Shown here piece by piece: positions 1 through 64,000 of a stretch of 64,000 nucleotides of DNA. Below the pieces are notes generated by a model. That model was not told where the DNA came from and searched no databases. It was given only the letters and a program-made list of their open reading frames with translations. The DNA is from Heterohyrax brucei (lineage: Eukaryota; Chordata; Mammalia; Hyracoidea; Procaviidae). The stretch lies in the NCBI GenBank assembly GCA_028571685.1, contig CM053143.1:67001-131000 (forward strand). Direction: 5' to 3'. The translations under genes were made by a program, and so were the position numbers. Position 1 is the first letter of the stretch. Each line of letters starts with the position of its first letter.

Positions 1-796
1 GAAATTTTCTGTTTAGTTCTTTGGCTTTATTATTTCTTCTTTTTTGCTTTAGCTACTCGACATACAAGTTCAAGTCTCATAGTCTCTTATGGCATTTATT
101 TTGGTCTTTTCTTTCTTTCCTGTGTTTTTAATGGTCTCTAGCTTTCTGCATGTACAATGTCCTTGATGTTATTCCAAGTTCACCTGGTCTTCAGTCATAA
201 GTGTTCAGTGTATCGAATCTGTTCCTGAGATATCTCTGCACTCAGGCGATGTCTCTAAACTCAAGACTCTACTCTGGCTTTCATGGACTTCTCATTTTCT
301 TCAGGTTCCGTTTCAACTTGCATATGAGCAATTGATGGTCTGTTCCACAGTCACCACCTGACCAGCCCCTGGCTGATAGTATTGAGCTGTCCCATCATGT
401 GTTTCCATAGATGTAGTGGATTTGACACCTATATATTCCATCTGGTGAGGTCCACAGGTATAGTCAATGTTTATATTGGTGAGAAACAGTATTTACAATG
501 AAGTCATGTATTTTACATCACTTCGGGCTCCAAGGCTGTATTTCCCAACTAGCAGTTCTTCATGGTCTCTAACTTTCACAGTCCAATCATCAGTAATTAT
601 CAGTGCATCCTGATCACATATTTGATTTATTTCAGACTGCAGAATTTGGTAAAAACCTTCAGTTTCTTCATGTTTGGCCTTATAGTTGTTGGTGGGTAAA
701 TTTAATAATAGTCATATTAACTGGCCTTCCTTGTAGGCAGATGATATTATTCTATCATTGACAACATTGTGTTTCAGGAAAGACCTTGCAGCGTTC
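1..796 (-). mobile_element. RTE (BovB-like) LINE fragment
   Basis: Reading the minus strand, this is the endonuclease/linker part of an RTE-clade LINE. It is collinear with the better-bounded minus-strand RTE piece at 46447-47258: the two share phrases such as 'tttcaacttgca', 'agcaattg' and 'tctaactttcaca..ccaatcat'. The reading frame is full of stops, so it is a dead copy. It runs off the left edge of the window and ends at the poly-T of the following L1. RTE elements are expected in afrotherian genomes. The family call rests on this paralogy and on remembered BovB/RTE patterns. Confidence 0.75.
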
Positions 797-3345
797 TTTT
801 TTTTTCATTTATTTTTATTTTTGTTTTTAATAATTTTTCATTTAATATAACTGAGTGAAAATGTACATTCTCGTATACATTTACATACCCACCTGTATGC
901 AGCTTCCACTCTTCTCCCTGCCCGGTGACAGCACACTATTCCTCTCTGCTCCATACATGTCTCGTTCTCCCAACAGTCTCTTTTTAACCTCCTCTCCACC
1001 CACTCTCCTTCCTCCAGCCAGAGGTCAGCAGGATGACATCCTATAGATGAATAGAATCGTAAAGTGAATCCAATACATAGTCACTACATCGCCAAGACCA
1101 ATCTATTCCTGTTCGAAGCGTGGACCTTCGATATGATTTATCATCAAGGGCAGCATCAGGGTGAGGGGCCATGCTCCCAGGGGAAACTCGAAACCACTGG
1201 ACCATCAATTGAGGTCTTTTAGTGGGGATCTCAGGGTACACCCCTTTTTATTCTTGTGTTGCTGGTGAGACTCAACTTAGCAAGCTCCATTGCGGCTATC
1301 ACTGGTGGTGGCCGGGCACCATCTGGTTCTTCTGGTCCCAAGTCGACGTAGGCACCCACTCGTGTGGGTCTCTTTGTCTTCTGGGTTGTCTTTCCCCCAT
1401 GTCATTTTGGTCCTTGGTGAGCATCCATTCCTGCTGAGTTGGGACCATTTGCTGTACCCTCAGACGGCAGCTTGGCAGCTTTTAAGACCCCAGATGCCAC
1501 TCACCAACGTGGGGTGCAGAGAGCCCTCTTAGCAAAACGCTGGTTGTGCCAATTGACCTCACTTTCGCCTAAGAGCATGATCCCCTGCCCCCTGCCCCAG
1601 CAACTCTATCCTTGCAATATTGGGTTAAGATGGAAGGAGTACTCATGTTATGTTTAAGTCCACTTAATATTGTTCTTGTTTCTAATGTGTGCTATCACCG
1701 ATTTCACCCAACCACATACCTGACAACTATTTAATCTAAGCCCTCCCCCACTCCCTCCCCTCCCTTGCAGCTGTCAAAGAGTCTTTTCTTCTATACACAA
1801 GTCTGTTTTTGAGTTCTTATCGTAGAGGTCTCATACAATATTTGTTCTTTTGTCGCTGACTACTTTCATTCAACATGTCTTCCAGTTGAAACCAGGTTAG
1901 TAGATGTTTCCTGAAGTCATCATTGTTCTTTATCATTGCATAGTGCTCCATTGAGTATATGTACCATAGTTTAACTGTCCATTCTTCTGTTGTTAGGCTT
2001 CTGGGTTGATTCCATCTTTTTGCTATCGTGGACTGTATTGCGATAAACATTCTGGTGCATGTGTCTGTTGGTGTGAAAGGCCTTGATTCTCTAGGATATA
2101 TTCCAAGTAGTGGAATTACTGGGACAAATGGTATATCAGTATCCATTTTTTTAAGGAAGCGTCAGATTGCTTTCCAAAGAGGCCGGACCATTTTGCAACC
2201 CCACCAACAGTGTGGGAGGGTTCCACTTTCTCCTCAGCCTCTCCAGCATTTGTTGTTTTGTGTTTTTTGGATCATGGCCAACCTTGTTGGGGTGAGATGG
2301 TATCTCATTGTTGTCTTGATTTGAATTTCTTTCATAACTAAATATCGTGAACATGTCCGCATGTGTTTTTTGGCTGCCTGGATCTCTTTAGTGAAATGTC
2401 TGTCCATCTTCTTTGCCCATCGCTTAATTGGATGGCTTATCTTCTTTTTGTTGATATTTTGTAGTATCTTATAGATTATGGAAATCAGGCATCGGTCTCA
2501 CATAGAGTTTCCAAGTATTTTTTGTCATTCTGTAGGTGTTCTTTTAATTCTATTAATAAAGTTTTCAGATGAGCAAATGTGTTTAATTCTTAATAGATCC
2601 CATTTATCTATTTTCTCTTCTGATGATTGTGGTTTGTTTGACAGATTTTGGAGTCTGTCCATATTGTGTATTAAAACTTCCATTGTTGTTCCTAGCTTTT
2701 CGTGGATGAGCTTTATCTTTTTAGGTATGATATTTAGATCTTTTATCCAGCTGAATTTGGTTTTTGTATAAGGTGTAAGATATGGATCTTGTTTCACTTT
2801 CTTGGAGATGGATATCCAATTTTGCCAGCACCATTTGTGAAGATACTGTTTTTACCCCAGTTTCATGTCTTAGGGTCTTTGTCGAATATCAGTTGTTCAT
2901 ACGCAAATGGTGTCATCTGTGGGGTCTCAGTTCTGTTCCACTGATCAATCCGTCTGTTCTTAAACTAGTACTAGGCTGTTTTGACCACTGTGGCAGTGTA
3001 ATATGTTCTAAAGTCAGGTAATGAGAGGCCTCCCAGTGTGTTCTTCTTTAGTAGTACCTTGCTTAACCGGGGCTTCTTCCCTTTCCAAACAAAATTGGTG
3101 ATTTGTTTCTCCATCTCATTAAAAAATGTCACTGGAACTTGTATTGGGATTGCATTATATAAATAGACTGTTTTGGGTAAAATAGATGTTTTCACAATGT
3201 TAAGTCTTCCTATCCACGAGCAGGGTAGGTTTTTCCATTTATCTAAGTCTCTCTAGTTTCTTGTAGTAAGGGCTTGTAGTTCTCTTTGTAAAGGTCTGTT
3301 ACTTCTCTGGTTAGGTTAATTCCTAGGTACTTTATCTTCTTAGGG
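797..3345 (-). mobile_element. L1 3' half, minus strand (left palindrome arm)
   Basis: This is a 5'-truncated L1. On the minus strand it runs from ORF2 downstream of the RT A-D-D motif (3345) through the ORF2 C-terminus (about 3345-1800) and the 3'UTR (about 1790-850) to an A-rich tail seen as T-rich sequence at 797-850. Open pieces of ORF2 at 2971-3195, 2525-2797, 2151-2354 and 1817-2146 are separated by stops and frameshifts. It is nearly a mirror image of the L1 at about 3990-6640. It stops sharply at about 3345, where a plus-strand ORF2-derived repeat unit begins. The sense strand of the 3'UTR carries a G-rich run near 1740-1770. Confidence 0.9.
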
Positions 3346-4100
3346 GCTTTCTGTAAGGCACTCCAAGTACAAGTTCCGGCATCATTTTTGCCCTGTTAGC
3401 CGATGATAAATTTGTACATGCTGACAATCGTAAGCAATCTCTAAGTATACCCTCTACCTGATAGGAGAAATCAGCAAAATCTCAGGATACAAGAGAAACC
3501 TAAGTAACTCAGTAGGATTTACAGTAACGAGATTGTGAACAGAGAAATCATCACAACCATACTATTTACCATAGACCTCCAAAACGAAAATACCTAGGAA
3601 CTAATCTAACAAGAGAATCAACACAGTTTACACAGAGAACTGCCAGTTCTAGCTACAAGAAACTAAGAGAGGCTTAGAGAAATGGAACAATCTACGTTAT
3701 TCAAGGAGATAGAAAGACTGAACTTTATGAGAAGGTCTTTTTCCAAGAAAGCAATCGATTTCTGTAAGACAGACCCAGTACAATTTGCAGCTTCATTTTT
3801 GTGCTGTTAGCAGATGATACGAATGTACATGCTTCAAATCACAAGAAATCTCTAGGTAAATCCTCTAACTGATAGAAGAGATTAGCAAATTCTCAGGATA
3901 CAAGAGAAACCTCAATAAATCAGTAGGATTAATGGTAACAAGATTGTGAATGGAGGAATCATCAGATGTACACCATTTACCATAGACACCAAAAAGAGAA
4001 AGTATCTAGGAACTAATGTAACCAGAGAAGCAACAGACTTTTGTAGAGAGATCTACCGGTCATAATACAAGAAACTAAGAGAGACTTAGATAAATGGAAA
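3346..4100 (+). repeat. L1-ORF2-derived tandem units, isolated plus-strand copy
   Basis: This holds the tail of one unit (3346-3390), one complete unit (about 3391-3801) and a second unit that passes without a break into ordinary L1 ORF2. The A-D-D segment ('ctgttagc.gatgat') recurs at 3394 and 3805, a period of 411 bp. Unit-to-unit joins read from 'gtacaagttcc' straight back to 'ctgttagc.gatgat', which is not a normal L1 order: it is a tandem join of an ORF2 segment. The same join recurs throughout the array at 14785-25507. The phrase 'aatttgcagcttcattttt' here is matched in reverse complement near 17155. Confidence 0.85.
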
Positions 4101-4922
4101 AATCTACACTGTTCATGGAGATAGCAAGATTTCACATTGTGAAAAAGTCTATTTTACCCAAAGCAATCTATCTATATAATGCAATCCCAGTACAAGTTCC
4201 AGTGACATTTTTTAATGAGATGGAGAAACAAATCACCAATTTTCTTTGGAAAGGGAAGCAGCAACCATTAAGCAAGGTACTACTACAGAAGAAGAACACA
4301 CTGGGAGGCCTCTCATTACCTGACTTTAGAACATATTACACTGCCACAGTGGTGAAAACAGCCTGCTACTGGTATAAGAACAGACATATCGATCAATGGA
4401 ACAGAACTGAGACCCCACAGATGACACCATTTGTGTATGAACAACTGATATTCGACAAAGGCCCTAAGACATTAAATTGGGGTAAAAACAGTATCTTCAA
4501 CAAATGCTGCTGGCAAAATTGGGTATCCATCTCCAAGAAACTGAAACAAGATCCATATCTTACACCTTATACAAAAACCAACTCCAACTGGATAAAAGAC
4601 CTAGATAGCAAACCTAAAACGAGAAAGCTCATCCAGGAAAAGGTAGGAATAACAATGGAAGTTTTAATACACAATGTGGACAGACTCCAAAATCTGTCAA
4701 ACCACAATGATCAGAAGAGAAAATAGATCAATGGAAACTATTAAGAATCTAACACTTTTGCTCATCCAAAGACTATATTAATAGAATTAAAAGAACACTT
4801 GCAGAATGGGAAAAATTATTTGACAACTCTATGTCAGACCGACACCTGATCTCCATAATCTATAAGATACTATAAAATATCAATAGGAAGAAGATAAATC
4901 ATCCAAGTAAGCGATGGGCAAA

Positions 4923-5208
4923 GGAGATGGACAGACATTTCACTAAAGAGCAGATCCAGGCAGCCGAAAAACACATGTGGACATGTTCACGATATTTAGT
5001 TATGAAAGAAATTCAAATCAAGTTTACAGTGAGATACCATCTCACCCCAACAAGGTTGGCCATGAGGAGATGGACAGACATTTCACTAAAGAGCAGATCC
5101 AGGCAGCCGAAAAACACATGTGGACATGTTCACGATATTTAGTTATGAAAGAAATTCAAATCAAGTTTACAGTGAGATACCATCTCACCCCAACAAGGTT
5201 GGCCATGA
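4923..5208 (+). repeat. Perfect 143-bp tandem duplication in L1 ORF2
   Basis: Positions 4923-5065 and 5066-5208 read the same base for base, each starting 'ggagatggacagacattt' and ending 'ggttggccatga'. 143 is not a multiple of three, so the duplication shifts the ORF2 frame. Absence of visible differences inside an otherwise decayed L1 implies a recent event, or gene conversion. Confidence 0.95.
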
Positions 5209-5717
5209 TCCAAAAAACACAAAACAACAAGTGCTGGAGAGGCTGTGGAGAAAGTGGAACTCTCCTACACTGTTGGTGGGGTTACAAAATGGTCCAGCCT
5301 CTTTGGAAAGCAATCTGGCACTTCTTTAAAAAAATGGATATTGACATACCATTTGACCCAGTTATTCCACTACTTGGAACATATCTTACAGAATCAAGGC
5401 TTTTCACATCAATGGTCACAGGTACAAGAAAGTTTATCTCAGCACAGTCGACAATAGCAAAAAGATGGACTCAACCCAGATGCCCAACAACAGAACAATG
5501 GGTAGGTAAACTATGGTACATATACTAAATGGAGCACTATCCAAGGATAAAGAATAACGATGACTACAGGAAACATCTCCTAACCTGGTTTGAACTGGAA
5601 GATATTATGTTGAGTGAAAGTAGTCAGTGACAAAGGGACAAACACTGTATGAGACTTCTACGATAAGATCTCAAAAACAGACTTGTGTATAGAAGAAAAG
5701 ACTCTTTGACAGCTGCG

Positions 5718-5750
5718 AGGGAGGGGAGGGAGGGAGGACGAGGAGGGTAG
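5718..5750 (+). other. G-rich polypurine run in L1 3'UTR, possible G-quadruplex
   Basis: The strand reads 'gggaggggagggaggg' followed by more G-rich sequence, satisfying the simple four-G-run quadruplex pattern. L1 3'UTRs of many mammals carry such a polypurine tract. Related runs occur at 8672-8700 (plus) and, as the C-rich complement, near 1740-1770 (minus-strand L1). Confidence 0.7.
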
Positions 5751-6640
5751 GATTTAGATTAGATAGTTGCTAGAAATCTGATTGGGAGAAATCGGTGACA
5801 GCACACATTAGAAACAAGAACAACATTAAGTGGACTTCAGCATAACTTGAATACTCCTTCCGTCTTAACCCAATATTGCAAGGAGAGAGTAGCTGGGGCA
5901 GGGGGTATGGGACCATGCTCTTAGGCGAAATCGAGGCCAATTGACAAAACTAGCATTTTGCTAAGGGGGCTCTCTGCACCCTACACTGGCGAATGGCATC
6001 TGGGGTCTTAAGAGCTAACATCCCAGGGCACAGCAAATGGTCCCAACTCAGCAGTAACGGATGCTCACCGAAGACCAAAATGACATGGGGTAAAGACAAC
6101 CTAGAAGATAGAGAGACCCACATGAGTGGGTGCTTACATGGACTTGGGACCAGAAGAAACGGATGGTGCCCAGCCACCACCAGTGATCGCAGTGATGGAG
6201 CTCACTAAGTTGAGTCACACTGGCAACACAAGAATAAAAAGGGGTGCATCCTGAGATCTCCACTAAAAGACCACCATTGATGGTCCAGTCATTTCGGGGT
6301 TCCCCTGAATCATGGCCCCTGGCCCTTGCCCATAAATCATAATGAAAGTCCACTCTTCAGACATGAATGGATTGGACTTGGCGATGCAGAGGGAATGTAT
6401 GTTGGATGCCCTTTATGGTTCTATACATCTATAGCATATCATCCTGCTGACCTCTGGTTGGAGGAAGGAGAGTGTGTGGAGAGGAGGGGAAAGGAGATTG
6501 TTGGGAGGATGAGACATATATGGAGCAGAGAGGAACAGTGTGCTGTCATCGGACAGGGAGAGCAGTGGAAGCTGCATATGGGGGGAATGTAAATTTATAC
6601 ATGAATGTACATTTTCACTCAGTCATATTAAATAAACAAA

Positions 6641-7305
6641 ACAGAAACAAGTTTAGGGAATTTGCAAAAATTAAACCCAAACTACAAGAAATACTAAAGG
6701 GAGTCCTTTGGTTAGAAAACTAATAACACCAGGTAATAACTCAAGACCAGAACACCTGACTGAGCAGCTGGATATCAACATAGATAGTCAAATCATAAAA
6801 GCAAATTATAGGCAAATCACTGAAAATAGGGAAACAGTGGTGCCATTCTGTCAACATTATAGTAAAAAAGAGGTACCAAAAAGAACATGTAGACATAAAT
6901 CTTTCATACGGACAGGAAGTCAGGGCAATATAAGCAAATTAAAGACGAGTTTAATTGTGGAACTTAAAAGGGTAAGTACTAAGGTAAGTACAAAGGAAAC
7001 TATCAATCCTATACATCCAAATAAAAAAAAGGGAAACACAAAGTCTCAGCAAATACAAATCACTAATACTGCAAAAACATGAAAACTCATAAAGGAAAAA
7101 CATCATCACAGAAAATTAAAGGGAACAAAGAAACTGTCTACAACACCCAAAAAAACATCAAAATGACAGCACAAATCTCATATATTTCATTAATCACACT
7201 GAATGTAAATGGGGTAAGTGCACCAATAAAGAAATGGAGTGTGGTAGATTAGATTAAAGAATGACCCATCTATATGCTGTTTATAAGAGACACAGTTGTA
7301 TGCAG
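6641..7305 (+). mobile_element. Old L1 fragment: ORF1 end, inter-ORF region, ORF2 start
   Basis: It starts with the conserved ORF1 C-terminus ('aaacccaaactacaagaaat', also at 11560 and 49558). It continues through the inter-ORF spacer and enters the ORF2 start ('ctgaatgtaaatgggg', then the segment before the endonuclease C-L-Q-E-T-H motif). It then jumps directly to L1 3'UTR at 7306, so nearly all of ORF2 is missing. One element with a large internal deletion, or two abutting copies, would both fit. Confidence 0.8.
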
Positions 7306-7518
7306 CTATAGGGTATCATCCTGCTGACCTCTGGTTGGATTAAGGGGAGTGGGTTGAGAGGAGGGGAAAGGAGACTGTTTGGCGAATGAGACAAGTATGG
7401 AGTAGAGAGGAGTAGTGTGCTGTCACCAGGCCGGGAGAGCAGTGGAAGCTGCCTATAGGTGGGCATGTACATGTAGGAATGTACATTTTCACTCAGTCAT
7501 AATAATAAAAAAAAAAAA
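7306..7518 (+). mobile_element. L1 3'UTR end with poly-A
   Basis: This matches the last about 210 bp of the L1s ending at 6640 and 9618 ('tatcatcctgctgacctct', 'gctgtcaccagg', 'tgtacattttcactcagtca') and ends in an A run at 7504-7518. It probably belongs to the same internally deleted L1 as 6641-7305. Confidence 0.85.
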
Positions 7519-7641
7519 AGACTGGCAGTTCAAATCCACCAGGTGCTCCCTGAAAACTCTATGTGGCAGTTCTAGTCTGATCTATAGGGTCACTATGATT
7601 TGGGATCAACTCATAGGTGGGTTTGTTTGTTTGTTTGTTTC
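7519..7641 (+). mobile_element. AfroSINE fragment with (GTTT)n tail
   Basis: It contains the 3' half of the AfroSINE consensus ('ggcagttc..aatccacc', 'aactctatgtggcagttct', 'tatagggtcactatgatttg') followed by a short GTTT run at about 7618-7638. The 5' tRNA-like half is absent. AfroSINEs are restricted to afrotherian mammals. Confidence 0.85.
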
Positions 7642-7905
7642 AGAGAAGAGTTAATACCATTATTACTAAGTGTATTCCGGGGAATAGAAAAGGATAGCAT
7701 ACTTCCAAACTCATTCCATGAAGTGAGTATAACCCTGATACAAAAATGACATGAAGACAACACTAACAAGGAAAATTACAGACAAATATCTCTCATGAAC
7801 CTAGATGCAAAACTGCTCAACAAAATTCTAGACAATAGAATTCAACAACATATCATAAAAATAATTCACCATCCAGCCACCAACAAAGCCAGCCCTGTCA
7901 GGTCA
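7642..7905 (+). mobile_element. L1 ORF2 reverse transcriptase fragment
   Basis: It aligns with the RT N-terminal region of the L1 at 13960-14190: 'ccaaactcattcca', 'ataaccctgatac', 'gaattcaacaacatat'. Stops break the frame. Continuity with 7906-8410 suggests one older L1 copy with an internal deletion. Confidence 0.8.
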
Positions 7906-8142
7906 TGCAATGTATAGTTCCTGACATGTCATAAGAAAAAGAAGTGTGCAGATCAAGAACTTCATTAAAAGACCAGATTTCATGGTCTGACAGCCTGGAG
8001 GGTCGCCTAAGAACATGGCCTCTGGATTTGCTGCTAGCCTAGAGCTGAGACTAGTACTGAAATGCTAACACTCCAGACAAAGATTGGGCTGGACTAAGGG
8101 ACACAGTAATGCAGATAGTGTTTGTACTTTATGGCTTAATAT

Positions 8143-8188
<46 letters not shown>

Positions 8189-8410
8189 ATATATGTGAGG
8201 CTATCCAAGTGGTCTCTTTTTGGAGGGTAGAGGTGAGGTTGGAAGAGACAGGTTTCAGTTGAGTAGATACTGGAAGTAAAGGGTAGAGGAGATGAGTGCG
8301 CTGTCACAGGGTGAGGACAGAGGTAGAGTTGCATAGAGGCAGGTGCTTGTGGCTTTGTATGGCAAATTGACTTGGATTGTAAACTTTTCCTTAATCACAA
8401 TAAAAAATTA
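7906..8410 (+). mobile_element. Older-type L1 3'UTR
   Basis: This resembles the 3'UTR of the nested L1 at 30600-31000 (shared 'tcaagaactcca-type' start, 'tggtctgacagcctggagg', 'gtgctgtcac', a final 'ttggattgtaaacttttcc' and A-rich end). It is interrupted by the CA microsatellite at 8147-8186. Confidence 0.65.
8147..8186. repeat. (AC)20 microsatellite
   Basis: Forty bases of uninterrupted AC dinucleotide, preceded by 'acat' variants and followed by 'gtatatatgtg'. Likely length-polymorphic. Confidence 0.97.
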
Positions 8411-8579
8411 GAAAAAAGAAACAAGATTCAGCAAAGTGATCTAAGAAAGAAGACATTCAAAGATCAATGGCACTCTAGGATGCTTTAAAAAGTGCATGTT
8501 TTTAATATATTTACACATTTCCCATTTTTTACAGTGAACATACATATAGAGATGTATGAAAAATAAAGCAAATTGTTTC
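8411..8579. other. Unassigned AT-rich spacer
   Basis: I see no gene or recognisable repeat family here. It lies between an older L1 3' end and the next L1 3' end. Confidence 0.5.
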
Positions 8580-9618
8580 AAAATGAGGGACAAATACTGT
8601 ATGAGAGCTCTACGATAAGATCTCAAAAACAGACTTGTGTATAGAAGAAAAGACTCTTTGACAGCTGCAGGAGAGAGGAGGGAGGGAGGGTGAGGGGGAC
8701 AGGCTTTAGTTTAGATAGTTGCTAGAAATCTGATTGGGAGAAAGCGGTGATAGCACACATTAGAAACGAGAAAAACATTAAGTGGACTTCAGCATAACTT
8801 GAGTACTCCTTCCATCTTAACCCAATATTGGAAGGATAGAGTAGCTGGGTCAGGGCGCGGGGGACCATGGTCTTAGGCGAAATCGAGGCCAATTGGCACA
8901 ACTAGCATTTTTCTAAGAGAGCTCTCTGCACCCCACATTGGTGAGTGGCGTCTGGGGCCTCAAAAGCTGCCAAGCTGCCATCTGAGGACACAGCAAATGA
9001 TCCCAACTCAGCAGGAACGCATGCTCACCAAGGACCAAAATGACATGCGGTAAAGACAACCTAGAAGACAGAGAGACTCGCAAGAGGGGGTCCCTTCATC
9101 GACTTGGGACGGGAAGAACCGGATGGTGCCTGGCCACCACCAGTGATAGCCACGATGGAGCTCACTACCTTGAGTTTCACTGGCAACACAAGAATAAAAA
9201 GGGGTGCATCCTGAGATGTCCACTAAAAGAGCACCATTGATGGTCCAGTGGTTTCGGGGTTTCCCTGAGAGCATGACGCCCAGCCCTGATGCAGCCCTTA
9301 CCCATAAAGTATAACAAAGGTCCACTCTTTGGACAGGAATGGATTGGACTTGGCAATGCAGAGTGACCATATATAGGTTGCACTTTGTGGTTCTACACAT
9401 CTATAGGATATCATCCTGCTGACCTCTGGCTGGAGGAAGGAGAGTGGGTGGAGAGGAGGGGAAAGAAGACTGTTTGGAAGATGAGACATGTATGGAGCAG
9501 AGAGTAAGAGTGTGCTGTCACCAGATAGGGAGAGCAGTGGAAGCTGCATATAGGCGGGCATGTAAATTTATACGGGAATGTACATTTTCACTCAGTCATG
9601 TTAAATAAAAAAAAAAAA
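8580..9618 (+). mobile_element. L1 3' end (ORF2 tail and 3'UTR)
   Basis: It starts at the extreme ORF2 C-terminus ('gggacaaatactgtatgaga'), which is the same position as 5634 in the right palindrome arm. It carries the G-rich tract at 8672-8700 and the whole 3'UTR, and ends in 'ttaaataaaaaaaa'. It is severely 5'-truncated, the common outcome of L1 insertion. Confidence 0.92.
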
Positions 9619-9660
9619 AATTTCCAAATAACCCAAACCCCACTAAACACAGAAATAGTA

Positions 9661-10664
9661 ATGGTGGAGACGGTGTCAAGCTGGCAGAGTAAGCACACAT
9701 CTCCTTATATCCCTCTGGAAACCAAGACCTGAACTGATAATCAAATGGAGCCTTCTGGTCACCTAATCAGCCCCAGGACACAACACAGGGCTGTTAATTG
9801 GGACTTCATGCCACTGAGAGAAAAACCTCCTCTCTTACGCTGACTCCCGTGCTTGGCTATCCTTGGCTCTCACGGACTGAAGGGAAACGCACCATTTTGA
9901 CTTTTTTTTTTCCTCTGTCTTGGCCGGCAGGCAGAGCAGGGTCTTGCCTAGTCGCTAGACTAAGACACGCTGCTGGGGGGACAGGCAGACCAAATTCCCA
10001 TATTTTGAGAGCCAGGCTTGGGACTCTGTTAATCTAGCCACTTTGAGCCTGTCGTTTTATATCTGCCTCAGCGGCGTTGTCACAGAATTTCGCAGTCAGT
10101 ATGCAGGACGCCATGTTGGATAAGGAGATTCTAGCAGGACCTCATTCTTAGCCTGGGAGCGAGCACCTCCAATCAGGACTGCGCTTCTCCAACAGAAAAG
10201 CAGTAATTTACCCAGTGCACCTGCTTTGGGGGTCCTGCAACAGAATCAGAGGAATCACTACCTCTCGGCACTTTTAGCCTTCTGTCTGCTGCCTGTGTGA
10301 AGGGTGCCATCTTGGATACGGTGGCCACAGCTGGACCAAATACTTTGCTTGGGAGCCAGAGCCTGCCCACAGGAGAGCGCTTTTCTATCAGAAAAGCACT
10401 ACTCTTCGCAATGTCGTCTAAGGCTAGGCCCTGTCAGCAGAGGCCAACAGGGCAGTAGCATTGCTGTATTCTGAACTAGTTTGTATCATCTGGGGTTGGA
10501 TATAGAGGCACTTACTTTGCCAGTTGAGAAGAGCGACCTCTACACCTGAAAACCTAACTGACTGGTGAAGTGGTCAGATATCTTTGGCTTTACATTTTAA
10601 GACAACCTAGAGAATCATCTGCAGTCAATCCTCACAGTACCTCTTCCAGTCTCTACATACTCCC
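9661..10664 (+). promoter_or_regulatory. L1 5'UTR
   Basis: It begins with the typical L1 5' start 'atggtggagacggtgtcaag' and resembles the 5' starts at about 26216 ('gagcagagccaagatgg') and 47262 ('gaggtgggaccaagatggtg'). In L1 biology this segment holds the internal RNA polymerase II promoter. Whether this copy is active cannot be judged by eye. It contains repeated motifs of the 'ctccaacagaaaagca' type (10186, 10386), shared with the other two 5'UTRs. Confidence 0.8.
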
Positions 10665-11621
10665 ATGGGTCCCAAAAAGCAACAGACACTTGTGGCACAC
10701 AACAAATCAGCCATGGGTTTGGAAGGCTCCCAAACAAAGCAACCAAGGAGTTTTCCAGATGAAGAAACTTTTATGAAAGCATCACAAAGTGAATACAAAG
10801 TGATGATATACAGAGCCCTTCTAGACCTTATACAAAATGCAGGAGAACAAAACCAAAAATTAAATAAGACGTTCAATCTGATGGAACACCAGTACTCTGG
10901 AATCCAACAGATCAAGAACGAAATCAAAGACACAGAAACTTCAATACAAAGCGGAGAAAACAGAATGGAACAAACAGAAAAAAGAATGTCTGACTTGGAA
11001 GACAGAGCTACTGAGGGCAGTGCCTATGAGGAGAAATCAGAAAAAAGAAAAAAGAAAAAGGAAGAAACATTAAGAAGCATGTGGGACTGTATTAAGAGGA
11101 ACAACCTTTGATTAATTGGAGTCTCTGAACAGGGTGAGTCATCTGAGAACACAGAGAGTATCGTTGCTGAGCTGCTGACAGAAAACTTCCCAGAAATCCT
11201 GAAGGAAGAGAATACAGACATCTCAGATGCATATCGTACACCACCCAATATAGATCTCAAAAGAAGGACGCCAAGACATATTATAATCAAGCTGGACAAA
11301 ATAAAACCTAAGCAGCAACTCTGAAAGGCAGCAAGACTGCAAGCAAAGCTGACATTCAGAGGGAAACTCTGCAGGCTGTCTTCAGATTTCTCAGCAGAAA
11401 CGATGCTGGCACGGAGACAGTGGCATGACACATGCAAAGCCTTGAAGGAGAAGAACTTCCAACCAAGAATCCTATATCCTGCAAAACTATCTTTCAAATA
11501 CGAAAATGAAATGAAGACATTCCTACATCAACAGAAACTCAGAGACTTTGTGAAAACCAAACCCAAACTACAAGAAATATTGAAAGAAGTTCTTGGCTCT
11601 GGCTTAGAAGAACAAAACCAC
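10665..11621 (+). pseudogene. L1 ORF1 (RNA-binding protein) remnant
   Basis: ORF1p is the nucleic-acid-binding trimeric coiled-coil protein of the L1 ribonucleoprotein. The start 'MGPKKQQT' at 10665 opens a 148-codon frame with a heptad-rich segment (about residues 55-115), ended by a TGA at 11109. The frame resumes beyond it with RRM/C-terminal features ('RRTPRHIIIKLDK', 'LTFRGK', 'KPKLQEILKEVL'). A further in-frame TGA near 11322 and the LTR insertion near the very end confirm it is dead. Confidence 0.9.
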
Positions 11622-12078
11622 TGTCCTAGTCACCGAGTACTGCTCTAATGGAAAATACCACGAGTGGAAGGTTTCATGAGGAGAACCTCTCATTGACATG
11701 ATCTGGTAAGCTGCAAATCCATTTGTACGTTGTAAGTCCATTCAGAATGACAAATCATCCCAGTCCGGTAGGCTGAGTCCAAATCCAATGAGAGCACCTT
11801 GGCACAGGAACCTCAGGTCAAAAGGACGTGCTCTGCTCTCGGTGCTTCTCTCTCAATGGTATGAGGTTCCCAACTTCCTCTGCTCACTTCTCTCCCTTAT
11901 ATTCCACAAACTTGTAGCTTGGGTCCTGCCTCACTAACACAACTGCAAACCATTCGTCATCACCAGTATCACAGAGGCAGGATTCACAACACATGGGAGA
12001 AAGGGCACCATGTTGGAACGCCAAACCAATTCCAATCAACACATACACTTTGGGGGGGACACAATTCAATCCATGACA
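11622..12078 (-). mobile_element. MaLR/ERVL-type solo LTR in L1
   Basis: The element is bounded by TG and CA ('tgtcctagtcacc' to 'caatccatgaca') and flanked by the perfect 5-bp duplication ACCAC (11617-11621 and 12079-12083). A 5-bp TSD is usual for ERVL/MaLR. On the minus strand it begins 'TGTCATGGATTGAATTGTGT', followed by a C-rich run, as in MLT1/MST-like LTRs. Its insertion splits the L1 between the end of ORF1 and the inter-ORF region. Related LTRs lie at 36011, 40085, 54353 and around 56468-57975. Confidence 0.85.
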
Positions 12079-12500
12079 ACCACTAACTTTATATTTTAAA
12101 ACAACGTTACTACTCAAAACTCTACTCGGTTAGGGAAGGCTCCAAAGCCAATCACAGCTTTGATAAGGAAACAAGCAATCCAGTGATCATCATGAAAACT
12201 GTGGTGTCATGATATTAAAAAGAGCGATGTATTACAGTTGTTATAGTCCTTCCAGATGGAGAGGAAGATGACAAGACCGGTAGTAATTAAAACTGGGTAT
12301 ATATATAATTTCTTAAGGGGGATCATAGAGGCAGCTGTAAAGCCCAACAAAGATCATTTCAAGAAATGTAACACAGGAGTCTCAACAACCACAAAACCAG
12401 CTGTTAAAAAGGTGAAAAATCAACTCACACAAAAGAACATCCCAGAACAGACGAATAAGAACAACAGAGAAAACATCAACATAAAAATAAACACATCACA

Positions 12501-14784
12501 AGGGCAGCACTGAACACATACCTGTCAATAATTACATTGAATGTGAATGGACTGAATGCTCCAGTAAAGAGACATTGAGTTGAGTGACATCTTGGATCAA
12601 AAGACATGACCCATCCATATGTTGTCTACAAGAAACTCACTTGAGACCTAAAGACAGGAACAAACTGAAAATTAAAGGTTGGAAGGAGATACATCAAGCT
12701 AACAGTGAACAAAGAAGAGCACGGGTGGTAAGTCTAATCTCAGACAAAATCAATTTTCATGTCAAATCCACCATCATGGACAAAGATGGACACTATTTAT
12801 TGCTGAAAGGTTCAGTACACAAGCAAGACCTAACTATATTAAATATTTCTGCACCTAATATCAGAGCACCTAAATACGTCAAAGAAACACTGACTACACT
12901 CATGAGAGAGTTAGACGACTCCACCATAATAGTGGGAGACTTCAACACTCCACACTCAATACTAGACAGATCATCTAGAAAAAAACTCAGTAAAGATACA
13001 GAAGACCTCATTGCCACAATTAACCAACTAAACCTCACTGATATATACAGAACTTTCCACCCATCAGCAGACAACTACCCCTTCTTCTCCAGTGCACATG
13101 GAACATTCTCCAGAATTGACCATGTGATAGTCCATAATGCAATGCTCCACAAAATCCATACCACTGAATTACTGCAAAGCATCTTCTCAGATCATAAAGC
13201 CATCCAAGTTGAAATCAATAGCAGAAAAAACATAGACAGAAAGTGGAACTCTTGGAAATGGAACAACATCTTGCTCAAAACAACACGGCTTATACAGGAA
13301 ATCAAGGATGAATTAAAGAAATTCATGGATTCAACCGAGAACAAAAACACTTCCTATCAGAACCTATGGGATACAGCCAAAGCAGTGCTCAGAGGTCTGT
13401 TTATCTCCATAAATGCACACATCTGGAAGGAAGAAAGAAACCAAATCAAGGAACTAACCCTACAGCTTGAACAAGTAGAAAGAGAACAACAGGGAAACCC
13501 TTCAAGCACCAGAAGAAATGAGATTAGAAAGAATAGAGCAGAGCTAAATGAGTTAGAGAACTGAAAAACAACCAAAAACATTGAAAAGACCAAAAGCAGG
13601 TTTTTGGAGAAGATCAACAAAATTGACAAACCACTGGCTGAACTTACTACTAAAGAAAAGTAGGAAAGGAAACAAAGAACCCAAATTAGAAATGAGATGG
13701 GGGTTGTCACCACAGATGCAACAGAAATCAAAACTATCATAACACAATACTATGAAAGACTGTACTCTAACCAATTTGAAAACCTAGGGGAAATGGGCCA
13801 ACTCGTTGACTCGTACCACGTACCCAAATAATCACAACGTGAAGCAGAACAACTTCATAAATCCATTACAAAGGAAGAGACTAAAAAGGTCATCAAAACA
13901 CTGCCCACCCAAAAAAGTCCGGGTCCAGATGGCTTCACTGCAGAATTTTACCAAGCATTTAGAGAAGAGTTATCTCCAGTATTACTGAAACTACTTCACG
14001 GGATAGAAAGGGATGGAGTACTCCCAAACTCGTTCCAGGAAGCCAGCATAACCCTGATACTTAAGCCAGGGAAAGACCCAACAAAGAAAGAGAACTACAG
14101 ACCGATATCACTGATGAATCTAGATGCCAAAATCTTCAAAAAAAACTCTCGCCAATAGAATACAACAACATATTAAGAAAATAATCCATCATGACCAAGT
14201 GGGCTTCATACCAGGGATGCAAGGCTGGTTCAACATCAGAAAAACAAGTAATGTGATTAAACCACATAAATAACACAAAAGACAAGGATCACCTGATTTT
14301 GTCCATTGATGCAGAAAAGACATTGGATAAAGTCCAACACCCATTCATGGTAAAAAACTCTTAACAAAATGGGCATAGACGGCAAATTCCTCAACACAAT
14401 AAGGGCCATTTCTACAAAGCCCACGTCATCCTGAATGGAGAGAGACTGACTTTCCCTTGAGAGTAGGAACTAGACAAGGATGCTCACTCTGACCTCTTCC
14501 ATTCAACATTGTGCTAGAAGTTTTAGCCAGAGCAATTAGACAAGGCCAAGAAATAAAGGCCTCTGCATTGGCAAACAGGAAGTTAAAATCTCCCTGTTGG
14601 CAGATGATATGATTGTATATGCAGAGAATCCCAAGGAATCTGTAAGTAAACTACTCAAACTGATAGATCAGTTCAGCAGAGTCTCAGGATACAAGATAAA
14701 CATAAGTAAATCAGTAGGATTCCTTTATACCAACAATGAGACTGTTAACGAAGAAATTATCAAATCAATACCTTTTACGATAGT
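12501..14784 (+). pseudogene. L1 ORF2 (endonuclease-reverse transcriptase) remnant
   Basis: ORF2p nicks target DNA and reverse-transcribes L1 RNA. By comparison with the copies at 27839 and 50049, the start codon should lie at 12501-12503, where this copy has AGG. A frame break follows near 12580. The 12584-13564 frame (326 codons) keeps the endonuclease motifs: 'CLQETHL' (catalytic Glu), 'VGDFNTP' (Asp/Asn), 'SRIDHV' and 'FSDHK' (Asp/His). RT motifs follow in broken frames: '[11 protein letters not shown]' about 13918 and '[11 protein letters not shown]' about 14045. The palm motif '[15 protein letters not shown]' lies in the 14597-14893 frame. Stops at 13562 and 13661 and frameshifts near 14145 and 14270 inactivate it. 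Confidence 0.92.
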
Positions 14785-17700
14785 AGATGGCTTTCTTGGA
14801 AACAGACCTTTTCACAAAGTTAAGTCTTCCTATCTCCATGAACAACGTAAATTTTTCCATTTATCTAAGTGTCTCTTAGATTCTTCTAGTTAGGGCTAAG
14901 AGTTCTCTGTGTAAAACTCTGTAGTTTCTGTGGTTAGATTAATTCCTAGGTACTTTCTCTTGTGAGTATCTGTTGTAAATGGTTTGGAACTGATAATTTC
15001 TACAGTCACTGCCTTGTCGTTAGTGTCAAGGAATCTTACTGATTTACTTAGGTTTCTCTTGTATCCTGTGATGTGGCTGATCTCTCCTATCAGTTAGAAG
15101 CCTCACTTATAGATTGGGATTCTCAGCATGTACAGTCTTTTCATATGTTAACAGGGCAAAAATGATGCTAGAACTTGTACTCGGAGTACCTTAGAGAAGT
15201 GGATTGCTTTCGGTGAAAGAGACCTTTGCACCATGTTAAGTCTTCCTATCTCCATGAACAGCGTAGATTTTTCCATTTATCTAAGTCTCTCTTAGTTTCT
15301 TGTCGTTAGGGCTTGAAGTTCTCTGTGTAAAACTCTGTAGTTTCTGGGGTTCGATGAATTCCTAGGTACTGTCTCTAGTTCATATCTCTGGTAAATCGTA
15401 TGGAGTGGATGATTTCTCCAATCATTGTCTCGTTAGTATCAAGGAATGCTGCTGATTTACTTAGTTTTCTCAAGTATCCTGAGAATTGGTTGATCTCTCA
15501 TATCAGTTCGAGGGTTTACTTAGAGATTCCTTGTGATTCTAAGCATTTACAATCGTATCAGCTGCTAACAGTGCAAAAATGAAGCTGGAGCTTGTACTAG
15601 GACTGTGTTATAGAAGTGGATTGCTTTCGGGGAAAGAGACCTTTTCACAATGTTAAGGCTTCCTATCTCCGGGAACAGCGTAGATTTTTCCATTTATCTA
15701 AGTCTCTCTTAGATTGTTGTAGTTAGTACTTAGAGCTCTCACTGTAAAACTCCATAGTTTCTGGGGTTGGATTCATTCCTCGGTACATTCTCCTATTAAT
15801 ATCTGTGGTAAATCTTGTGGAACTGATGATTTCTCTGTTCATTTTCTCATTGTTGGTGACAAGGAATCCTATTCATTTACTTAGGTTTTCTTGTAGATTC
15901 CTTGGAATTCTCGCCATGTACAATCGCTTCATCGTCTAACAGGGCAGGAACTTGTACTCGGAGTGCCTTATAGAAGTCGATGGTTTTCTTAGAAAGAGAC
16001 CTTTTCACAAAGTTAAGTCTTCCTATCGCCATCAATAACGTAGATTTTCCATTTATCTAAGTGTCTCTTAGTTTCTTCTAGTCAGGGCTTGGATTTCTCT
16101 GTGTAAAATTCTGTCGTTTGTGGGAAGAGATTAATTCCTAGGTCCTTTCTGTTCTTAATATCTGTGGTAAATCGTACGGAACTGATGATTTCTCCAATCA
16201 CTGTCTGGTTGTTATTGTCAAGGAATCCTACTGATTTACTTAGGTTTCTCATGTATCCTGAGAATTGGCTGATCTCTCTTATCAGCTAGAGGGTATACTT
16301 AGAGATTCCTTGTGATTCTAAGCATTTACAATCGTATCATCTGCTAACAGGGCCCAAATGATGCTAGATCTTGTACTCGGAGTGTCTTAGAGAAGTGGAT
16401 TGCTATTGGGGAAAGAGACCTTTTCCCAGTGTTAAGTCTTCCTATCTCCATGAACAACATAGATTTTTCCATTTATCTAAGTGTCTCCTAGTTTCTTCTA
16501 GTTAGGGCTTGGAGTTCTCTGTGTAAAACTCTGTACTTTCTCTGTATAGATTAATTCCTAGGTCCTTTCTGTTCTTAATATCAGTGCTAAATCGTATGGA
16601 ACTGTCTATTTCTCCAATCTCTGTCTTGTTGTGAGTGTCTCTTCATCCTGAGAATTGGCTGATGTCTCGTATCAGTTAGAGGCTTTACTTAGAGATTCCT
16701 TGGGAACCTAAGCACTTACTATCGCATCATCTGGTAGCAGCACAAAAACAAACCTGGAACTTGTACTGGGACTGTCTTATAGAAGTGGATTGCTTTCGGG
16801 GAAAGAGACCTTTTTACAATGTGAAATCTTCCTATCTCCATGAACATCATAGATTTTTCCATTTATCTAAGTCTCTCTTAGTTTCTTGTAGTTCAGACCA
16901 GTAGATCTCTCTGTAACAGTCTGTTGTTTCTCTGGTTACATTAGTTCCTAGGTACTTTCTCTTTGGGGGGTCCACGGTAAATTGTGTGGATCTGATGATT
17001 CCTCTGTTCACAATCTTGTTACCGTTATTGCTACTGATTTATTTAGTTTTCTCCTGTATCCTGAGAGTTTGCTGATCTCTTCTATCAGTTAGGGGGGTTA
17101 CTGAGAGATTCCTTGCAATTCGAAGCATGTACATTCGTATCATCTCCTAACAGTGCAAAAATGAAGCTGCAAATTGTACTGGGACTGTCTTACAGAAATC
17201 GATTGTTTTTGGGGAAAGAGACCTTTTCAAAAAATTAAGTCTTCCTATCTCCAGGATCAGCTAAGATTTTTCCATTTCTCTAAGTCTCTCTTAGTTTCTT
17301 GTAGCTCATACTGGTAGTTCTTTGTGTAAACTGTATTGCTTCGCTGGTTAGTTGAGTTCCTAGGTACTTTCGTTTATGGGGTCTGTGCTAAATAATATGG
17401 ATGTGATTTCTCTGTTCACAATCTTGTTACTGTAAATCCTACTGATTTACTTAGGTTTCTATTGTATCCTGAAATTTGCTGATCTCTCCTATCAGGTAGA
17501 GTTTTTGACTTAGAGATTTCTTATGATTCTTAGCATGTACAAATTCATCATCGACTAATAGGGAAAAAAATGACGCTGGAACTTGTACTCAGAGTGCCTT
17601 ATAGAAGTGGACTGCATTCGGGGAAAGAGTCCTTTTCCTAGTGTTAAGTCTTCCTAGCTCCACAAACGTAGATTTTTCCATTTTTCTAAGTGTCTCTTAG

Positions 17701-18320
17701 TTTCTTCTAGTTAGGGCTTGGGGTTCTCCATGTGAAAGTCTGTAGTTTCTGTGTATAGATTATTTCCTAGGTCCTTTCTGTTCTTAATATCGGTTTTGAA
17801 TCGTATGGAACTGACGTTTTCTCCAATCACTGTGTCATTGTTATTGTCAAGGAATCCTACTGATTTACTTAGATTTCTCGTGTGTCCTGAGAATTTGCTG
17901 ATCTCTCCTATCAATTAGAGGGTTTACTTAGAGATTCCTTCGGATTCTCGGCATGTGTCATCTTCTAACAGCGCAAAAATGATGCTGCAACGTGTACTTG
18001 GGACTGCCTTACAGAAGTCGATTGCTTTTGGGGAAAGAGACCTTTTGGCAATGTTAAGTCTTCCTATCTTCACGAACAACGTAGATTTTTCCATTTATCT
18101 AAGTGTCTCTTAGTTTCTTCTAGTTACGGCTTAGAGTTCTCTGTGTGAAACTCTGTAGTTTCTGTGTATAGATTAATTCCTAGGTCCTTTCTATTCTTAA
18201 TATCTGTGGTAGATCGTATGGAACTGTCGATGTCTCCAACCACTATCTTGTTATTAGTGTCTCTTGCATCCTGAGAACTGGCTGATGTCTCCTATCAGTT
18301 AGATGCTTTACTTAGAGATT
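14785..18320 (-). repeat. Array block A, most L1-like units
   Basis: Nine units have spacings of about 361-424 bp. Diagnostic phrases on the plus strand are 'gattgctttcggggaaagag', 'gttaagtcttcctatctcc' and 'gatttttccatttatctaag', with 'ctgctaacagggcaaaaatg' at the unit start. These are the phrases closest to intact L1 ORF2. Internal deletions shorten the units starting near 15627 and 16405. The block ends abruptly at about 18320: a type A unit broken at 'cttagagattc' joins a type B unit at 'tgtagtttctctcgttac', giving a 558-bp spacing. Confidence 0.85.
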
Positions 18321-21109
18321 CTGTAGTTTCTCTCGTTACTATCTGTTCTAAATCGTATGGAGCTGATGACTTCTGCATTAGCTGTCTTGTTTCTTTCAAG
18401 GAATCCCACTGATTTACTGAAGTTTCTCTAGTATCCTGTGATTTTGGTATACTCTCGTATCAGTTAGAGTGTTTACTTATACATTCCTTGCGATTCTTGA
18501 GGTGTACAATCGTATCATCTGCTGAAAAGGAAGTCCTGATGCTGCAACGTGTACTGGGACTGACTTATAGAAGTAGGTTCCTTTCAGGGAAAGAGATTTT
18601 TTCACAATTCTAAGTACTCCTATCTCCATGAACAGCATAGATTTTGCCAGTTATCGAAGTGTCTCTTAGTTTCTTGTAGTTTGGGCTGGGAATTCTCACT
18701 GTAAAACTCCATAACGTATCGGGCTAGATGAATCACTGTGTAGTTTCTCTTGTTACTATCTGTTCTAAATCGTATGGAACTGAAGACTTCTGCATTCACT
18801 GTCTTGTTGTTTCTTTCAAGGAATCCCACTGATTTACTGAAGTTTCTCTAGTATCCTCTGATTTTGGTACAATCCCGTGTCAGTTAGAGTGTTTACTTAT
18901 ACATTCCTTGCAATTCTGGACATGTACAATCGTATCATCTGCTAAGAAGAAAAGACTGATGCTGGAACATGTACTGGGACTGACTTATAGAAGTAGGTTC
19001 CTTTCAGAGAAAGAGATCTTTTCCCAATGCTAAGTACTCCAATTTCCATGAACAGCATAGATTTTGTGAGGTATCTAAGTCTCTCTTACTTTCTTGTAGT
19101 TAGGGCTGGGAGTTCTCTCTGTAAAACTCTGTAACGTCCCTGGCTAGATGAATCACTATGTAGTTTCTCTTGTTACTATCTGTTCTAAATCGTATGGAAA
19201 TGATGATTTCTTCATTCACCGTCTTGTTTTTTCTGTCAAGGAATCCCATTGATTTACTGAAGTTTCTCTCGTATTCTGTGACTTTGCTGTACTTCCCTGT
19301 CAATTAGAGGGCTTACTTATACATTCGTTGAGATTCTGAGCATGTACAGTCATATCATCTGCTCAAAAGGAAACAATGATGCCGCAACTTGTACTGGGAG
19401 TGCCTTATAGAAGTAGTTTCCTTTCTGGGAAAGAGATCTTTTCACAATGCCAAGTACTCCTATCTCCATGAACAGCGTAGATTTTGCCATGTATCTAAGT
19501 CTCTGTTAGATTATTGTGGTTAGGACTGGTAGTTCTCTCGGGAAAACTCTGTTGTTTCTTGAGTTAGTTGAATTCCGAGGTATTTTCTCTTTTTAGGATC
19601 TATGGTAAATGCTGTGAATCTGACGATTTCTCCATGCACAATCTCAGTACTGACAAGGTACTTTCTCTTTTTAGCATCTATGGTAAATGCTATGGATCTA
19701 ATGGTTTCTCTGTTCACATTCTCGGCACTGTCAAGGAATCCTACTGACTTCATTTGGTTTCTTTTGTGTCCTAAGAATTTCCTAATCTCTCCTATCTGTT
19801 AGAGGATTTACTTATACATTCCTTGCAATTCTCGGCATGTACAATTGTATCATCTACAAAAAGGAAAGATGGACGCTGGAACATGTACTGGGACTCACTT
19901 ATAAAAGTAGTTTCCTTTCTGGGAAAGCGAGCTTTTCACAATGCTGAGTACTCCTATCTCAATGAACAGCATAGATTTCGGCAGTTACCTAAGTTTCTCT
20001 TAGTTTCTTGTAGTTAGGGCTGGGAGTTCTCTCTGTAAAACTCTGTAGCTTCTCTGGCTAGATGAATCACTGTGTAGTTTCTCTTGTTACTATCTGTTCT
20101 AAATCGTATGAAACTGATGATTTCTCCATTCAGTGTCTCGTTCTCTCTGTCAAGAAATCCCATTGATCTACTGAAGATTCTCTAGCATACTGTGAGTTTG
20201 CTGTACTCCCCTATCAGTTCAAGGGTGTACTTATACATTTCTTGTGTTTCTCGGCAAATACTGTGGTACCATCTGCTAAAAAGGAAAGAATGTTGCTGGA
20301 ACTTGTACTGGGACTGAGTTATCGAAGTAGGTTCCTTCCTGGGAAAGAGATCTTTTCACAATGCTAAGTACTCCAATTTCCATTAACAGCATATTTTTTG
20401 CTAGTTATCTAAGTCTCTCTTACCTTCTTGCAGTTAGGGCTGGGATTTCTCTCTGTAAAAATCTGTAACGTCTCTGGCTAGATGAATCACTGTGTAGTTT
20501 CTCTTGTTACTTTCTGTTTTAAATTGTATGGAACTGATGACTTCTGCATTCACTGTCTTGTCGTTTCTTTCAAGGAATCCCACTGATTTACTGAAGTTTC
20601 TCTAGTATCCTGTGATTTTGGTATACTCCCGTATCAGTTAGGGTGTTTACTTACACATTCCTTGTGATTCTCGACATTTACAATCATATCATCTGCTAGA
20701 AAGGAAAGACTGATGCTCGAACGTGTACTAGGACTGACTTATAAAGTGGGTTCCTTCCTGGGAAAGAGAGCTGCTCACAATGCTGAGTACTCGTATCTCA
20801 ATGAACAGCATAGATTTCGGCAGTTACCTAAGTCTCGCTTATTTTCTTGTAGTTACGGCTGGGAGTTCTCTGTGTAAATCTATGTAGCGTCCCTCGGTAG
20901 ATGAATCACTGTGTACTTTCTCTTGTTACTATCTGTTCGAAATCATATGGAACTCATAATTTCTCTGTTCAGTGTCTTGTTTCTGTCAAGGAATCCCACT
21001 GATTTACTGAAGTTGCTCTTTTATCCTGTGAATTTGGTATACTCCCCTATCAGTTAGAGGGTGTATTTATATATTCCTTCGATTCTCAGCATGTACCATC
21101 GTATTCTCT
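18321..21109 (-). repeat. Array block B units
   Basis: Units of about 418-422 bp share changes absent from block A: 'gtaggttcctttc', 'gctaagtactcctatctcc', 'gattttgccagttatc', 'gatgaatcactgtgtagttt' and 'ctgctaaaaaggaaag'. One unit (19579-19734) holds an extra internal 78-bp tandem duplication. Confidence 0.8.
19579..19734 (-). repeat. 78-bp internal duplication inside one array unit
   Basis: Positions 19579-19656 and 19657-19734 align over 78 bp with about 12-15 differences by eye. Each contains 'tctctttttag.atctatgg' and 'aaatgct.tg.atct'. It explains the 492-bp A-D-D spacing of this unit. 78 is a multiple of three, and the minus-strand ORF 19520-19753 shows the peptide twice ('FTID.KKRKYL'). 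Confidence 0.85.
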
Positions 21110-22930
21110 GCTAAAGAGATAAGAAGGATACTGGAACTTGTACTGGGAGTGTCTTATAGATGTAGATTTCTTTCTGGGAAAGATATGTTTTCACAATGCT
21201 AAGTACTCCCAACTCCATGAACAACGTAGATTTTGCCAGTTATCTAAGTCTCTCTTATTTTCTTGTAGTTATGGCTTGGATTTCTCTGTGTAAATCTCTG
21301 TAACTTCTGTGGATAGATTAATCACCGGATAGTTTCTCTTGTTACTGTCTGCTCTAAATCATATGGAACTCATCATTTTTCCTTCACTGTCTCGTTGTTT
21401 CTGTCAAAGAATCCTGCTGATTTACTGAAGTTTCTTTTGTATCCTGTGAATTTGGTATTTTCCCCCCTATCAGTTAGAAGGTTTATTTATATATTCCTTG
21501 TGATTCTCGGCATGTACCGTCATATCATCTGCTAAAAAGATAAGAATGATGCTGGAACTTGTACTGTGAGTGTCTTATAGAAGTCGATTTCTAGCTAGGA
21601 AAGAGATGTTTTCACAATGCTTAGTACTCCTATCTCGATGAATAGCATAGATTTTGCCAGTTATCTAAGTCTCTCTTAGTTTCTTGTAGTTAGGGTTGGA
21701 AGTTCTCTCTATAAAGCTTTGTAACTTTTCTGGGTAGATGAATCACTATGTACTTTATCTTGTTAATCTCTGTGGTAAATCATATGGAAATGATGATTTC
21801 TTTGTTCACGGTCTTGTTCCTGTCAAGGAATTCCATTGACTTACTGAAGTTTCTCTTGTATCCTGTGAATTTGGAACACTCTAATTGATAATTTAGAGAG
21901 TTTATTTACATATTCCTTGCGATTCTCAGCATGTACCAGTGTATCACCTGGGCGTGTCTTATAGAAGTCGATTTCTTTCTGGAAAAGTGATGTTTTCAGA
22001 ATGCTAACTACTCCCTTCTCCATTGACAGCGAAGATTTTGACAGTTTCTTGTAGTTAGGCCTGGGAGTTCTCTGTGTATATCTCTGTAACTTCTCTAGCT
22101 AGATGAATCACTATGTACTTTCTCTTGTTACTATATGTTCTAAATCGGATGGAACTGATGATTTCTCAGTTCACTGCCTCTGTATTTCTGTCGAGGAATC
22201 CTACTGATTCAATGAAGTTTCTCTTGTATCCTGTGAGTTTGATATATTCCCCTATCAGTTAGAGGGTTTATTTATATATTCCTTGTGATTCTCGGAATGT
22301 ACCGTCGTATCATCTGCTAAAAAGATAAGAATGATGCTGGAACTTGTACTGCGAGTGTCTCAAAGAAGTTGATTTCTTTCTGGGAAAGAGATGTTTTCAC
22401 AATGCTTAGTACTCCAATCTCCATGAAAGGCGTAGATTTTGCCAGTTGTCTAAGTTTCTCTTAGTTTCTTGTAGTTAGACCTGGGAGTTCTTTCTATTAA
22501 ACTCTGTAACTTCCCTGGATAGATGAATCACTATGTACTTTATCTTGTTAATCTCTGTTGTAAATCGTATGGAAATGATGGTTTCTTCGTATGATTTATT
22601 TATATATTCCTTGCGATTCTCCGTATGTACCATCGTATCATCTGCTAAAAAGATAAGAAAGATGCTGGAACTTGTATTGGGCGTGTCTTATACAAGTAGA
22701 TTTCTTTCTGGGAAAGAGATGTTTTCAGAATGCTAAGTACTCCCATCTCTATGAACAACGTACATTTTACCAGTTTTCTATGTCTCCCTTATTTTCTTGT
22801 AGTTACGGCTGGGAGTTCTTTGTTTAAATCTCTGTAACTGCTCTTAGCAGATGAGTCACTATGTAGTTGCTCTTGTTACAATCTGTTCTAAATCATATGA
22901 AACTCATACTTTGTCTGTTCACTGTCTCAT
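21110..22930 (-). repeat. Array block C units
   Basis: Units carry 'gtagatttctttctgggaaa', 'gctaagtactcccaactcc', 'ctgctaaaaagataagaatg' and 'gtttatttatatattccttg'. Two are shortened: at about 21948 the segment after 'gtatcacctg' is lost, and near 22590 'ttcttcgta' joins 'tgatttatttata'. Confidence 0.8.
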
Positions 22931-25507
22931 TGTCTTATAGAAGTAGATTTCTTTCTGGGAAAGAGATGTTTTCACAATGCTAAGTACTCCCAACTCCATG
23001 AACAACGTAGATTTTCCCAGTTATCTAAGTCTCTCTTATTTTCTGGTAGTTATACCTGGGAATTCTCTGTGTAAACCTCTGTAACTTCTCTGGGTAAATG
23101 AATCACTATGTGCTTTCTCTTGTTACTATCTATTCTAAATCGTATGAAAGTCATGCTTTCTCTGTTCACTGTCTCGTTGTTTCTGTATAGGAATCCTACT
23201 GATTTACTGAAGTTTCTCTTGTATCCTGTGAATTTCGTATACTCCTCTATCAGTTAGAGGCTATATTTATATATTCCTTGTGATTCTCGGTTTCTAACAA
23301 CGTATCCTCTACTAAAAAGAAAAGAATGATGCTGGAACTTGTACAGGGAGTGTCTTATAAAGGTACATTTCTTTCTGGGAAAGAGATGTTTTCACAATGC
23401 TAAGTACTCCCAACTCCAAGAACAACGTAGATTTTGCCAGTTATCTAAGTCTCTCTTATTTTCTGGAAGTTATAGGTGGGAGTTCTCTGTAAATCTCTGT
23501 AACTTCTCTGGGTAGATGAATCACTATGTACTTTCTCTTGTTACTATCTGTTATATAGCATATAAAACTCATGCTATCTGTGTTCACTGTCTCGTTGTCT
23601 TATAGAAGTAGATTTCTTTCTGGGAAAGACATGTTTTCTCAACGCTAAGTACTCCTAACTCCATGAACTACGTAGATTTTGCCAGTTATCTAAGTCTGTC
23701 TTATTTTCTTGTAGTTATAGCTGGGAGTTCTCTGTGTAAATCTCTCTAACTTCTCTGGGTAGATGAATGACTATGCACTTTCCCTTGTTACTATCTGTTC
23801 TAAAACGTATGAAACTCATACGTTTTCTGTTCACTGTCTCATTGTCTTATAGAAATAGATTTCTTTCTGGGAAAGAGATGTTTTCACAATGCTAAGAACT
23901 CCCAACTCCATGAACAACGTAGATTTTGTCAGTTATCTAAGTCTCTCTTATTTTCTTGTAGATACAGCTGGGAGTTCTCTGTGTAAATCTCTGTAAGTTC
24001 TCTGGGTAGATGAATCACTATGTAATTTCTCTTGTTACTATCTGTTCTAAATCGTATGAAACTCATACTTTGTGTGTTCACTGTCTCATTGTGTTATAGA
24101 AGTAGATTTGTTTCTGGGAAAGAGATGTTTTAACAATGCTAAGTACTCCCAACTCCATGAACAATGTAAATTTTGCCAGTTATCTAAGTCTCTCTTATTT
24201 TGTCATAGTTATAGCTGGAAATTCTCTGTGTAAATCTCTAGAACTTCTCTGGGTAGATGAATCACTATGTACTTTCTCTTGTTACTATGTGTTCTAAATC
24301 GTATGAAACTCATCCTTTCTATGTTCACTGTTTTGTTGTCTTATAGAAGTAGATTTCTTTCTGGGAAAGAGATTTTTTCACAACACTAAGTACTCCCAAC
24401 TCCATGAACAACATAGATTTTGCCAATTATCTATGTCTCTCTTATTTTCTGGTAGTTATACCTCGGAATTCTCTCTGTAAATCTCTGTAACTTCTCTGGG
24501 TAGATGAATTACTATGTACTTTCTCTTGTTACTATCTGTTCTAAAACATATGAAACTCATACATTTTCTGTTCACTGTCTTGTTGTCTTATAAAAATAGA
24601 TTTCTTTGTGGGTAAGAGATGTTTTCCCAATGCTAAGTACTCCCAACTCTGTGAACAACGTAGATTTTGCCAGTTTTTAAGTTTCTCTTATTTTCTGGTA
24701 GTTATAGCTGGGAGTTCTCTGTGTAAATCTCTGTAACTTCTCTGGGTAGATGAATCACTATGTACTTTCTCTTGTTACTATCTGTTCTAAATTATATGAC
24801 GCTCACACTTTCTGTGTTCACTGTCTCATTGTCTTATAGAAGTAGATTTCTTTCTGCGAAAGAGATGTTTTCACAATGCTAAGTACTCCCACCTCCATGA
24901 ACAACGTAGATTTTGTCAGTTATCTAAGTCTCTATTATTTTCTGTAGTTATAGCAGGGTGCTCTCTGTGTAAATCTCCGTAACTTCTCTGGGTCGATGAA
25001 TCACTATGTACTTTCTCTTGTTACTATCTGTTTCAAATCATATGAATCTCATGCTTTCTCTTTTCACTGTCTCATTTCTGTAAAGTATTCCTACTCATTT
25101 ACTGACTTTTCTCTTGTATCTGTGAATTTCGTATACTCCTCTATCAGTTAGAGGGTTTATTTATATTTTCCTTGCAATTTTGGGTTTGTACCCACGTATC
25201 CTCTACTAAAAAGATAAGAATGATGCTGGAACTTGTACTGGGAGTGCCTTATAGAAGTACATTTCCTTCTGGGAAAGAGATGTTTTCACAATGCTAAGTA
25301 CTCCCAACTCCATGAATAACGTAGATTTTGCCAGTTATCTAAGTCTCTCTTATTTTCTTGTACGTATAGCTGAGAGTTCTCTGTGTAAATCTTTGTAAGT
25401 TCTCTGTGTAGATGAATCACTATGTACTTTCTCTTGTTACTATCTGTTCAAATCATATGAAACTCATACTTTGTATGTTCAGTGTCTCGTTATCTTATAG
25501 ATGTAGA
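22931..25507 (-). repeat. Array block D, shortened about 247-bp units
   Basis: In most units here the segment between 'ctgttcactgtctc(g)ttg' and 'tcttatagaagtaga' is deleted, which removes the A-D-D half of the monomer. Anchors at 23365, 23612, 23858, 24104, 24352, 24600 and 24846 are 246-248 bp apart. Full-length units remain starting near 22945 and 24846 (spacings about 416-420). The array stops at about 25507 and the plus-strand old L1 resumes. Confidence 0.88.
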
Positions 25508-26200
25508 ATAGAAGATGATTAACCTGATAATGAGCATCTACAAAAAACAGGCAACCAACATCAAGCGTAATGGTGAAAGACTGAATGCCTTCCACCTAAA
25601 ATCATGAGCAAGTTAAAGTTATACGTCTGCTTTTATACCCCCATCAACACTGTATGGAATACCACAGCCAGTGCAATAAAGTCAGAAAAAGAAATAAAAG
25701 GCGTTAAGATTAGAAAAGTAAAAAATGAAATTTTATTTACAGATCATATGATTACAAACATCGTAAGTCCCAAGATATCTACCCCAAACTTTCCTCGAAT
25801 CCTGAGTTTAGCAATTTCACAGGGTATTAGTTAAAGGGTAGACACGTAGATTAATAGAATGGAATATAGAGTACAGAAGTGGATCTATAACTGATTTTTT
25901 ACAAAGGTGCAAACATAATTCAGTGAAGATAGCCTTTTCCACAAATATTACTGGCACAATCAGACACCTGTATAGAAGCTAAAGAACACTAACTTATATC
26001 TCACATGCATATACAAATAAACTCAAAGTGGACTATGGGCTTAAATATAACAGGTAAGTCCATAAAATGTTTAGGAAGTGATATTTTTTTTTTTTTTTTT
26101 TTTTTTTGCTTTAGGACAACCAAAGTTCTTGGTTACAACAGACAAGGAATGATGCATAAAATTTAAAAATTGACAAATTAGACTTTATCAAATTTTTCAT
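25508..26200 (+). mobile_element. Old L1 ORF2 fragment (5' part of a split host element)
   Basis: The sequence has old-L1 phrases: 'aatggtgaaagactgaatgc', 'ttatttacagatcatatgat' (palm region, here A-D-H), and later the ORF2 C-terminus ('gatagccttttccacaaat'). A segment is missing between about 25830 and 25850. It is interrupted at 26201 by the nested L1 and resumes at 31014. A 24-base T run lies at 26084-26107. Confidence 0.8.
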
Positions 26201-26889
26201 AACTTTGCTCCGTGGAGCAGAGCCAAGATGGCAAACTCGACACACATTTCCTCAATTCCTTCTGAAAACCAAGGCCTGGATTGATAACAAAGTACTTGGG
26301 ACAACTAGAGAGCCATAAGACATGGCAAAAGGTTGTCAGATTGGATTATGCACTACTAAACTGGACACTCCTCTCTCTGGAACAACTCAGCACACATTGA
26401 GCCCCATTCCTGTTGGCTCATGGCTTGGGCAGACTTCAGGTGTTGACTCTTCTTTTCTTTTGTTATCTGGGAGGGGGGCAATGAGCATGAGCCAGCAAAT
26501 ATGCTGAACTGCAGTGCTAAAGTAAACAGCATGTAGTACACCAGAGAGACAGGGAATGGGATAGCTACATTTTGAAAGCCAAGCTGCTGACTGAGGGCAC
26601 TGCACCCCCACCCTCTCTTTTCTGAGCTTTGACCATAGATTCTGCTGTTTCACAGAGAGAAAGGCAGCTCAGCTGGGGCACAACTTTGGTCCGCTAGGAG
26701 GCAGTCACCCAACCAGAGGCCTCACCAGGGGCTAATTCCCAAGCTGTGCCAATCTAGAAAGCACTTTTCCAACAGAAAAGCTGTGTTAGCACAGTATTAC
26801 CTTATGGGTAGGGCCCAGATGAGGATGGCAGCAAGGCCATACCCTTCCCTACTTTGAACTATATTGTAGCATCTGGGACAACTGAAGAT

Positions 26890-27416
26890 AGGCCTATGTT
26901 GTCAGCCAGAAGGGGAATAATCTACAAACTAATCAGAGTTCCTGAACATGGAGGGATAGTTGAAAATACAGACAGTATTGTTGTTGAATTGCTGACAGAA
27001 AACTTTCTTGAAATTATAAAAGAAGAGAACATAGATATCTGAGACATGTATCAAATGCCACAAAAAGGAGACTCCAAAAGAAAGACATCAAGACATATTA
27101 TAGTCAAGCTTAATAAAATGAAACATAAACAGATGCTATTAAAGGCAGTGAGGCTCAAAGCAAAGCTAACATTCAGAGGAAGCCCTGTAGGCTTTGGTGT
27201 GACCTCTCAGCAGAAACAATGTTGGTGAGGAGGCAGTGGAATGACACATTCAAAGCCTTGAAGGAGAAAAATTTCCAACCAAGAATTATGTATCATACAA
27301 AACCCTCTCAAATATGAAGATGAAATTAAGACATTTTCAGGTAAAACCAAACCCAAACTAAAAGAAATACTGAAAGAAGTGTTTGGTTTAGAAAAACAAA
27401 ACAATTACATGTATAT
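26890..27416 (+). pseudogene. L1 ORF1 C-terminal remnant (nested L1)
   Basis: It matches ORF1 from the 'LIxVxEHxG' region on: 'ELLTENF', 'KRKTSRHIIVKLNKMK', 'RLKAKLTFRG', 'KPKLKEILKEV'. The coiled-coil N-terminal half is missing: 5'UTR-like sequence joins directly near 26890. A TGA near 27040 and frame breaks near 27225 and 27335 make it dead. Confidence 0.85.
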
Positions 27417-27838
27417 TTAAGGAGACAATGCTGGACACAGCATCCAGAAACCTACTCAGCTAAGGAAGTCACAAAACTCAATCAAAGCTACAATATTTAA
27501 TGAAGGAAATCAGTGATAAGATCAGAAAAAAATTATGAAACCTTCACACTAAAAAGAGAGATATGCCACAGGGTATAGTTCTTTCAGATGTAGAGGAAGC
27601 TACAAAGATATGCGGAAGTTAATATTGGTTTTAAACTTACAATATTAAGGGTGACCACAGGAGTAGCTGCAAAGCACAATAACAACGCAACATATCAAAA
27701 CAAGGAATGCAATACAGGAGTCTCAGCAAACACAAAACCAACACTAAAAAAGATGAAAATTCAACCCATAATGAATGACCCAGAACAGAATATTAAGACC
27801 AACATAGAAAACACCGACACAGAAATAAATACGTAAAA

Positions 27839-30215
27839 ATGACAGCACTAAACAGATACCCATCAACAGTTATGTTGAATATAAGCGACTAAATGCTCCC
27901 ATAAAGAGGCAACAAGTGATATCCCGGATCAAAAGACATGGCCTGTTTATATGTTCCTTACAAGAAATACGCCTTAGACTTAAAAAGCAAACTGAAAATT
28001 AACAGATGAAATAATATATACCAAGCTAAGAACATACAAAGAGCAGGTGTGGAGACACTAATCTCAGATAAAATTGATTTCAATGTAACATCCACCATCG
28101 TGGACAAGGATGGTCACTATTTATTGCTGAAAGTTTCAATACACAGTCAGGACTTAACAATATTAAATACTTATGCACCCAATACCAGAGCATGTAACCA
28201 CGTCAAACAAACACTGACTACATAGAAAAATGAGCTAGATCACTTTATAATAATGGTAGGAGACTTCATCACTCCACTTTCAGTAATGAACAGAACATCC
28301 AGAAAAAAGTTCAGTAAAGATATAAAAGATCTTACTGCAACAGTTAGCCAAGTAGATCTCATTGACAAATGTAAAACTTTTTATCCATCAACAGATAAGT
28401 ACAACTTCTTCTCCAATGCACATGGAACATTTTCTAGAATACACCATGTATTAGGACATAAAGTAAATCTCAACAAAATCCAAACCACTGAATTATTGCA
28501 AAGCATCTTCTCAGACCATAAAGTCATAAAAGTTGAAATCAATAAAAGAAAAAACATACATAGAAACGTAAATTCACAGAAACAGAGCAACATCTTGCTC
28601 AAAAAGTAATGGGTTACAGAAGAAATCAAAGACAAAATTAAAATATTAAGGGAAGCAAATAAGAATGAAAACATATCCTACCAGAGCCTATGGACACAGC
28701 CAAAGCAGTGCTCAGAGATCACTTTATCTCTACAAAGACACACATCCAGAACGAAGAAAGGAGCCAAACCAAAGAATTAACCCTACAGCTTGAACAAGCA
28801 GAAAGAGCAACAGAGGAATCCCTCGGGCACCAGAAGAAAAGAAAGATTAGAGCAGAACTAAATGAACTAGAGAATAGAAGAACAATTGAAAAAATGAACA
28901 AAACTAAAAGCTATGTTTTTAAAACATCAACAAAATTGATAAACCATTGGCTAACCTCAGAAAAGAAAAACAAGAGAGGAAACAAATAACCCAAATGAGC
29001 AATGAGGTGGAAGATGTTACAACAGACCCAACAGAAATCAAAAGTATCATAACAGAATACAACGAAAGACTGTACTCTAACAGATTTCAAAACCTAGACA
29101 AATAGACAAATTTCTAGATCACCTACCAAAATTATCAGTACCACCTACCCAAATTATCACAAGGAGAGGTAGGTCAACTTAATAAACTCGTCACAAAGAG
29201 ACTGAAAAGGTCATCAAAAGCTGCCAACCAAAAAAAGTCCTGGCCCAGATGGCTTCATCTAAGACTTCTATCAAACTCGTAGAGAAGTTAATTCCAACAC
29301 TGCTGAAACTATTTCACAGCATGGAAAGACATGAAATACTCCTAAATTCATTCTATGAAGCCACCATAACCCTGATACCAAAGCCAGGGAAAGATCCCAC
29401 AGAAAAAGAAAATTACAAACCAATATCACTCCTGAACTCAGATGCAAAAATCCTCAACAAAATCTTTGCCAACAGAATTCAACAACATATTGAAAAAATT
29501 ATTCATCGTGACTGCTTTGGATTCATACTATGGCTGCAAGACTGGTACAACATCAGAAAAACAATTAATGTGATCAACCATGTAAATAACACAAAAGATA
29601 AGAATCACCTGATTTTGACAGTTGATGCAGAAAAGGCATTCAACAAAGTCCAATACCCGTTCATGCTAAAATCTCTTAGCCAAATAGGAATAGAAGAGAA
29701 ACTCCTCAACATAATAAGAGGTGTCTATACAAAGCCAACCACCTACATCATCCTGAATGGAGAGACACTGGAAGAATTCCCCTTAAGAACAAGAACTAGA
29801 CAAAGATGCCTATTCTCACCACTTCTGTTCAACACTGTACTGTAGGTTCTAGCCAGAGCAATTAGACAAGACAAAGAAATAAAGGGCATCTGTATTGGCA
29901 ATGAAGAAGTAAAAATCTCCTTATTTGCAGGTGATAAGATTGTGTACACAGAGAATCCTAAAGAATCCGTAAGTAAACTACTCGAACTGATAGAAGAGTT
30001 AAGCAAAGTATCTCTAAGGTAAACTCCAGTAAATTGGTAAGATTCCCTTATACCAACAACAAGATTATCAAGAAGAAGTCACTAACTCAATACCATTTAC
30101 TATAGCTCCCAAGAAGACAAAATATCTGGGAATAAACATAACCACAGAAATAAGAGACATATACAAAGAGAACTACAAGATCTTACTGCAAGAAACCAAG
30201 AGAGACTTATAGATG
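27839..30215 (+). pseudogene. L1 ORF2 remnant (nested L1)
   Basis: The start codon ATG is present at 27839-27841, but a stop follows soon. Open segments are 28253-28609, 28690-28989 and 29249-29845 (198 codons of RT with '[13 protein letters not shown]' and '[12 protein letters not shown]'). The endonuclease motif reads 'VGDFITP', so the conserved catalytic Asn is Ile. The palm motif near 29925 reads 'LFAGDK' instead of F/Y-A-D-D. Both catalytic centres are therefore damaged in addition to frameshifts. Confidence 0.9.
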
Positions 30216-31003
30216 GAGAGACTTTAAACACAATATTGCAAGAATAGAGTAGCAGGGGTGTGGATATGAGGACCACGCTCCTAGGGGACATTGAAAACAA
30301 TTGTCATAACTAGCCTATGGCTAAGAGAGTCTTCAGCACCCCATATTGGTTAGTGGTGTCTGGCATCTTAAAAGCTAGCAAGCTGCCATCTGAGGTATAC
30401 CAAATGGTTCCAGCTCGTCCAGAAGAGATGATGACTAAGAACAACAAAAACGCGAGGCAACAATAGCCCAGGAGACAGAAGGACCCGTGGGAATGTGCGA
30501 CTGTATCTACATGAGGCCAGAAGAACTAGATAGTGCTTGGCCAGCACCAAAGACAGCCATGATGGGGCACACAATGTCAAGTCCCAGTGGCAACACAAGG
30601 AGAAGAGGGGTGCGCATCAAGAACTCCACTAGAACACTGCAGCTGGTGGTTTGGAGGCCTGTGGGTTCCCCTGGGAACGTGTCCCCTAGATCTGCTGCCT
30701 GCCCTGACAAGAAAACATTACTGAAGGTCAACTCTTTGGACAGGAATAGACTAGACTCAGGGACACAGTTTGACCATATGTTGTGTGTATTTTGTGGTTC
30801 TATGCATCTATAAGATGCCAGCCTCTTACTAGAAGGGAAAAGAAAGGGTAAAGAAGGATAGAATATTATTAAGAGGATACAACATATACAGAACAAAAAG
30901 GAGGGCTGTGCTGTCACCAGGAAAGGAGAACAAAAGGATTGCAGATACGTGGGCAGGAAAATTTAATTTGGATTGTATACTTCCACTTAATCATCAAAAA
31001 AAA
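30216..31003 (+). mobile_element. 3'UTR of nested L1
   Basis: It aligns at low identity with the L1 3'UTRs at 8780-9618 ('gtctggcatcttaaaagctagcaagctgcc-type' block, 'gtgctgtcaccagg', final A run) and with 7906-8410. It is an older 3'UTR subtype, ending 'ttggattgtatacttccac', unlike the young type ending 'tgtacattttcactcagtca'. Confidence 0.8.
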
Positions 31004-31013
31004 AACTTTGCTC

Positions 31014-31385
31014 TATGCAAAACACTGTTAATAGTATAAAATGACAAACTATAGAGTGGGATAAAACATTTTAAATCATATATTTGACAAAGGACTGGCA
31101 TCCAAACTGAATAAAAATTCATCCATAGGAAAACAAACAACTCAATTAAAATATTGACAAATAGTTGAGCAGACATTTAACAAAAGAAGATAAACTAATG
31201 GCAAATAAGCATATGAGGAGATATTCAACATAATTAGTCATCAGAAAAATGCAAATTAAAACCATACTGAGATACCACAACACATTTATTAGAAAACAGG
31301 CAAACATCTGGCAATACCAATGTTAAGTTCTACATAGGATAAAGAAAAACTAGAACTCTCCAATATCACTACTAAGAATGAAATG
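31014..31385 (+). mobile_element. Old L1 ORF2 fragment (3' part of the split host element)
   Basis: It continues the L1 of 25508-26200 after the nested insertion: 'aggactggcatccaaact', 'caaataagcatatgaggaga', 'atgcaaattaaaacc' and 'gagataccacaacaca' are ordinary ORF2 C-terminal L1 sequence. It ends near 31385, inside ORF2, without a 3'UTR. Confidence 0.85.
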
Positions 31386-31918
31386 ATACAGTGACTTTTG
31401 ATAATAGTTTCATTATTTCCTAGAACTAAAAAGTTTGGCTTGTTGACTAGCACAAACATCAAACATCGGTTCTTGTTAGTAAAATCAAAGATACTCTAAT
31501 TTTTTGGTTGGCTGAAACATTTTAGAGATGATCCCATCCTGGTATGATGTCAGTATAAAAACCTAGCAAAAGTTCAGTACTTTTAGAGATGGTGCCTGAA
31601 GCATGGTTCACTAGTCTGCCCTTTAATATGTCAGAATTCTCAGATTGTTTGATGCCTGGTGTAAGGATATAAGACTTCCTTCTCCAGAATGTTGTGTTTG
31701 CCTGAAGTGAATTTTTCAGTCAAGGTTTGATCACAACATCTAAGCAAACTAAGATCTGGGGCTTCATCAAGCCTACAGAATACATTGTTTGAAACACTGC
31801 AGACATTGTATGTTAATGAGCTTTAAATAAAGCTCTGTATATGCAGCAGAATGTTTCTTTTATAGTAGTAATTAGAGAAATTGAGGTAAAATGCATTCCC
31901 TGAATTCTTTTTCAGCAG
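31386..31918. other. Unassigned sequence, possibly an old LTR
   Basis: No gene is recognised. A TATA-like 'tataaaaacc' at 31554 and 'aataaagctctg' at 31825 lie about 270 bp apart on the plus strand, as in an LTR, but I see no TG/CA ends or TSD. It may be unique intergenic DNA. Confidence 0.3.
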
Positions 31919-32045
31919 ATGGGGACTCAGTTGCACAGTGGTTAAGAACTTGGCTGCTAACCAAAAATTCAGCAGTTCAGATTCACTGACTGTGTCCTTG
32001 GAAACCCTATGAGGCAGTTCTACTCAGGTCAGTGGAGAGGTCCTC
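31919..32045 (+). mobile_element. AfroSINE
   Basis: It has both SINE hallmarks: 'gcacagtggttaagaacttg' with 'gctgctaacc', and 'ccttggaaaccctatgaggc' with 'agttctactc'. The middle block ('gctccacgggagaaagatg' in the consensus) is missing. The extreme 3' end is degenerate. Confidence 0.9.
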
Positions 32046-33105
32046 CTCCCTGAAGGTTTCTGATTCACAAAAAATCCTAGAGCTGTGTAAACTTCTTACA
32101 GTGTGTAATGTCTAAAGAATAAGAGGGGACATAGTTCTCGCACAAATTAGGAAGGAACTGCTGAGTTTATTCCAGGAAGAGACTTCAGCAGATTTTCCTT
32201 AGTGAACTGGAGAGAAATGCACACGAAGAGAAGGCAGTACCACTAATAGGAATCAATGCAAGATACAGCAGATGCCCGTTGTTAGGTTACCCCACTTTCA
32301 GAGCAGTCCTGACAGCAATCAAAGCCCACAGCAAGACCACTGGAGCTGCAGAAGGTCCCACAGGACATTTAATCAGCCATTCCTCTTAAAGTAAAAAAAA
32401 TTCTCTTGAAACAGAACACTGCTGCCTGCAATACTAATTACTAGAACAATAAGTCTACTGCAACTGAAAGAAATCTCTAATTGTTCTGTTCCATCAACCT
32501 TCTTGTTTCACATCCTCCCACTAGGCCTTTACTGAAATACTCATCTTTAACTATTGTCTCCTGTATTGTCACATAAGCTTTCATGTCCTCTCTCTGTAGC
32601 CACTACCACCATCACTTTTCTCTGCTTCCAATCCCGGAGGTACCAAGCTTTCCACTGATATCACTAAAAATGTAACATAATCTTGTCTAGGTCCTTTCTG
32701 ATGTTCAGCCATCATAGAACCCTAAAACTGCAAGGATTTTAGGAGATAACCAGAAAACCGAAATCCTGTTGGCACCATTCCAAAGTATCATCCAGCGTAA
32801 GATTAATCTTGCAGAGTAACAGACCAACAATTTTCTCCCACAGAATTTCAAGTAAATTAAAAGGTGTGTGATTCCAGAAGCAATCTTGACCACCTTGGTG
32901 AGCCAGGCCTTGCAGAGCAGATAGGTCCAACCCAGTATTTGCCACCCAACATGCTTAACAGATATTTGTTAAAAGCTTGACTGAAATCAGTATAACAATT
33001 CGTAGGTTCTAAAATCTTCTAGAGTGATAAGAAACCTTGCTAGAACAGGATGGAAAGGAGGAGCGTGGTATCAAACTGCAGGAGAGTAGGTAGATTTACA
33101 TAACA
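32046..33105. other. Unassigned intergenic sequence
   Basis: I found no gene or confident repeat. A pyrimidine-rich stretch at 32505-32690 could be a decayed L2 fragment, but the match is weak. The ORFs at 32705-32945 (minus) are short and featureless. Confidence 0.4.
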
Positions 33106-33190
33106 GTGCTTAAGTACTTGTATGATAAATTGACTTGAAGTGTGAACTTTCTCTTAAAAGATAATAAAATACTAAAGTGAAAAAAATTCT
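33106..33190 (+). mobile_element. Old L1 3' end, short
   Basis: It resembles the terminal 85 bp of the older L1 3'UTR at 8340-8410: 'gtacttgtatgataaattga', 'cttgaagtgtgaactttc' and an A-rich end. The upstream part is not recognisable. Confidence 0.5.
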
Positions 33191-34143
33191 TGAAATGTTC
33201 ATGTTTTGGAGAAAATCTGATGATTTTTTCTGAAGAAAAATTTTAGTGTGCAACTTAAAATTTTTGTGTACTTAGTAAAATATCTCGTTCCACAATTTTT
33301 GAAATGGGCCTTGCCTCAATCTTTTGCTCAAAACCGAAAAAAAAAATTCGTGCATTCAAATGTGAAAACCCCAGAAGAAAAAAATGATTTAAGTTTTCTC
33401 TTCTGTAAATGAGTGGTTTGTTTCTATTGAGTTTTGTATTTTGATTTTAGAGAAAAAAATTTTAAGCAACTTGGCCAGTTGGAAGACTTTTACCAAGCAT
33501 TTCTCAATAATTTAGCCTCTTCTCAGCCAAGTCCTCATGCTGGGCCCCACCAAAATTGATATTCACTTCCCTCTAAGTGAATTTCCTAGACACACACTGA
33601 AGCCTATTTCTTCTGCTTGTAGGCCTGGACAGCCTTTGAGGAAACATCAGCAGTCTCCACTCAACCTTCTTCTTCCATATTCCTCCAAACTACCCTTGGC
33701 TTTTGCCTCGGGGTGTACTGACTTGCCTTTTATTTGGATTCTCAAGGACAATCTGTTACTCAAGAGATCCAGAAAGCTGACTTTAGTTCAAAACCAGTGA
33801 ACTCCTACCAGTCAATCATTCCATACAAATACACAGAAATAGCAAAATTATACTAGAAACAGACTGTGCTGGAGAGTGTGAAACTCATCTTTTCTTGAAA
33901 GACAGGCTGGAAGGTAAAAGAACAAGAGAAGAGAAAGTAACTAGGAAATAAGATGGTAATAGGAAAATGAAGGTAGAAATGCAGGAAAAGATTTTCACAG
34001 ATGAAAAGATTTTCATGGATAAAAATCTTGCCAATGACAATAAAACTTGAATTTCACAATTCTACCCTCACAGAGACTGGAGAGCTTTGTCTGACTTTGG
34101 AAATCACATAGTATTTTGAGGTTCTCTGAATTCTACTCAGCTG
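33191..34143. other. Unassigned AT-rich intergenic sequence
   Basis: No repeat family recognised. The 87-codon plus-strand ORF at 33537-33800 shows no motif. On the minus strand it lies downstream of the candidate exon and could hold its 3'UTR: AATAAA occurs on the minus strand near 33722 ('aaataaaagg'). Confidence 0.35.
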
Positions 34144-34387
34144 TTATGTTTTTAGCATTGCAATGTATTTCCCAACAACTTGTAACACTTTTGTTAATTC
34201 AGTTAAATTTTGATACTTCAATATGGAGTTTGTTGGGTTCTGAAGCAAGGTAGCGATTGCATCTTCCTGGAACCTACAATGCCAAGAAAGCATTTCACAA
34301 AACTGCTTGAATGTCTCCAGGATGGCTCTCGAAAACATGATTCTAAATCTGTCTCTCAGCTTTGGATCATAAGAGACAGTAGCAAAT
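34144..34387 (-). CDS. Candidate terminal coding exon, gene not recognised
   Basis: On the minus strand a frame of 80 codons runs from a possible splice acceptor (polypyrimidine 'ctttgttttctgaag', AG at 34389-34388) to a TAA at 34146-34144. The exon would start with the third base of a codon. The predicted peptide begins 'TVSYDPKLRDRFRIM' and continues with helix-like, Leu-rich sequence ('FKQFCEMLSWHC', 'TELTKVLQVVGKYIAML'). It contains no transposon motif, and the surrounding DNA is low in repeats. An in-frame TGA lies just upstream of the proposed acceptor, as expected if an intron is there. I do not recognise the protein. It could equally be a chance frame or a decayed processed pseudogene. 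Confidence 0.3.
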
Positions 34388-34985
34388 CTTCAGAAAACAA
34401 AGTCATCAAAATAAAACAGACATTGACAGAGTTGATTAGAAATATGTATATCCTACAAAGACAGTAGAAGACTCACTTCATATTTTGAGGAAAACCTTCA
34501 ACTCTCACACACTGTCAGAGGAATCAGAACCTGTGAAGCTTACCTAAAAAAATGGAAGGGCCAATATGAGGCTTAGCAGCAGAGAAATCTAGCAAGACTG
34601 AACTAAGTAAGGTGCAACCTTAAACAAGTCACAAACTCTCCAAGCCTTTGTTTCTTTATTGTTAGAATAAGACAAACGGAGTGAATGAATTTTGAGTCCC
34701 TTTCTGCTCTACAGTACCATTGTTCTACATTTAACAAGAAGGATTTTAAAATAAATTGTCTTTGTTTCTCCTTTCTCTCTTTTCTTCCAGACCAGGGATT
34801 TCAAACACTTTTTAAAGCATCTTGGCTTCTATTTAATGACCACTGTCATCTATGAAAAAAATTTAAATCTTAAATTATTTGCATACTTTGAGGAGAGTAT
34901 ATTTTAAAACAATAAAATAGAATAAGAATTAAAATATATCGCAACAGGTTCCTGTACCTGAACTAACAGCTGTTGGATTTGTCAA
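34388..34985. other. Unassigned intergenic sequence
   Basis: No gene or recognisable repeat is seen. If the candidate exon at 34144-34387 is real, this would be the 3' end of its upstream intron. Confidence 0.4.
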
Positions 34986-35337
34986 CTCTTACAGCTGGCG
35001 CTTGAGAGTCCTGTTCCCTAACCTGCTGATCCTGGGTTCACCAGCCTCTGCAGCTCTGTGAGTCAGCAGAAAACTTGCAATCTCACCGCCAACTTGGGAT
35101 CCACTGATGTGCACAGCTGCTGATCTAGAACTCTGGTCTCTGACCTGCTGGCCTTGGGTTCACCAGCTCCCGCAGCCACATGAGGTTTGTGCCAGGTTTT
35201 GGGATGTCCAGCTTCTACAACTGTGTGAGCTGCTTCCTTTGTTTACATTTTTCCTTGTAGATTTTCCTTTATATAAATCTTTCTTTGCACATGCACATGT
35301 TACTGGTCTTGCTTCCCTAGAAAACCTAGCCTAAGAA
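34986..35337 (+). mobile_element. LTR-like fragment
   Basis: It has the composition of the 3' part of a mammalian LTR: repeated 'gacctgctggccttgggttc' and 'cctgctgatcctgggttc' phrases, 'tatataaatctttc', and an end 'tccctagaaaacctagccta' like the conserved MaLR/ERVL end 'tctctagagaaccc.actaa'. A similar end occurs at 53375-53398. The internal 'ctgctggccttgggttcacc' duplication (35022 and 35147) suggests two overlapping repeats. Confidence 0.5.
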
Positions 35338-35721
35338 AGTAGGTGCTGTCAAGTCAGTTTCAACTCATACCGTCCCTATGTACAACAGAACAAAACACTG
35401 CCCAGTCTTGTGTCATTCTTGCAATCATTTTTCTGGTTGATCCCACTCTTGTAAGCTACTGTGTCAATCCATCTCATTAAGAGTCTACCTCTTTTTTAAT
35501 GATCCTCTACCAAGCAAGAAGTCTTCCTTCAGGAACTGATACCTCTTGATAACATGTCCAAAATATATGACTTGAAGTCTCAGTATCATCACTTCTAAGG
35601 AGCATTCTGACTATACATCTTCCAAGACAGACTTGTTCATTCTTCTGACAATCCACAGTATATATAATGTTCTTCATCATCACCATAATTCAAATGCATC
35701 AATTTTTATGTTTACCACCAA
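35338..35721 (-). mobile_element. RTE (BovB-like) 3' end fragment
   Basis: On the plus strand it starts 'aggtgctgtcaagtcagttt' and includes 'gataacatgtccaaa' and 'aaggagcattctg'. It is the antisense of the RTE 3' end and matches 39200-39420. It abuts an RTE 5' fragment in the opposite orientation at 35722. Confidence 0.8.
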
Positions 35722-35932
35722 CGATCTGTCAGTTTGTCATACGGTGGTGACTAGACTATTGCTGTGATCCTTTAAGTTATACAACCAGTATTTCAAACAC
35801 TAGTAGCATTACCCCGGTGGACAGATTTTAGTGGAGTTTCCCAACTAAGTAAGACTAAGAAAAAGGATCTGGTGATCTACTTCTGGGGATTAAAAAAAAA
35901 AAAAATCTTTTAGCAAAAACCTTCAGGATAGC
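35722..35932 (+). mobile_element. RTE 5' end fragment
   Basis: It matches the RTE 5' region at 37455-37650 ('gtcagtttgtcatac.gtggtg', 'cagattttagtggagtttcc', 'ggaaaaaggatc.g'-type phrases, 'gcaaaaacct'). It includes an A run at 35890-35904. It is oriented opposite to the adjoining RTE 3' fragment. Confidence 0.75.
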
Positions 35933-35939
35933 AGTGGAT

Positions 35940-36010
35940 AACAATACTAGCTAATGATTATTAAGCAGTGTCCCAGGCACTCATCTAAATGCTGCACTTG
36001 CATCACTCAC
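35940..36010 (+). mobile_element. MIR fragment, 5' part
   Basis: 'aataatactagctaatgatt'-type start, 'attaagcagtgtcccaggca' and 'ctaaatgctgcacttgcat' follow the ancient tRNA-derived MIR core ('attgagcacttactatgtgccaggca'). The element is split by the LTR at 36011 and resumes at 36540. Confidence 0.75.
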
Positions 36011-36539
36011 TGTTTTAGTCAGCTAGTGCTGCTCTAACAGAAATACTACAAAGCAGATGGCTTTAAAAAGAGAAATGTTTATTCTGTAAGTCTGGTAGGC
36101 TACAAGTCCAAATTCAGGATGTCTGCTCCAGGGGAATGCTTTCCGCCTTGTCCAATCTCTAGTAACATCCGTGTGTCACACCAGTCTTAGGTCAGGGAGT
36201 ATCGTAGTGTGGGAATCTCAGGTCCAAAGGATGGACTATAATGCCAGTGTTGCTTTCTTGATGGTTTGAGGTTGCCAACTCTCTGCTTCCTTCCCTTTCC
36301 TTTTATCTTTTGTAGGACAAAAAGTAGTGCAAACCACACTCTAGAGAAAATCTCTTTATAGTGGAACAGGGAGGTGATCTTATGAAGGGATTTATAGTGC
36401 CACCCCAATCCTCTCTAACATAAGCCACTCTGTGGAGGGTGTGATTTACAGTACCAGAAAGCCACAAAATGGAGAGCAATCACAGAATACAGGAAATCCT
36501 GGTCTAGTCTTTTGGGGGGACACAGTTCAACCCCTGGCA
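36011..36539 (-). mobile_element. MaLR/ERVL-type solo LTR inserted in a MIR
   Basis: The plus strand reads 'tgttttagtcagctagtgct' to 'gacacagttcaacccctggca', the reverse complement of an MLT1/MST-like LTR, and has the same layout as 11622-12078 and 54353-54910. It sits inside a MIR. The flanks share 'tcactca' (36003-36009 and 36541-36547), an imperfectly placed TSD. Confidence 0.8.
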
Positions 36540-36712
36540 TTCACTCAGTCCTCACAACACTGTGAAGCAATTTTTTATAGACCAGTAAATCTAAGTGTAG
36601 TTAAGTACCTTCTCCTGAGGCCCAGAGCTAGTAGTATCAGAAGTAGCAGTTAATCCAGGCAATTGGATCTCAGAGACAGCACTTTAGCAACTTCACTCCC
36701 CTGTCTGTCTAT
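36540..36712 (+). mobile_element. MIR fragment, 3' part
   Basis: It continues the MIR consensus: 'tcctcacaacactgtgaagc', 'agttaagtaccttctcc', 'gaggcccagagctagtag' and 'agttaatccaggcaattgga'. Together with 35940-36010 it forms one near-complete MIR. Confidence 0.8.
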
Positions 36713-37394
36713 ATGTAATAAAGGAGGAAAGCAAAACCTCTTAAAGAAAGAGAGGAATTTTTCCAACTAATAAAAAAAATCTTTTATTATCCTGCTTACG
36801 ATGACCACACACACTACACAGTAAAACTGCTCCATAGGTGTTCTTGGCTACAGTCTTTAGGGACAGAGTAGTGGCACGGTGGGAGGACTGCATCTTTCTC
36901 AGAAGGAAAGCCAAACTTCAGAAGCATGTGTCTTCGGAATTGCAGGCGGCTTCCATTTGAGTGTCACTGAGCTTAAAGCTTGTGAACTCTTACAGACACA
37001 AATCTTTCATATGTACTTATCTTCTCGTCCTTTCCACAGCACTTCTCTCTCCATCTCTGTTCTATACCAGGTGTGCTACCTGGGCCAGCAGTGGAGTGCT
37101 TTACACATTCCCTGAGCTATACTTCTGGACTTGAAGAGGGAAACAAAAGGATTTAAAAAAAAGTCTGTTGGTTCCCCTGAGCCAGGAACTGCCCAGCTTT
37201 CTCAGCTGCTGGCAACCAACAAAATGAATCCACGATAATCACCCTAACTGGGTAACAAAGCTGAAGACATCTCCAACCATCTGGTGATGGTGTTGTAATT
37301 TCTAAAGCTCTAGTAATCAATCTACCTCAAACAAACAGGCTATTTGGACACTTAAAAACTATACATTATATACACACACACATACATATGTACA
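36713..37394. other. Unassigned sequence with a small AC/AT microsatellite
   Basis: No gene or confident repeat seen. 37365-37398 is a degenerate 'tatacacacacacatacata' microsatellite. Confidence 0.45.
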
Positions 37395-38128
37395 TATACA
37401 CGAGTCAGATCCGACTCGACGGCACTTGGCACACACATGTGCATGGCAGAACCTCCTCTTATCCGTCAGTTTGTGATACTGTGGTGGCTTGCGTGTGATG
37501 TTGGAAGCTATGCCACAGGTATTCAAATACCAACAGGTCACACGTTGCAGACAGGTTTCAGCTGAGTTTCCACACTAAGACAAACTAGGAAAAAGGACCA
37601 GCAGTCTGCTTCTGAAAAGAACTAGCCAGTGAAAACCTTACAAACAGTGGCAGAACATTGTCAGACTTAGTGTCAGAAAATTAGCCATCCTGGTTGGAAG
37701 TCACTCAAAAGACAACTGGGAAAGACCTTCTCCCTCAAACTAGAGTCAACCTTAATGACATAGATTGAGTAGAGCTTTGGAGACCTTCAGTGGGTGATGT
37801 GGCATGACTCAAAATAAGAAGAAATAGCAGCAAACATCCATTAATATTCAGAATGGGGAATGTGAAAAGTTTAAATCCAGGAATATTGGAAATCATCAAA
37901 AATGAAATGCAATGCACAAACATTGATATCCCAGGCCTTAGTGAACTGAAGTGGATGGGTACTTGCCATTTTGAATCACATAATCATATGGGTTGTTGTG
38001 TTAGGAATGAAAGCTTGAAAAGAAAGGGTGCTGCACTCATCATCAAGAGGAACTTTTCAAGATCTGTCTTGAAGTACTATGCTGTTAGTGATAGGATATT
38101 ATCCTCATTAAGTCAGGATCACTTTTAG
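37395..38128 (+). mobile_element. RTE (BovB-like) 5' end and endonuclease start
   Basis: 5'UTR-like sequence (37395-37852) is followed by the beginning of the RTE polyprotein. The open frame 37853-38128 translates to the family's first endonuclease block ('GNVKSLNPGILEIIKNEM', 'NIDIPGLSELKW'), where the conserved Asn and Glu of the apurinic-type endonuclease are recognisable. It breaks off at about 38128 and the rest of the element is absent. Confidence 0.88.
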
Positions 38129-38290
38129 TCACTCTCACGTTTCCCTGGCTACTGTCCCTACCACAGTGATGCTTATGTTTCCTCCATTCTCAGAGATTCA
38201 GCTCAAGTTTCACCCTCCCTACTTGGGTAACTCTCCTTAGACAATTTTTTCTGAATTACTGAATGCAGTGAGTCATACTAAACCATTGTT
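38129..38290 (+). mobile_element. Probable L2 fragment
   Basis: 'gattcagctcaagtttcacc' and 'ctccctacttgggtaactct' resemble the L2 3' segment ('ctcagctcaaatgtcacctc..agaggccttccctgac'). The match is weak and ends in AT-rich sequence. Confidence 0.5.
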
Positions 38291-38951
38291 ATTAATATAT
38301 GCTCAAATCTTTTTTGTGAACTGATATTTAGTTCAACTTGGTCAAGCATAATCATTACCATAGGTCATTTTGGTAGATACTTTTACTGTCTGAAAATATT
38401 TGATATGTCAGAGTTAGCTATTCTCCTACAACCTTCCTGACTAGTTATAATAAAAACAAGTTTCGTACAAAATTATTCCACACATATTTATTTAAAAAAA
38501 TTAATTAGAAAGCAAGCACAAAATGTTGATACCATCTGTCTGTAAGCTCCATGTGCTCCAGCTTTCTGTGTTTTTAATGCTCCAATCACCACCATACTTA
38601 AAATGCTAATCAAGGCAAAGGGATAATGTTCCAAAAGCAGGATTCTGTTTCCCTCTTGGTTGGAATCAGGAAACAAAAATCCTCTGACCCAATTGTTAGT
38701 TTCAGGATGGTTAAGGATTAAGTCTTAGTTGCCTCCTCACCATCCTTACTAGACACTTAACATCCTGCTTACACAAGAGGGGGAATATCTCCAATTTATA
38801 TTAAGTAAAACAATTATAATACCTTTAGCTTTACCTGTAAAAACTGATTTGTGATGTTTATCATGTCATTAAGCAAAGTGCCAGATGTTGATTTATTTGC
38901 TTAAAGAACACTTGTACATCACTTGCTCTATAAATGGCATGAATCCTTAAG
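38291..38951. other. Unassigned AT-rich intergenic sequence
   Basis: No gene or confident repeat seen. Confidence 0.45.
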
Positions 38952-39130
38952 CACACGGTTGTTAACGAACCGTTGAGAGTTCAAACTCATTTAGAAGCTC
39001 TGTGGGAGAGATATCTGGCAATTTGTTTCCATAAAGATTACAGCTGAGAAAATTGTATGGGTAGTTCCACCCTATGTTATATGGGGCCACGTGAGTCAAA
39101 ATTGACTTGGTAACACCTAATAACAACCGT
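38952..39130 (+). mobile_element. AfroSINE
   Basis: Near full-length: 'gttgttaacgaaccgttgag' (diverged tRNA-like part), 'gctctgtgggagaga.atctg', 'ttccataaagattacagc', 'gtagttccaccctatg', 'gagtcaaaattgacttggta'. An 'aacacctaataacaacc' tail follows. Confidence 0.88.
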
Positions 39131-39194
39131 ACTAAACTCAACAAGTACTAAATACTATATGAACACTAAAACCTTCATGTCAAACATATTGGGT

Positions 39195-40084
39195 GTTAAT
39201 ATTATCCCCTTTGCTGACCCTCCACTCTATCAAGCATGATGTCCTTTTCTGGGGGCTGATCTTTCCTGACATGTCCAAAGTATATCAAACACAGTCTTGC
39301 CATCTTTGCTTTCAAGGAGCACTCTGGTTGTACTTCTTCCAGAACAGATCTGTTTGTTCTTTTGGCAGTCCATGGGACATTCAACATTCTTCTCCAACAT
39401 CGCAATTCAAAGGCATCAAGACTTCAGTCTTCCTTATTCCTTGTCCAGCTTTTGCATGCATGTGATGTGATTGAAAATACCATGGCTTTGTTCAAGACCA
39501 CCTTAGCCTTCAGGGTGACGTCTTTGTCTGATAACACTTTACTGAGGGGAGAGATTTTCCCAATGCAATATGTCTTTTGATTTCTTGACTGCTGTTTCTA
39601 CGGGCATTGATTACAGATCCAAGTAAAATGACATTTTACTAAACCATTCTTCACAATGTTACATGTAATTTATTATGATCCACAGTCAGATGCCTTTGCA
39701 TAGTCAAGATCAATGTGACATCAGCTATGATAGTCCTATTTCCCCAGCCTCTTCTGAATCTGGCTAGAATTTCTGGAAATCTTCGGCTGAAACAACCATT
39801 TTTAAATTATCTTTGGCAAAATTTACTTGCTTGTGATGTTGTTCCAAAACTTTCAAATTTTGTGGTGTCACTTTTCTTTGGAGTGAGCACAAATGCAGAT
39901 CTTTTTCAGTCACCTGGCCAGGTAGCAATCTTTCAAATTTCTGTGCAAGGACAAATAAGCACTTCCAGCATAATCTCTTTGTTGAAACATCCCAATTAGT
40001 ATTTCATCAATTCCCAGAGCCTTGTTTTTTGCTAATTTGCTGGTTGGACTTCTTCCTTCAGTACTATCCATTCTTGATCCTATA
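39195..40084 (-). mobile_element. RTE (BovB-like) 3' portion, first part of a split element
   Basis: On the minus strand the frame 39405-39202 encodes the conserved RTE C-terminus ('RMLNVPWTAKRTNRSVLEE', 'YFGHVRKDQPPEKDIM'). 39470-40084 covers the reverse transcriptase region in broken frames. The same element continues at 40556-40676 and 46447-47258, so it was split by the LTR at 40085 and the provirus at 40677. Confidence 0.9.
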
Positions 40085-40555
40085 TGTCATGGCTTGAACG
40101 TGTTCCCTAAAAAGCCTGTAACAATTTGGTTATGCCATAATTCCTGGTACTGTATGACATTCCTTCATCTGGGCATTCCTGCCTCTATGATGTTAATGAG
40201 GGTGGATGGGCAGAAGTTGTGTTGGTAGAGCAAGATTTAACATGTAAGTTTGTTTTGTGCCTTAAGTCAGTCTCTTGAGACATAAACAGAAAATTCTGGC
40301 AGAGAAATTTGGAAACTTCACACTATCAAGAAAGCAGCACCAGGAGAAGAATGTGTCCTTCAGACCTGAGGTTCCTGTACCAGGATGTTCCCTGAACAAA
40401 GACTGATGCAACACAAGGCCTTTCCACCAGAGCTGACAAGGGTGAAAGCCTTCCCCTGAGTGTAAATCCTGAAATTGGACTTGTAGTCTACCGGACTTAG
40501 TTAAAGCCATTCACTTGTGGCGTTTCTGTTAGAGTAACATGAGCTAACTAAAACA
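40085..40555 (+). mobile_element. MaLR/ERVL-type solo LTR inserted in RTE
   Basis: It starts 'tgtcatggcttgaacgtgtt', the plus-sense counterpart of the LTRs at 11622, 36011 and 54353, and ends '..gagctaactaaaaca'. RTE sequence lies on both sides. A clear TSD is not visible (flanks 'tata' and 'atat'). Confidence 0.8.
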
Positions 40556-40676
40556 ATATGCTACCTTCTGAAATGGCTGAACATGGACCAATTCTTTTTA
40601 GTATGGTGACTTTAAATATTCTTTTCCACTGCTTTTGATGCTTCCTGCATTATTTAATATTTCTCCCCAAAGAATC
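40556..40676 (-). mobile_element. RTE, second part of the split element
   Basis: A short RTE RT-region segment ('gctgaacatggaccaattct', 'ctgcattatttaatatttct') lies between the solo LTR and the provirus. It continues across the provirus at 46447, joined by the duplicated GAATC. Confidence 0.8.
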
Positions 40677-40766
40677 TCTTAGAGATTTTGTGGGTGCAGT
40701 GAGTTTCGCTTAATCAAAGGTATGTAGAGGAAAAACCAGAGAGAGGAGGAGAAAGAAAAGGAAAAG

Positions 40767-40772
40767 TTTATT
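40767..40772 (-). terminator. LTR polyadenylation signal AATAAA
   Basis: Plus strand 'tttatt' within 'aagtttatttgcgtcc'. The identical sequence in the 5' LTR is at 46058-46063. Confidence 0.8.
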
Positions 40773-40844
40773 TGCGTCCCGGGCAGCTTTACAGAGCTCC
40801 CAGGAGGGAGCCTACAAAACCACATGCTGGCTCGGGGACTGGGG

Positions 40845-40854
40845 GTTTATAATA
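40845..40854 (-). promoter_or_regulatory. TATA-like box of the 3' LTR
   Basis: Minus strand TATTATAAAC, about 75 bp upstream of AATAAA. The matching site in the 5' LTR (46138-46147) has changed to a CTTTACAAAC-type sequence. Confidence 0.6.
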
Positions 40855-41145
40855 GGCCCGACGGACCTTACTGAGGACAGCGCTGAAAATAGCGCCTGTG
40901 AGGATGAGAATGGTGTCCATGGCAAGTAGCCTATGGCATTGTGGACAATTAAAGTTACTTAATTAACATAACGGGGTTTCATTTCAGTGGAGGTGAGCCT
41001 ATGGGAAAGGAGTGACAGCTATTCGGGCTGGGCAGCTCGTCTCATTTCAATGGAATTTCAGGCATAGCTGGCAGATAAAACGTTTTGACTTGGGCCGTGC
41101 CACTCTGGGAATGGTAGGGAAGGGGGCTTGGGTTTCAGCCTAACA

Positions 41146-41160
41146 TTCCAGCCTTTTTTT
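41146..41160 (-). promoter_or_regulatory. Polypurine tract before the 3' LTR
   Basis: The minus strand reads AAAAAAAGGCTGGAA immediately before the LTR's TG. It is purine-rich with two pyrimidine interruptions, in the position where plus-strand DNA priming occurs in retroviruses. Confidence 0.65.
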
Positions 41161-41191
41161 GGTGATAATGGCCAAAGATTTCGGTGGTTAT

Positions 41192-41884
41192 CTACTTCCT
41201 GCGGGATGTGGGCATGGTCAGATTACAGGCCAGAACTGGGAAGGGGCAAATCGTTGGCAGAGGAACATAGGATTTCAGTAGTAACTGGTTCACCGTGGCT
41301 CTGGACATCTCCTTCATGTGGTCTTTTAGGAACCTGAGGAAGCAAGGGGCAAAAAGAAAAAAGAGGCTTATTAGTATTAGGGGCCTGATAAACAGGGCGA
41401 GCCACGCCATTAATGGTGACTGGAACCAAGCTAGTGGGGATGTTTTGACTTGATGCCTTCTCTTCAGCTCTTCACTCAAGCGAGTCAATGTGTCAAGATT
41501 CTGTTCTGTTTGGCCAATTTCATTTATATAATAGCAGCGTTCTTGTCTCAGGAAGAGGCAGGTTCCTCCTTTTTCAGCTGTAAGTAGGTCCAAGGCTCTC
41601 CGATTCTGTAAAGTGACTTGGGCCAGAGAGGTTAGCTGTTGATGTAGGGAGGCTAGGGAGTCAGCAGCGGTTTCAAGGGCTATTTGTAGGCTGTTTTGGA
41701 AATTTTGTGCTGTAATTATACTGTGTCCAAAAGCTCTGCCTGCCAGTCCAGCGGCTGAGACTGCGGAGGCGAGGGTAAGACCATGATGGGGAGGAATACT
41801 ACTCGTTTGCGAAGGGAGGTGGGTAGCAGCCAAGGAGTTCAGATTCAGAGTAAAGGGTTTATTGGGGCACTGTTGTGACTGCAA
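41192..41884 (-). pseudogene. env transmembrane-subunit remnant with a 230-codon open frame
   Basis: The longest open frame of the provirus. Visible in order: a hydrophobic Ala-rich fusion-peptide-like segment (about residues 36-56), a heptad-rich region (about 57-95), the region corresponding to the family's conserved immunosuppressive-domain position (about 92-108), a disulfide loop Cys109..Cys117, and a membrane-spanning segment (about 159-184). The usual CX6CC motif is changed: the first of the paired cysteines is Arg116. The frame is cut off from the surface subunit by frameshifts upstream, so no complete Env is made. Confidence 0.88.
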
Positions 41885-42379
41885 AGCAGGGTCCCGGGGT
41901 GGTGGAGTTCAGGCACTTTTGTAAAGTTCCGTTCCACCAAAAATAGGTATCCGGTGTTGGGCCAGCTCGGTTTTGTACGGTAATATTTCAGGTGCAGGAA
42001 GGGAGTGCTGTGGTTATGGTATTCTTGGTTATGAGGCAGATTCGGGGAGGTTGTGTCTAATTATTGATTTTAGGCTCCCAAAGGGGTACCTGTAGTGTGG
42101 GGGTAGCACAGCAGTGGGTGTCTGAGATGGTAGGGGCTGGGCAGATGTAGTTCGTTGGAACCGCCACCAGCAGGGGGCGCTGAAGTGAAGCACTGAGAAA
42201 ACGGTGATATTGGGTAGCGTCTGAGCATGATTAAAAATGATAAAGTGTGTTCGATGATCTGTGTCCAGGAGGACAGCTGTGCTGTGTGTGGTTTGTTTAA
42301 GATTCAGTTTTCTAGGACTTGTTCTGTTTGGGCAATATTTTTGGACACTTGTGTTGGAGTTAATTGTTTTCAGAGACAT
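41885..42379 (-). pseudogene. env surface-subunit remnant (partial)
   Basis: Minus-strand pieces between the pol remnant and the TM frame. The 42029-42379 frame and its neighbours hold short Cys-containing pieces consistent with the C-terminal part of a surface subunit, but frameshifts scatter them and the N-terminal part is deleted. Assignment is mainly by position. Confidence 0.55.
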
Positions 42380-43300
42380 GTGATGGGGGTGAGTGTGGGG
42401 ACTAGGGGTTGGATAAGGACTCCTAGAGCAATTCCCTTCTTTTCATCGGTAAACAGGGAGAACGGTTTGTTAGGATTAGAAAAATGTAGGGGAGGCGACT
42501 GCCGGAGGCTGTTGATAAGGTTGTGAAAGACCTGTTTGATTATCTGTGGTGACTGCAAGGGACCCACTGGAGTGTCTTTTGTGGCTTCATATAGTGGCTT
42601 GGCGATTGTGGCATAGTCGGGAATCTAGTGGTGGAAGAATCCCCACCAGTCCCAGGAAGGAAAGAATTTGGTAATAGGTTCCATAAGGCCTGCACTCTGT
42701 CTGATGTTAGTGTGCGAGTGGTTGGTGTGAGCTGAAGGCCTAGGTATTTAACTGAAGTGGTGGAGAGTTGGGCTTTAGACGGAGACACTTGGTAGCCCTT
42801 GTTTCCCAAGAAGTTAAGACGTTGGGCTGTGTGTAAGATTGAGTAGTCCAGGGATGGGCTGCATAAGACTAAATCATCCACATACTGTAGGAGGGTACTG
42901 GGAGAGAGTATGCATTCGCTGAGGTCTTTGGCCAGGGCCTGGCTGAAGAGGTGGGGGCTGTCCCTAAATCCCTGAGGTAGGACAGTCCAGGTAAGTTGAC
43001 TTGCTGAGTGAGTGTCTGGGTCTTCCCACGTGAAAGCAAATAGATTATATGGGGATGGGTCAAGGAGAATGGTAAAGAAAACATCTTTGAGGTCTAGTAC
43101 AGAGAAATGGGTGGTTGAAGCAGGGATATTGGATAGGATCGTGTATGGATTGGAGACAACAGAATGTAATGGAATTACTGCTTCACTGATTAAACGCAGA
43201 TCTTGTACTAGTCTGTAAGTGCCATCAGACTTTTTTACTGGCAGGATAGGGGTATTGTATGGTGAGTGAGTGTGTATTAAGAGACCCTTTGTGAGCAGTC
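42380..43300 (-). pseudogene. pol reverse transcriptase remnant, start of RNase H
   Basis: Fragmented RT. The catalytic motif YVDD is present, with Tyr codon at 42884-42882 and Asp codons at 42878-42873. Downstream is the thumb-like 'KYLGLQLTP' (about 42750). The segment at 42370-42567 ('PFSLFTDEKKGIALGVL') is the connection/RNase H entry of class I pol. The remainder of RNase H and all of integrase are missing. Frameshifts near 42890 and 43080 and others break the frame. Confidence 0.88.
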
Positions 43301-43796
43301 TCTAGATGATGGGCTTTAGTCCCCATCGGTGAGTGGGGGAGACGGGAAATTGTGGTCTGGACGGGAAGTGTAAGGGGTCTTTTAGTTGTAGGATGACGGG
43401 CTGGTGATGGGTGGCAATAATTGGGGTTGAGGTATCCCAAACTTTGGGGTCTACACGGTCTGGAGGTAGGGGAAGGTTAGGTAGGTGAGGGGGTTCAGCT
43501 ATTAAAGAGAGTATGAGGGAAGCTGAGAGGTCTGAAGTAACTTGTAGAGTGGATCCTAGTTTAGAGAGGAGATCTCTGCCTAGGAGTGGAGTGGGGCAGG
43601 TGGGCATGATCAGGAAGGAGTGTGTTAAGATTTTACTGTCTAACAGGCATGAAATGGGTCCCGTTGTTGGTGGGTTAGAGGGCTGTCCGTCAACTCCCAT
43701 AACTGAGATTGGGTAAGAATAAGTCTGGCCTGAATAGGAGGGGAGAACAGAATAGGTGGCCCCTATGTCAATTAAAAATGATACTGACTTACCCAC
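43301..43796 (-). pseudogene. Retroviral aspartic protease and RT N-terminus remnant
   Basis: The 164-codon frame holds the protease active-site region 'FLIDIGATYSVL' (residues 7-18), where the catalytic triad D-T-G reads D-I-G, and the C-terminal 'LLGRDLL'. The RT N-terminal linker follows in the same frame. The substituted Thr and the broken surroundings indicate loss of function. Confidence 0.88.
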
Positions 43797-43930
43797 TACC
43801 TTGAGAGTTACCCTGGGCTCAGCGAGAGTAATCGGGGTCAGTGAGCTGGGGCTCCTTCAGTCCTCAGCTGCCAGTCCCAGAACAGCCAGCGACAGGTCTG
43901 GGGATGGAGACGATGGCCCCCCATGGTCCT

Positions 43931-44140
43931 TCATAGAGGGGCAGTCACTCTTCCAATGGCCCCGCTGACCACATGCCGGGCACGGGGCTGAGGTTGTGGA
44001 CAGAGTTTGGCCCAGTGCCCTTCTTTGCCGAATTTGAAACAGGCTCCTGGTGGAGTGTGGCTTGGAGTGTTCTTCTTTCTTTCATTTGCTGGCCTGAGGG
44101 CTGCCACCAAAGCTTGGCCTGTAAGTGTGCCTTCCGGCAT
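43931..44140 (-). pseudogene. gag nucleocapsid remnant with one zinc knuckle
   Basis: The frame includes a single CCHC-type knuckle: C34, position 37, H42 and C47 with the usual spacing. Position 37, the second Cys ligand, is Phe here ('CFKFGKEGHWAKLC'), so zinc binding would be lost. A single knuckle fits class I (gamma-like) retroviruses. Confidence 0.88.
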
Positions 44141-44175
44141 GAATGAGTTTCCTGATCTGCTTCTGTGCGCTCCTC

Positions 44176-44680
44176 TCAGGTGTTAAAGACTTTAAAGGCC
44201 ATATTAACCAGATCTCTTATGGGAGTTTGGGGACCATCCTCAGCCTTTTTTAGTTTTTTCCTGATGTCTGGGGCTGATTGTGTTATAAAGTGGGCTGCTA
44301 AGACTGTGGTCCCTGCTGGGGAGGTGGGGTCTAAGCGGGTATATTCAGTAAGCGCCTCAGTGAGGCGGTTGAGAAAGGCAGCAGGATTTTCATCTGCATG
44401 TTGGGTACTTTCTCTTAGTTTGTTAAAGTTCACTGCCTTGTGAGATACGTTTTGTAATCCAGCTAGGACGCATTGAACCATTTTGTCTCTCTGAGTACGG
44501 CGACTGCGCCCAGATTGGGTGTCTATTTGGTTTTCCCAGCCTGGGTCTTGTCCCGGAACTGCTTCTAAGCCCACTGGCATGGTTGCGTCTAATAGGTGAA
44601 CTTGTTCGGCATGTTCCCGGGCAACCCTGAAGACCCTCTCCATTTCTTCTGTGTTTAGGGTAGAAGAGAGGAGGACCCAC
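44176..44680 (-). pseudogene. gag capsid (p30-like) remnant
   Basis: The frame 44643-44176 (155 codons) carries a major-homology-region-like block ('ENPAAFLNRLTEALTEY') and downstream helical sequence typical of gammaretroviral capsid. An overlapping frame (44423-44680) covers its upstream end, pointing to a frameshift. The capsid N-terminal part upstream (44680-44815) is scrambled. Confidence 0.85.
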
Positions 44681-44815
44681 AGGTTGTGTCAGGTTAAGTC
44701 ATAGGCCTGTGTAATGTAAACGGAATTCTTTTATGTAATTGGTAGGGTCATTTGAGAAGGAGTCTAACCTCTTTTCAATTTGGGAAATGTCTGTTAGAGA
44801 GAAAGGGATGTGAAC

Positions 44816-45097
44816 TCAGATCACTCTCTCAGTTCCCACCATTTCGCATAGGGGACAAAGGAGGGGTGGGCCCTGTGTGGGCTGGCCCTGTTGCTGGGAG
44901 CAGGTGTGGCTACCGACTGGGGAGGGTAAGGGAGGACTGGGTATGGTAATGTCTGGGGATGTGGGTAGAGATGATAGTAGGGGAGCTGCTGGGTGTGATG
45001 GCTCAGGGTAGGGTGGGGGTCTCTGGGGAGGAGGCGAGAGGGACTCTGGTGAGTCAGAGAATGAAGAGGTCAGCTCAGGTGGAGGGTTGGGATCCAT
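44816..45097 (-). pseudogene. gag Pro-rich p12-like remnant with PPPY late motif
   Basis: A Pro/Ser-rich 93-codon frame contains PPPY (residues 27-30; Tyr codon 45010-45008), the motif by which gammaretroviral Gag recruits NEDD4-type ubiquitin ligases for budding. It lies between the matrix and capsid remnants, as expected. Confidence 0.85.
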
Positions 45098-45325
45098 TTG
45101 GTCAGTCCCTTTGTTAGCTTGGATGGGGGTTTCTCTGGCTAAGAGGATTTGAGTGATATTACACGGGGAGAGGAGTGAAAGACGGGAGTGCAGATAGAGA
45201 AAAGCTTGGACCTAGGGGACTTCCGGCCATTTGCCTGTACGTGGACAGAAGTTGTCGAGGTCTATTAGAACTCCGTAATCAAAGGTTCCCTGTTCAGGCC
45301 ATTTAGACCCATTATCTAATGGGTA

Positions 45326-45460
45326 CTAAGGCCAGGCGGTGGTGCAATAAAAGATAAGGCGCTTAGGGCACAGGTCTTGAGCCAGCCCCAGAGCCTGGAA
45401 GTTATGTAGGAGGCAGCCCAAAGGAGTGGACAGGTCAGGCTTCGAGTTCTGGTTTCCCAT
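45326..45460 (-). pseudogene. gag matrix N-terminus
   Basis: ATG at 45460-45458 opens 'MGNQNSKPD', with a Gly2 myristoylation-type start. The frame meets TAG at 45328-45326 after 44 codons. The reading frame continues for some distance beyond that stop, so this is a point nonsense change. Upstream 45461-45947 is leader sequence. Confidence 0.87.
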
Positions 45461-45947
45461 GTTTCTGCACCCCGTGGAAAGAACCTTCTGAAGAGAGTGA
45501 TGTCTCACTTGTTCAGAAAGGGTCTTGTGGACGGATGGTCTCAGAGTCACAGGGGACGTCTCCCAACTGTGTTTTTCTGAGACTCAAGCCTAACAGTCGT
45601 GGAGGTACCTCTGACGTGGTACCACAGTTTTGTAGACAGTCAGGAGGCAGAGACACCAGAAGGGTGGAAATTAGGTGGACCAGAACTCGCCCAGAACTCA
45701 CCCAGCATCGGACTGGAGTGAGAAGGGTTTAGGAGGTTGAGTTGGGGAGGGATGGGTCTGGTTGAGGGGATTGGTTACTTACCCTAAGTGGTGAGTGGAG
45801 GAGGCCTGAAGTTCCTGATTCATTCAAGGAAAAATAAGTCAGGAGAGAGTGAGACAGAGGGTGAGGAGTGGGCACCTGCCTGCAGGCCCTCTCGGTCAGG
45901 AGAGAGAGGGAGACAAAGGGTGAGGGGTGGGCACGTGGCCACACCCC

Positions 45948-45965
45948 TCCCGGGTGTCGGCACCA
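45948..45965 (-). promoter_or_regulatory. Primer-binding site, tRNA-Phe-like
   Basis: The minus strand reads TGGTGCCGACACCCGGGA, two bases after the 5' LTR end. It matches the complement of the tRNA-Phe 3' end (TGGTGCCGAAACCCGGGA) at 17 of 18 positions, recalled from the tRNA consensus. This would place the element with the F-type class I ERVs. Confidence 0.8.
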
Positions 45966-45967
45966 AA

Positions 45968-46446
45968 TGTTAGAGATTTTTTGGGTGCAGTGAGTTTCAC
46001 TTAATTGAAACTATGTAGAGGAAAAACCAGAGAGAGGAGGAGAAAGAAAAGGAAAAGTTTATTTGCGTCCCGGGCAGCTTTACAGAGCTCCCAGGAAGGA
46101 GCCTGCTAAACCGCGCTCTGGCTCGGAGGGCTGGAGGTTTGTAAAGGGGCCCGGCGGACCTTATTGAGGACAGCGCTGAAAACAGCGCCCGTGAAGATGA
46201 GAAGATGAGAATGGTGTTAGTGGCAAGTAGCCTATGGGGTTGTGGGCAATTAAAGTTACTTAATTAGCATAAGGGGGTTTCTTTTCAGTGGAGTTGATCC
46301 TATGGGAAAGGAGTGATAGCTATTCGGGCTGGGCAGCTCGTCTCATTTCAATAGAATTTCAGGAATAGCTGGCAGATAAAATGTTTTGACTTCGGCTGTG
46401 CCACTCCGGGAATGGTAGGGAAGGGGGCTTGGGTTTCATACTAACA
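45968..46446 (-). repeat. 5' LTR of the provirus
   Basis: 479 bp, TG..CA ends intact (minus strand 'tgttagtatgaaaccc' to 'aaaaatctctaaca'). Same order of elements as the 3' LTR: AATAAA at 46063-46058, a degraded TATA at about 46147-46138, and an extra 'gatgagaa' copy near 46196-46208. Confidence 0.93.
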
Positions 46447-47258
46447 GAATCCTTTGAAACTGCAGCATGAAGCTTGAAATTTTCCATCAGTGTTTTTCAG
46501 CTTTAGAAATGGCAATTGTGTTCTTCCTTTACAGTTTTCTAACCCCAGGTCTTTTTGCATTTCATTATAGTACTGTATTTTGTCTTTTTGAGCTGTCCTT
46601 TGAAATTTTCTGTTCTGTTCTTTTATTTCATTATTTCTATGGCTTACTGTAGCTACTTTGTGTTCAAGAGCACATTTCAGAGTCTTGTCTGACATCCACT
46701 TTGGTCTTTTCTTCTTTTCAATGACATTTTGCTTTCTTTATTCATGATAACCTTGATGTCATTCTGCAACCCGTCTGGTCTTTGGTCAGTGTGTCAAATC
46801 CGTTCTTGAGATGGTCTCTAAATTCAGGTGCAATATACTCAACATTTTTCTTTGGAAGTTCTTGAAGACTTATTTTAATTTTCTTCCATTTCAACTTGCA
46901 CTTGCTTATGAGCAATTGCTGTTCTTTTCAGTTGGACACTAGCCTTGTTCTGACTAATGATGTTGAGCTTTTCCATTGTCTCTTCCCACAGATGTAGTCT
47001 ATTTCATTTCTGTGTAATATATGCAAAGAGGTTCATGTTTATAGTCACTGTTTATGTTGTTGAAAAAGGTATTTGCAATCAATAAGCTGTTGGTCTTGAA
47101 CAATTCTGTCATGTCAAGCATGATTTCTATAACCAAGGCCATATTTTCCAATTTCTGATTTTTTCTTATTTGTTTCTAACTTTCACATTCCAATCATGAA
47201 TCATTATCAATGCATTTTGACTGCTTGTTTGATAAAGTTCCAAGTGCAGAAGTTGGTG
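46447..47258 (-). mobile_element. RTE, third part of the split element
   Basis: Endonuclease/linker portion of the RTE whose 3' parts are at 39195-40084 and 40556-40676. It is paralogous to 1-796. It ends at the 5' end of the following L1. Confidence 0.85.
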
Positions 47259-48736
47259 AGAGGTGGGACCAAGATGGTGGACTAGACACACATCTCCTCA
47301 ATTCCCTCTGAGAACTAAGGCCTGGAAAAATAATTGAACAGAGTAGTATAGACATTCTGGGAGCCCCAAGATCAGGTGCAGGATTGCAAGATTGGACTGG
47401 GCATGGGGAAGGGGGGGAATCACCTCTGCCAGAGGTGAGACAATGGTGCAGCGAATCCTGGTTCTGCTGGCTCAGTGGCTGAGAGTACTACAGGTATGGA
47501 CACCTTCTTTGTTAACCAAGAGACTGGGTCTGCTGAGCCTGTGAGCTTGGCATGGGCTAGCTGCTTTGCTGAACTGCAGTGGCTAAGTAAACAGCCTATC
47601 TTGCAACAGCAAGACTGTGCTTGGGACAGCCCCGTCTACAGAACCCAACAGCAGCTGGACACCGAGAGTGCCAGTGCCCCTGTTCCCTCTGTTCTCTGAG
47701 CTGGTCCATAGACACTGCTGACTCATTGCAGAAGAGGCAGTTCAGTCATGATGCCATCTTGGCCAGCTGAGAGGTGAAGTCAGCCATGCCTAATGGCTCA
47801 GCTGGGGGTAATCCCCATGCTGAACAACAGTGCCTGTCTGGATAGTGCTTCCCTGATGAGAAAAACTATTCTTAAGACAGTTGCACCTAGAGAATGTAGT
47901 GGCAGCTAGCGGCTGAGTGTGGTGGTGCCCTAAATCCTCCGTTCTTTGAGCCATGTCATAGCATATGCAGGGCCCACGAGGTGGTGTTTTTGCAGGGCCG
48001 GCGACCGCTGAGGACCTGGCTTGTAGTAGCGACAGCTACTCAAACCCTCTCTCAGTAGAAAAACAGCTTTTAAGATAAGAGCAGCTAGAGAGTGTAGTGG
48101 TGACTGGCAGCTGAGTGTGGTGGCACCGTTTTCACCATCCTTCACTGAGCAACTTCACAGAGTTGGCTGATGCTCTCCCAGACACTGCATAAGTAAACTG
48201 ATGCCTTTGCCAACCAGGAGGCAGGGCCTGCCACCCCTGAGGGCTCAGCGGCTTTCAGCTGCCACTGGACAGCATCGCTCTTAGGAGAAAAACAGTTTTT
48301 AAGCTAAGCACATCTGGAGAACGCAGCAGTCACTGGCAGCCATTTGCAGTAGTCTCCATTTCCCCTCCCTTCACTGAGCTACACCATAGTCTCAACTGGC
48401 AGAATGCCAGATAGTTGGCACAAGTAGCTTGCCATCTTTATCAGTCAGGAGGCTGGGCTTGCCACTGCTCATAGCCTAACTGAGGCCAGTCACCAAGCCA
48501 AGCAACACTGCAGGGCTTGACAGAGTCTATACAGCCACAGAAGCTATACATTATAAGTCAGCTGCACCAAGAGAACACAGTGATGGCTGGCAACCAAATC
48601 TAACAGTGCCCTTACTTACTTGATTCTTAGAACTATACCAGAGCTCCCACTTGTGTAACACTGGAGAAACTGAGCAGCTCCTTGATGGCACAAAGACAGC
48701 AAGCAATATCTAACCATGTAAAGAAGCAGACCACCA
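47259..48736 (+). promoter_or_regulatory. L1 5'UTR with internal repeats
   Basis: It begins 'gagaggtgggaccaagatgg'. It is longer than the 5'UTR at 9661 because a segment of about 200-220 bp recurs: 'ctgagtgtggtgg..c' and 'agagaatgtagtggca'-type phrases at about 47890, 48090 and 48315, each followed by a 'ttc..gagc.a' stretch. Tandem 5'UTR monomers are known for several mammalian L1 lineages and can carry promoter activity. Confidence 0.75.
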
Positions 48737-49612
48737 TGGCTCCAGAAAACTCCCCCAAAAAGAATCAAAAAACTCCCCAGGTGAAGAAGCCTTTCTGAAA
48801 TTACTAGAGGTAAAACAAAAAAGAATTACATATAGAGCCCATCTAGAGATTAAACAAAATATAGCAGAATAAAATGAAAAATTAAGTAAGCTATATGAAC
48901 TGCTACAACATCAATGATGTGGAATCCAGCAGATCACTAACAAAATGACAGAATTAGACAATTCAATCCAAAGCCAAAAGAGCAGAATTGAGGAGACAGA
49001 AGTCAGACTTAGTGATCTTGAGGACAGAGCAAATGACACCAGCATTTATGAGGAGAAATCAGAGAAAAGAAATAAGAAACCTGTGGAACTCTATTAAGGG
49101 GAATAATCTACAACTAATTGGAGTTCCTGAACATGGACAGATAGCTTAAAATACAGACAGTATTGTTGGGTTGCTGACAGAAAACTTCCCTGAAATTATG
49201 GAAAAAGAGAACATAGATATCCAAGACATGTATCAAATGCCACAAAAATGAGACCCCAAAAGAAAGACTTCAAGACAGATTATAATCAAGCTTAATAAAA
49301 TGAAACATAAACAGATACTATTAAAGGCAGTGAGGCTCAAAGCAAAGCTAACATTCAGAAGGAAACCCCATAGGCTTTTGTGTGACTTCTTGGCAGAAGC
49401 AATGTTGGTGAGGAAGCAGTGGAATGACACATTTAAAGCCTTGAAGGAGAAAAACTTCCAACAAAGAATTATATATCCTGAAAAACTATGTCACAAATAC
49501 GACAGTGAAATCAAGACATTCTATGATTAACTGAAGCTCAGAGACTTTGCAAAAACCAAACCAAAACTACAAGAAATATTGAAAGAAGCTCTTTGTTTGC
49601 AAAAACAGTAAC
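48737..49612 (+). pseudogene. L1 ORF1 remnant
   Basis: ATG at 48737 with 'MAPENSPKKNQKTPQVKK', then a stop at about 48796. The coiled-coil region (48800-49080) and C-terminal domain ('RLKAKLTFRRKP', 'LKEKNFQQRIIYP', 'KPKLQEILKEAL') follow in broken frames. The overall layout matches the ORF1 at 10665. Confidence 0.88.
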
Positions 49613-50048
49613 ACCAGATGTATAGTTAAAGATGCAATGTAGGACACAGCATCCAGAGTGCTACTGAGTTAGGGAAGTCACAAAGTTCAACCAAAGCTAA
49701 AATATTAAAAGTAGGGAACCAGAGATCTTAGCACAAAAACTATGGCATCATCACACTATAAAGAGGGATATATCACACCTGCTATGACCCTTTCAGATAG
49801 AGATGAAATTAAGGAGATATACAGAAGTTAAAGTTTGGTTTAAAGTTAGAACATTAAAGGGGATCAAAGCAGTAGCCACAACACAAACTAACAATGCTAC
49901 TGTCAAAACAAGAAACATAACAGGAGTCTCAATAAACATAAAACCAACAGTGAAAAGGATGAAAAGTAAAACCCAGAAGGAAAAATTATCCAGAACTGAA
50001 TATTAAGAGGAACAAAGAAAACATCAACACAAAAATAAAGGCACCAAA

Positions 50049-51166
50049 ATGACTGTACTGAACACATACATCTCAATAGTTACACTGAATATGAATGGAT
50101 TGAATGCACCAATAAAGAGACAGAGAGCCACAGCTTGGATCAAAAAACGTGGCCCATCTACATGTTGCTTACAAGAAACATACCTTAGACTCAATGATGT
50201 GAACAAACTGAAAATCAAAGGATGGAAAAATATATACCACGCTGACAACATGCAAAGAAGAGCAGGACTGGTAATACTAACTTCAGATAACACCAGTTTT
50301 AGTATAAAACCCAATATTGTAGACAAGCATAGTCACTATTTATTGCTGGAAGTTTCAATACATAAAGAAGATATAACAACATTAAATATTTATGCAACCA
50401 ATATCAGAGAATATAAATACATCAGACAGACACCAACAACATTGAAAAATGAAATAGATCACTCCACAACAATAGTAGGAGACTTCAACACTCTACTTTT
50501 AGTAATGAACAGATCATCCAGAAAAAGCTCAGTAAAGACACTGAAGACCTTATTAATAAGCAACAATCAACCAAAAAGATGTCACTGACATGCACAGAAA
50601 TCTTTACCCAACAATAGACAAGTACATCTTCTTTCCAAGTGCACACAGAACATTCTCCAGAAGAGACCACATATTAAGTCATAAAGCAAGTCTCAACAAA
50701 ATCCAGACCATTGAATTACTACAGTGTGTTTTTGGACCATATAGCCATAAAAGTCGAAATCAACAGCAAAAAAAAAAAAACACGAGTAGAAATTTGAACT
50801 CATGAAAAAGGAACAATACCTTGCTCAAAAATTCATGGGTTATAGAAAAAAATCAAAGATGCAATGAAGAACTTAAGGAATCAAATGGGAATGAAAGCAT
50901 GCCCTACCAGATCCTATGGGATACAGCAAAAGTAGTGCTTAGGGGTCAGTTTATCTCTATAAATGCACATGTCTGGAATGAATAAAGGGCCCAAACCAAA
51001 GAATTAACCCTACAACTTGAAGAAGTAGAAAGAGAACAACAAAAGAACCCCTAGGGCGCCAGAAGAAAACGGAAAATAAAGATTAGAGCAGAACTAAATG
51101 AATTAGACAATAGAAAAACAATGGAAAGAACTGACAAAACCAAAAGCTGGTTCTCTGAAAAGATCA
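50049..51166 (+). pseudogene. L1 ORF2 N-terminal remnant (endonuclease)
   Basis: ATG at 50049 opens 179 codons of endonuclease with 'NMNGLNAPIKRQ', 'CCLQETYL' (the His after Glu-Thr is Tyr) and 'VGDFNTLL'. A frameshift near 50580 leads to the rest of the domain (50590-50805, with an 'RRDHI' in the R-I-D-H-V position). Stops at 50983 and elsewhere are visible. The RT domain is absent because of the 51166 break. Confidence 0.9.
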
Positions 51167-52740
51167 ACAAAGGCTGGGGCACCACTGTGGTATACGGACC
51201 CCAAAGTGATCGGAAAGAGGTGCAAAGAAACCTCCGAGTGAAGAAACGAGTTTAGGAAAACCGCCTTTGCCTTCCAGAGGCATCCAGCGAACCCGCCTGA
51301 GGGCGTTTGCCCTAAGCAGCCGAGAGACCTGCCCGGCCACGGAAGTAGTCTTGCTTCTTTTAGGGCCCTCGGGGCAGGTCAGAGAGATCAGCTGGAAGAA
51401 CTGAGGAAACAGTGGTGTTCCTCAGCTGAGCGTTGGCAGGGATGGACTCGCCTGCCCTTGGGAAGCCCTGCCTCGGAAACGCTTAGGGAAGAGGGGCGTC
51501 TGTTTCGGGAGTGGCTGCCTCTCTCTCACTCAGACAAGCGCTGGGGCAGCACTGGGATCTGCGGCCACCGAAGGGATCGGAAAGAGGGGGGAAAAGCCCC
51601 CGCGTGAGTGCACGCAGCCAGAGAAGCCGCCGCGCCCGGCAGCACCCTGCCCGAAGGCCTTTGCTCTCCGCGCCGGCTCCTCCAACCGCGGAACTCGGCT
51701 GGGACGCCGCCGGGGCCCCGGGCCGCGCTGCCGCCGGAGAGCCTCGGCCTGGGCGCGGCGCTGAACGGCTGCCGCTCGCGCGGGTCGCTCGGAGGCACCT
51801 GGAGGGCCTGGGAAGTCCCCTTTGTTTCAAAGACCACGTGAGCTCGGAAAGGGTCTGCGGTGACGCGTTCTCGGGGAAACAGCCACGTGCCCTTGGAGAA
51901 CGCAAGTGCGGCCGCCCAGAGACGTGGAGGAGCTGCTGGTACGGATTCCTCCAGGTCGAAGCTTACCTACCTTTCACCAAATCTAATGCTACAGGGTGCT
52001 TTTCGGCTGTGGCAACGTCAAAGGGATTCGGGAGAGGTCAAAAGAAACCTCAGAGAGAGTCAAGAGAAACGGTGTGTCCCTTTCGGCTACACACAGCGCC
52101 ACCCTCCCTGGAAATCGTGGGCTCCGGCGGCATACAGGCGAGCCGAAGCCGCCGCCTTGCCTTCGCTGCTGGCATTGGTGGAAGTCTTCCACAAAGGCTT
52201 GAACTAGAGCCCTCACACAGATGGCCTTCCGTGTGCTTTTCTTTAGTGCCATAAGGACCCTTCGCTGAGAGACCTAGCTGGCTGTGGAAGTTGGCCGGGG
52301 TCTTTGAGGGCCGTCAGAGTGGGCCACAGAGAGAAGCTGGAAGAACTGAGGAAACAATGGTGTTTCCCAGTGGAGCATTCTTAGGGACAGAATCACACGC
52401 CCTTTGGAAGCACTGCCCCCAAAATGCTTAGAAAAGTGGAAGAGCGGCTTCGGTTTCGGGAGAGGGAAACCTAGCTAGGTCTCACGCGAACAAATGCTGA
52501 CACACTACTGTGGTCTGCGGACACCGAAGGGATTGGCAAGAGGTGGAAAGAAACCTCCGAGTGGATCAGCTCGGCCAGAGAAGGGAGGCGAGTGTTCTGG
52601 GAGAGACAGGCCCACACTGAAGGAAAGAGTCAGATCCATGGTGTTTGCCCAGTTACACACAATGTCGCTCGCTGACTCCTCAAGTCCAAGTGGACTTTCC
52701 ACACAGTTATCTCCAGTGACGTGAATGCCCGCCAACCTTC
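51167..52740. repeat. GC/CpG-rich degenerate tandem block, about four units
   Basis: Units start near 51172, 51538, 52003 and 52494 with variants of 'gctggggcaccactgtggt', 'ggatcggaaagaggtg' and 'aaagaaacctccgagtg'. Spacings are 366, 465 and 491 bp. A second shared block, 'gctggaagaactgaggaaac', is at about 51391 and 52335. CpG is dense, especially 51590-51800 and 52090-52170, in sharp contrast to the AT-rich neighbourhood. A 247-codon ORF (51511-52254, plus) and overlapping frames on both strands are explained by GC richness and show no domain. I do not recognise the family; a satellite, an LTR with repeated U3 or a CpG-island relic are all possible. Confidence 0.75.
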
Positions 52741-53398
52741 TTGCTGCCTGCACATGGGGCAGCTGTTTCCCGGTAGGTCAGGTCTGTGAAATCCCATGTA
52801 CTTCTGGTGCTAATTTTACTCTCCACATGCTCAGTGCGACTTCTGAACTTTCCGTTTGATGTTCTGAGCTTCCAAGACATCACGTGTGCTGGATTCATTT
52901 GTTCTATGGGGACTGCATTGCTAGAAGCATCCGTCTACTCCGCTATCTTGGCCTCGCTTCTCAGCACGATGAGATTGTATGTGCTGTGATTATTTCCATG
53001 ACAGAATCCGTGCAGTCAGTTGGTTGACAGGGATTTTCCTTGGGAGGGGTGGCCTGCCTCAGATATGAGTGGGCCTTCTGGAAAGGCGCACAGGCTTTTG
53101 CTTCCACTGGATACTACAGCTGGCTCTCATTCCTCCTCCTTCCATTCCTTGGGACTTGAGCTAACAGCTTATCTGCCACCTTGCCTGCCAGTCTTTGCAG
53201 CTTGCAAGCAACAGCCTTGCTCTTCTACTTGCAGATGTTGGGTTCATGAGCATCTGAGGCCACAAGAATAACAACAGCCTCCAGGGTAATCCACATTCCG
53301 GTCTCTACGAACATTTTGGTCACTTTCCAGGAATAAATCTGTATATGTATTTATAGACTTTACTGCTGTTGCTTCTCTAGAGAAGCCAAACTAAGACA
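52741..53398 (+). mobile_element. LTR-like fragment after the GC-rich block
   Basis: The 3' part resembles the end of a MaLR/ERVL-like LTR ('aataaatctgtatatgtatt' and the end 'gcttctctagagaagccaaa', 'ctaagacag'). The first 280 bp (52741-53020) are not assignable and may belong to the preceding GC-rich repeat. The AATAAA-containing stretch near 53333 fits an LTR polyadenylation region. Confidence 0.5.
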
Positions 53399-54010
53399 GA
53401 CGTATGTAGAACACACCACCCAACTGCAGCGAAGTCAGCAAAATCTTTTCCACATTAAACATTTTCCAGAATATAAAACATTTTAGGACACAAATTAAAT
53501 CTCAGCAAAAAATCCAAAATACTGAGATAACACAAAGGATCTTTCCATGAAAGTAGAAATGTATAACAGGAAGAACAAGACAAAAACAAAAACATAGAAA
53601 CTGAATAACACTGTGTTTTAAACCCCCTGGGTATATATGTATATATTTTTCAAATCGAAGACGGGAAAACAAACAAACCAAACACCTGGACTCCACTGAG
53701 AATAAAGACCCAGCATACAGAAACCTTTGGGACACATCAAAGGCAGTGCTCAGAGGTCAGTTTATAGTAATAGATGCATCCAACACAACAGAAGATAAAA
53801 AATTAAAAGATTAAGATGACAACCTAAATGAACAGAGAATAGTAAAAGTAACCCACAGCCACCAGAAGAAGGAAGTAATAAAGAAACAAATAAAATAGTG
53901 AGTAGAAAAATCAACAAAGTCAACAAACCATTTGCCAGACTGACAAATATAAGAGAGAAAGTTAATAACTAAAACAGGGAAAGAAAGAGGTATATTATTA
54001 CTACAGACTC
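53399..54010 (+). mobile_element. Old L1 ORF2 fragment
   Basis: Endonuclease end and linker of an old L1: 'acattttccagaatataaaa', 'ggacacaaattaaatctcag', 'ggcagtgctcagaggtcagt' (also near 13383 and 50935), then 'aacaaaccatttgccagact'. Many stops. Older than the other L1s, judging by divergence. Confidence 0.82.
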
Positions 54011-54137
54011 ACCTAGAAAGGGTACTAGACTTGTTTCTCACGCCTTTCTGTCTGTCTAAAATACAAAGAAGTGTGATATTTGCACAATGGATAGGGAATG
54101 AATACCACTGTGTTTAGTAAATCACTATTTTATATAC

Positions 54138-54335
54138 AAGGAGCAGAGAGGTGACCAGTGCAGACTAGAAGGCAAATGTATTTGGACTGATAATAAATCC
54201 TACGTGCTATCTGAGAAAGACTAGGCCTTTTATTGTCTGGGCTGCAGGATTTATCAAACTAGTAATCACATGAATCTGGGAGTATTGTAGACTAAAACAT
54301 GTAAATTCAGTAAGTAAATGATAAAATATATTTTC
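54138..54335 (+). repeat. Inverted repeat, left arm
   Basis: About 200 bp beginning 'aaggagcagagaggtgacca' whose reverse complement is at 55328-55530. The longest exact shared stretch is the region around 'gtattgtagactaaaacatg' continuing through 'taaattcagtaagtaaatga'. Identity is about 85-90% by eye. The family is not recognised. Confidence 0.88.
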
Positions 54336-54352
54336 TAGGTATAGAAAAGACA

Positions 54353-54910
54353 TGTCTTAGTCATCTGGTACTAGTCTAACAGAAATACCATGACTGGACG
54401 GCTTAACAAAGACAAGTTTGTTCTCACACAATACAGTAGTCTAAAATTCTGAATTCAGGATACTGTCTCAGGGGAACTCACTCTTGGTCGGCTCTGGAGG
54501 AAAGTCTTTGTGCTCCATCATTCTTTCTTTGGTCTGAGAGCATCCTGGCACAGGAATCTCAGGTCTGAAGTATGTGCCTGGCTTTCCATGCTGCTTTCAT
54601 AGTGGTATGAGCTTCCCACTCTGCTTGCTTCCCTTTCCTTTCACCTCCTATAGGTTAAAGGAACAAAAGGTGGTACAAGCCACACTTTAGGGAAACTCCC
54701 TTTCCATTGGAGCAGAGAGATGACCTTAGGAAGGATGTTATAGTCCACCCTAATCCTATTTAACATAATCCATTCCATTAACCACAAGCAGAGATTATGA
54801 TTTACAGCATAAGAAAATCACAAAATGGAGTGCAATCATACAATGGTAGGAATCATGGCTCAGCCAAATTGTTACACACACTTTGGGGGGACACAAGTCA
54901 ATCCATAACA
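54353..54910 (-). mobile_element. MaLR/ERVL-type solo LTR inside the inverted-repeat loop
   Basis: Plus strand 'tgtcttagtcatctggtact' to 'cacaagtcaatccataaca', the same family as 11622-12078 and 36011-36539. Flanks 'agaca' and 'agata' may be a mutated 5-bp TSD. Confidence 0.82.
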
Positions 54911-55327
54911 AGATACATTAACACAAAGCATTGTCATTATTTTTATAAAGTCAGTTTATACATCTAGGAATATTCCCAACTTTTCTTCTGGTGAACACAC
55001 ATAATCTTGAGAGAATGAAGATAAAAATTTATGGGAATTATTAACAGGAGAATAAGTGCAGAAAAAGCTTTAAACAAGACTCTAAAGCATTTTGGGAATT
55101 GATCCCTAACTCATGTACTTTAAGCACTTGTTAATAATTCTCTGAGAGACACTAAGCTTAGAGCTAGGTGTTAAGGTCACTTGATCTTTAAACAGCAAGA
55201 ATTAAATTGGATGAAGAGTCTGCTGTTTATGTCAGAGACAGAAACCCCTCCCATTTTCTATTAAATCAAAACATGTAATAAATTAGGGAGAAAATGAAAT
55301 TCATCCCAAAATAACGAAACTTAATCT
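54911..55327. other. Loop remainder, unassigned
   Basis: AT-rich sequence between the solo LTR and the right inverted-repeat arm. No gene or recognisable repeat. Confidence 0.45.
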
Positions 55328-55530
55328 TTGTAATATGTTTTATCATTTACTTACTGAATTTACATGTTTTAGTCTACAATACTCCGAGATTCATAGGATT
55401 CTGGTTTGATAAATCCTACTGCACCAGACAATAAAATGCCGAGTCTTTCCCAGATAGCATATAGGATTTATTATGGTTACAAACACATTTGTCTCCTAGT
55501 CTGCACTGGTCGCCTCTCTGTTCCTCCTGA
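55328..55530 (-). repeat. Inverted repeat, right arm
   Basis: Reverse complement of 54138-54335, outer end 'gcctctctgttcctcct'. Differences are scattered single bases and small indels, so it is not recent. After removing the LTR, the original loop was only about 430 bp. Confidence 0.88.
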
Positions 55531-55789
55531 AGGAGACCAAATAGGTCTCCTAAAGTAGTTAATAAGATACACAGGGACTTTAAAAATAAAAACAAGACCA
55601 TCTGAAAATAAAGAATTAAGACATTCAGTAGTCGAAAACAGGATGTGGTTTTAAGCCAAGTTGAAATTCTGACATACCTCTCTAGGTTAGGAGGGGAGCG
55701 TATTAGCAATCTAGGAATCATTCTCGAATCCTCATTTGCCTCTTCTACTATACTCAATTAATCAGCAAGTCTTGCTGATTCTGTCCATT
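55531..55789. other. Unassigned intergenic sequence
   Basis: No gene or confident repeat seen. The minus-strand ORF 55416-55757 is a chance frame over the inverted-repeat arm. Confidence 0.45.
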
Positions 55790-56465
55790 TAACATCTCTC
55801 TGTCTACTGGCTATTCTCCATCCATTTGTCTTTATCCTAATTAAAGTCACTAACATGCCTCTTAGTTATTAGTCTCTCTGCCTCCAGTCTTACCCCTTAT
55901 AATCTATTGACCACACAGCACTGGTGTTTCTAAGTCAAAAATCAGAATTTTTATTTGTTAAAAAATTTTCAAACAACCCTCTTACTCTCTGAATCAGTTT
56001 CAGATTCTTCAGCATATCCTTCTTGACCTGCCCTACCAATCATGAGCCTTATTTCTCTAATCTTACTTTTAGTGACTTTTCACATTCTGTCAAGCAGCCT
56101 TGTGTGTTCTTGACTTGGACCTTCACGCAAGTTCAGAACATCCTTGGCTCCTTTCTCCCATTTCTCCAGTTTACTTGGTCAACCAAGACTCATCCTTTAG
56201 TACTTGAAATAGATGCCCCTGACTCTGTCTTTCCTGCACATCCTATCTCACTCCACATCTGGCTAGGTACTCTGCCTCTGTGATCCCGTGGTAACCTGGA
56301 AATTCTCAATTCACAGCCTAGCGTAATCACCATCCCTCTCTAAAAAGAAACCTGTCTGAGGGCAGGAACTGTATCTTGTCAGCTACTTTCTATTTTCCAC
56401 CATGGTACGTGGCATAGCATAGGCACCTATAAATCATTGTGCAATAACTACTGGATGAATAATGC
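55790..56465 (+). mobile_element. L2 LINE 3' end
   Basis: Follows the ancient L2 3' region: 'tccatcc..tgt', 'tgacctgccctaccaatcat' (consensus 'tggcccctgcctacctctcc'), 'tggtcaaccaagactcatcc', and the hallmark end 'gagggcaggaactgtatctt', 'tggcatagcataggcacc', 'ataactactggatgaataat'. Non-coding remnant. Confidence 0.85.
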
Positions 56466-56520
56466 ATATTTATAACAGAGTGTAGTGAACTGAATTGTGT
56501 CTCAAATTATGTGTTTGAAA
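56466..56520 (+). mobile_element. MaLR-type LTR, first part of a split copy
   Basis: 'gtagtgaactgaattgtgtc' is the start of an MLT1/MST-like LTR. The rest follows at 57345-57641 and 57771-57975, after AfroSINE and RTE insertions. Confidence 0.65.
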
Positions 56521-56655
56521 CTTCGGTTGTTTAGTGATTAGGTTCTGTGCCTGCTAATCAAAATATCAACAGTTTGAACTCTATGGGGCAATTCTCCTCC
56601 GTCCTATAGGGCTGCTATGAGTTGGAATTGACTCAATGACAGTAGAATTTTCTTT
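56521..56655 (+). mobile_element. AfroSINE
   Basis: 'tttagtgattaggttctgtg', 'cctgctaatcaaaatatcaa', 'ctctatggggcaattctcct', 'tatagggctgctatgagttg', 'gaattgactcaatgacagta': diverged but complete in order, with the middle linker block missing. Confidence 0.85.
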
Positions 56656-57344
56656 AGGTATGTGTTTTATTTAGATGAAAATTTTCACAACTAGACCAAT
56701 GACCAATACCATGATAAATGAGGAAGAAAGGAAGTTGTGAAGGATTTTGTTCTACTTGGATGAACAATCAACTTCCATTGAAGTAGCAGTCAAGAAATAG
56801 AATGATGTACTTACTACATTGGGAAAATCTGCTGTGAAAGATTTCTTTAAAGTTTTCAATAGCAAAGATGTCTCTCTGATGTATAATGCATGCCCGACCA
56901 AAGTCAGGGTCTTGTTAATTACTTCGTATGCATGTGAAAGCTAGACAGTGAAAAAGGAAGACAGAAAGAGAGTTGATATATTTGAACTGTGGTATTGACA
57001 AACAATATTGGACATATCGTAGACTGCCAGAAGACTGAATTAATCTACTTTGGAGCAGGTATAGTCAGAATGTTCCTGAGAAGTGAGACTTCATCTTGCT
57101 TACTTTGCAAAGTCATGTCATCAGGGAAGACCACCAGCTAGAGAAGGACATCACATGTGGTAAAGCAGAAGGTCACAAAATGAGGAAAATCTTTTGTGAG
57201 ATGGATTGACAGGGTAGTTGCAACAATAGACTTAAACACATTACAAACTGTGAGGATGATGCAGGCCCAGCCCGTATTTTATTCCGTCATACGTAGGTTG
57301 CCATAAATTGTAGTTGATTAGATGACACCTAACAATACAACAAA
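56656..57344 (+). mobile_element. RTE (BovB-like) 3' end
   Basis: RT C-terminal region and tail in broken frames: the family phrases around 'gaagtagcagtcaagaaata', 'ctgtgaaagatttctttaaa', 'gcatgcccgaccaaagtcag', 'gggaagaccaccagctagag', and the end 'tgattagatgacacctaaca' with 'atacaaca'. It is the plus-strand counterpart of 39195-40084. Confidence 0.87.
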
Positions 57345-57641
57345 ATTTGTGTTAGAATCCTAACCTTATAACTGTGGATATAATGTTAGACGGATGTGAT
57401 GTGATGTAATATAATTATTTCACATGTAATATAATGTAGTAACTTTCTACACTGTAAATAGAAGCAATTAGTTGAGGTCATACCAGTGTATGGTTTGTCC
57501 TAAGCCTAGTCACATCTGAATTATAAAAAGACCAGACACAAAGACAGACATATGGGAAAGACAGATACTTTCTGACTATGGAGACAGTTGAATTTACCAC
57601 GCCCAGAAACTCCAAGGATTCTTAGTTCTAGAAGCTGAAAT
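57345..57641 (+). mobile_element. MaLR-type LTR, second part
   Basis: 'ttagaatcctaaccttataa' and 'gttgaggtcataccagtgta' follow the MLT1/MST order after 56466-56520. It is interrupted by the AfroSINE at 57642. Confidence 0.65.
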
Positions 57642-57770
57642 GGAGCCCTGGAGCCTTAGCAGTTAAGAGCTTGGCTACTAACCAAAAGGTCAGCAGTTTG
57701 AACTTCCTATTCCCGCTTTGGAAACCCTGTGGGCATTTCTACTCTGTCATATAGGGTAACTGAAATAGAC
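57642..57770 (+). mobile_element. AfroSINE
   Basis: 'agccttagcagttaagagct', 'tggctactaaccaaaaggtc', 'gaaaccctgtgggcatttct', 'actctgtcatatagggtaac'. The end is truncated. Confidence 0.9.
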
Positions 57771-57975
57771 AAAGAAGGTCCTCCCCCTGGAGCCACACCT
57801 CAGTCTCAAACTTTCAGCCTCCTAAACTACGAAAAAACAAATTTCCATTCTTTAAAGCCCCTTACTTATTTCTGTGATGGGCGCACCAGATCATTGGAAC
57901 ACAGGTACTTCACATTAATAATATGGTATAGTGGAGGAAACACAGCTCATACACTGTCACTACCAGCAGATTAAG
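57771..57975 (+). mobile_element. MaLR-type LTR, third part
   Basis: 'ttcagcctcctaaactacga', 'aaacaaatttccattcttta' and 'aagccccttacttatttctg' match the conserved 3' end of MLT1/MST-type LTRs, completing the element begun at 56466. Confidence 0.65.
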
Positions 57976-58559
57976 AAAAAAAAAATCAGAGCTAATTCTC
58001 ACTGAGGAAAGACTTAACTTTTCATTAATTTTTTTTTTAACAAGATGTGCAAGTAGAGCTGGCAAAAAGACAGCCAGGATTAGGCAAGAGGCCAAGGCTG
58101 TAAGTATACCAGGTATACCACTGCAAGTTGTAGGTACCTGAAACTGTGAGAGAAAAGCAAAGAGAAAACTGAAGGTGAAAGTAGCTACGGCTATTATTGT
58201 TTTTCCTTTAAATACAACAAATTTAGTATGTTAGTATATTGATGGGAAGGAACCATTAGTGAGGGAAAGGCTGAAGATACTGAACCTGAGTTGGCTAAGT
58301 GAAATCTCTGAGGAGGAAACAGGAAATAGGATTTAAAACATGTCAGGGAAAGTAGTCTTTGGTAGGCCAGCTGACATTTCATTGTAAGAGAAAAGGAAGA
58401 GAGGAGTTTGGCCATAGATGTAGAAAGATTTGTAGCCACAGTTGCAGGACACTGAAAGAGTTTCTATCTGATGACTGAAGTTCAGTAAAGACTTCAGATC
58501 CGAATGCCATTTTGATGCCTGAGAATTTTAAATGACCCCTTTTCCTGAAGGTATCAAAC
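57976..58559. other. Unassigned intergenic sequence
   Basis: No gene or confident repeat, apart from a short direct repeat with 59026-59060 (see findings). Confidence 0.45.
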
Positions 58560-58735
58560 AAGACGCAGTGGTTAAAATGCTCAGCTGCTAACCCAGAGGT
58601 CAGTAGTTCAAATCCACTAGCGGCTCTGCAGGAAAAAGATGTAACAGTTTGTTCCCATAATGAGTTACAGCCTTGAAAACCCTGTGAGGCCACTATGAGT
58701 TGGAATTGACTTGAGGACAGTGGCAACCACATACA
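58560..58735 (+). mobile_element. AfroSINE, near full-length
   Basis: 'agacgcagtggttaaaatgc', 'agctgctaacccagaggtca', 'gcaggaaaaagatgtaacag', 'ataatgagttacagccttga', 'atgagttggaattgacttga'. A-rich tail to about 58755. The 135-codon minus-strand ORF over it is antisense noise. Confidence 0.93.
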
Positions 58736-59455
58736 CATAAAATGAAATAAATGTATGTGTAAGTGTATGAAACAAGCATAGCTCATATTCTGTGATTTCT
58801 CCTTCTGAGATTATCCCTTAGCAGTCTATATTTTTGGAGGTGGGGAGCCTGATATGAACCCTTACATAGGTCAAGATCCTAAGTGAATCAAAGGGGAGAA
58901 AGATACTGAAACACTGGATAGTATGTAACACTTTGAACCAGATTTTGAGAATCAACAATGCCCGTTTTCATCAGGACACAGTATGGTACATCTAATATAG
59001 TTAACAGCATTTTTTTTTTTTTTTACTCAGAGCTAATTCTCACTGAAGATGTAACTTTTCATATCCTTCTATGAAATCTTTTTTTCTAATGTTATTCAGT
59101 CTCAGAATACTCCTATTTCCTAAGCAGATAATAAGTGAACTTTTTTTATTGTAGAGCTCATGCCTAAAGGTGAGATACAACAGATACATTATGAAAGTAG
59201 AAACCTGTAGTACAGGGACGGGGACATTGCCTGAAGAGAGATGAGTCATCTGTGGGTGTTTTATCTTCTTTTTTTTCTCAGTGATGCAGGACTCAGAGGG
59301 AGGTGGGTGGACTGGTGATGCAATTGCCAAATTAGTGCAAGGAACTCAGCCAATGCCAGCATGCCCTGCACTTTCAAGACCATCAAGTGGAGCAGGATTT
59401 CACTAATGATTTATGTGCTATCATTCAAGCCACATATGGCCAGGGCATTAAAAGA
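58736..59455. other. Unassigned intergenic sequence
   Basis: No gene seen. T runs at 59010-59024 and small poly-T stretches near 59143 and 59270 hint at old retroposon tails, but no body is recognisable. Confidence 0.45.
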
Positions 59456-59650
59456 CCTGTTGCTGTTGAATTGAGTTCCAACTCACAATGACCTTACAGG
59501 ACAGTGTTTAACTGCTCCAAGGTTTCCAAGGCTGTAATACTTACGTAGCAGATTGTCTCATCTTTATCCTATGGAGCAACTGGTGGGCTTGAAACACTGA
59601 ACTTTTGATCAGTAGCAGAACGCTTAACACTCTGCTATCAGAACTCCCAA
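59456..59650 (-). mobile_element. AfroSINE, antisense
   Basis: The plus strand shows the reverse of the consensus: 'gttgaattgagttccaactc', 'aaggctgtaatacttacgta', 'ggagcaactggtgggcttga', 'gaacgcttaacactctgcta'. Near full-length. Confidence 0.9.
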
Positions 59651-60319
59651 TTAAAAGGATTGTCACTTAATGTTAAAGGCAAGGTGAAAGAGAAGGATGG
59701 GGAAGAAGGAAAATTACTTCATCTTTCAATCCATGTTTCTAAAACACTTTTCTTCTAACAAAATTCTTGTCCATGTCCTTACATAATTCACAGCTGAGTC
59801 ATTCATTTACCATTGGCTCGGATCAAATGTGCGGGATAAAAGCACAGAATGTTGCCCACTCATCAGGATCAAATCTTTGTGAGTTTATGATATTTGGGTG
59901 AAAAGAAAACTTAGTATACAAATGAAACAAAGAAAATGTCAAGGCAATAGCTAAATAACTATTAAAATGTAAAGAATGGACAAAATGCTAGAAAAATTCA
60001 GCAAATGGGCAAATCATAATGGCTTTGGACAGTAGGAGAGAGTTTGTGGAAGGAATGAAGAAAAGGGCAAGCAGTAGATAGCCAGAAAAAGGGGAAGGCA
60101 AGACAGTTCAAGCAGGAGGGATACTTGGGAGTAGGTTTCGCTAGGAGCAGGTGACAAGTAAGTTGCTCCTAGGTAATCAGCTCAGTCTTGATGATGAGAA
60201 CATGTGGAAAAAGGAAAGTGAGGCGTACATGATATCTGAGGCAACTCACTATTATATAAGCATCAGCCCAAGCAAGCCCCATCACTGATATTCTCCTGCC
60301 CTTTAGGACTGTTTCAGCA
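59651..60319. other. Unassigned intergenic sequence
   Basis: No gene or confident repeat seen. Confidence 0.5.
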
Positions 60320-60505
60320 GTTGGAAGTCTGGTGGCATAATGGTTAAGCATCTGGCTGCTAAAAGAATAGTTAATGATTTAAACCCACGAGCTGCTCCTC
60401 AGGAGAAGGATGTGTCAGTCTGTAATGAATATAGCCATAGAAACCCTGTAGGGGTAGTTGTACTCTGTCCTATAGGATCACTACGAGGCAATGGATTTGT
60501 TTGGT
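60320..60505 (+). mobile_element. AfroSINE, near full-length
   Basis: 'tggtggcataatggttaagc', 'atctggctgctaaaagaata', 'gctgctcctcaggagaagga', 'gaaaccctgtaggggtagtt', 'cctataggatcactacgagg'. Confidence 0.92.
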
Positions 60506-62219
60506 GCTTCAGCAATTAAATCTTTAATTCAGTTTTTTTCAGTTGTCGTTAATTCATTATTCATCCGCCATTCCTTTTATTAAAACAAGTAAAACGATTC
60601 TACTATACACTCTGGCTTGGCATGCATGTTTAAGGTAGGCTGTTGATCAGAGCCTTTCTTCAAAAGAAAATGACTAAGGTGGAGGAGAAAGGAAATGGAT
60701 GAAAAAAAGCAAAGTCAAGCCAAGGGGCATTTGTGACCATGCTGTGTGGCTCTGATGGCACCCAGCTGGCTTGGCTGTGTGGCTCTGTGGCCTGCACTGA
60801 CTGTCTGGACTGAGGCTACATCTGATGGCATGATTTACTCTCCTAGCAAAGAAAAAGCCAACCTGACTCTGTTGCTTTTTATTTTTTCTTGCTACTCCAC
60901 ACAAATATTTTACTCAAGTATTTCTTTCATCCATACATCTTTACTTTTTTTTTTTTTTTTTTTTTTGGTAAGATAAATATTCCTGGAAGTTACCTCAAAT
61001 CTTTCTTTTTTTCCAGAGAAGTAAAATATAAATACTAAACAATTTTTTTCATCTAACCCTTACCTCCAGATTAAATAAAGGATTATGAGGAAAAAATGAG
61101 GATAAATCATCCATGACATTCATCTGCCAAGAGGTAGGATTAAACTAAAACCTCTGCAGGCAGATGATGCTTCATCCTGTTTTTAAAGGCTCTGAGAGAG
61201 AGAAGGAACTTGCTGTGATGTAGTCTAATGTTTCCCAATGCTCATTGCCAGTAATTTTTTCATATGTAGTCTAAGTTCATAGGTTGCATTTTAATAGCGT
61301 CTTCTCCTCTGTATCGTGACAGGTGTTTTCTCCTTGGATTCCACCTCTCAGTGTCCCAGTCGTGTCTCTGAGTCCGCATATGAGAGAGTCTCTCATTCCC
61401 CCTAGCAATCCTTTCAGGCTTTTGACGTGGGCTGTGGCAGGAAAGAATCCTCAGAGGGGTCAATATTATCAGCTACATGTGGACTGAAACCTGAGGATCA
61501 AGATCCTATCCTGAGTATTTAATCAGTGATAGTGAGGAGTGAGAAAGTGCTTTCAAGATTACTTTAGACAGTTTGCGAAAGTTTGCTAATTTCTCGGGGA
61601 CACACCACATCAATGAACATAGCAGCACAAGTTGACCAGCTACATCTGTTAGCAAAATCAAAGGGGTGAGGGCAGGTTGCCAGAGAAGCCTGAGGTTTAC
61701 TTATGTAGCTGGTTCCGGGCCCATTTGGCTCTGGTGAGTAATGATCTGGCCTCCCCTGCACCAGGATTACTTTTGTGGGGCTTCTGGACCTTTGAGGGTC
61801 TCCTCTTCAGGGTCACATATTGCAGCCTGAGGACCTCTTTGAAATCACCCTTAGAGAAGGATCCCTTCTCCTAATCTTTCCAAGATTACTCCCTTACTCT
61901 TCCCTTTTATCCTTAATAATGGTGCAAAGCACAAAAAACTTGGTCACCACCTCTCCATCTTAAAGCAGGTCTAATTCCTAGAAGCACAGGGAATACTTTC
62001 ATTCCATTTTGATGAGTCACTCTTCCTCTATGAATAACAGCTTGATTTTCCTAAAGGAGCAAAACAGTAAATGTACAGTGCAAGTTATGCTATGAACTAA
62101 CACATAAGAAAACAAAGACAAACTGAATATCATTCTGATATGATATAACAGCACACCGTAAGTTTGATGACAGCTACCTAGCCAACTGACCGGAAGAGAT
62201 CCGTGTTTATGCCCATTCC
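60506..62219. other. Unassigned intergenic sequence
   Basis: About 1.7 kb without recognised genes or repeats, apart from a 22-base T run at 60945-60966. ORFs up to 76 codons show no motifs and overlap on both strands. Confidence 0.5.
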
Positions 62220-62352
62220 AAGCGCTAATAAAAAGGTAAACAGTTTGAATTCACCAGGCAGTCCTAGGAAATTGTATGCGGCAGTTCTACTCTGTTCTGC
62301 AGTGTTGCTAAGAGTTGGAATCAACTCAGCAGCAGTGGGTCTGGGGTTTACA
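62220..62352 (+). mobile_element. AfroSINE, partial
   Basis: 'agcgctaataaaaaggtaaa' (compressed tRNA-like part), 'cagtttgaattcaccaggca', 'gcggcagttctactctgttc', 'gagttggaatcaactcagca', 'gcagtgggtctggggttt'. Confidence 0.87.
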
Positions 62353-62611
62353 GAGCCATAAATTACATGCAAAGTGTTGTTATGTTGGAACTAGTCTTTT
62401 ATGTGTGATAAAAATCAATTGTATTTTTACTGGACAAAATGTTATACTGTATGCTTATATCTGCCTATCTGTAATATACCGTTAGACAGGCTGTGTCTCA
62501 ACCTTCCAGGCAGCTGTAAGACTGCTAGAAATGAGTCATGTATACCCAGTGGTATCAACCATTCTATGAAAGCTACATTTATCTGTGACTGAGCTGGACA
62601 CATGAGACACG
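62353..62611. other. Unassigned intergenic sequence
   Basis: No gene or recognisable repeat. Confidence 0.45.
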
Positions 62612-62690
62612 TACAGGGTGTCGGCAAAGTAAAAGTAATTGTTATTTATAGAAAACAAATAGTAATTGATAATAACAGATTCCCAAAGGA
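62612..62690 (+). mobile_element. Possible mariner-like terminal fragment
   Basis: 'tacagggtgtcggcaaagta' then 'aaagtaattgttatttatag' resembles mariner-type inverted-repeat ends ('cagggtg..gcaaaagta'). Only one end is visible and no transposase remnant follows. Confidence 0.35.
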
Positions 62691-63671
62691 GAAACACCTT
62701 TCTCCAAATTACCCATGTTCTTTCTTATGTTCCTGGGGCGGTGTGCTGTGCTTTGGTCAGATGCTGGGTTCGTGCTACCACTGCCCCCAGGTATTACCAT
62801 GTTGCCAGAGGACTCTGTCTACTACTGACCCTTGGCTGGGCTTCTCTGCTAGCTGTAAGACCCCTGCATAGGATCTCCCGAGTTTCTGACTTTTTTCTCT
62901 GTCACTAGTTCCCACCACGCTATCCCAGCTAATATAGATTTCTTGCAGCCATGCTACCCCAAACTTGCTGTCCAGAAAAAGAAGTGTATAGCTGTTGGAC
63001 AAGGCACACTCAGACCTCTCTCACCCTGCACATGGAAGTGTTAACAGTTCTTTTAGCTCCACCAGAAAATGCCCCAAGGTACTGCATCCCACCAGCAATG
63101 AAATATTCAATAACTAATTGTCACCAAGCATATGGCCAGTAAAAGGGTAGAGTGGAGCAGTGGAAGACAATAAATGTAAACTTCCCTTAATGTAATGTGC
63201 TTACAGCTCATAGTAACAGGTAAGAAACAGTATCTAGACCATTCTGTGTACTAGTAAATAGAAAAATGACTATGAATCAACAACTTTTTTACCTGGTCAC
63301 ACTAATCAGTATGAAAACTCGTTGAGACTAAAGGAAAAAAGGAAAGGTAGAGTGAAGGAAAAAAAATCAGGAAGAAAGGAAAAGACTTTGCTAAGATATT
63401 ACTTTTAATGGGCTACAATCAACTTACAAATAATATTACAAATCTTTCACAATTCGGAGAAGCAAAGGTACACACTATCAAATGAACCCAATTCTGTGAA
63501 TTGTAATCTGAAAGATTGAAGTTGAACACTAATTGAAGATACTGCGAAGGTTTTCAAGCTTCCTAAGTTCCATAAGTCCTAAATATCTTAGTAGTTTTTC
63601 ATACCTCTTCTGCTTCTGTTTATCAGGTTGCTAGATCCCAACAACTTGGTAAATTTTTATGTTTTAGCAGA
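62691..63671. other. Unassigned intergenic sequence
   Basis: No gene recognised. The Cys-rich ORFs at 62602-62908 overlap in two frames and show no domain. Confidence 0.45.
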
Positions 63672-63757
63672 TTATTGCTGTTAGCTGCTATTGAGTCAAC
63701 TTCGACTCTTATTTACCTCTGTACAACAAAGCAAAATGTTGAGCAGTCCTGTGTGAG
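63672..63757 (-). mobile_element. RTE 3'-terminal fragment, antisense
   Basis: 'gctgttagctgctattgagt', 'caacttcgactc', 'ctgtacaacaaagcaaaatg' match the start of the antisense RTE 3' end also seen at 35338. Only about 85 bp is preserved. Confidence 0.7.
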
Positions 63758-64000
63758 GAAGCTATTATTCTTTTTAAGCTGAAAGGTTTAAAAACCTCTG
63801 GAAGGTTTTCTTGGTTCTTTGTTTTGATCATTTATCTTATTATGCTTCTTATTGTGATTTGATATTTCTTTTATTTCCAAGACATCAAGAAATTATTGTA
63901 TTTCTTATGTGATTGTTTGCTGCATCTTAAGTTTTGTTTTACTTCATTTTGATAAATCTGAGTAGGCCAGGGATGCATGCTGTTGGTGTTATTGTTAGGT
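63758..64000. other. Unassigned AT-rich sequence to the window edge
   Basis: No gene or confident repeat visible. Confidence 0.4.

Follow-up and report, generated by a model that had tools for sequence, protein, structure and literature searches.

Alkan et al. (2011) are said to have described centromeric satellites, including an elephant satellite, and Vondrak et al. reportedly traced satellites to tandem repeats internal to retrotransposons. The latter share with the array reported here the tandem expansion of an internal retroelement segment and, as the relevant passage of PMC8421680 presents them, concern LTR-retrotransposons. The common cetacean satellite, likewise mammalian and L1-built, resembles the 3'-terminal part of L1 in the account of PMC9659126, a part that is the L1 3' end and not the reverse transcriptase. 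PROsat of Phodopus roborovskii is a mammalian satellite that has L1 ORF2 sequence in common with ours, but the likeness, as described in the same account, concerns a small region (88% similar to L1 ORF2; PMC9659126), whereas the present monomer is ORF2 over its whole length. The chicken HinfI satellite combines CR1 3' UTR with partial ORF2; it too carries LINE coding sequence in its monomer, from another LINE clade and another part of the element, and re-entry into the parent element is not mentioned in the passages that treat it (PMC9659126). Within Paenungulata, TMAsat of manatees is a tandem repeat that is L1-associated in elephants; it differs in its ~684-bp monomer, its centromeric position, the lack of RepBase similarity given in its description and primers that mismatch the present array (PMC8421680). 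The EMAM1 and LAFM1 monomers, printed as 2619 and 2629 kb and taken here as bp (about 2.6 kb), are set apart by their description as being without LINE sequence (PMC9952010), whereas the present monomer is LINE throughout. As these accounts have it, L1-derived satellites, some of them partly ORF2-like, are already known, and the family described here differs in having a monomer that is wholly ORF2. We found no described family with an ORF2 monomer in the open-access full-text literature, Dfam and Repbase being outside the scope of that search. The initial annotation had called such an array unusual and without a described match; the second point holds for the literature covered, while PROsat and HinfI, as described in PMC9659126, are ORF2-related precedents that count against the first.

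We analysed one stretch of 64,000 nucleotides (the window) and, with considerable confidence, regard its main array as part of a non-coding satellite family, most likely of single origin, with a history of founding, shortening, duplicon spread and, more tentatively, entry into L1. At positions 14783-25507, 29 segments follow one another head to tail, each of them L1 ORF2 on the minus strand by BLAST against L008, an intact L1 of the same genome whose numbering provides the reference positions used below. A satellite-like array of about 29 units with an L1 ORF2 monomer had been proposed at 14785..25507, and these borders were right within a few bases: L1 on the + strand stops at 14782, and the array starts at 14783 and stops at ~25507. 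BLAST gave 34 rows within the main array, all on the minus strand and 70-81% identical to L008, made up of 29 that cover, whole or in part, the core common to both unit types and 5 shorter fragments; a cruder, gap-free count of the core gave 27 units. Full units span reference positions 2027-2444. Tandem Repeats Finder returned overlapping arrays with periods of 413-420, one of 328 and then 247, as well as two short-period rows inside the main array; the unit sizes first read from the letters were 410-420, then ~247 bp. The window contains 12 occurrences of a junction pattern that detects 11 of the 21 marked unit boundaries of the main array; 100 shuffles contained none.

Type I units of 420 bp occupy 14783..18321 (minus strand), are 74-81% like L008 and have their junction near CTAACAGGGCAAAAATGATG on the + strand. 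They are followed by a derived subfamily (18322..22680, minus strand; clade support 0.875) of mostly 420-bp units and some shorter pieces, 70-76% like L008. The remainder (22684..25507, minus strand) consists of 247-bp units, closed at CTCGTTGTCTTATAG, and a few longer ones, as seen from L1 coverage and from tandem repeat finder rows at 22684-23180 and 23351-25076.

The ancestral monomer is a single ~418-bp piece of L1 ORF2, closed on itself by one common junction. It begins at the A-D-D box, which we take to be the palm motif of the reverse transcriptase, reaches the end of the Pfam RVT_1 domain and continues for ~60 more codons. The match to the RVT_1 profile covers 151-205 of 205. A monomer made from the catalytic core, as first suggested, is therefore right for the A-D-D box and later sequence and too broad for the core as a whole. 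The minus-strand reading and the start at the A-D-D box were likewise correct, but the unit ends ~12 bases past the 'gtacaagttcc' proposed as its limit, at CATTTTT/G/CCCTGTTAGCAGATGAT. Homology to L1 extends throughout the monomer (L008 2027-2444), with one base extra or changed at the junction and founding microhomology of at most 1 bp, and the full-length units examined have the same L1 stretch and the same junction. A first step, visible in the sequence, joined ~418 bp of L1 ORF2 end to start by one junction. That junction would then have founded a tandem array, which may have grown by unequal exchange or circle amplification. The 247-bp monomer, which covers L1 about 2223-2417 (BLAST against L008), equals the 420-bp unit minus 173 bp; as read from the sequence, a deletion at a shared TGT produced it, and the shorter monomer was then amplified separately.

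The satellite family is non-coding. Every one of the 78 units examined has at least two stops in each forward frame, and because stops occur in all three of these frames we rejected a coding repeat, an active L1 or a coding reverse transcriptase. The only stop-to-stop frame of at least 100 aa overlapping the array (14540-14893) lies mostly inside the flanking L1. Any role would be putative, in heterochromatin or chromosome-end structure.

The ORF2-derived array belongs to a genome-wide family of thousands of monomers. In this genome the 420-bp junction was matched 1,360 times and the 247-bp junction 2,948 times, with 0 in the reversed-pattern controls for either. The family has the properties of satellite DNA, namely head-to-tail defined monomers (420 and 247 bp) in many copies at several chromosomal sites, with homogenisation and higher-order structure at C24; L1 homology along the whole monomer marks it as L1-derived. 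The family is enriched close to the ends of contigs: of 23 exact-junction clusters, 10 fall within 500 kb of such an end and 13 do not, compared with 5 of 97 clusters within that distance in a set made from 100 of the 150 L1 reverse transcriptase matches listed. The first 3,000 bases of contig C4 read N. Arrays measure ~2 kb at locus L061, 10.7 kb in the window and about 53 kb at C24, the last length being estimated from tag spacing with 16.2 kb of the array read. C24, an interior site at 33.94-33.99 Mb, is a higher-order array, 99.36% identical over 9,983 bp at an offset of 5,273 bp; an internal tag occurs there in 12 copies, whose 11 intervals measure 5,273 in 4 cases and otherwise 3.5-5.5 kb. 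Other sampled arrays are heterogeneous, with a mean unit-unit identity of 77%. In a tree, all 80 units (from 10 contributing stretches of 11 given) group together and separately from 9 L1 sequences, with a support of only 0.56 for the split between units and L1. A search of a plasmid collection gave no match.

The satellite travels within a multi-chromosome duplicon. All 40 places scored for the left locus, window included, carry it at full length, and they lie on 7 contigs (40 scored of 9,445 candidates). The duplicon flank at 9300..12400 (+ strand) is full length in 14 places on 9 contigs, again including the window, at 90-100% (14 among 40 scored of 30,902 candidates). Arrays have spread between chromosomes inside this larger duplicon, in many cases close to the ends of contigs, and those at C24 have been re-amplified into higher-order repeats.

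The window is dense in L1. Its L1s next to the arrays had been annotated as intact, but 12529-14782 is a cut 5' part and 3804-4210 is the last unit of a short array. The 5' part (12529..14782, + strand) is cut at reference 2217 and joins the inverted main array at about unit position 2403. An L1 3' part (1815..3346, minus strand; reference 3753 to 2219) joins the short array at unit position 2403, and this junction is the reciprocal of that at 14782. The short array (3348..4210, + strand) comprises a unit end, one full unit and the last unit, in which satellite states give way to L1 states between 2346 and 2383 and which is continuous with an L1 3' half (4211..5668, + strand). Twin-priming as the origin of the 2219/2403 junction was rejected because the inverted piece extends beyond the start point of the forward piece.

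Nor are the adjoining L1s probably the source of the array, as the initial annotation had it; they stand closer to young L1 than the units do, and the switch points described below suggest recombination of the array into an L1. The flanking L1 is about 85-90% like young L1 (L008), whereas the units average 75.6%. Identity to the window is 94.0-95.9% for units and 92.7-95.6% for flanking L1 in 11 duplicon copies, which were compared out of 40 places and are not independent since several lie on one contig. Because the units are farther from young L1 and yet units and flanks diverge equally, the array would seem to predate the L1 that hosts it. The equal divergence also led us to reject a higher mutation rate of the satellite units as the whole explanation, although at C16 the array (89%) falls below its flank (94%); at C19 both stand at 93%.

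The locus at C6 (L061) comprises, in order, an L1 5' part, inverted units, an inverted unit remnant, forward units and an L1 3' half. The remnant has L1 states to 2346 and satellite states from 2378. In the last unit the order is the opposite: satellite states up to 2346 are followed by L1 states from 2378, with the exception of 2400, a site that is satellite-like in all four test sequences. A single 31-bp identity block contains both L1-to-satellite switches, which is what recombination of a satellite circle into an L1 would be expected to leave. The chance that two random switch points share one diagnostic interval is 9.5%, a figure that would rise if crossovers favour long identity blocks, and this reading draws on one ancestral event, later duplicated, and on 24 diagnostic sites, some of them unclean. 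In the L1 5' flanks, 3 of 9 diagnostic sites show the satellite state. Both switch regions also carry one common in-block base unlike both majority sequences, and hence later conversion between the two ends is possible. Gene conversion also occurs, since one unit (L060_8417) combines L1 and satellite states in a mosaic. At C6 the L1 parts reach no more than 85-86% likeness to L008, which leaves a narrower age gap than that of the window.

On balance, we lean towards homologous recombination at the common ORF2 segment as the way in which an older array came to lie in a younger L1, in the simplest form through a single crossover with a satellite circle. The locus would then have been split by an inversion between unit positions 2217 and 2403, and the two junctions of the window would be the products of that inversion, in rearranged order. 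A more general proposal, which we consider less likely than not, is that satellite circles recombine with L1 copies across the common ORF2 segment, homology to a transposon family dispersing the satellite through the genome. If true, a satellite born from a polymerase gene would retain enough identity to its parent for genomic L1 copies to be homologous landing sites. The birth of satellites from transposons and their movement between non-homologous chromosomes are commonly deduced from end products. In the present case a single genome seems to preserve several of the steps (founding junction, second-generation shorter monomer and recent higher-order array), together with a locus at which the switch points hint at recombination of the satellite back into its parent element. 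Because the steps are kept in one genome, circle integration is testable with long reads and sister species.

That the array arose within its present flanking L1, through tandem duplication of an ORF2 segment and a later internal inversion, is unlikely. Such an origin makes a second molecule unnecessary, and L061 retains L1 5' and 3' parts around in-register units; yet the difference in likeness to L008 between flanking L1 and units persists despite equal divergence in the 11 copies, and L1 and satellite states switch within the terminal units. Less probable still is spread largely by the L1 machinery, through 3' transduction read-through or as an array inside a mobile L1, and not by DNA recombination. 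At L083 and L085, the two interior loci whose 5' array edge lies in the stretch read for them (at L082 and L084 it lies outside), the array directly follows what seems to be the A-rich-tailed 3' end of an L1, both running in the same direction, the L1 end of L085 being judged from likeness to L083. The copies of the window, however, move as larger duplicons with non-array flanks.

It is very improbable that a known satellite of elephants or sirenians and the present monomer are one and the same under different names. Elephant TMAsat-like arrays are mostly L1-flanked, but the ~684-bp TMAsat consensus is without a RepBase match, both as described in PMC8421680. Moreover, two TMAsat primers need at least 5 and at least 6 mismatches in the window, and EMAM1/LAFM1 are reported as without LINE sequence by RepeatMasker in the description of PMC9952010; identity with either was rejected so far as the primers (TMAsat) and the descriptions allow. 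Finally, the junction common to the units refutes an accidental accumulation of L1 insertions, whether independent, nested or truncated, in a region rich in L1, since this one non-L1 junction recurs, with all 34 main-array rows in the same orientation and 1,360 junction matches genome-wide against 0 in the control.

The window corresponds to C4:67001-131000 in a genome of 3.49 Gb, which puts the main array (window 14783-25507) some 82-93 kb inside one end, the start, of this 197-Mb contig. Comparison with L008, an intact L1 from this genome, resolves it into 34 rows, all 34 on the minus strand: 29 segments with all or part of the core common to both unit types, and five shorter fragments. This bears out the initial annotation, which had described about 29 head-to-tail units of L1 reverse transcriptase. 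A full unit corresponds to L008 2027-2444, about 418 bp, and in protein terms begins at the A-D-D box and takes in RVT_1 profile positions 151-205 of 205 and about 60 further codons. The same junction closes unit on unit, its least changed form on the L1 strand being CATTTTT-G-CCCTGTT. L008 reads CATTTTTT and then AATGAG at the unit end, and ATCTCCCTGTT upstream of the A-D-D box. Microhomology at the founding junction is at most 1 base, indicating that the founding join was not made by homology.

Units are 74-81% like L008 between 14783 and about 18.3 kb, and 70-76% between 18.3 and about 22.7 kb, where they form a derived clade (support 0.875). From 22.7 kb on the period drops to 247 bp, in agreement with the shorter units noted earlier. 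Read from the sequence, the 247-bp unit is a 420-bp unit that has lost about 173 bp, the gap being closed at CTCGTTGTCTTATAG through a shared TGT; it predominates in the arrays of four interior stretches (C6, C9, C21 and C22). The units keep no coding role, since in 78 of 78 units at least two stops interrupt every forward frame. In a tree of units with at least 385 aligned bases, to which 10 of the 11 stretches given contributed, all 80 units were separated from the nine L1 sequences included, eight young ones and an old one from the window, although support for the split was only 0.56. The units are nearer to young L1 (75.6%) than to old L1 (65.6%).

At L061, a locus on C6, L1 runs forward from 979 to 2213 (L008 numbering); then come units in reverse orientation, a reversed unit remnant (2443 to 2219), a forward piece (2403-2444) and forward units, the last of which continues into forward L1 as far as 3581. 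This whole order is explained by an inversion with one breakpoint at 2217 in the first unit and the other at 2403 in a later unit. In the window, L1 2217 is joined to inverted 2403 at 14782, and inverted 2219 to forward 2403 at 3346; these are the same reciprocal pair as at L061, in rearranged order. Where L061 has the inverted remnant, the window has L1 sequence that continues to 3753 and carries the L1 state at 14 of 15 diagnostic sites, from which we infer a later recombination. Inversions within these arrays happened more than once, since the array L041 (C12:106466-106472) flips orientation at another point, 2228 joined to 2089. At L083 (C22) and L085 (C21), an interior array directly follows an apparent L1 3' end that has the orientation of the array, as either L1 insertion into an array edge or read-through mobilisation would produce.

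Compared with L008 in 60-base windows, the last unit, both at L061 and in the window, shows 71-83% identity as far as 2328 and, starting at 2329, 81-97%. At 24 sites diagnostic for satellite or L1, the C6 remnant carries L1 states as far as 2346 and satellite states beginning at 2383. The last unit on C6 shows the reverse, satellite states as far as 2346 and L1 states beginning at 2383, with the exception of site 2400, where each of the four sequences tested has the satellite state. With relaxed sites both switches are confined to 2347-2377, a 31-bp block over which the majority sequence of L1 does not differ from that of the satellite. Some sites are unclean, the L1 5' flanks having the satellite state at three of nine. 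A single crossover with a circular satellite molecule would place both switches at one point; under a uniform model, the chance that two separate exchanges share one diagnostic interval is 9.5%. Within the block, one base is common to both C6 ends and unlike either majority, so that a later conversion between these ends is possible. If satellite units simply mutated faster than L1, copies of the surrounding duplicon should differ more in their units than in their L1 flanks, and on C16 a longer array stretch is indeed less like the window (89%) than its flank (94%); array and flank are both at 93% on C19, however, and comparison of 11 copies among the 40 places gives identities to the window of 94.0-95.9% for units and 92.7-95.6% for flanking L1, which on balance disfavours this explanation. 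The balance favours recombination of an old array into a younger L1, a reading based on one ancestral event.

The arrays travel within a duplicon that is frequent at chromosome ends, because its flank and left locus are copied on many contigs and the C19 copy carries the start of the window array together with its L1 junction (93.2% over 3.2 kb). The left locus (window 3180-4100) is full length in all 40 places scored of 9,445 candidates, window included, on seven contigs; copies other than the window itself are 89-96% identical. For the flank at 9300-12400, 14 of the 40 places scored, out of 30,902 candidates, hold a full-length copy; they are spread over nine contigs and, the window itself apart, are 90-94% identical. 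A flank copy lies less than 500 kb from an end on seven of these contigs (C4, C9, C15, C16, C19, C20 and C25); on C2 and C6 the distance is about 2-6 Mb. A 143-bp tandem duplication at 4922-5208, within the L1 3' half, is perfect and therefore probably very recent; it is absent from six other copies of the locus examined. One nearly identical array edge (AATCCTATGGTGTGG...) is common to the loci L043, L045 and L047 (C16, C9 and C2), and differs from the right edge of the window array at 25507, where the array meets an apparently L1-like stretch.

The repeat is a family, not a local event. A 35-base pattern spanning the 420-bp junction, with at most three mismatches, matches 1,360 places genome-wide and its reversed control none; as it picks out 11 of 21 marked boundaries between units of the window array, the true number is perhaps twice that count. 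The 247-bp junction occurs at 2,948 places (control 0), by a pattern that finds 38 of the 116 sites present at up to eight mismatches in seven test stretches. Junction matches alone represent about 1.3 Mb. Among all 50 exact matches to one junction variant, 19 lie less than 500 kb from a contig end, as do 10 of their 23 clusters versus 5 of 97 clusters built from the first 100 of 150 L1 RT matches listed. Over-representation at contig ends does not mean that the family is confined there, the 13 other clusters being interior.

Higher-order repeats of both unit sizes are found at C24:33.937-33.990 Mb, where 16.2 kb were read. Shifted by 5,273 bp, this sequence matches itself at 99.36% identity along 9,983 bp, though likeness of its monomers to L008 is only 69-78%. 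A recurring insert of about 880 bp, with similar AGAAATCTACTT sequence on both sides, was found in 12 copies on C24; four of the 11 intervals between them measure 5,273 bp and the others 3.5-5.5 kb. Because it aligns to four separated pieces at C6:147.43 Mb, the insert (loci L080/L081 on C24) reads as an apparently intronless, PPP1R14B-like copy of an intron-bearing gene there. With this copy present 12 times within the satellite, higher-order amplification came after its insertion, and the pattern is that of a recently re-amplified satellite.

LINE-derived satellites are already known as a kind: a review describes a hamster PROsat partly similar to L1 ORF2, a chicken satellite with CR1 ORF2 and a cetacean satellite with the L1 3' end (PMC9659126). 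Known elephant and manatee satellites, judged by their published descriptions and primers, are unlike the present family in length and content. As far as the open-access literature searched reaches, the family itself, its two-step monomer history and the higher-order array are new, as is the suggestion that this satellite re-enters L1 by homology.

Elsewhere in the window, separate open frames on the minus strand at 41192-44643 resemble pieces of retroviral gag, protease, pol and transmembrane envelope, and on that resemblance presumably belong to a broken endogenous retrovirus.
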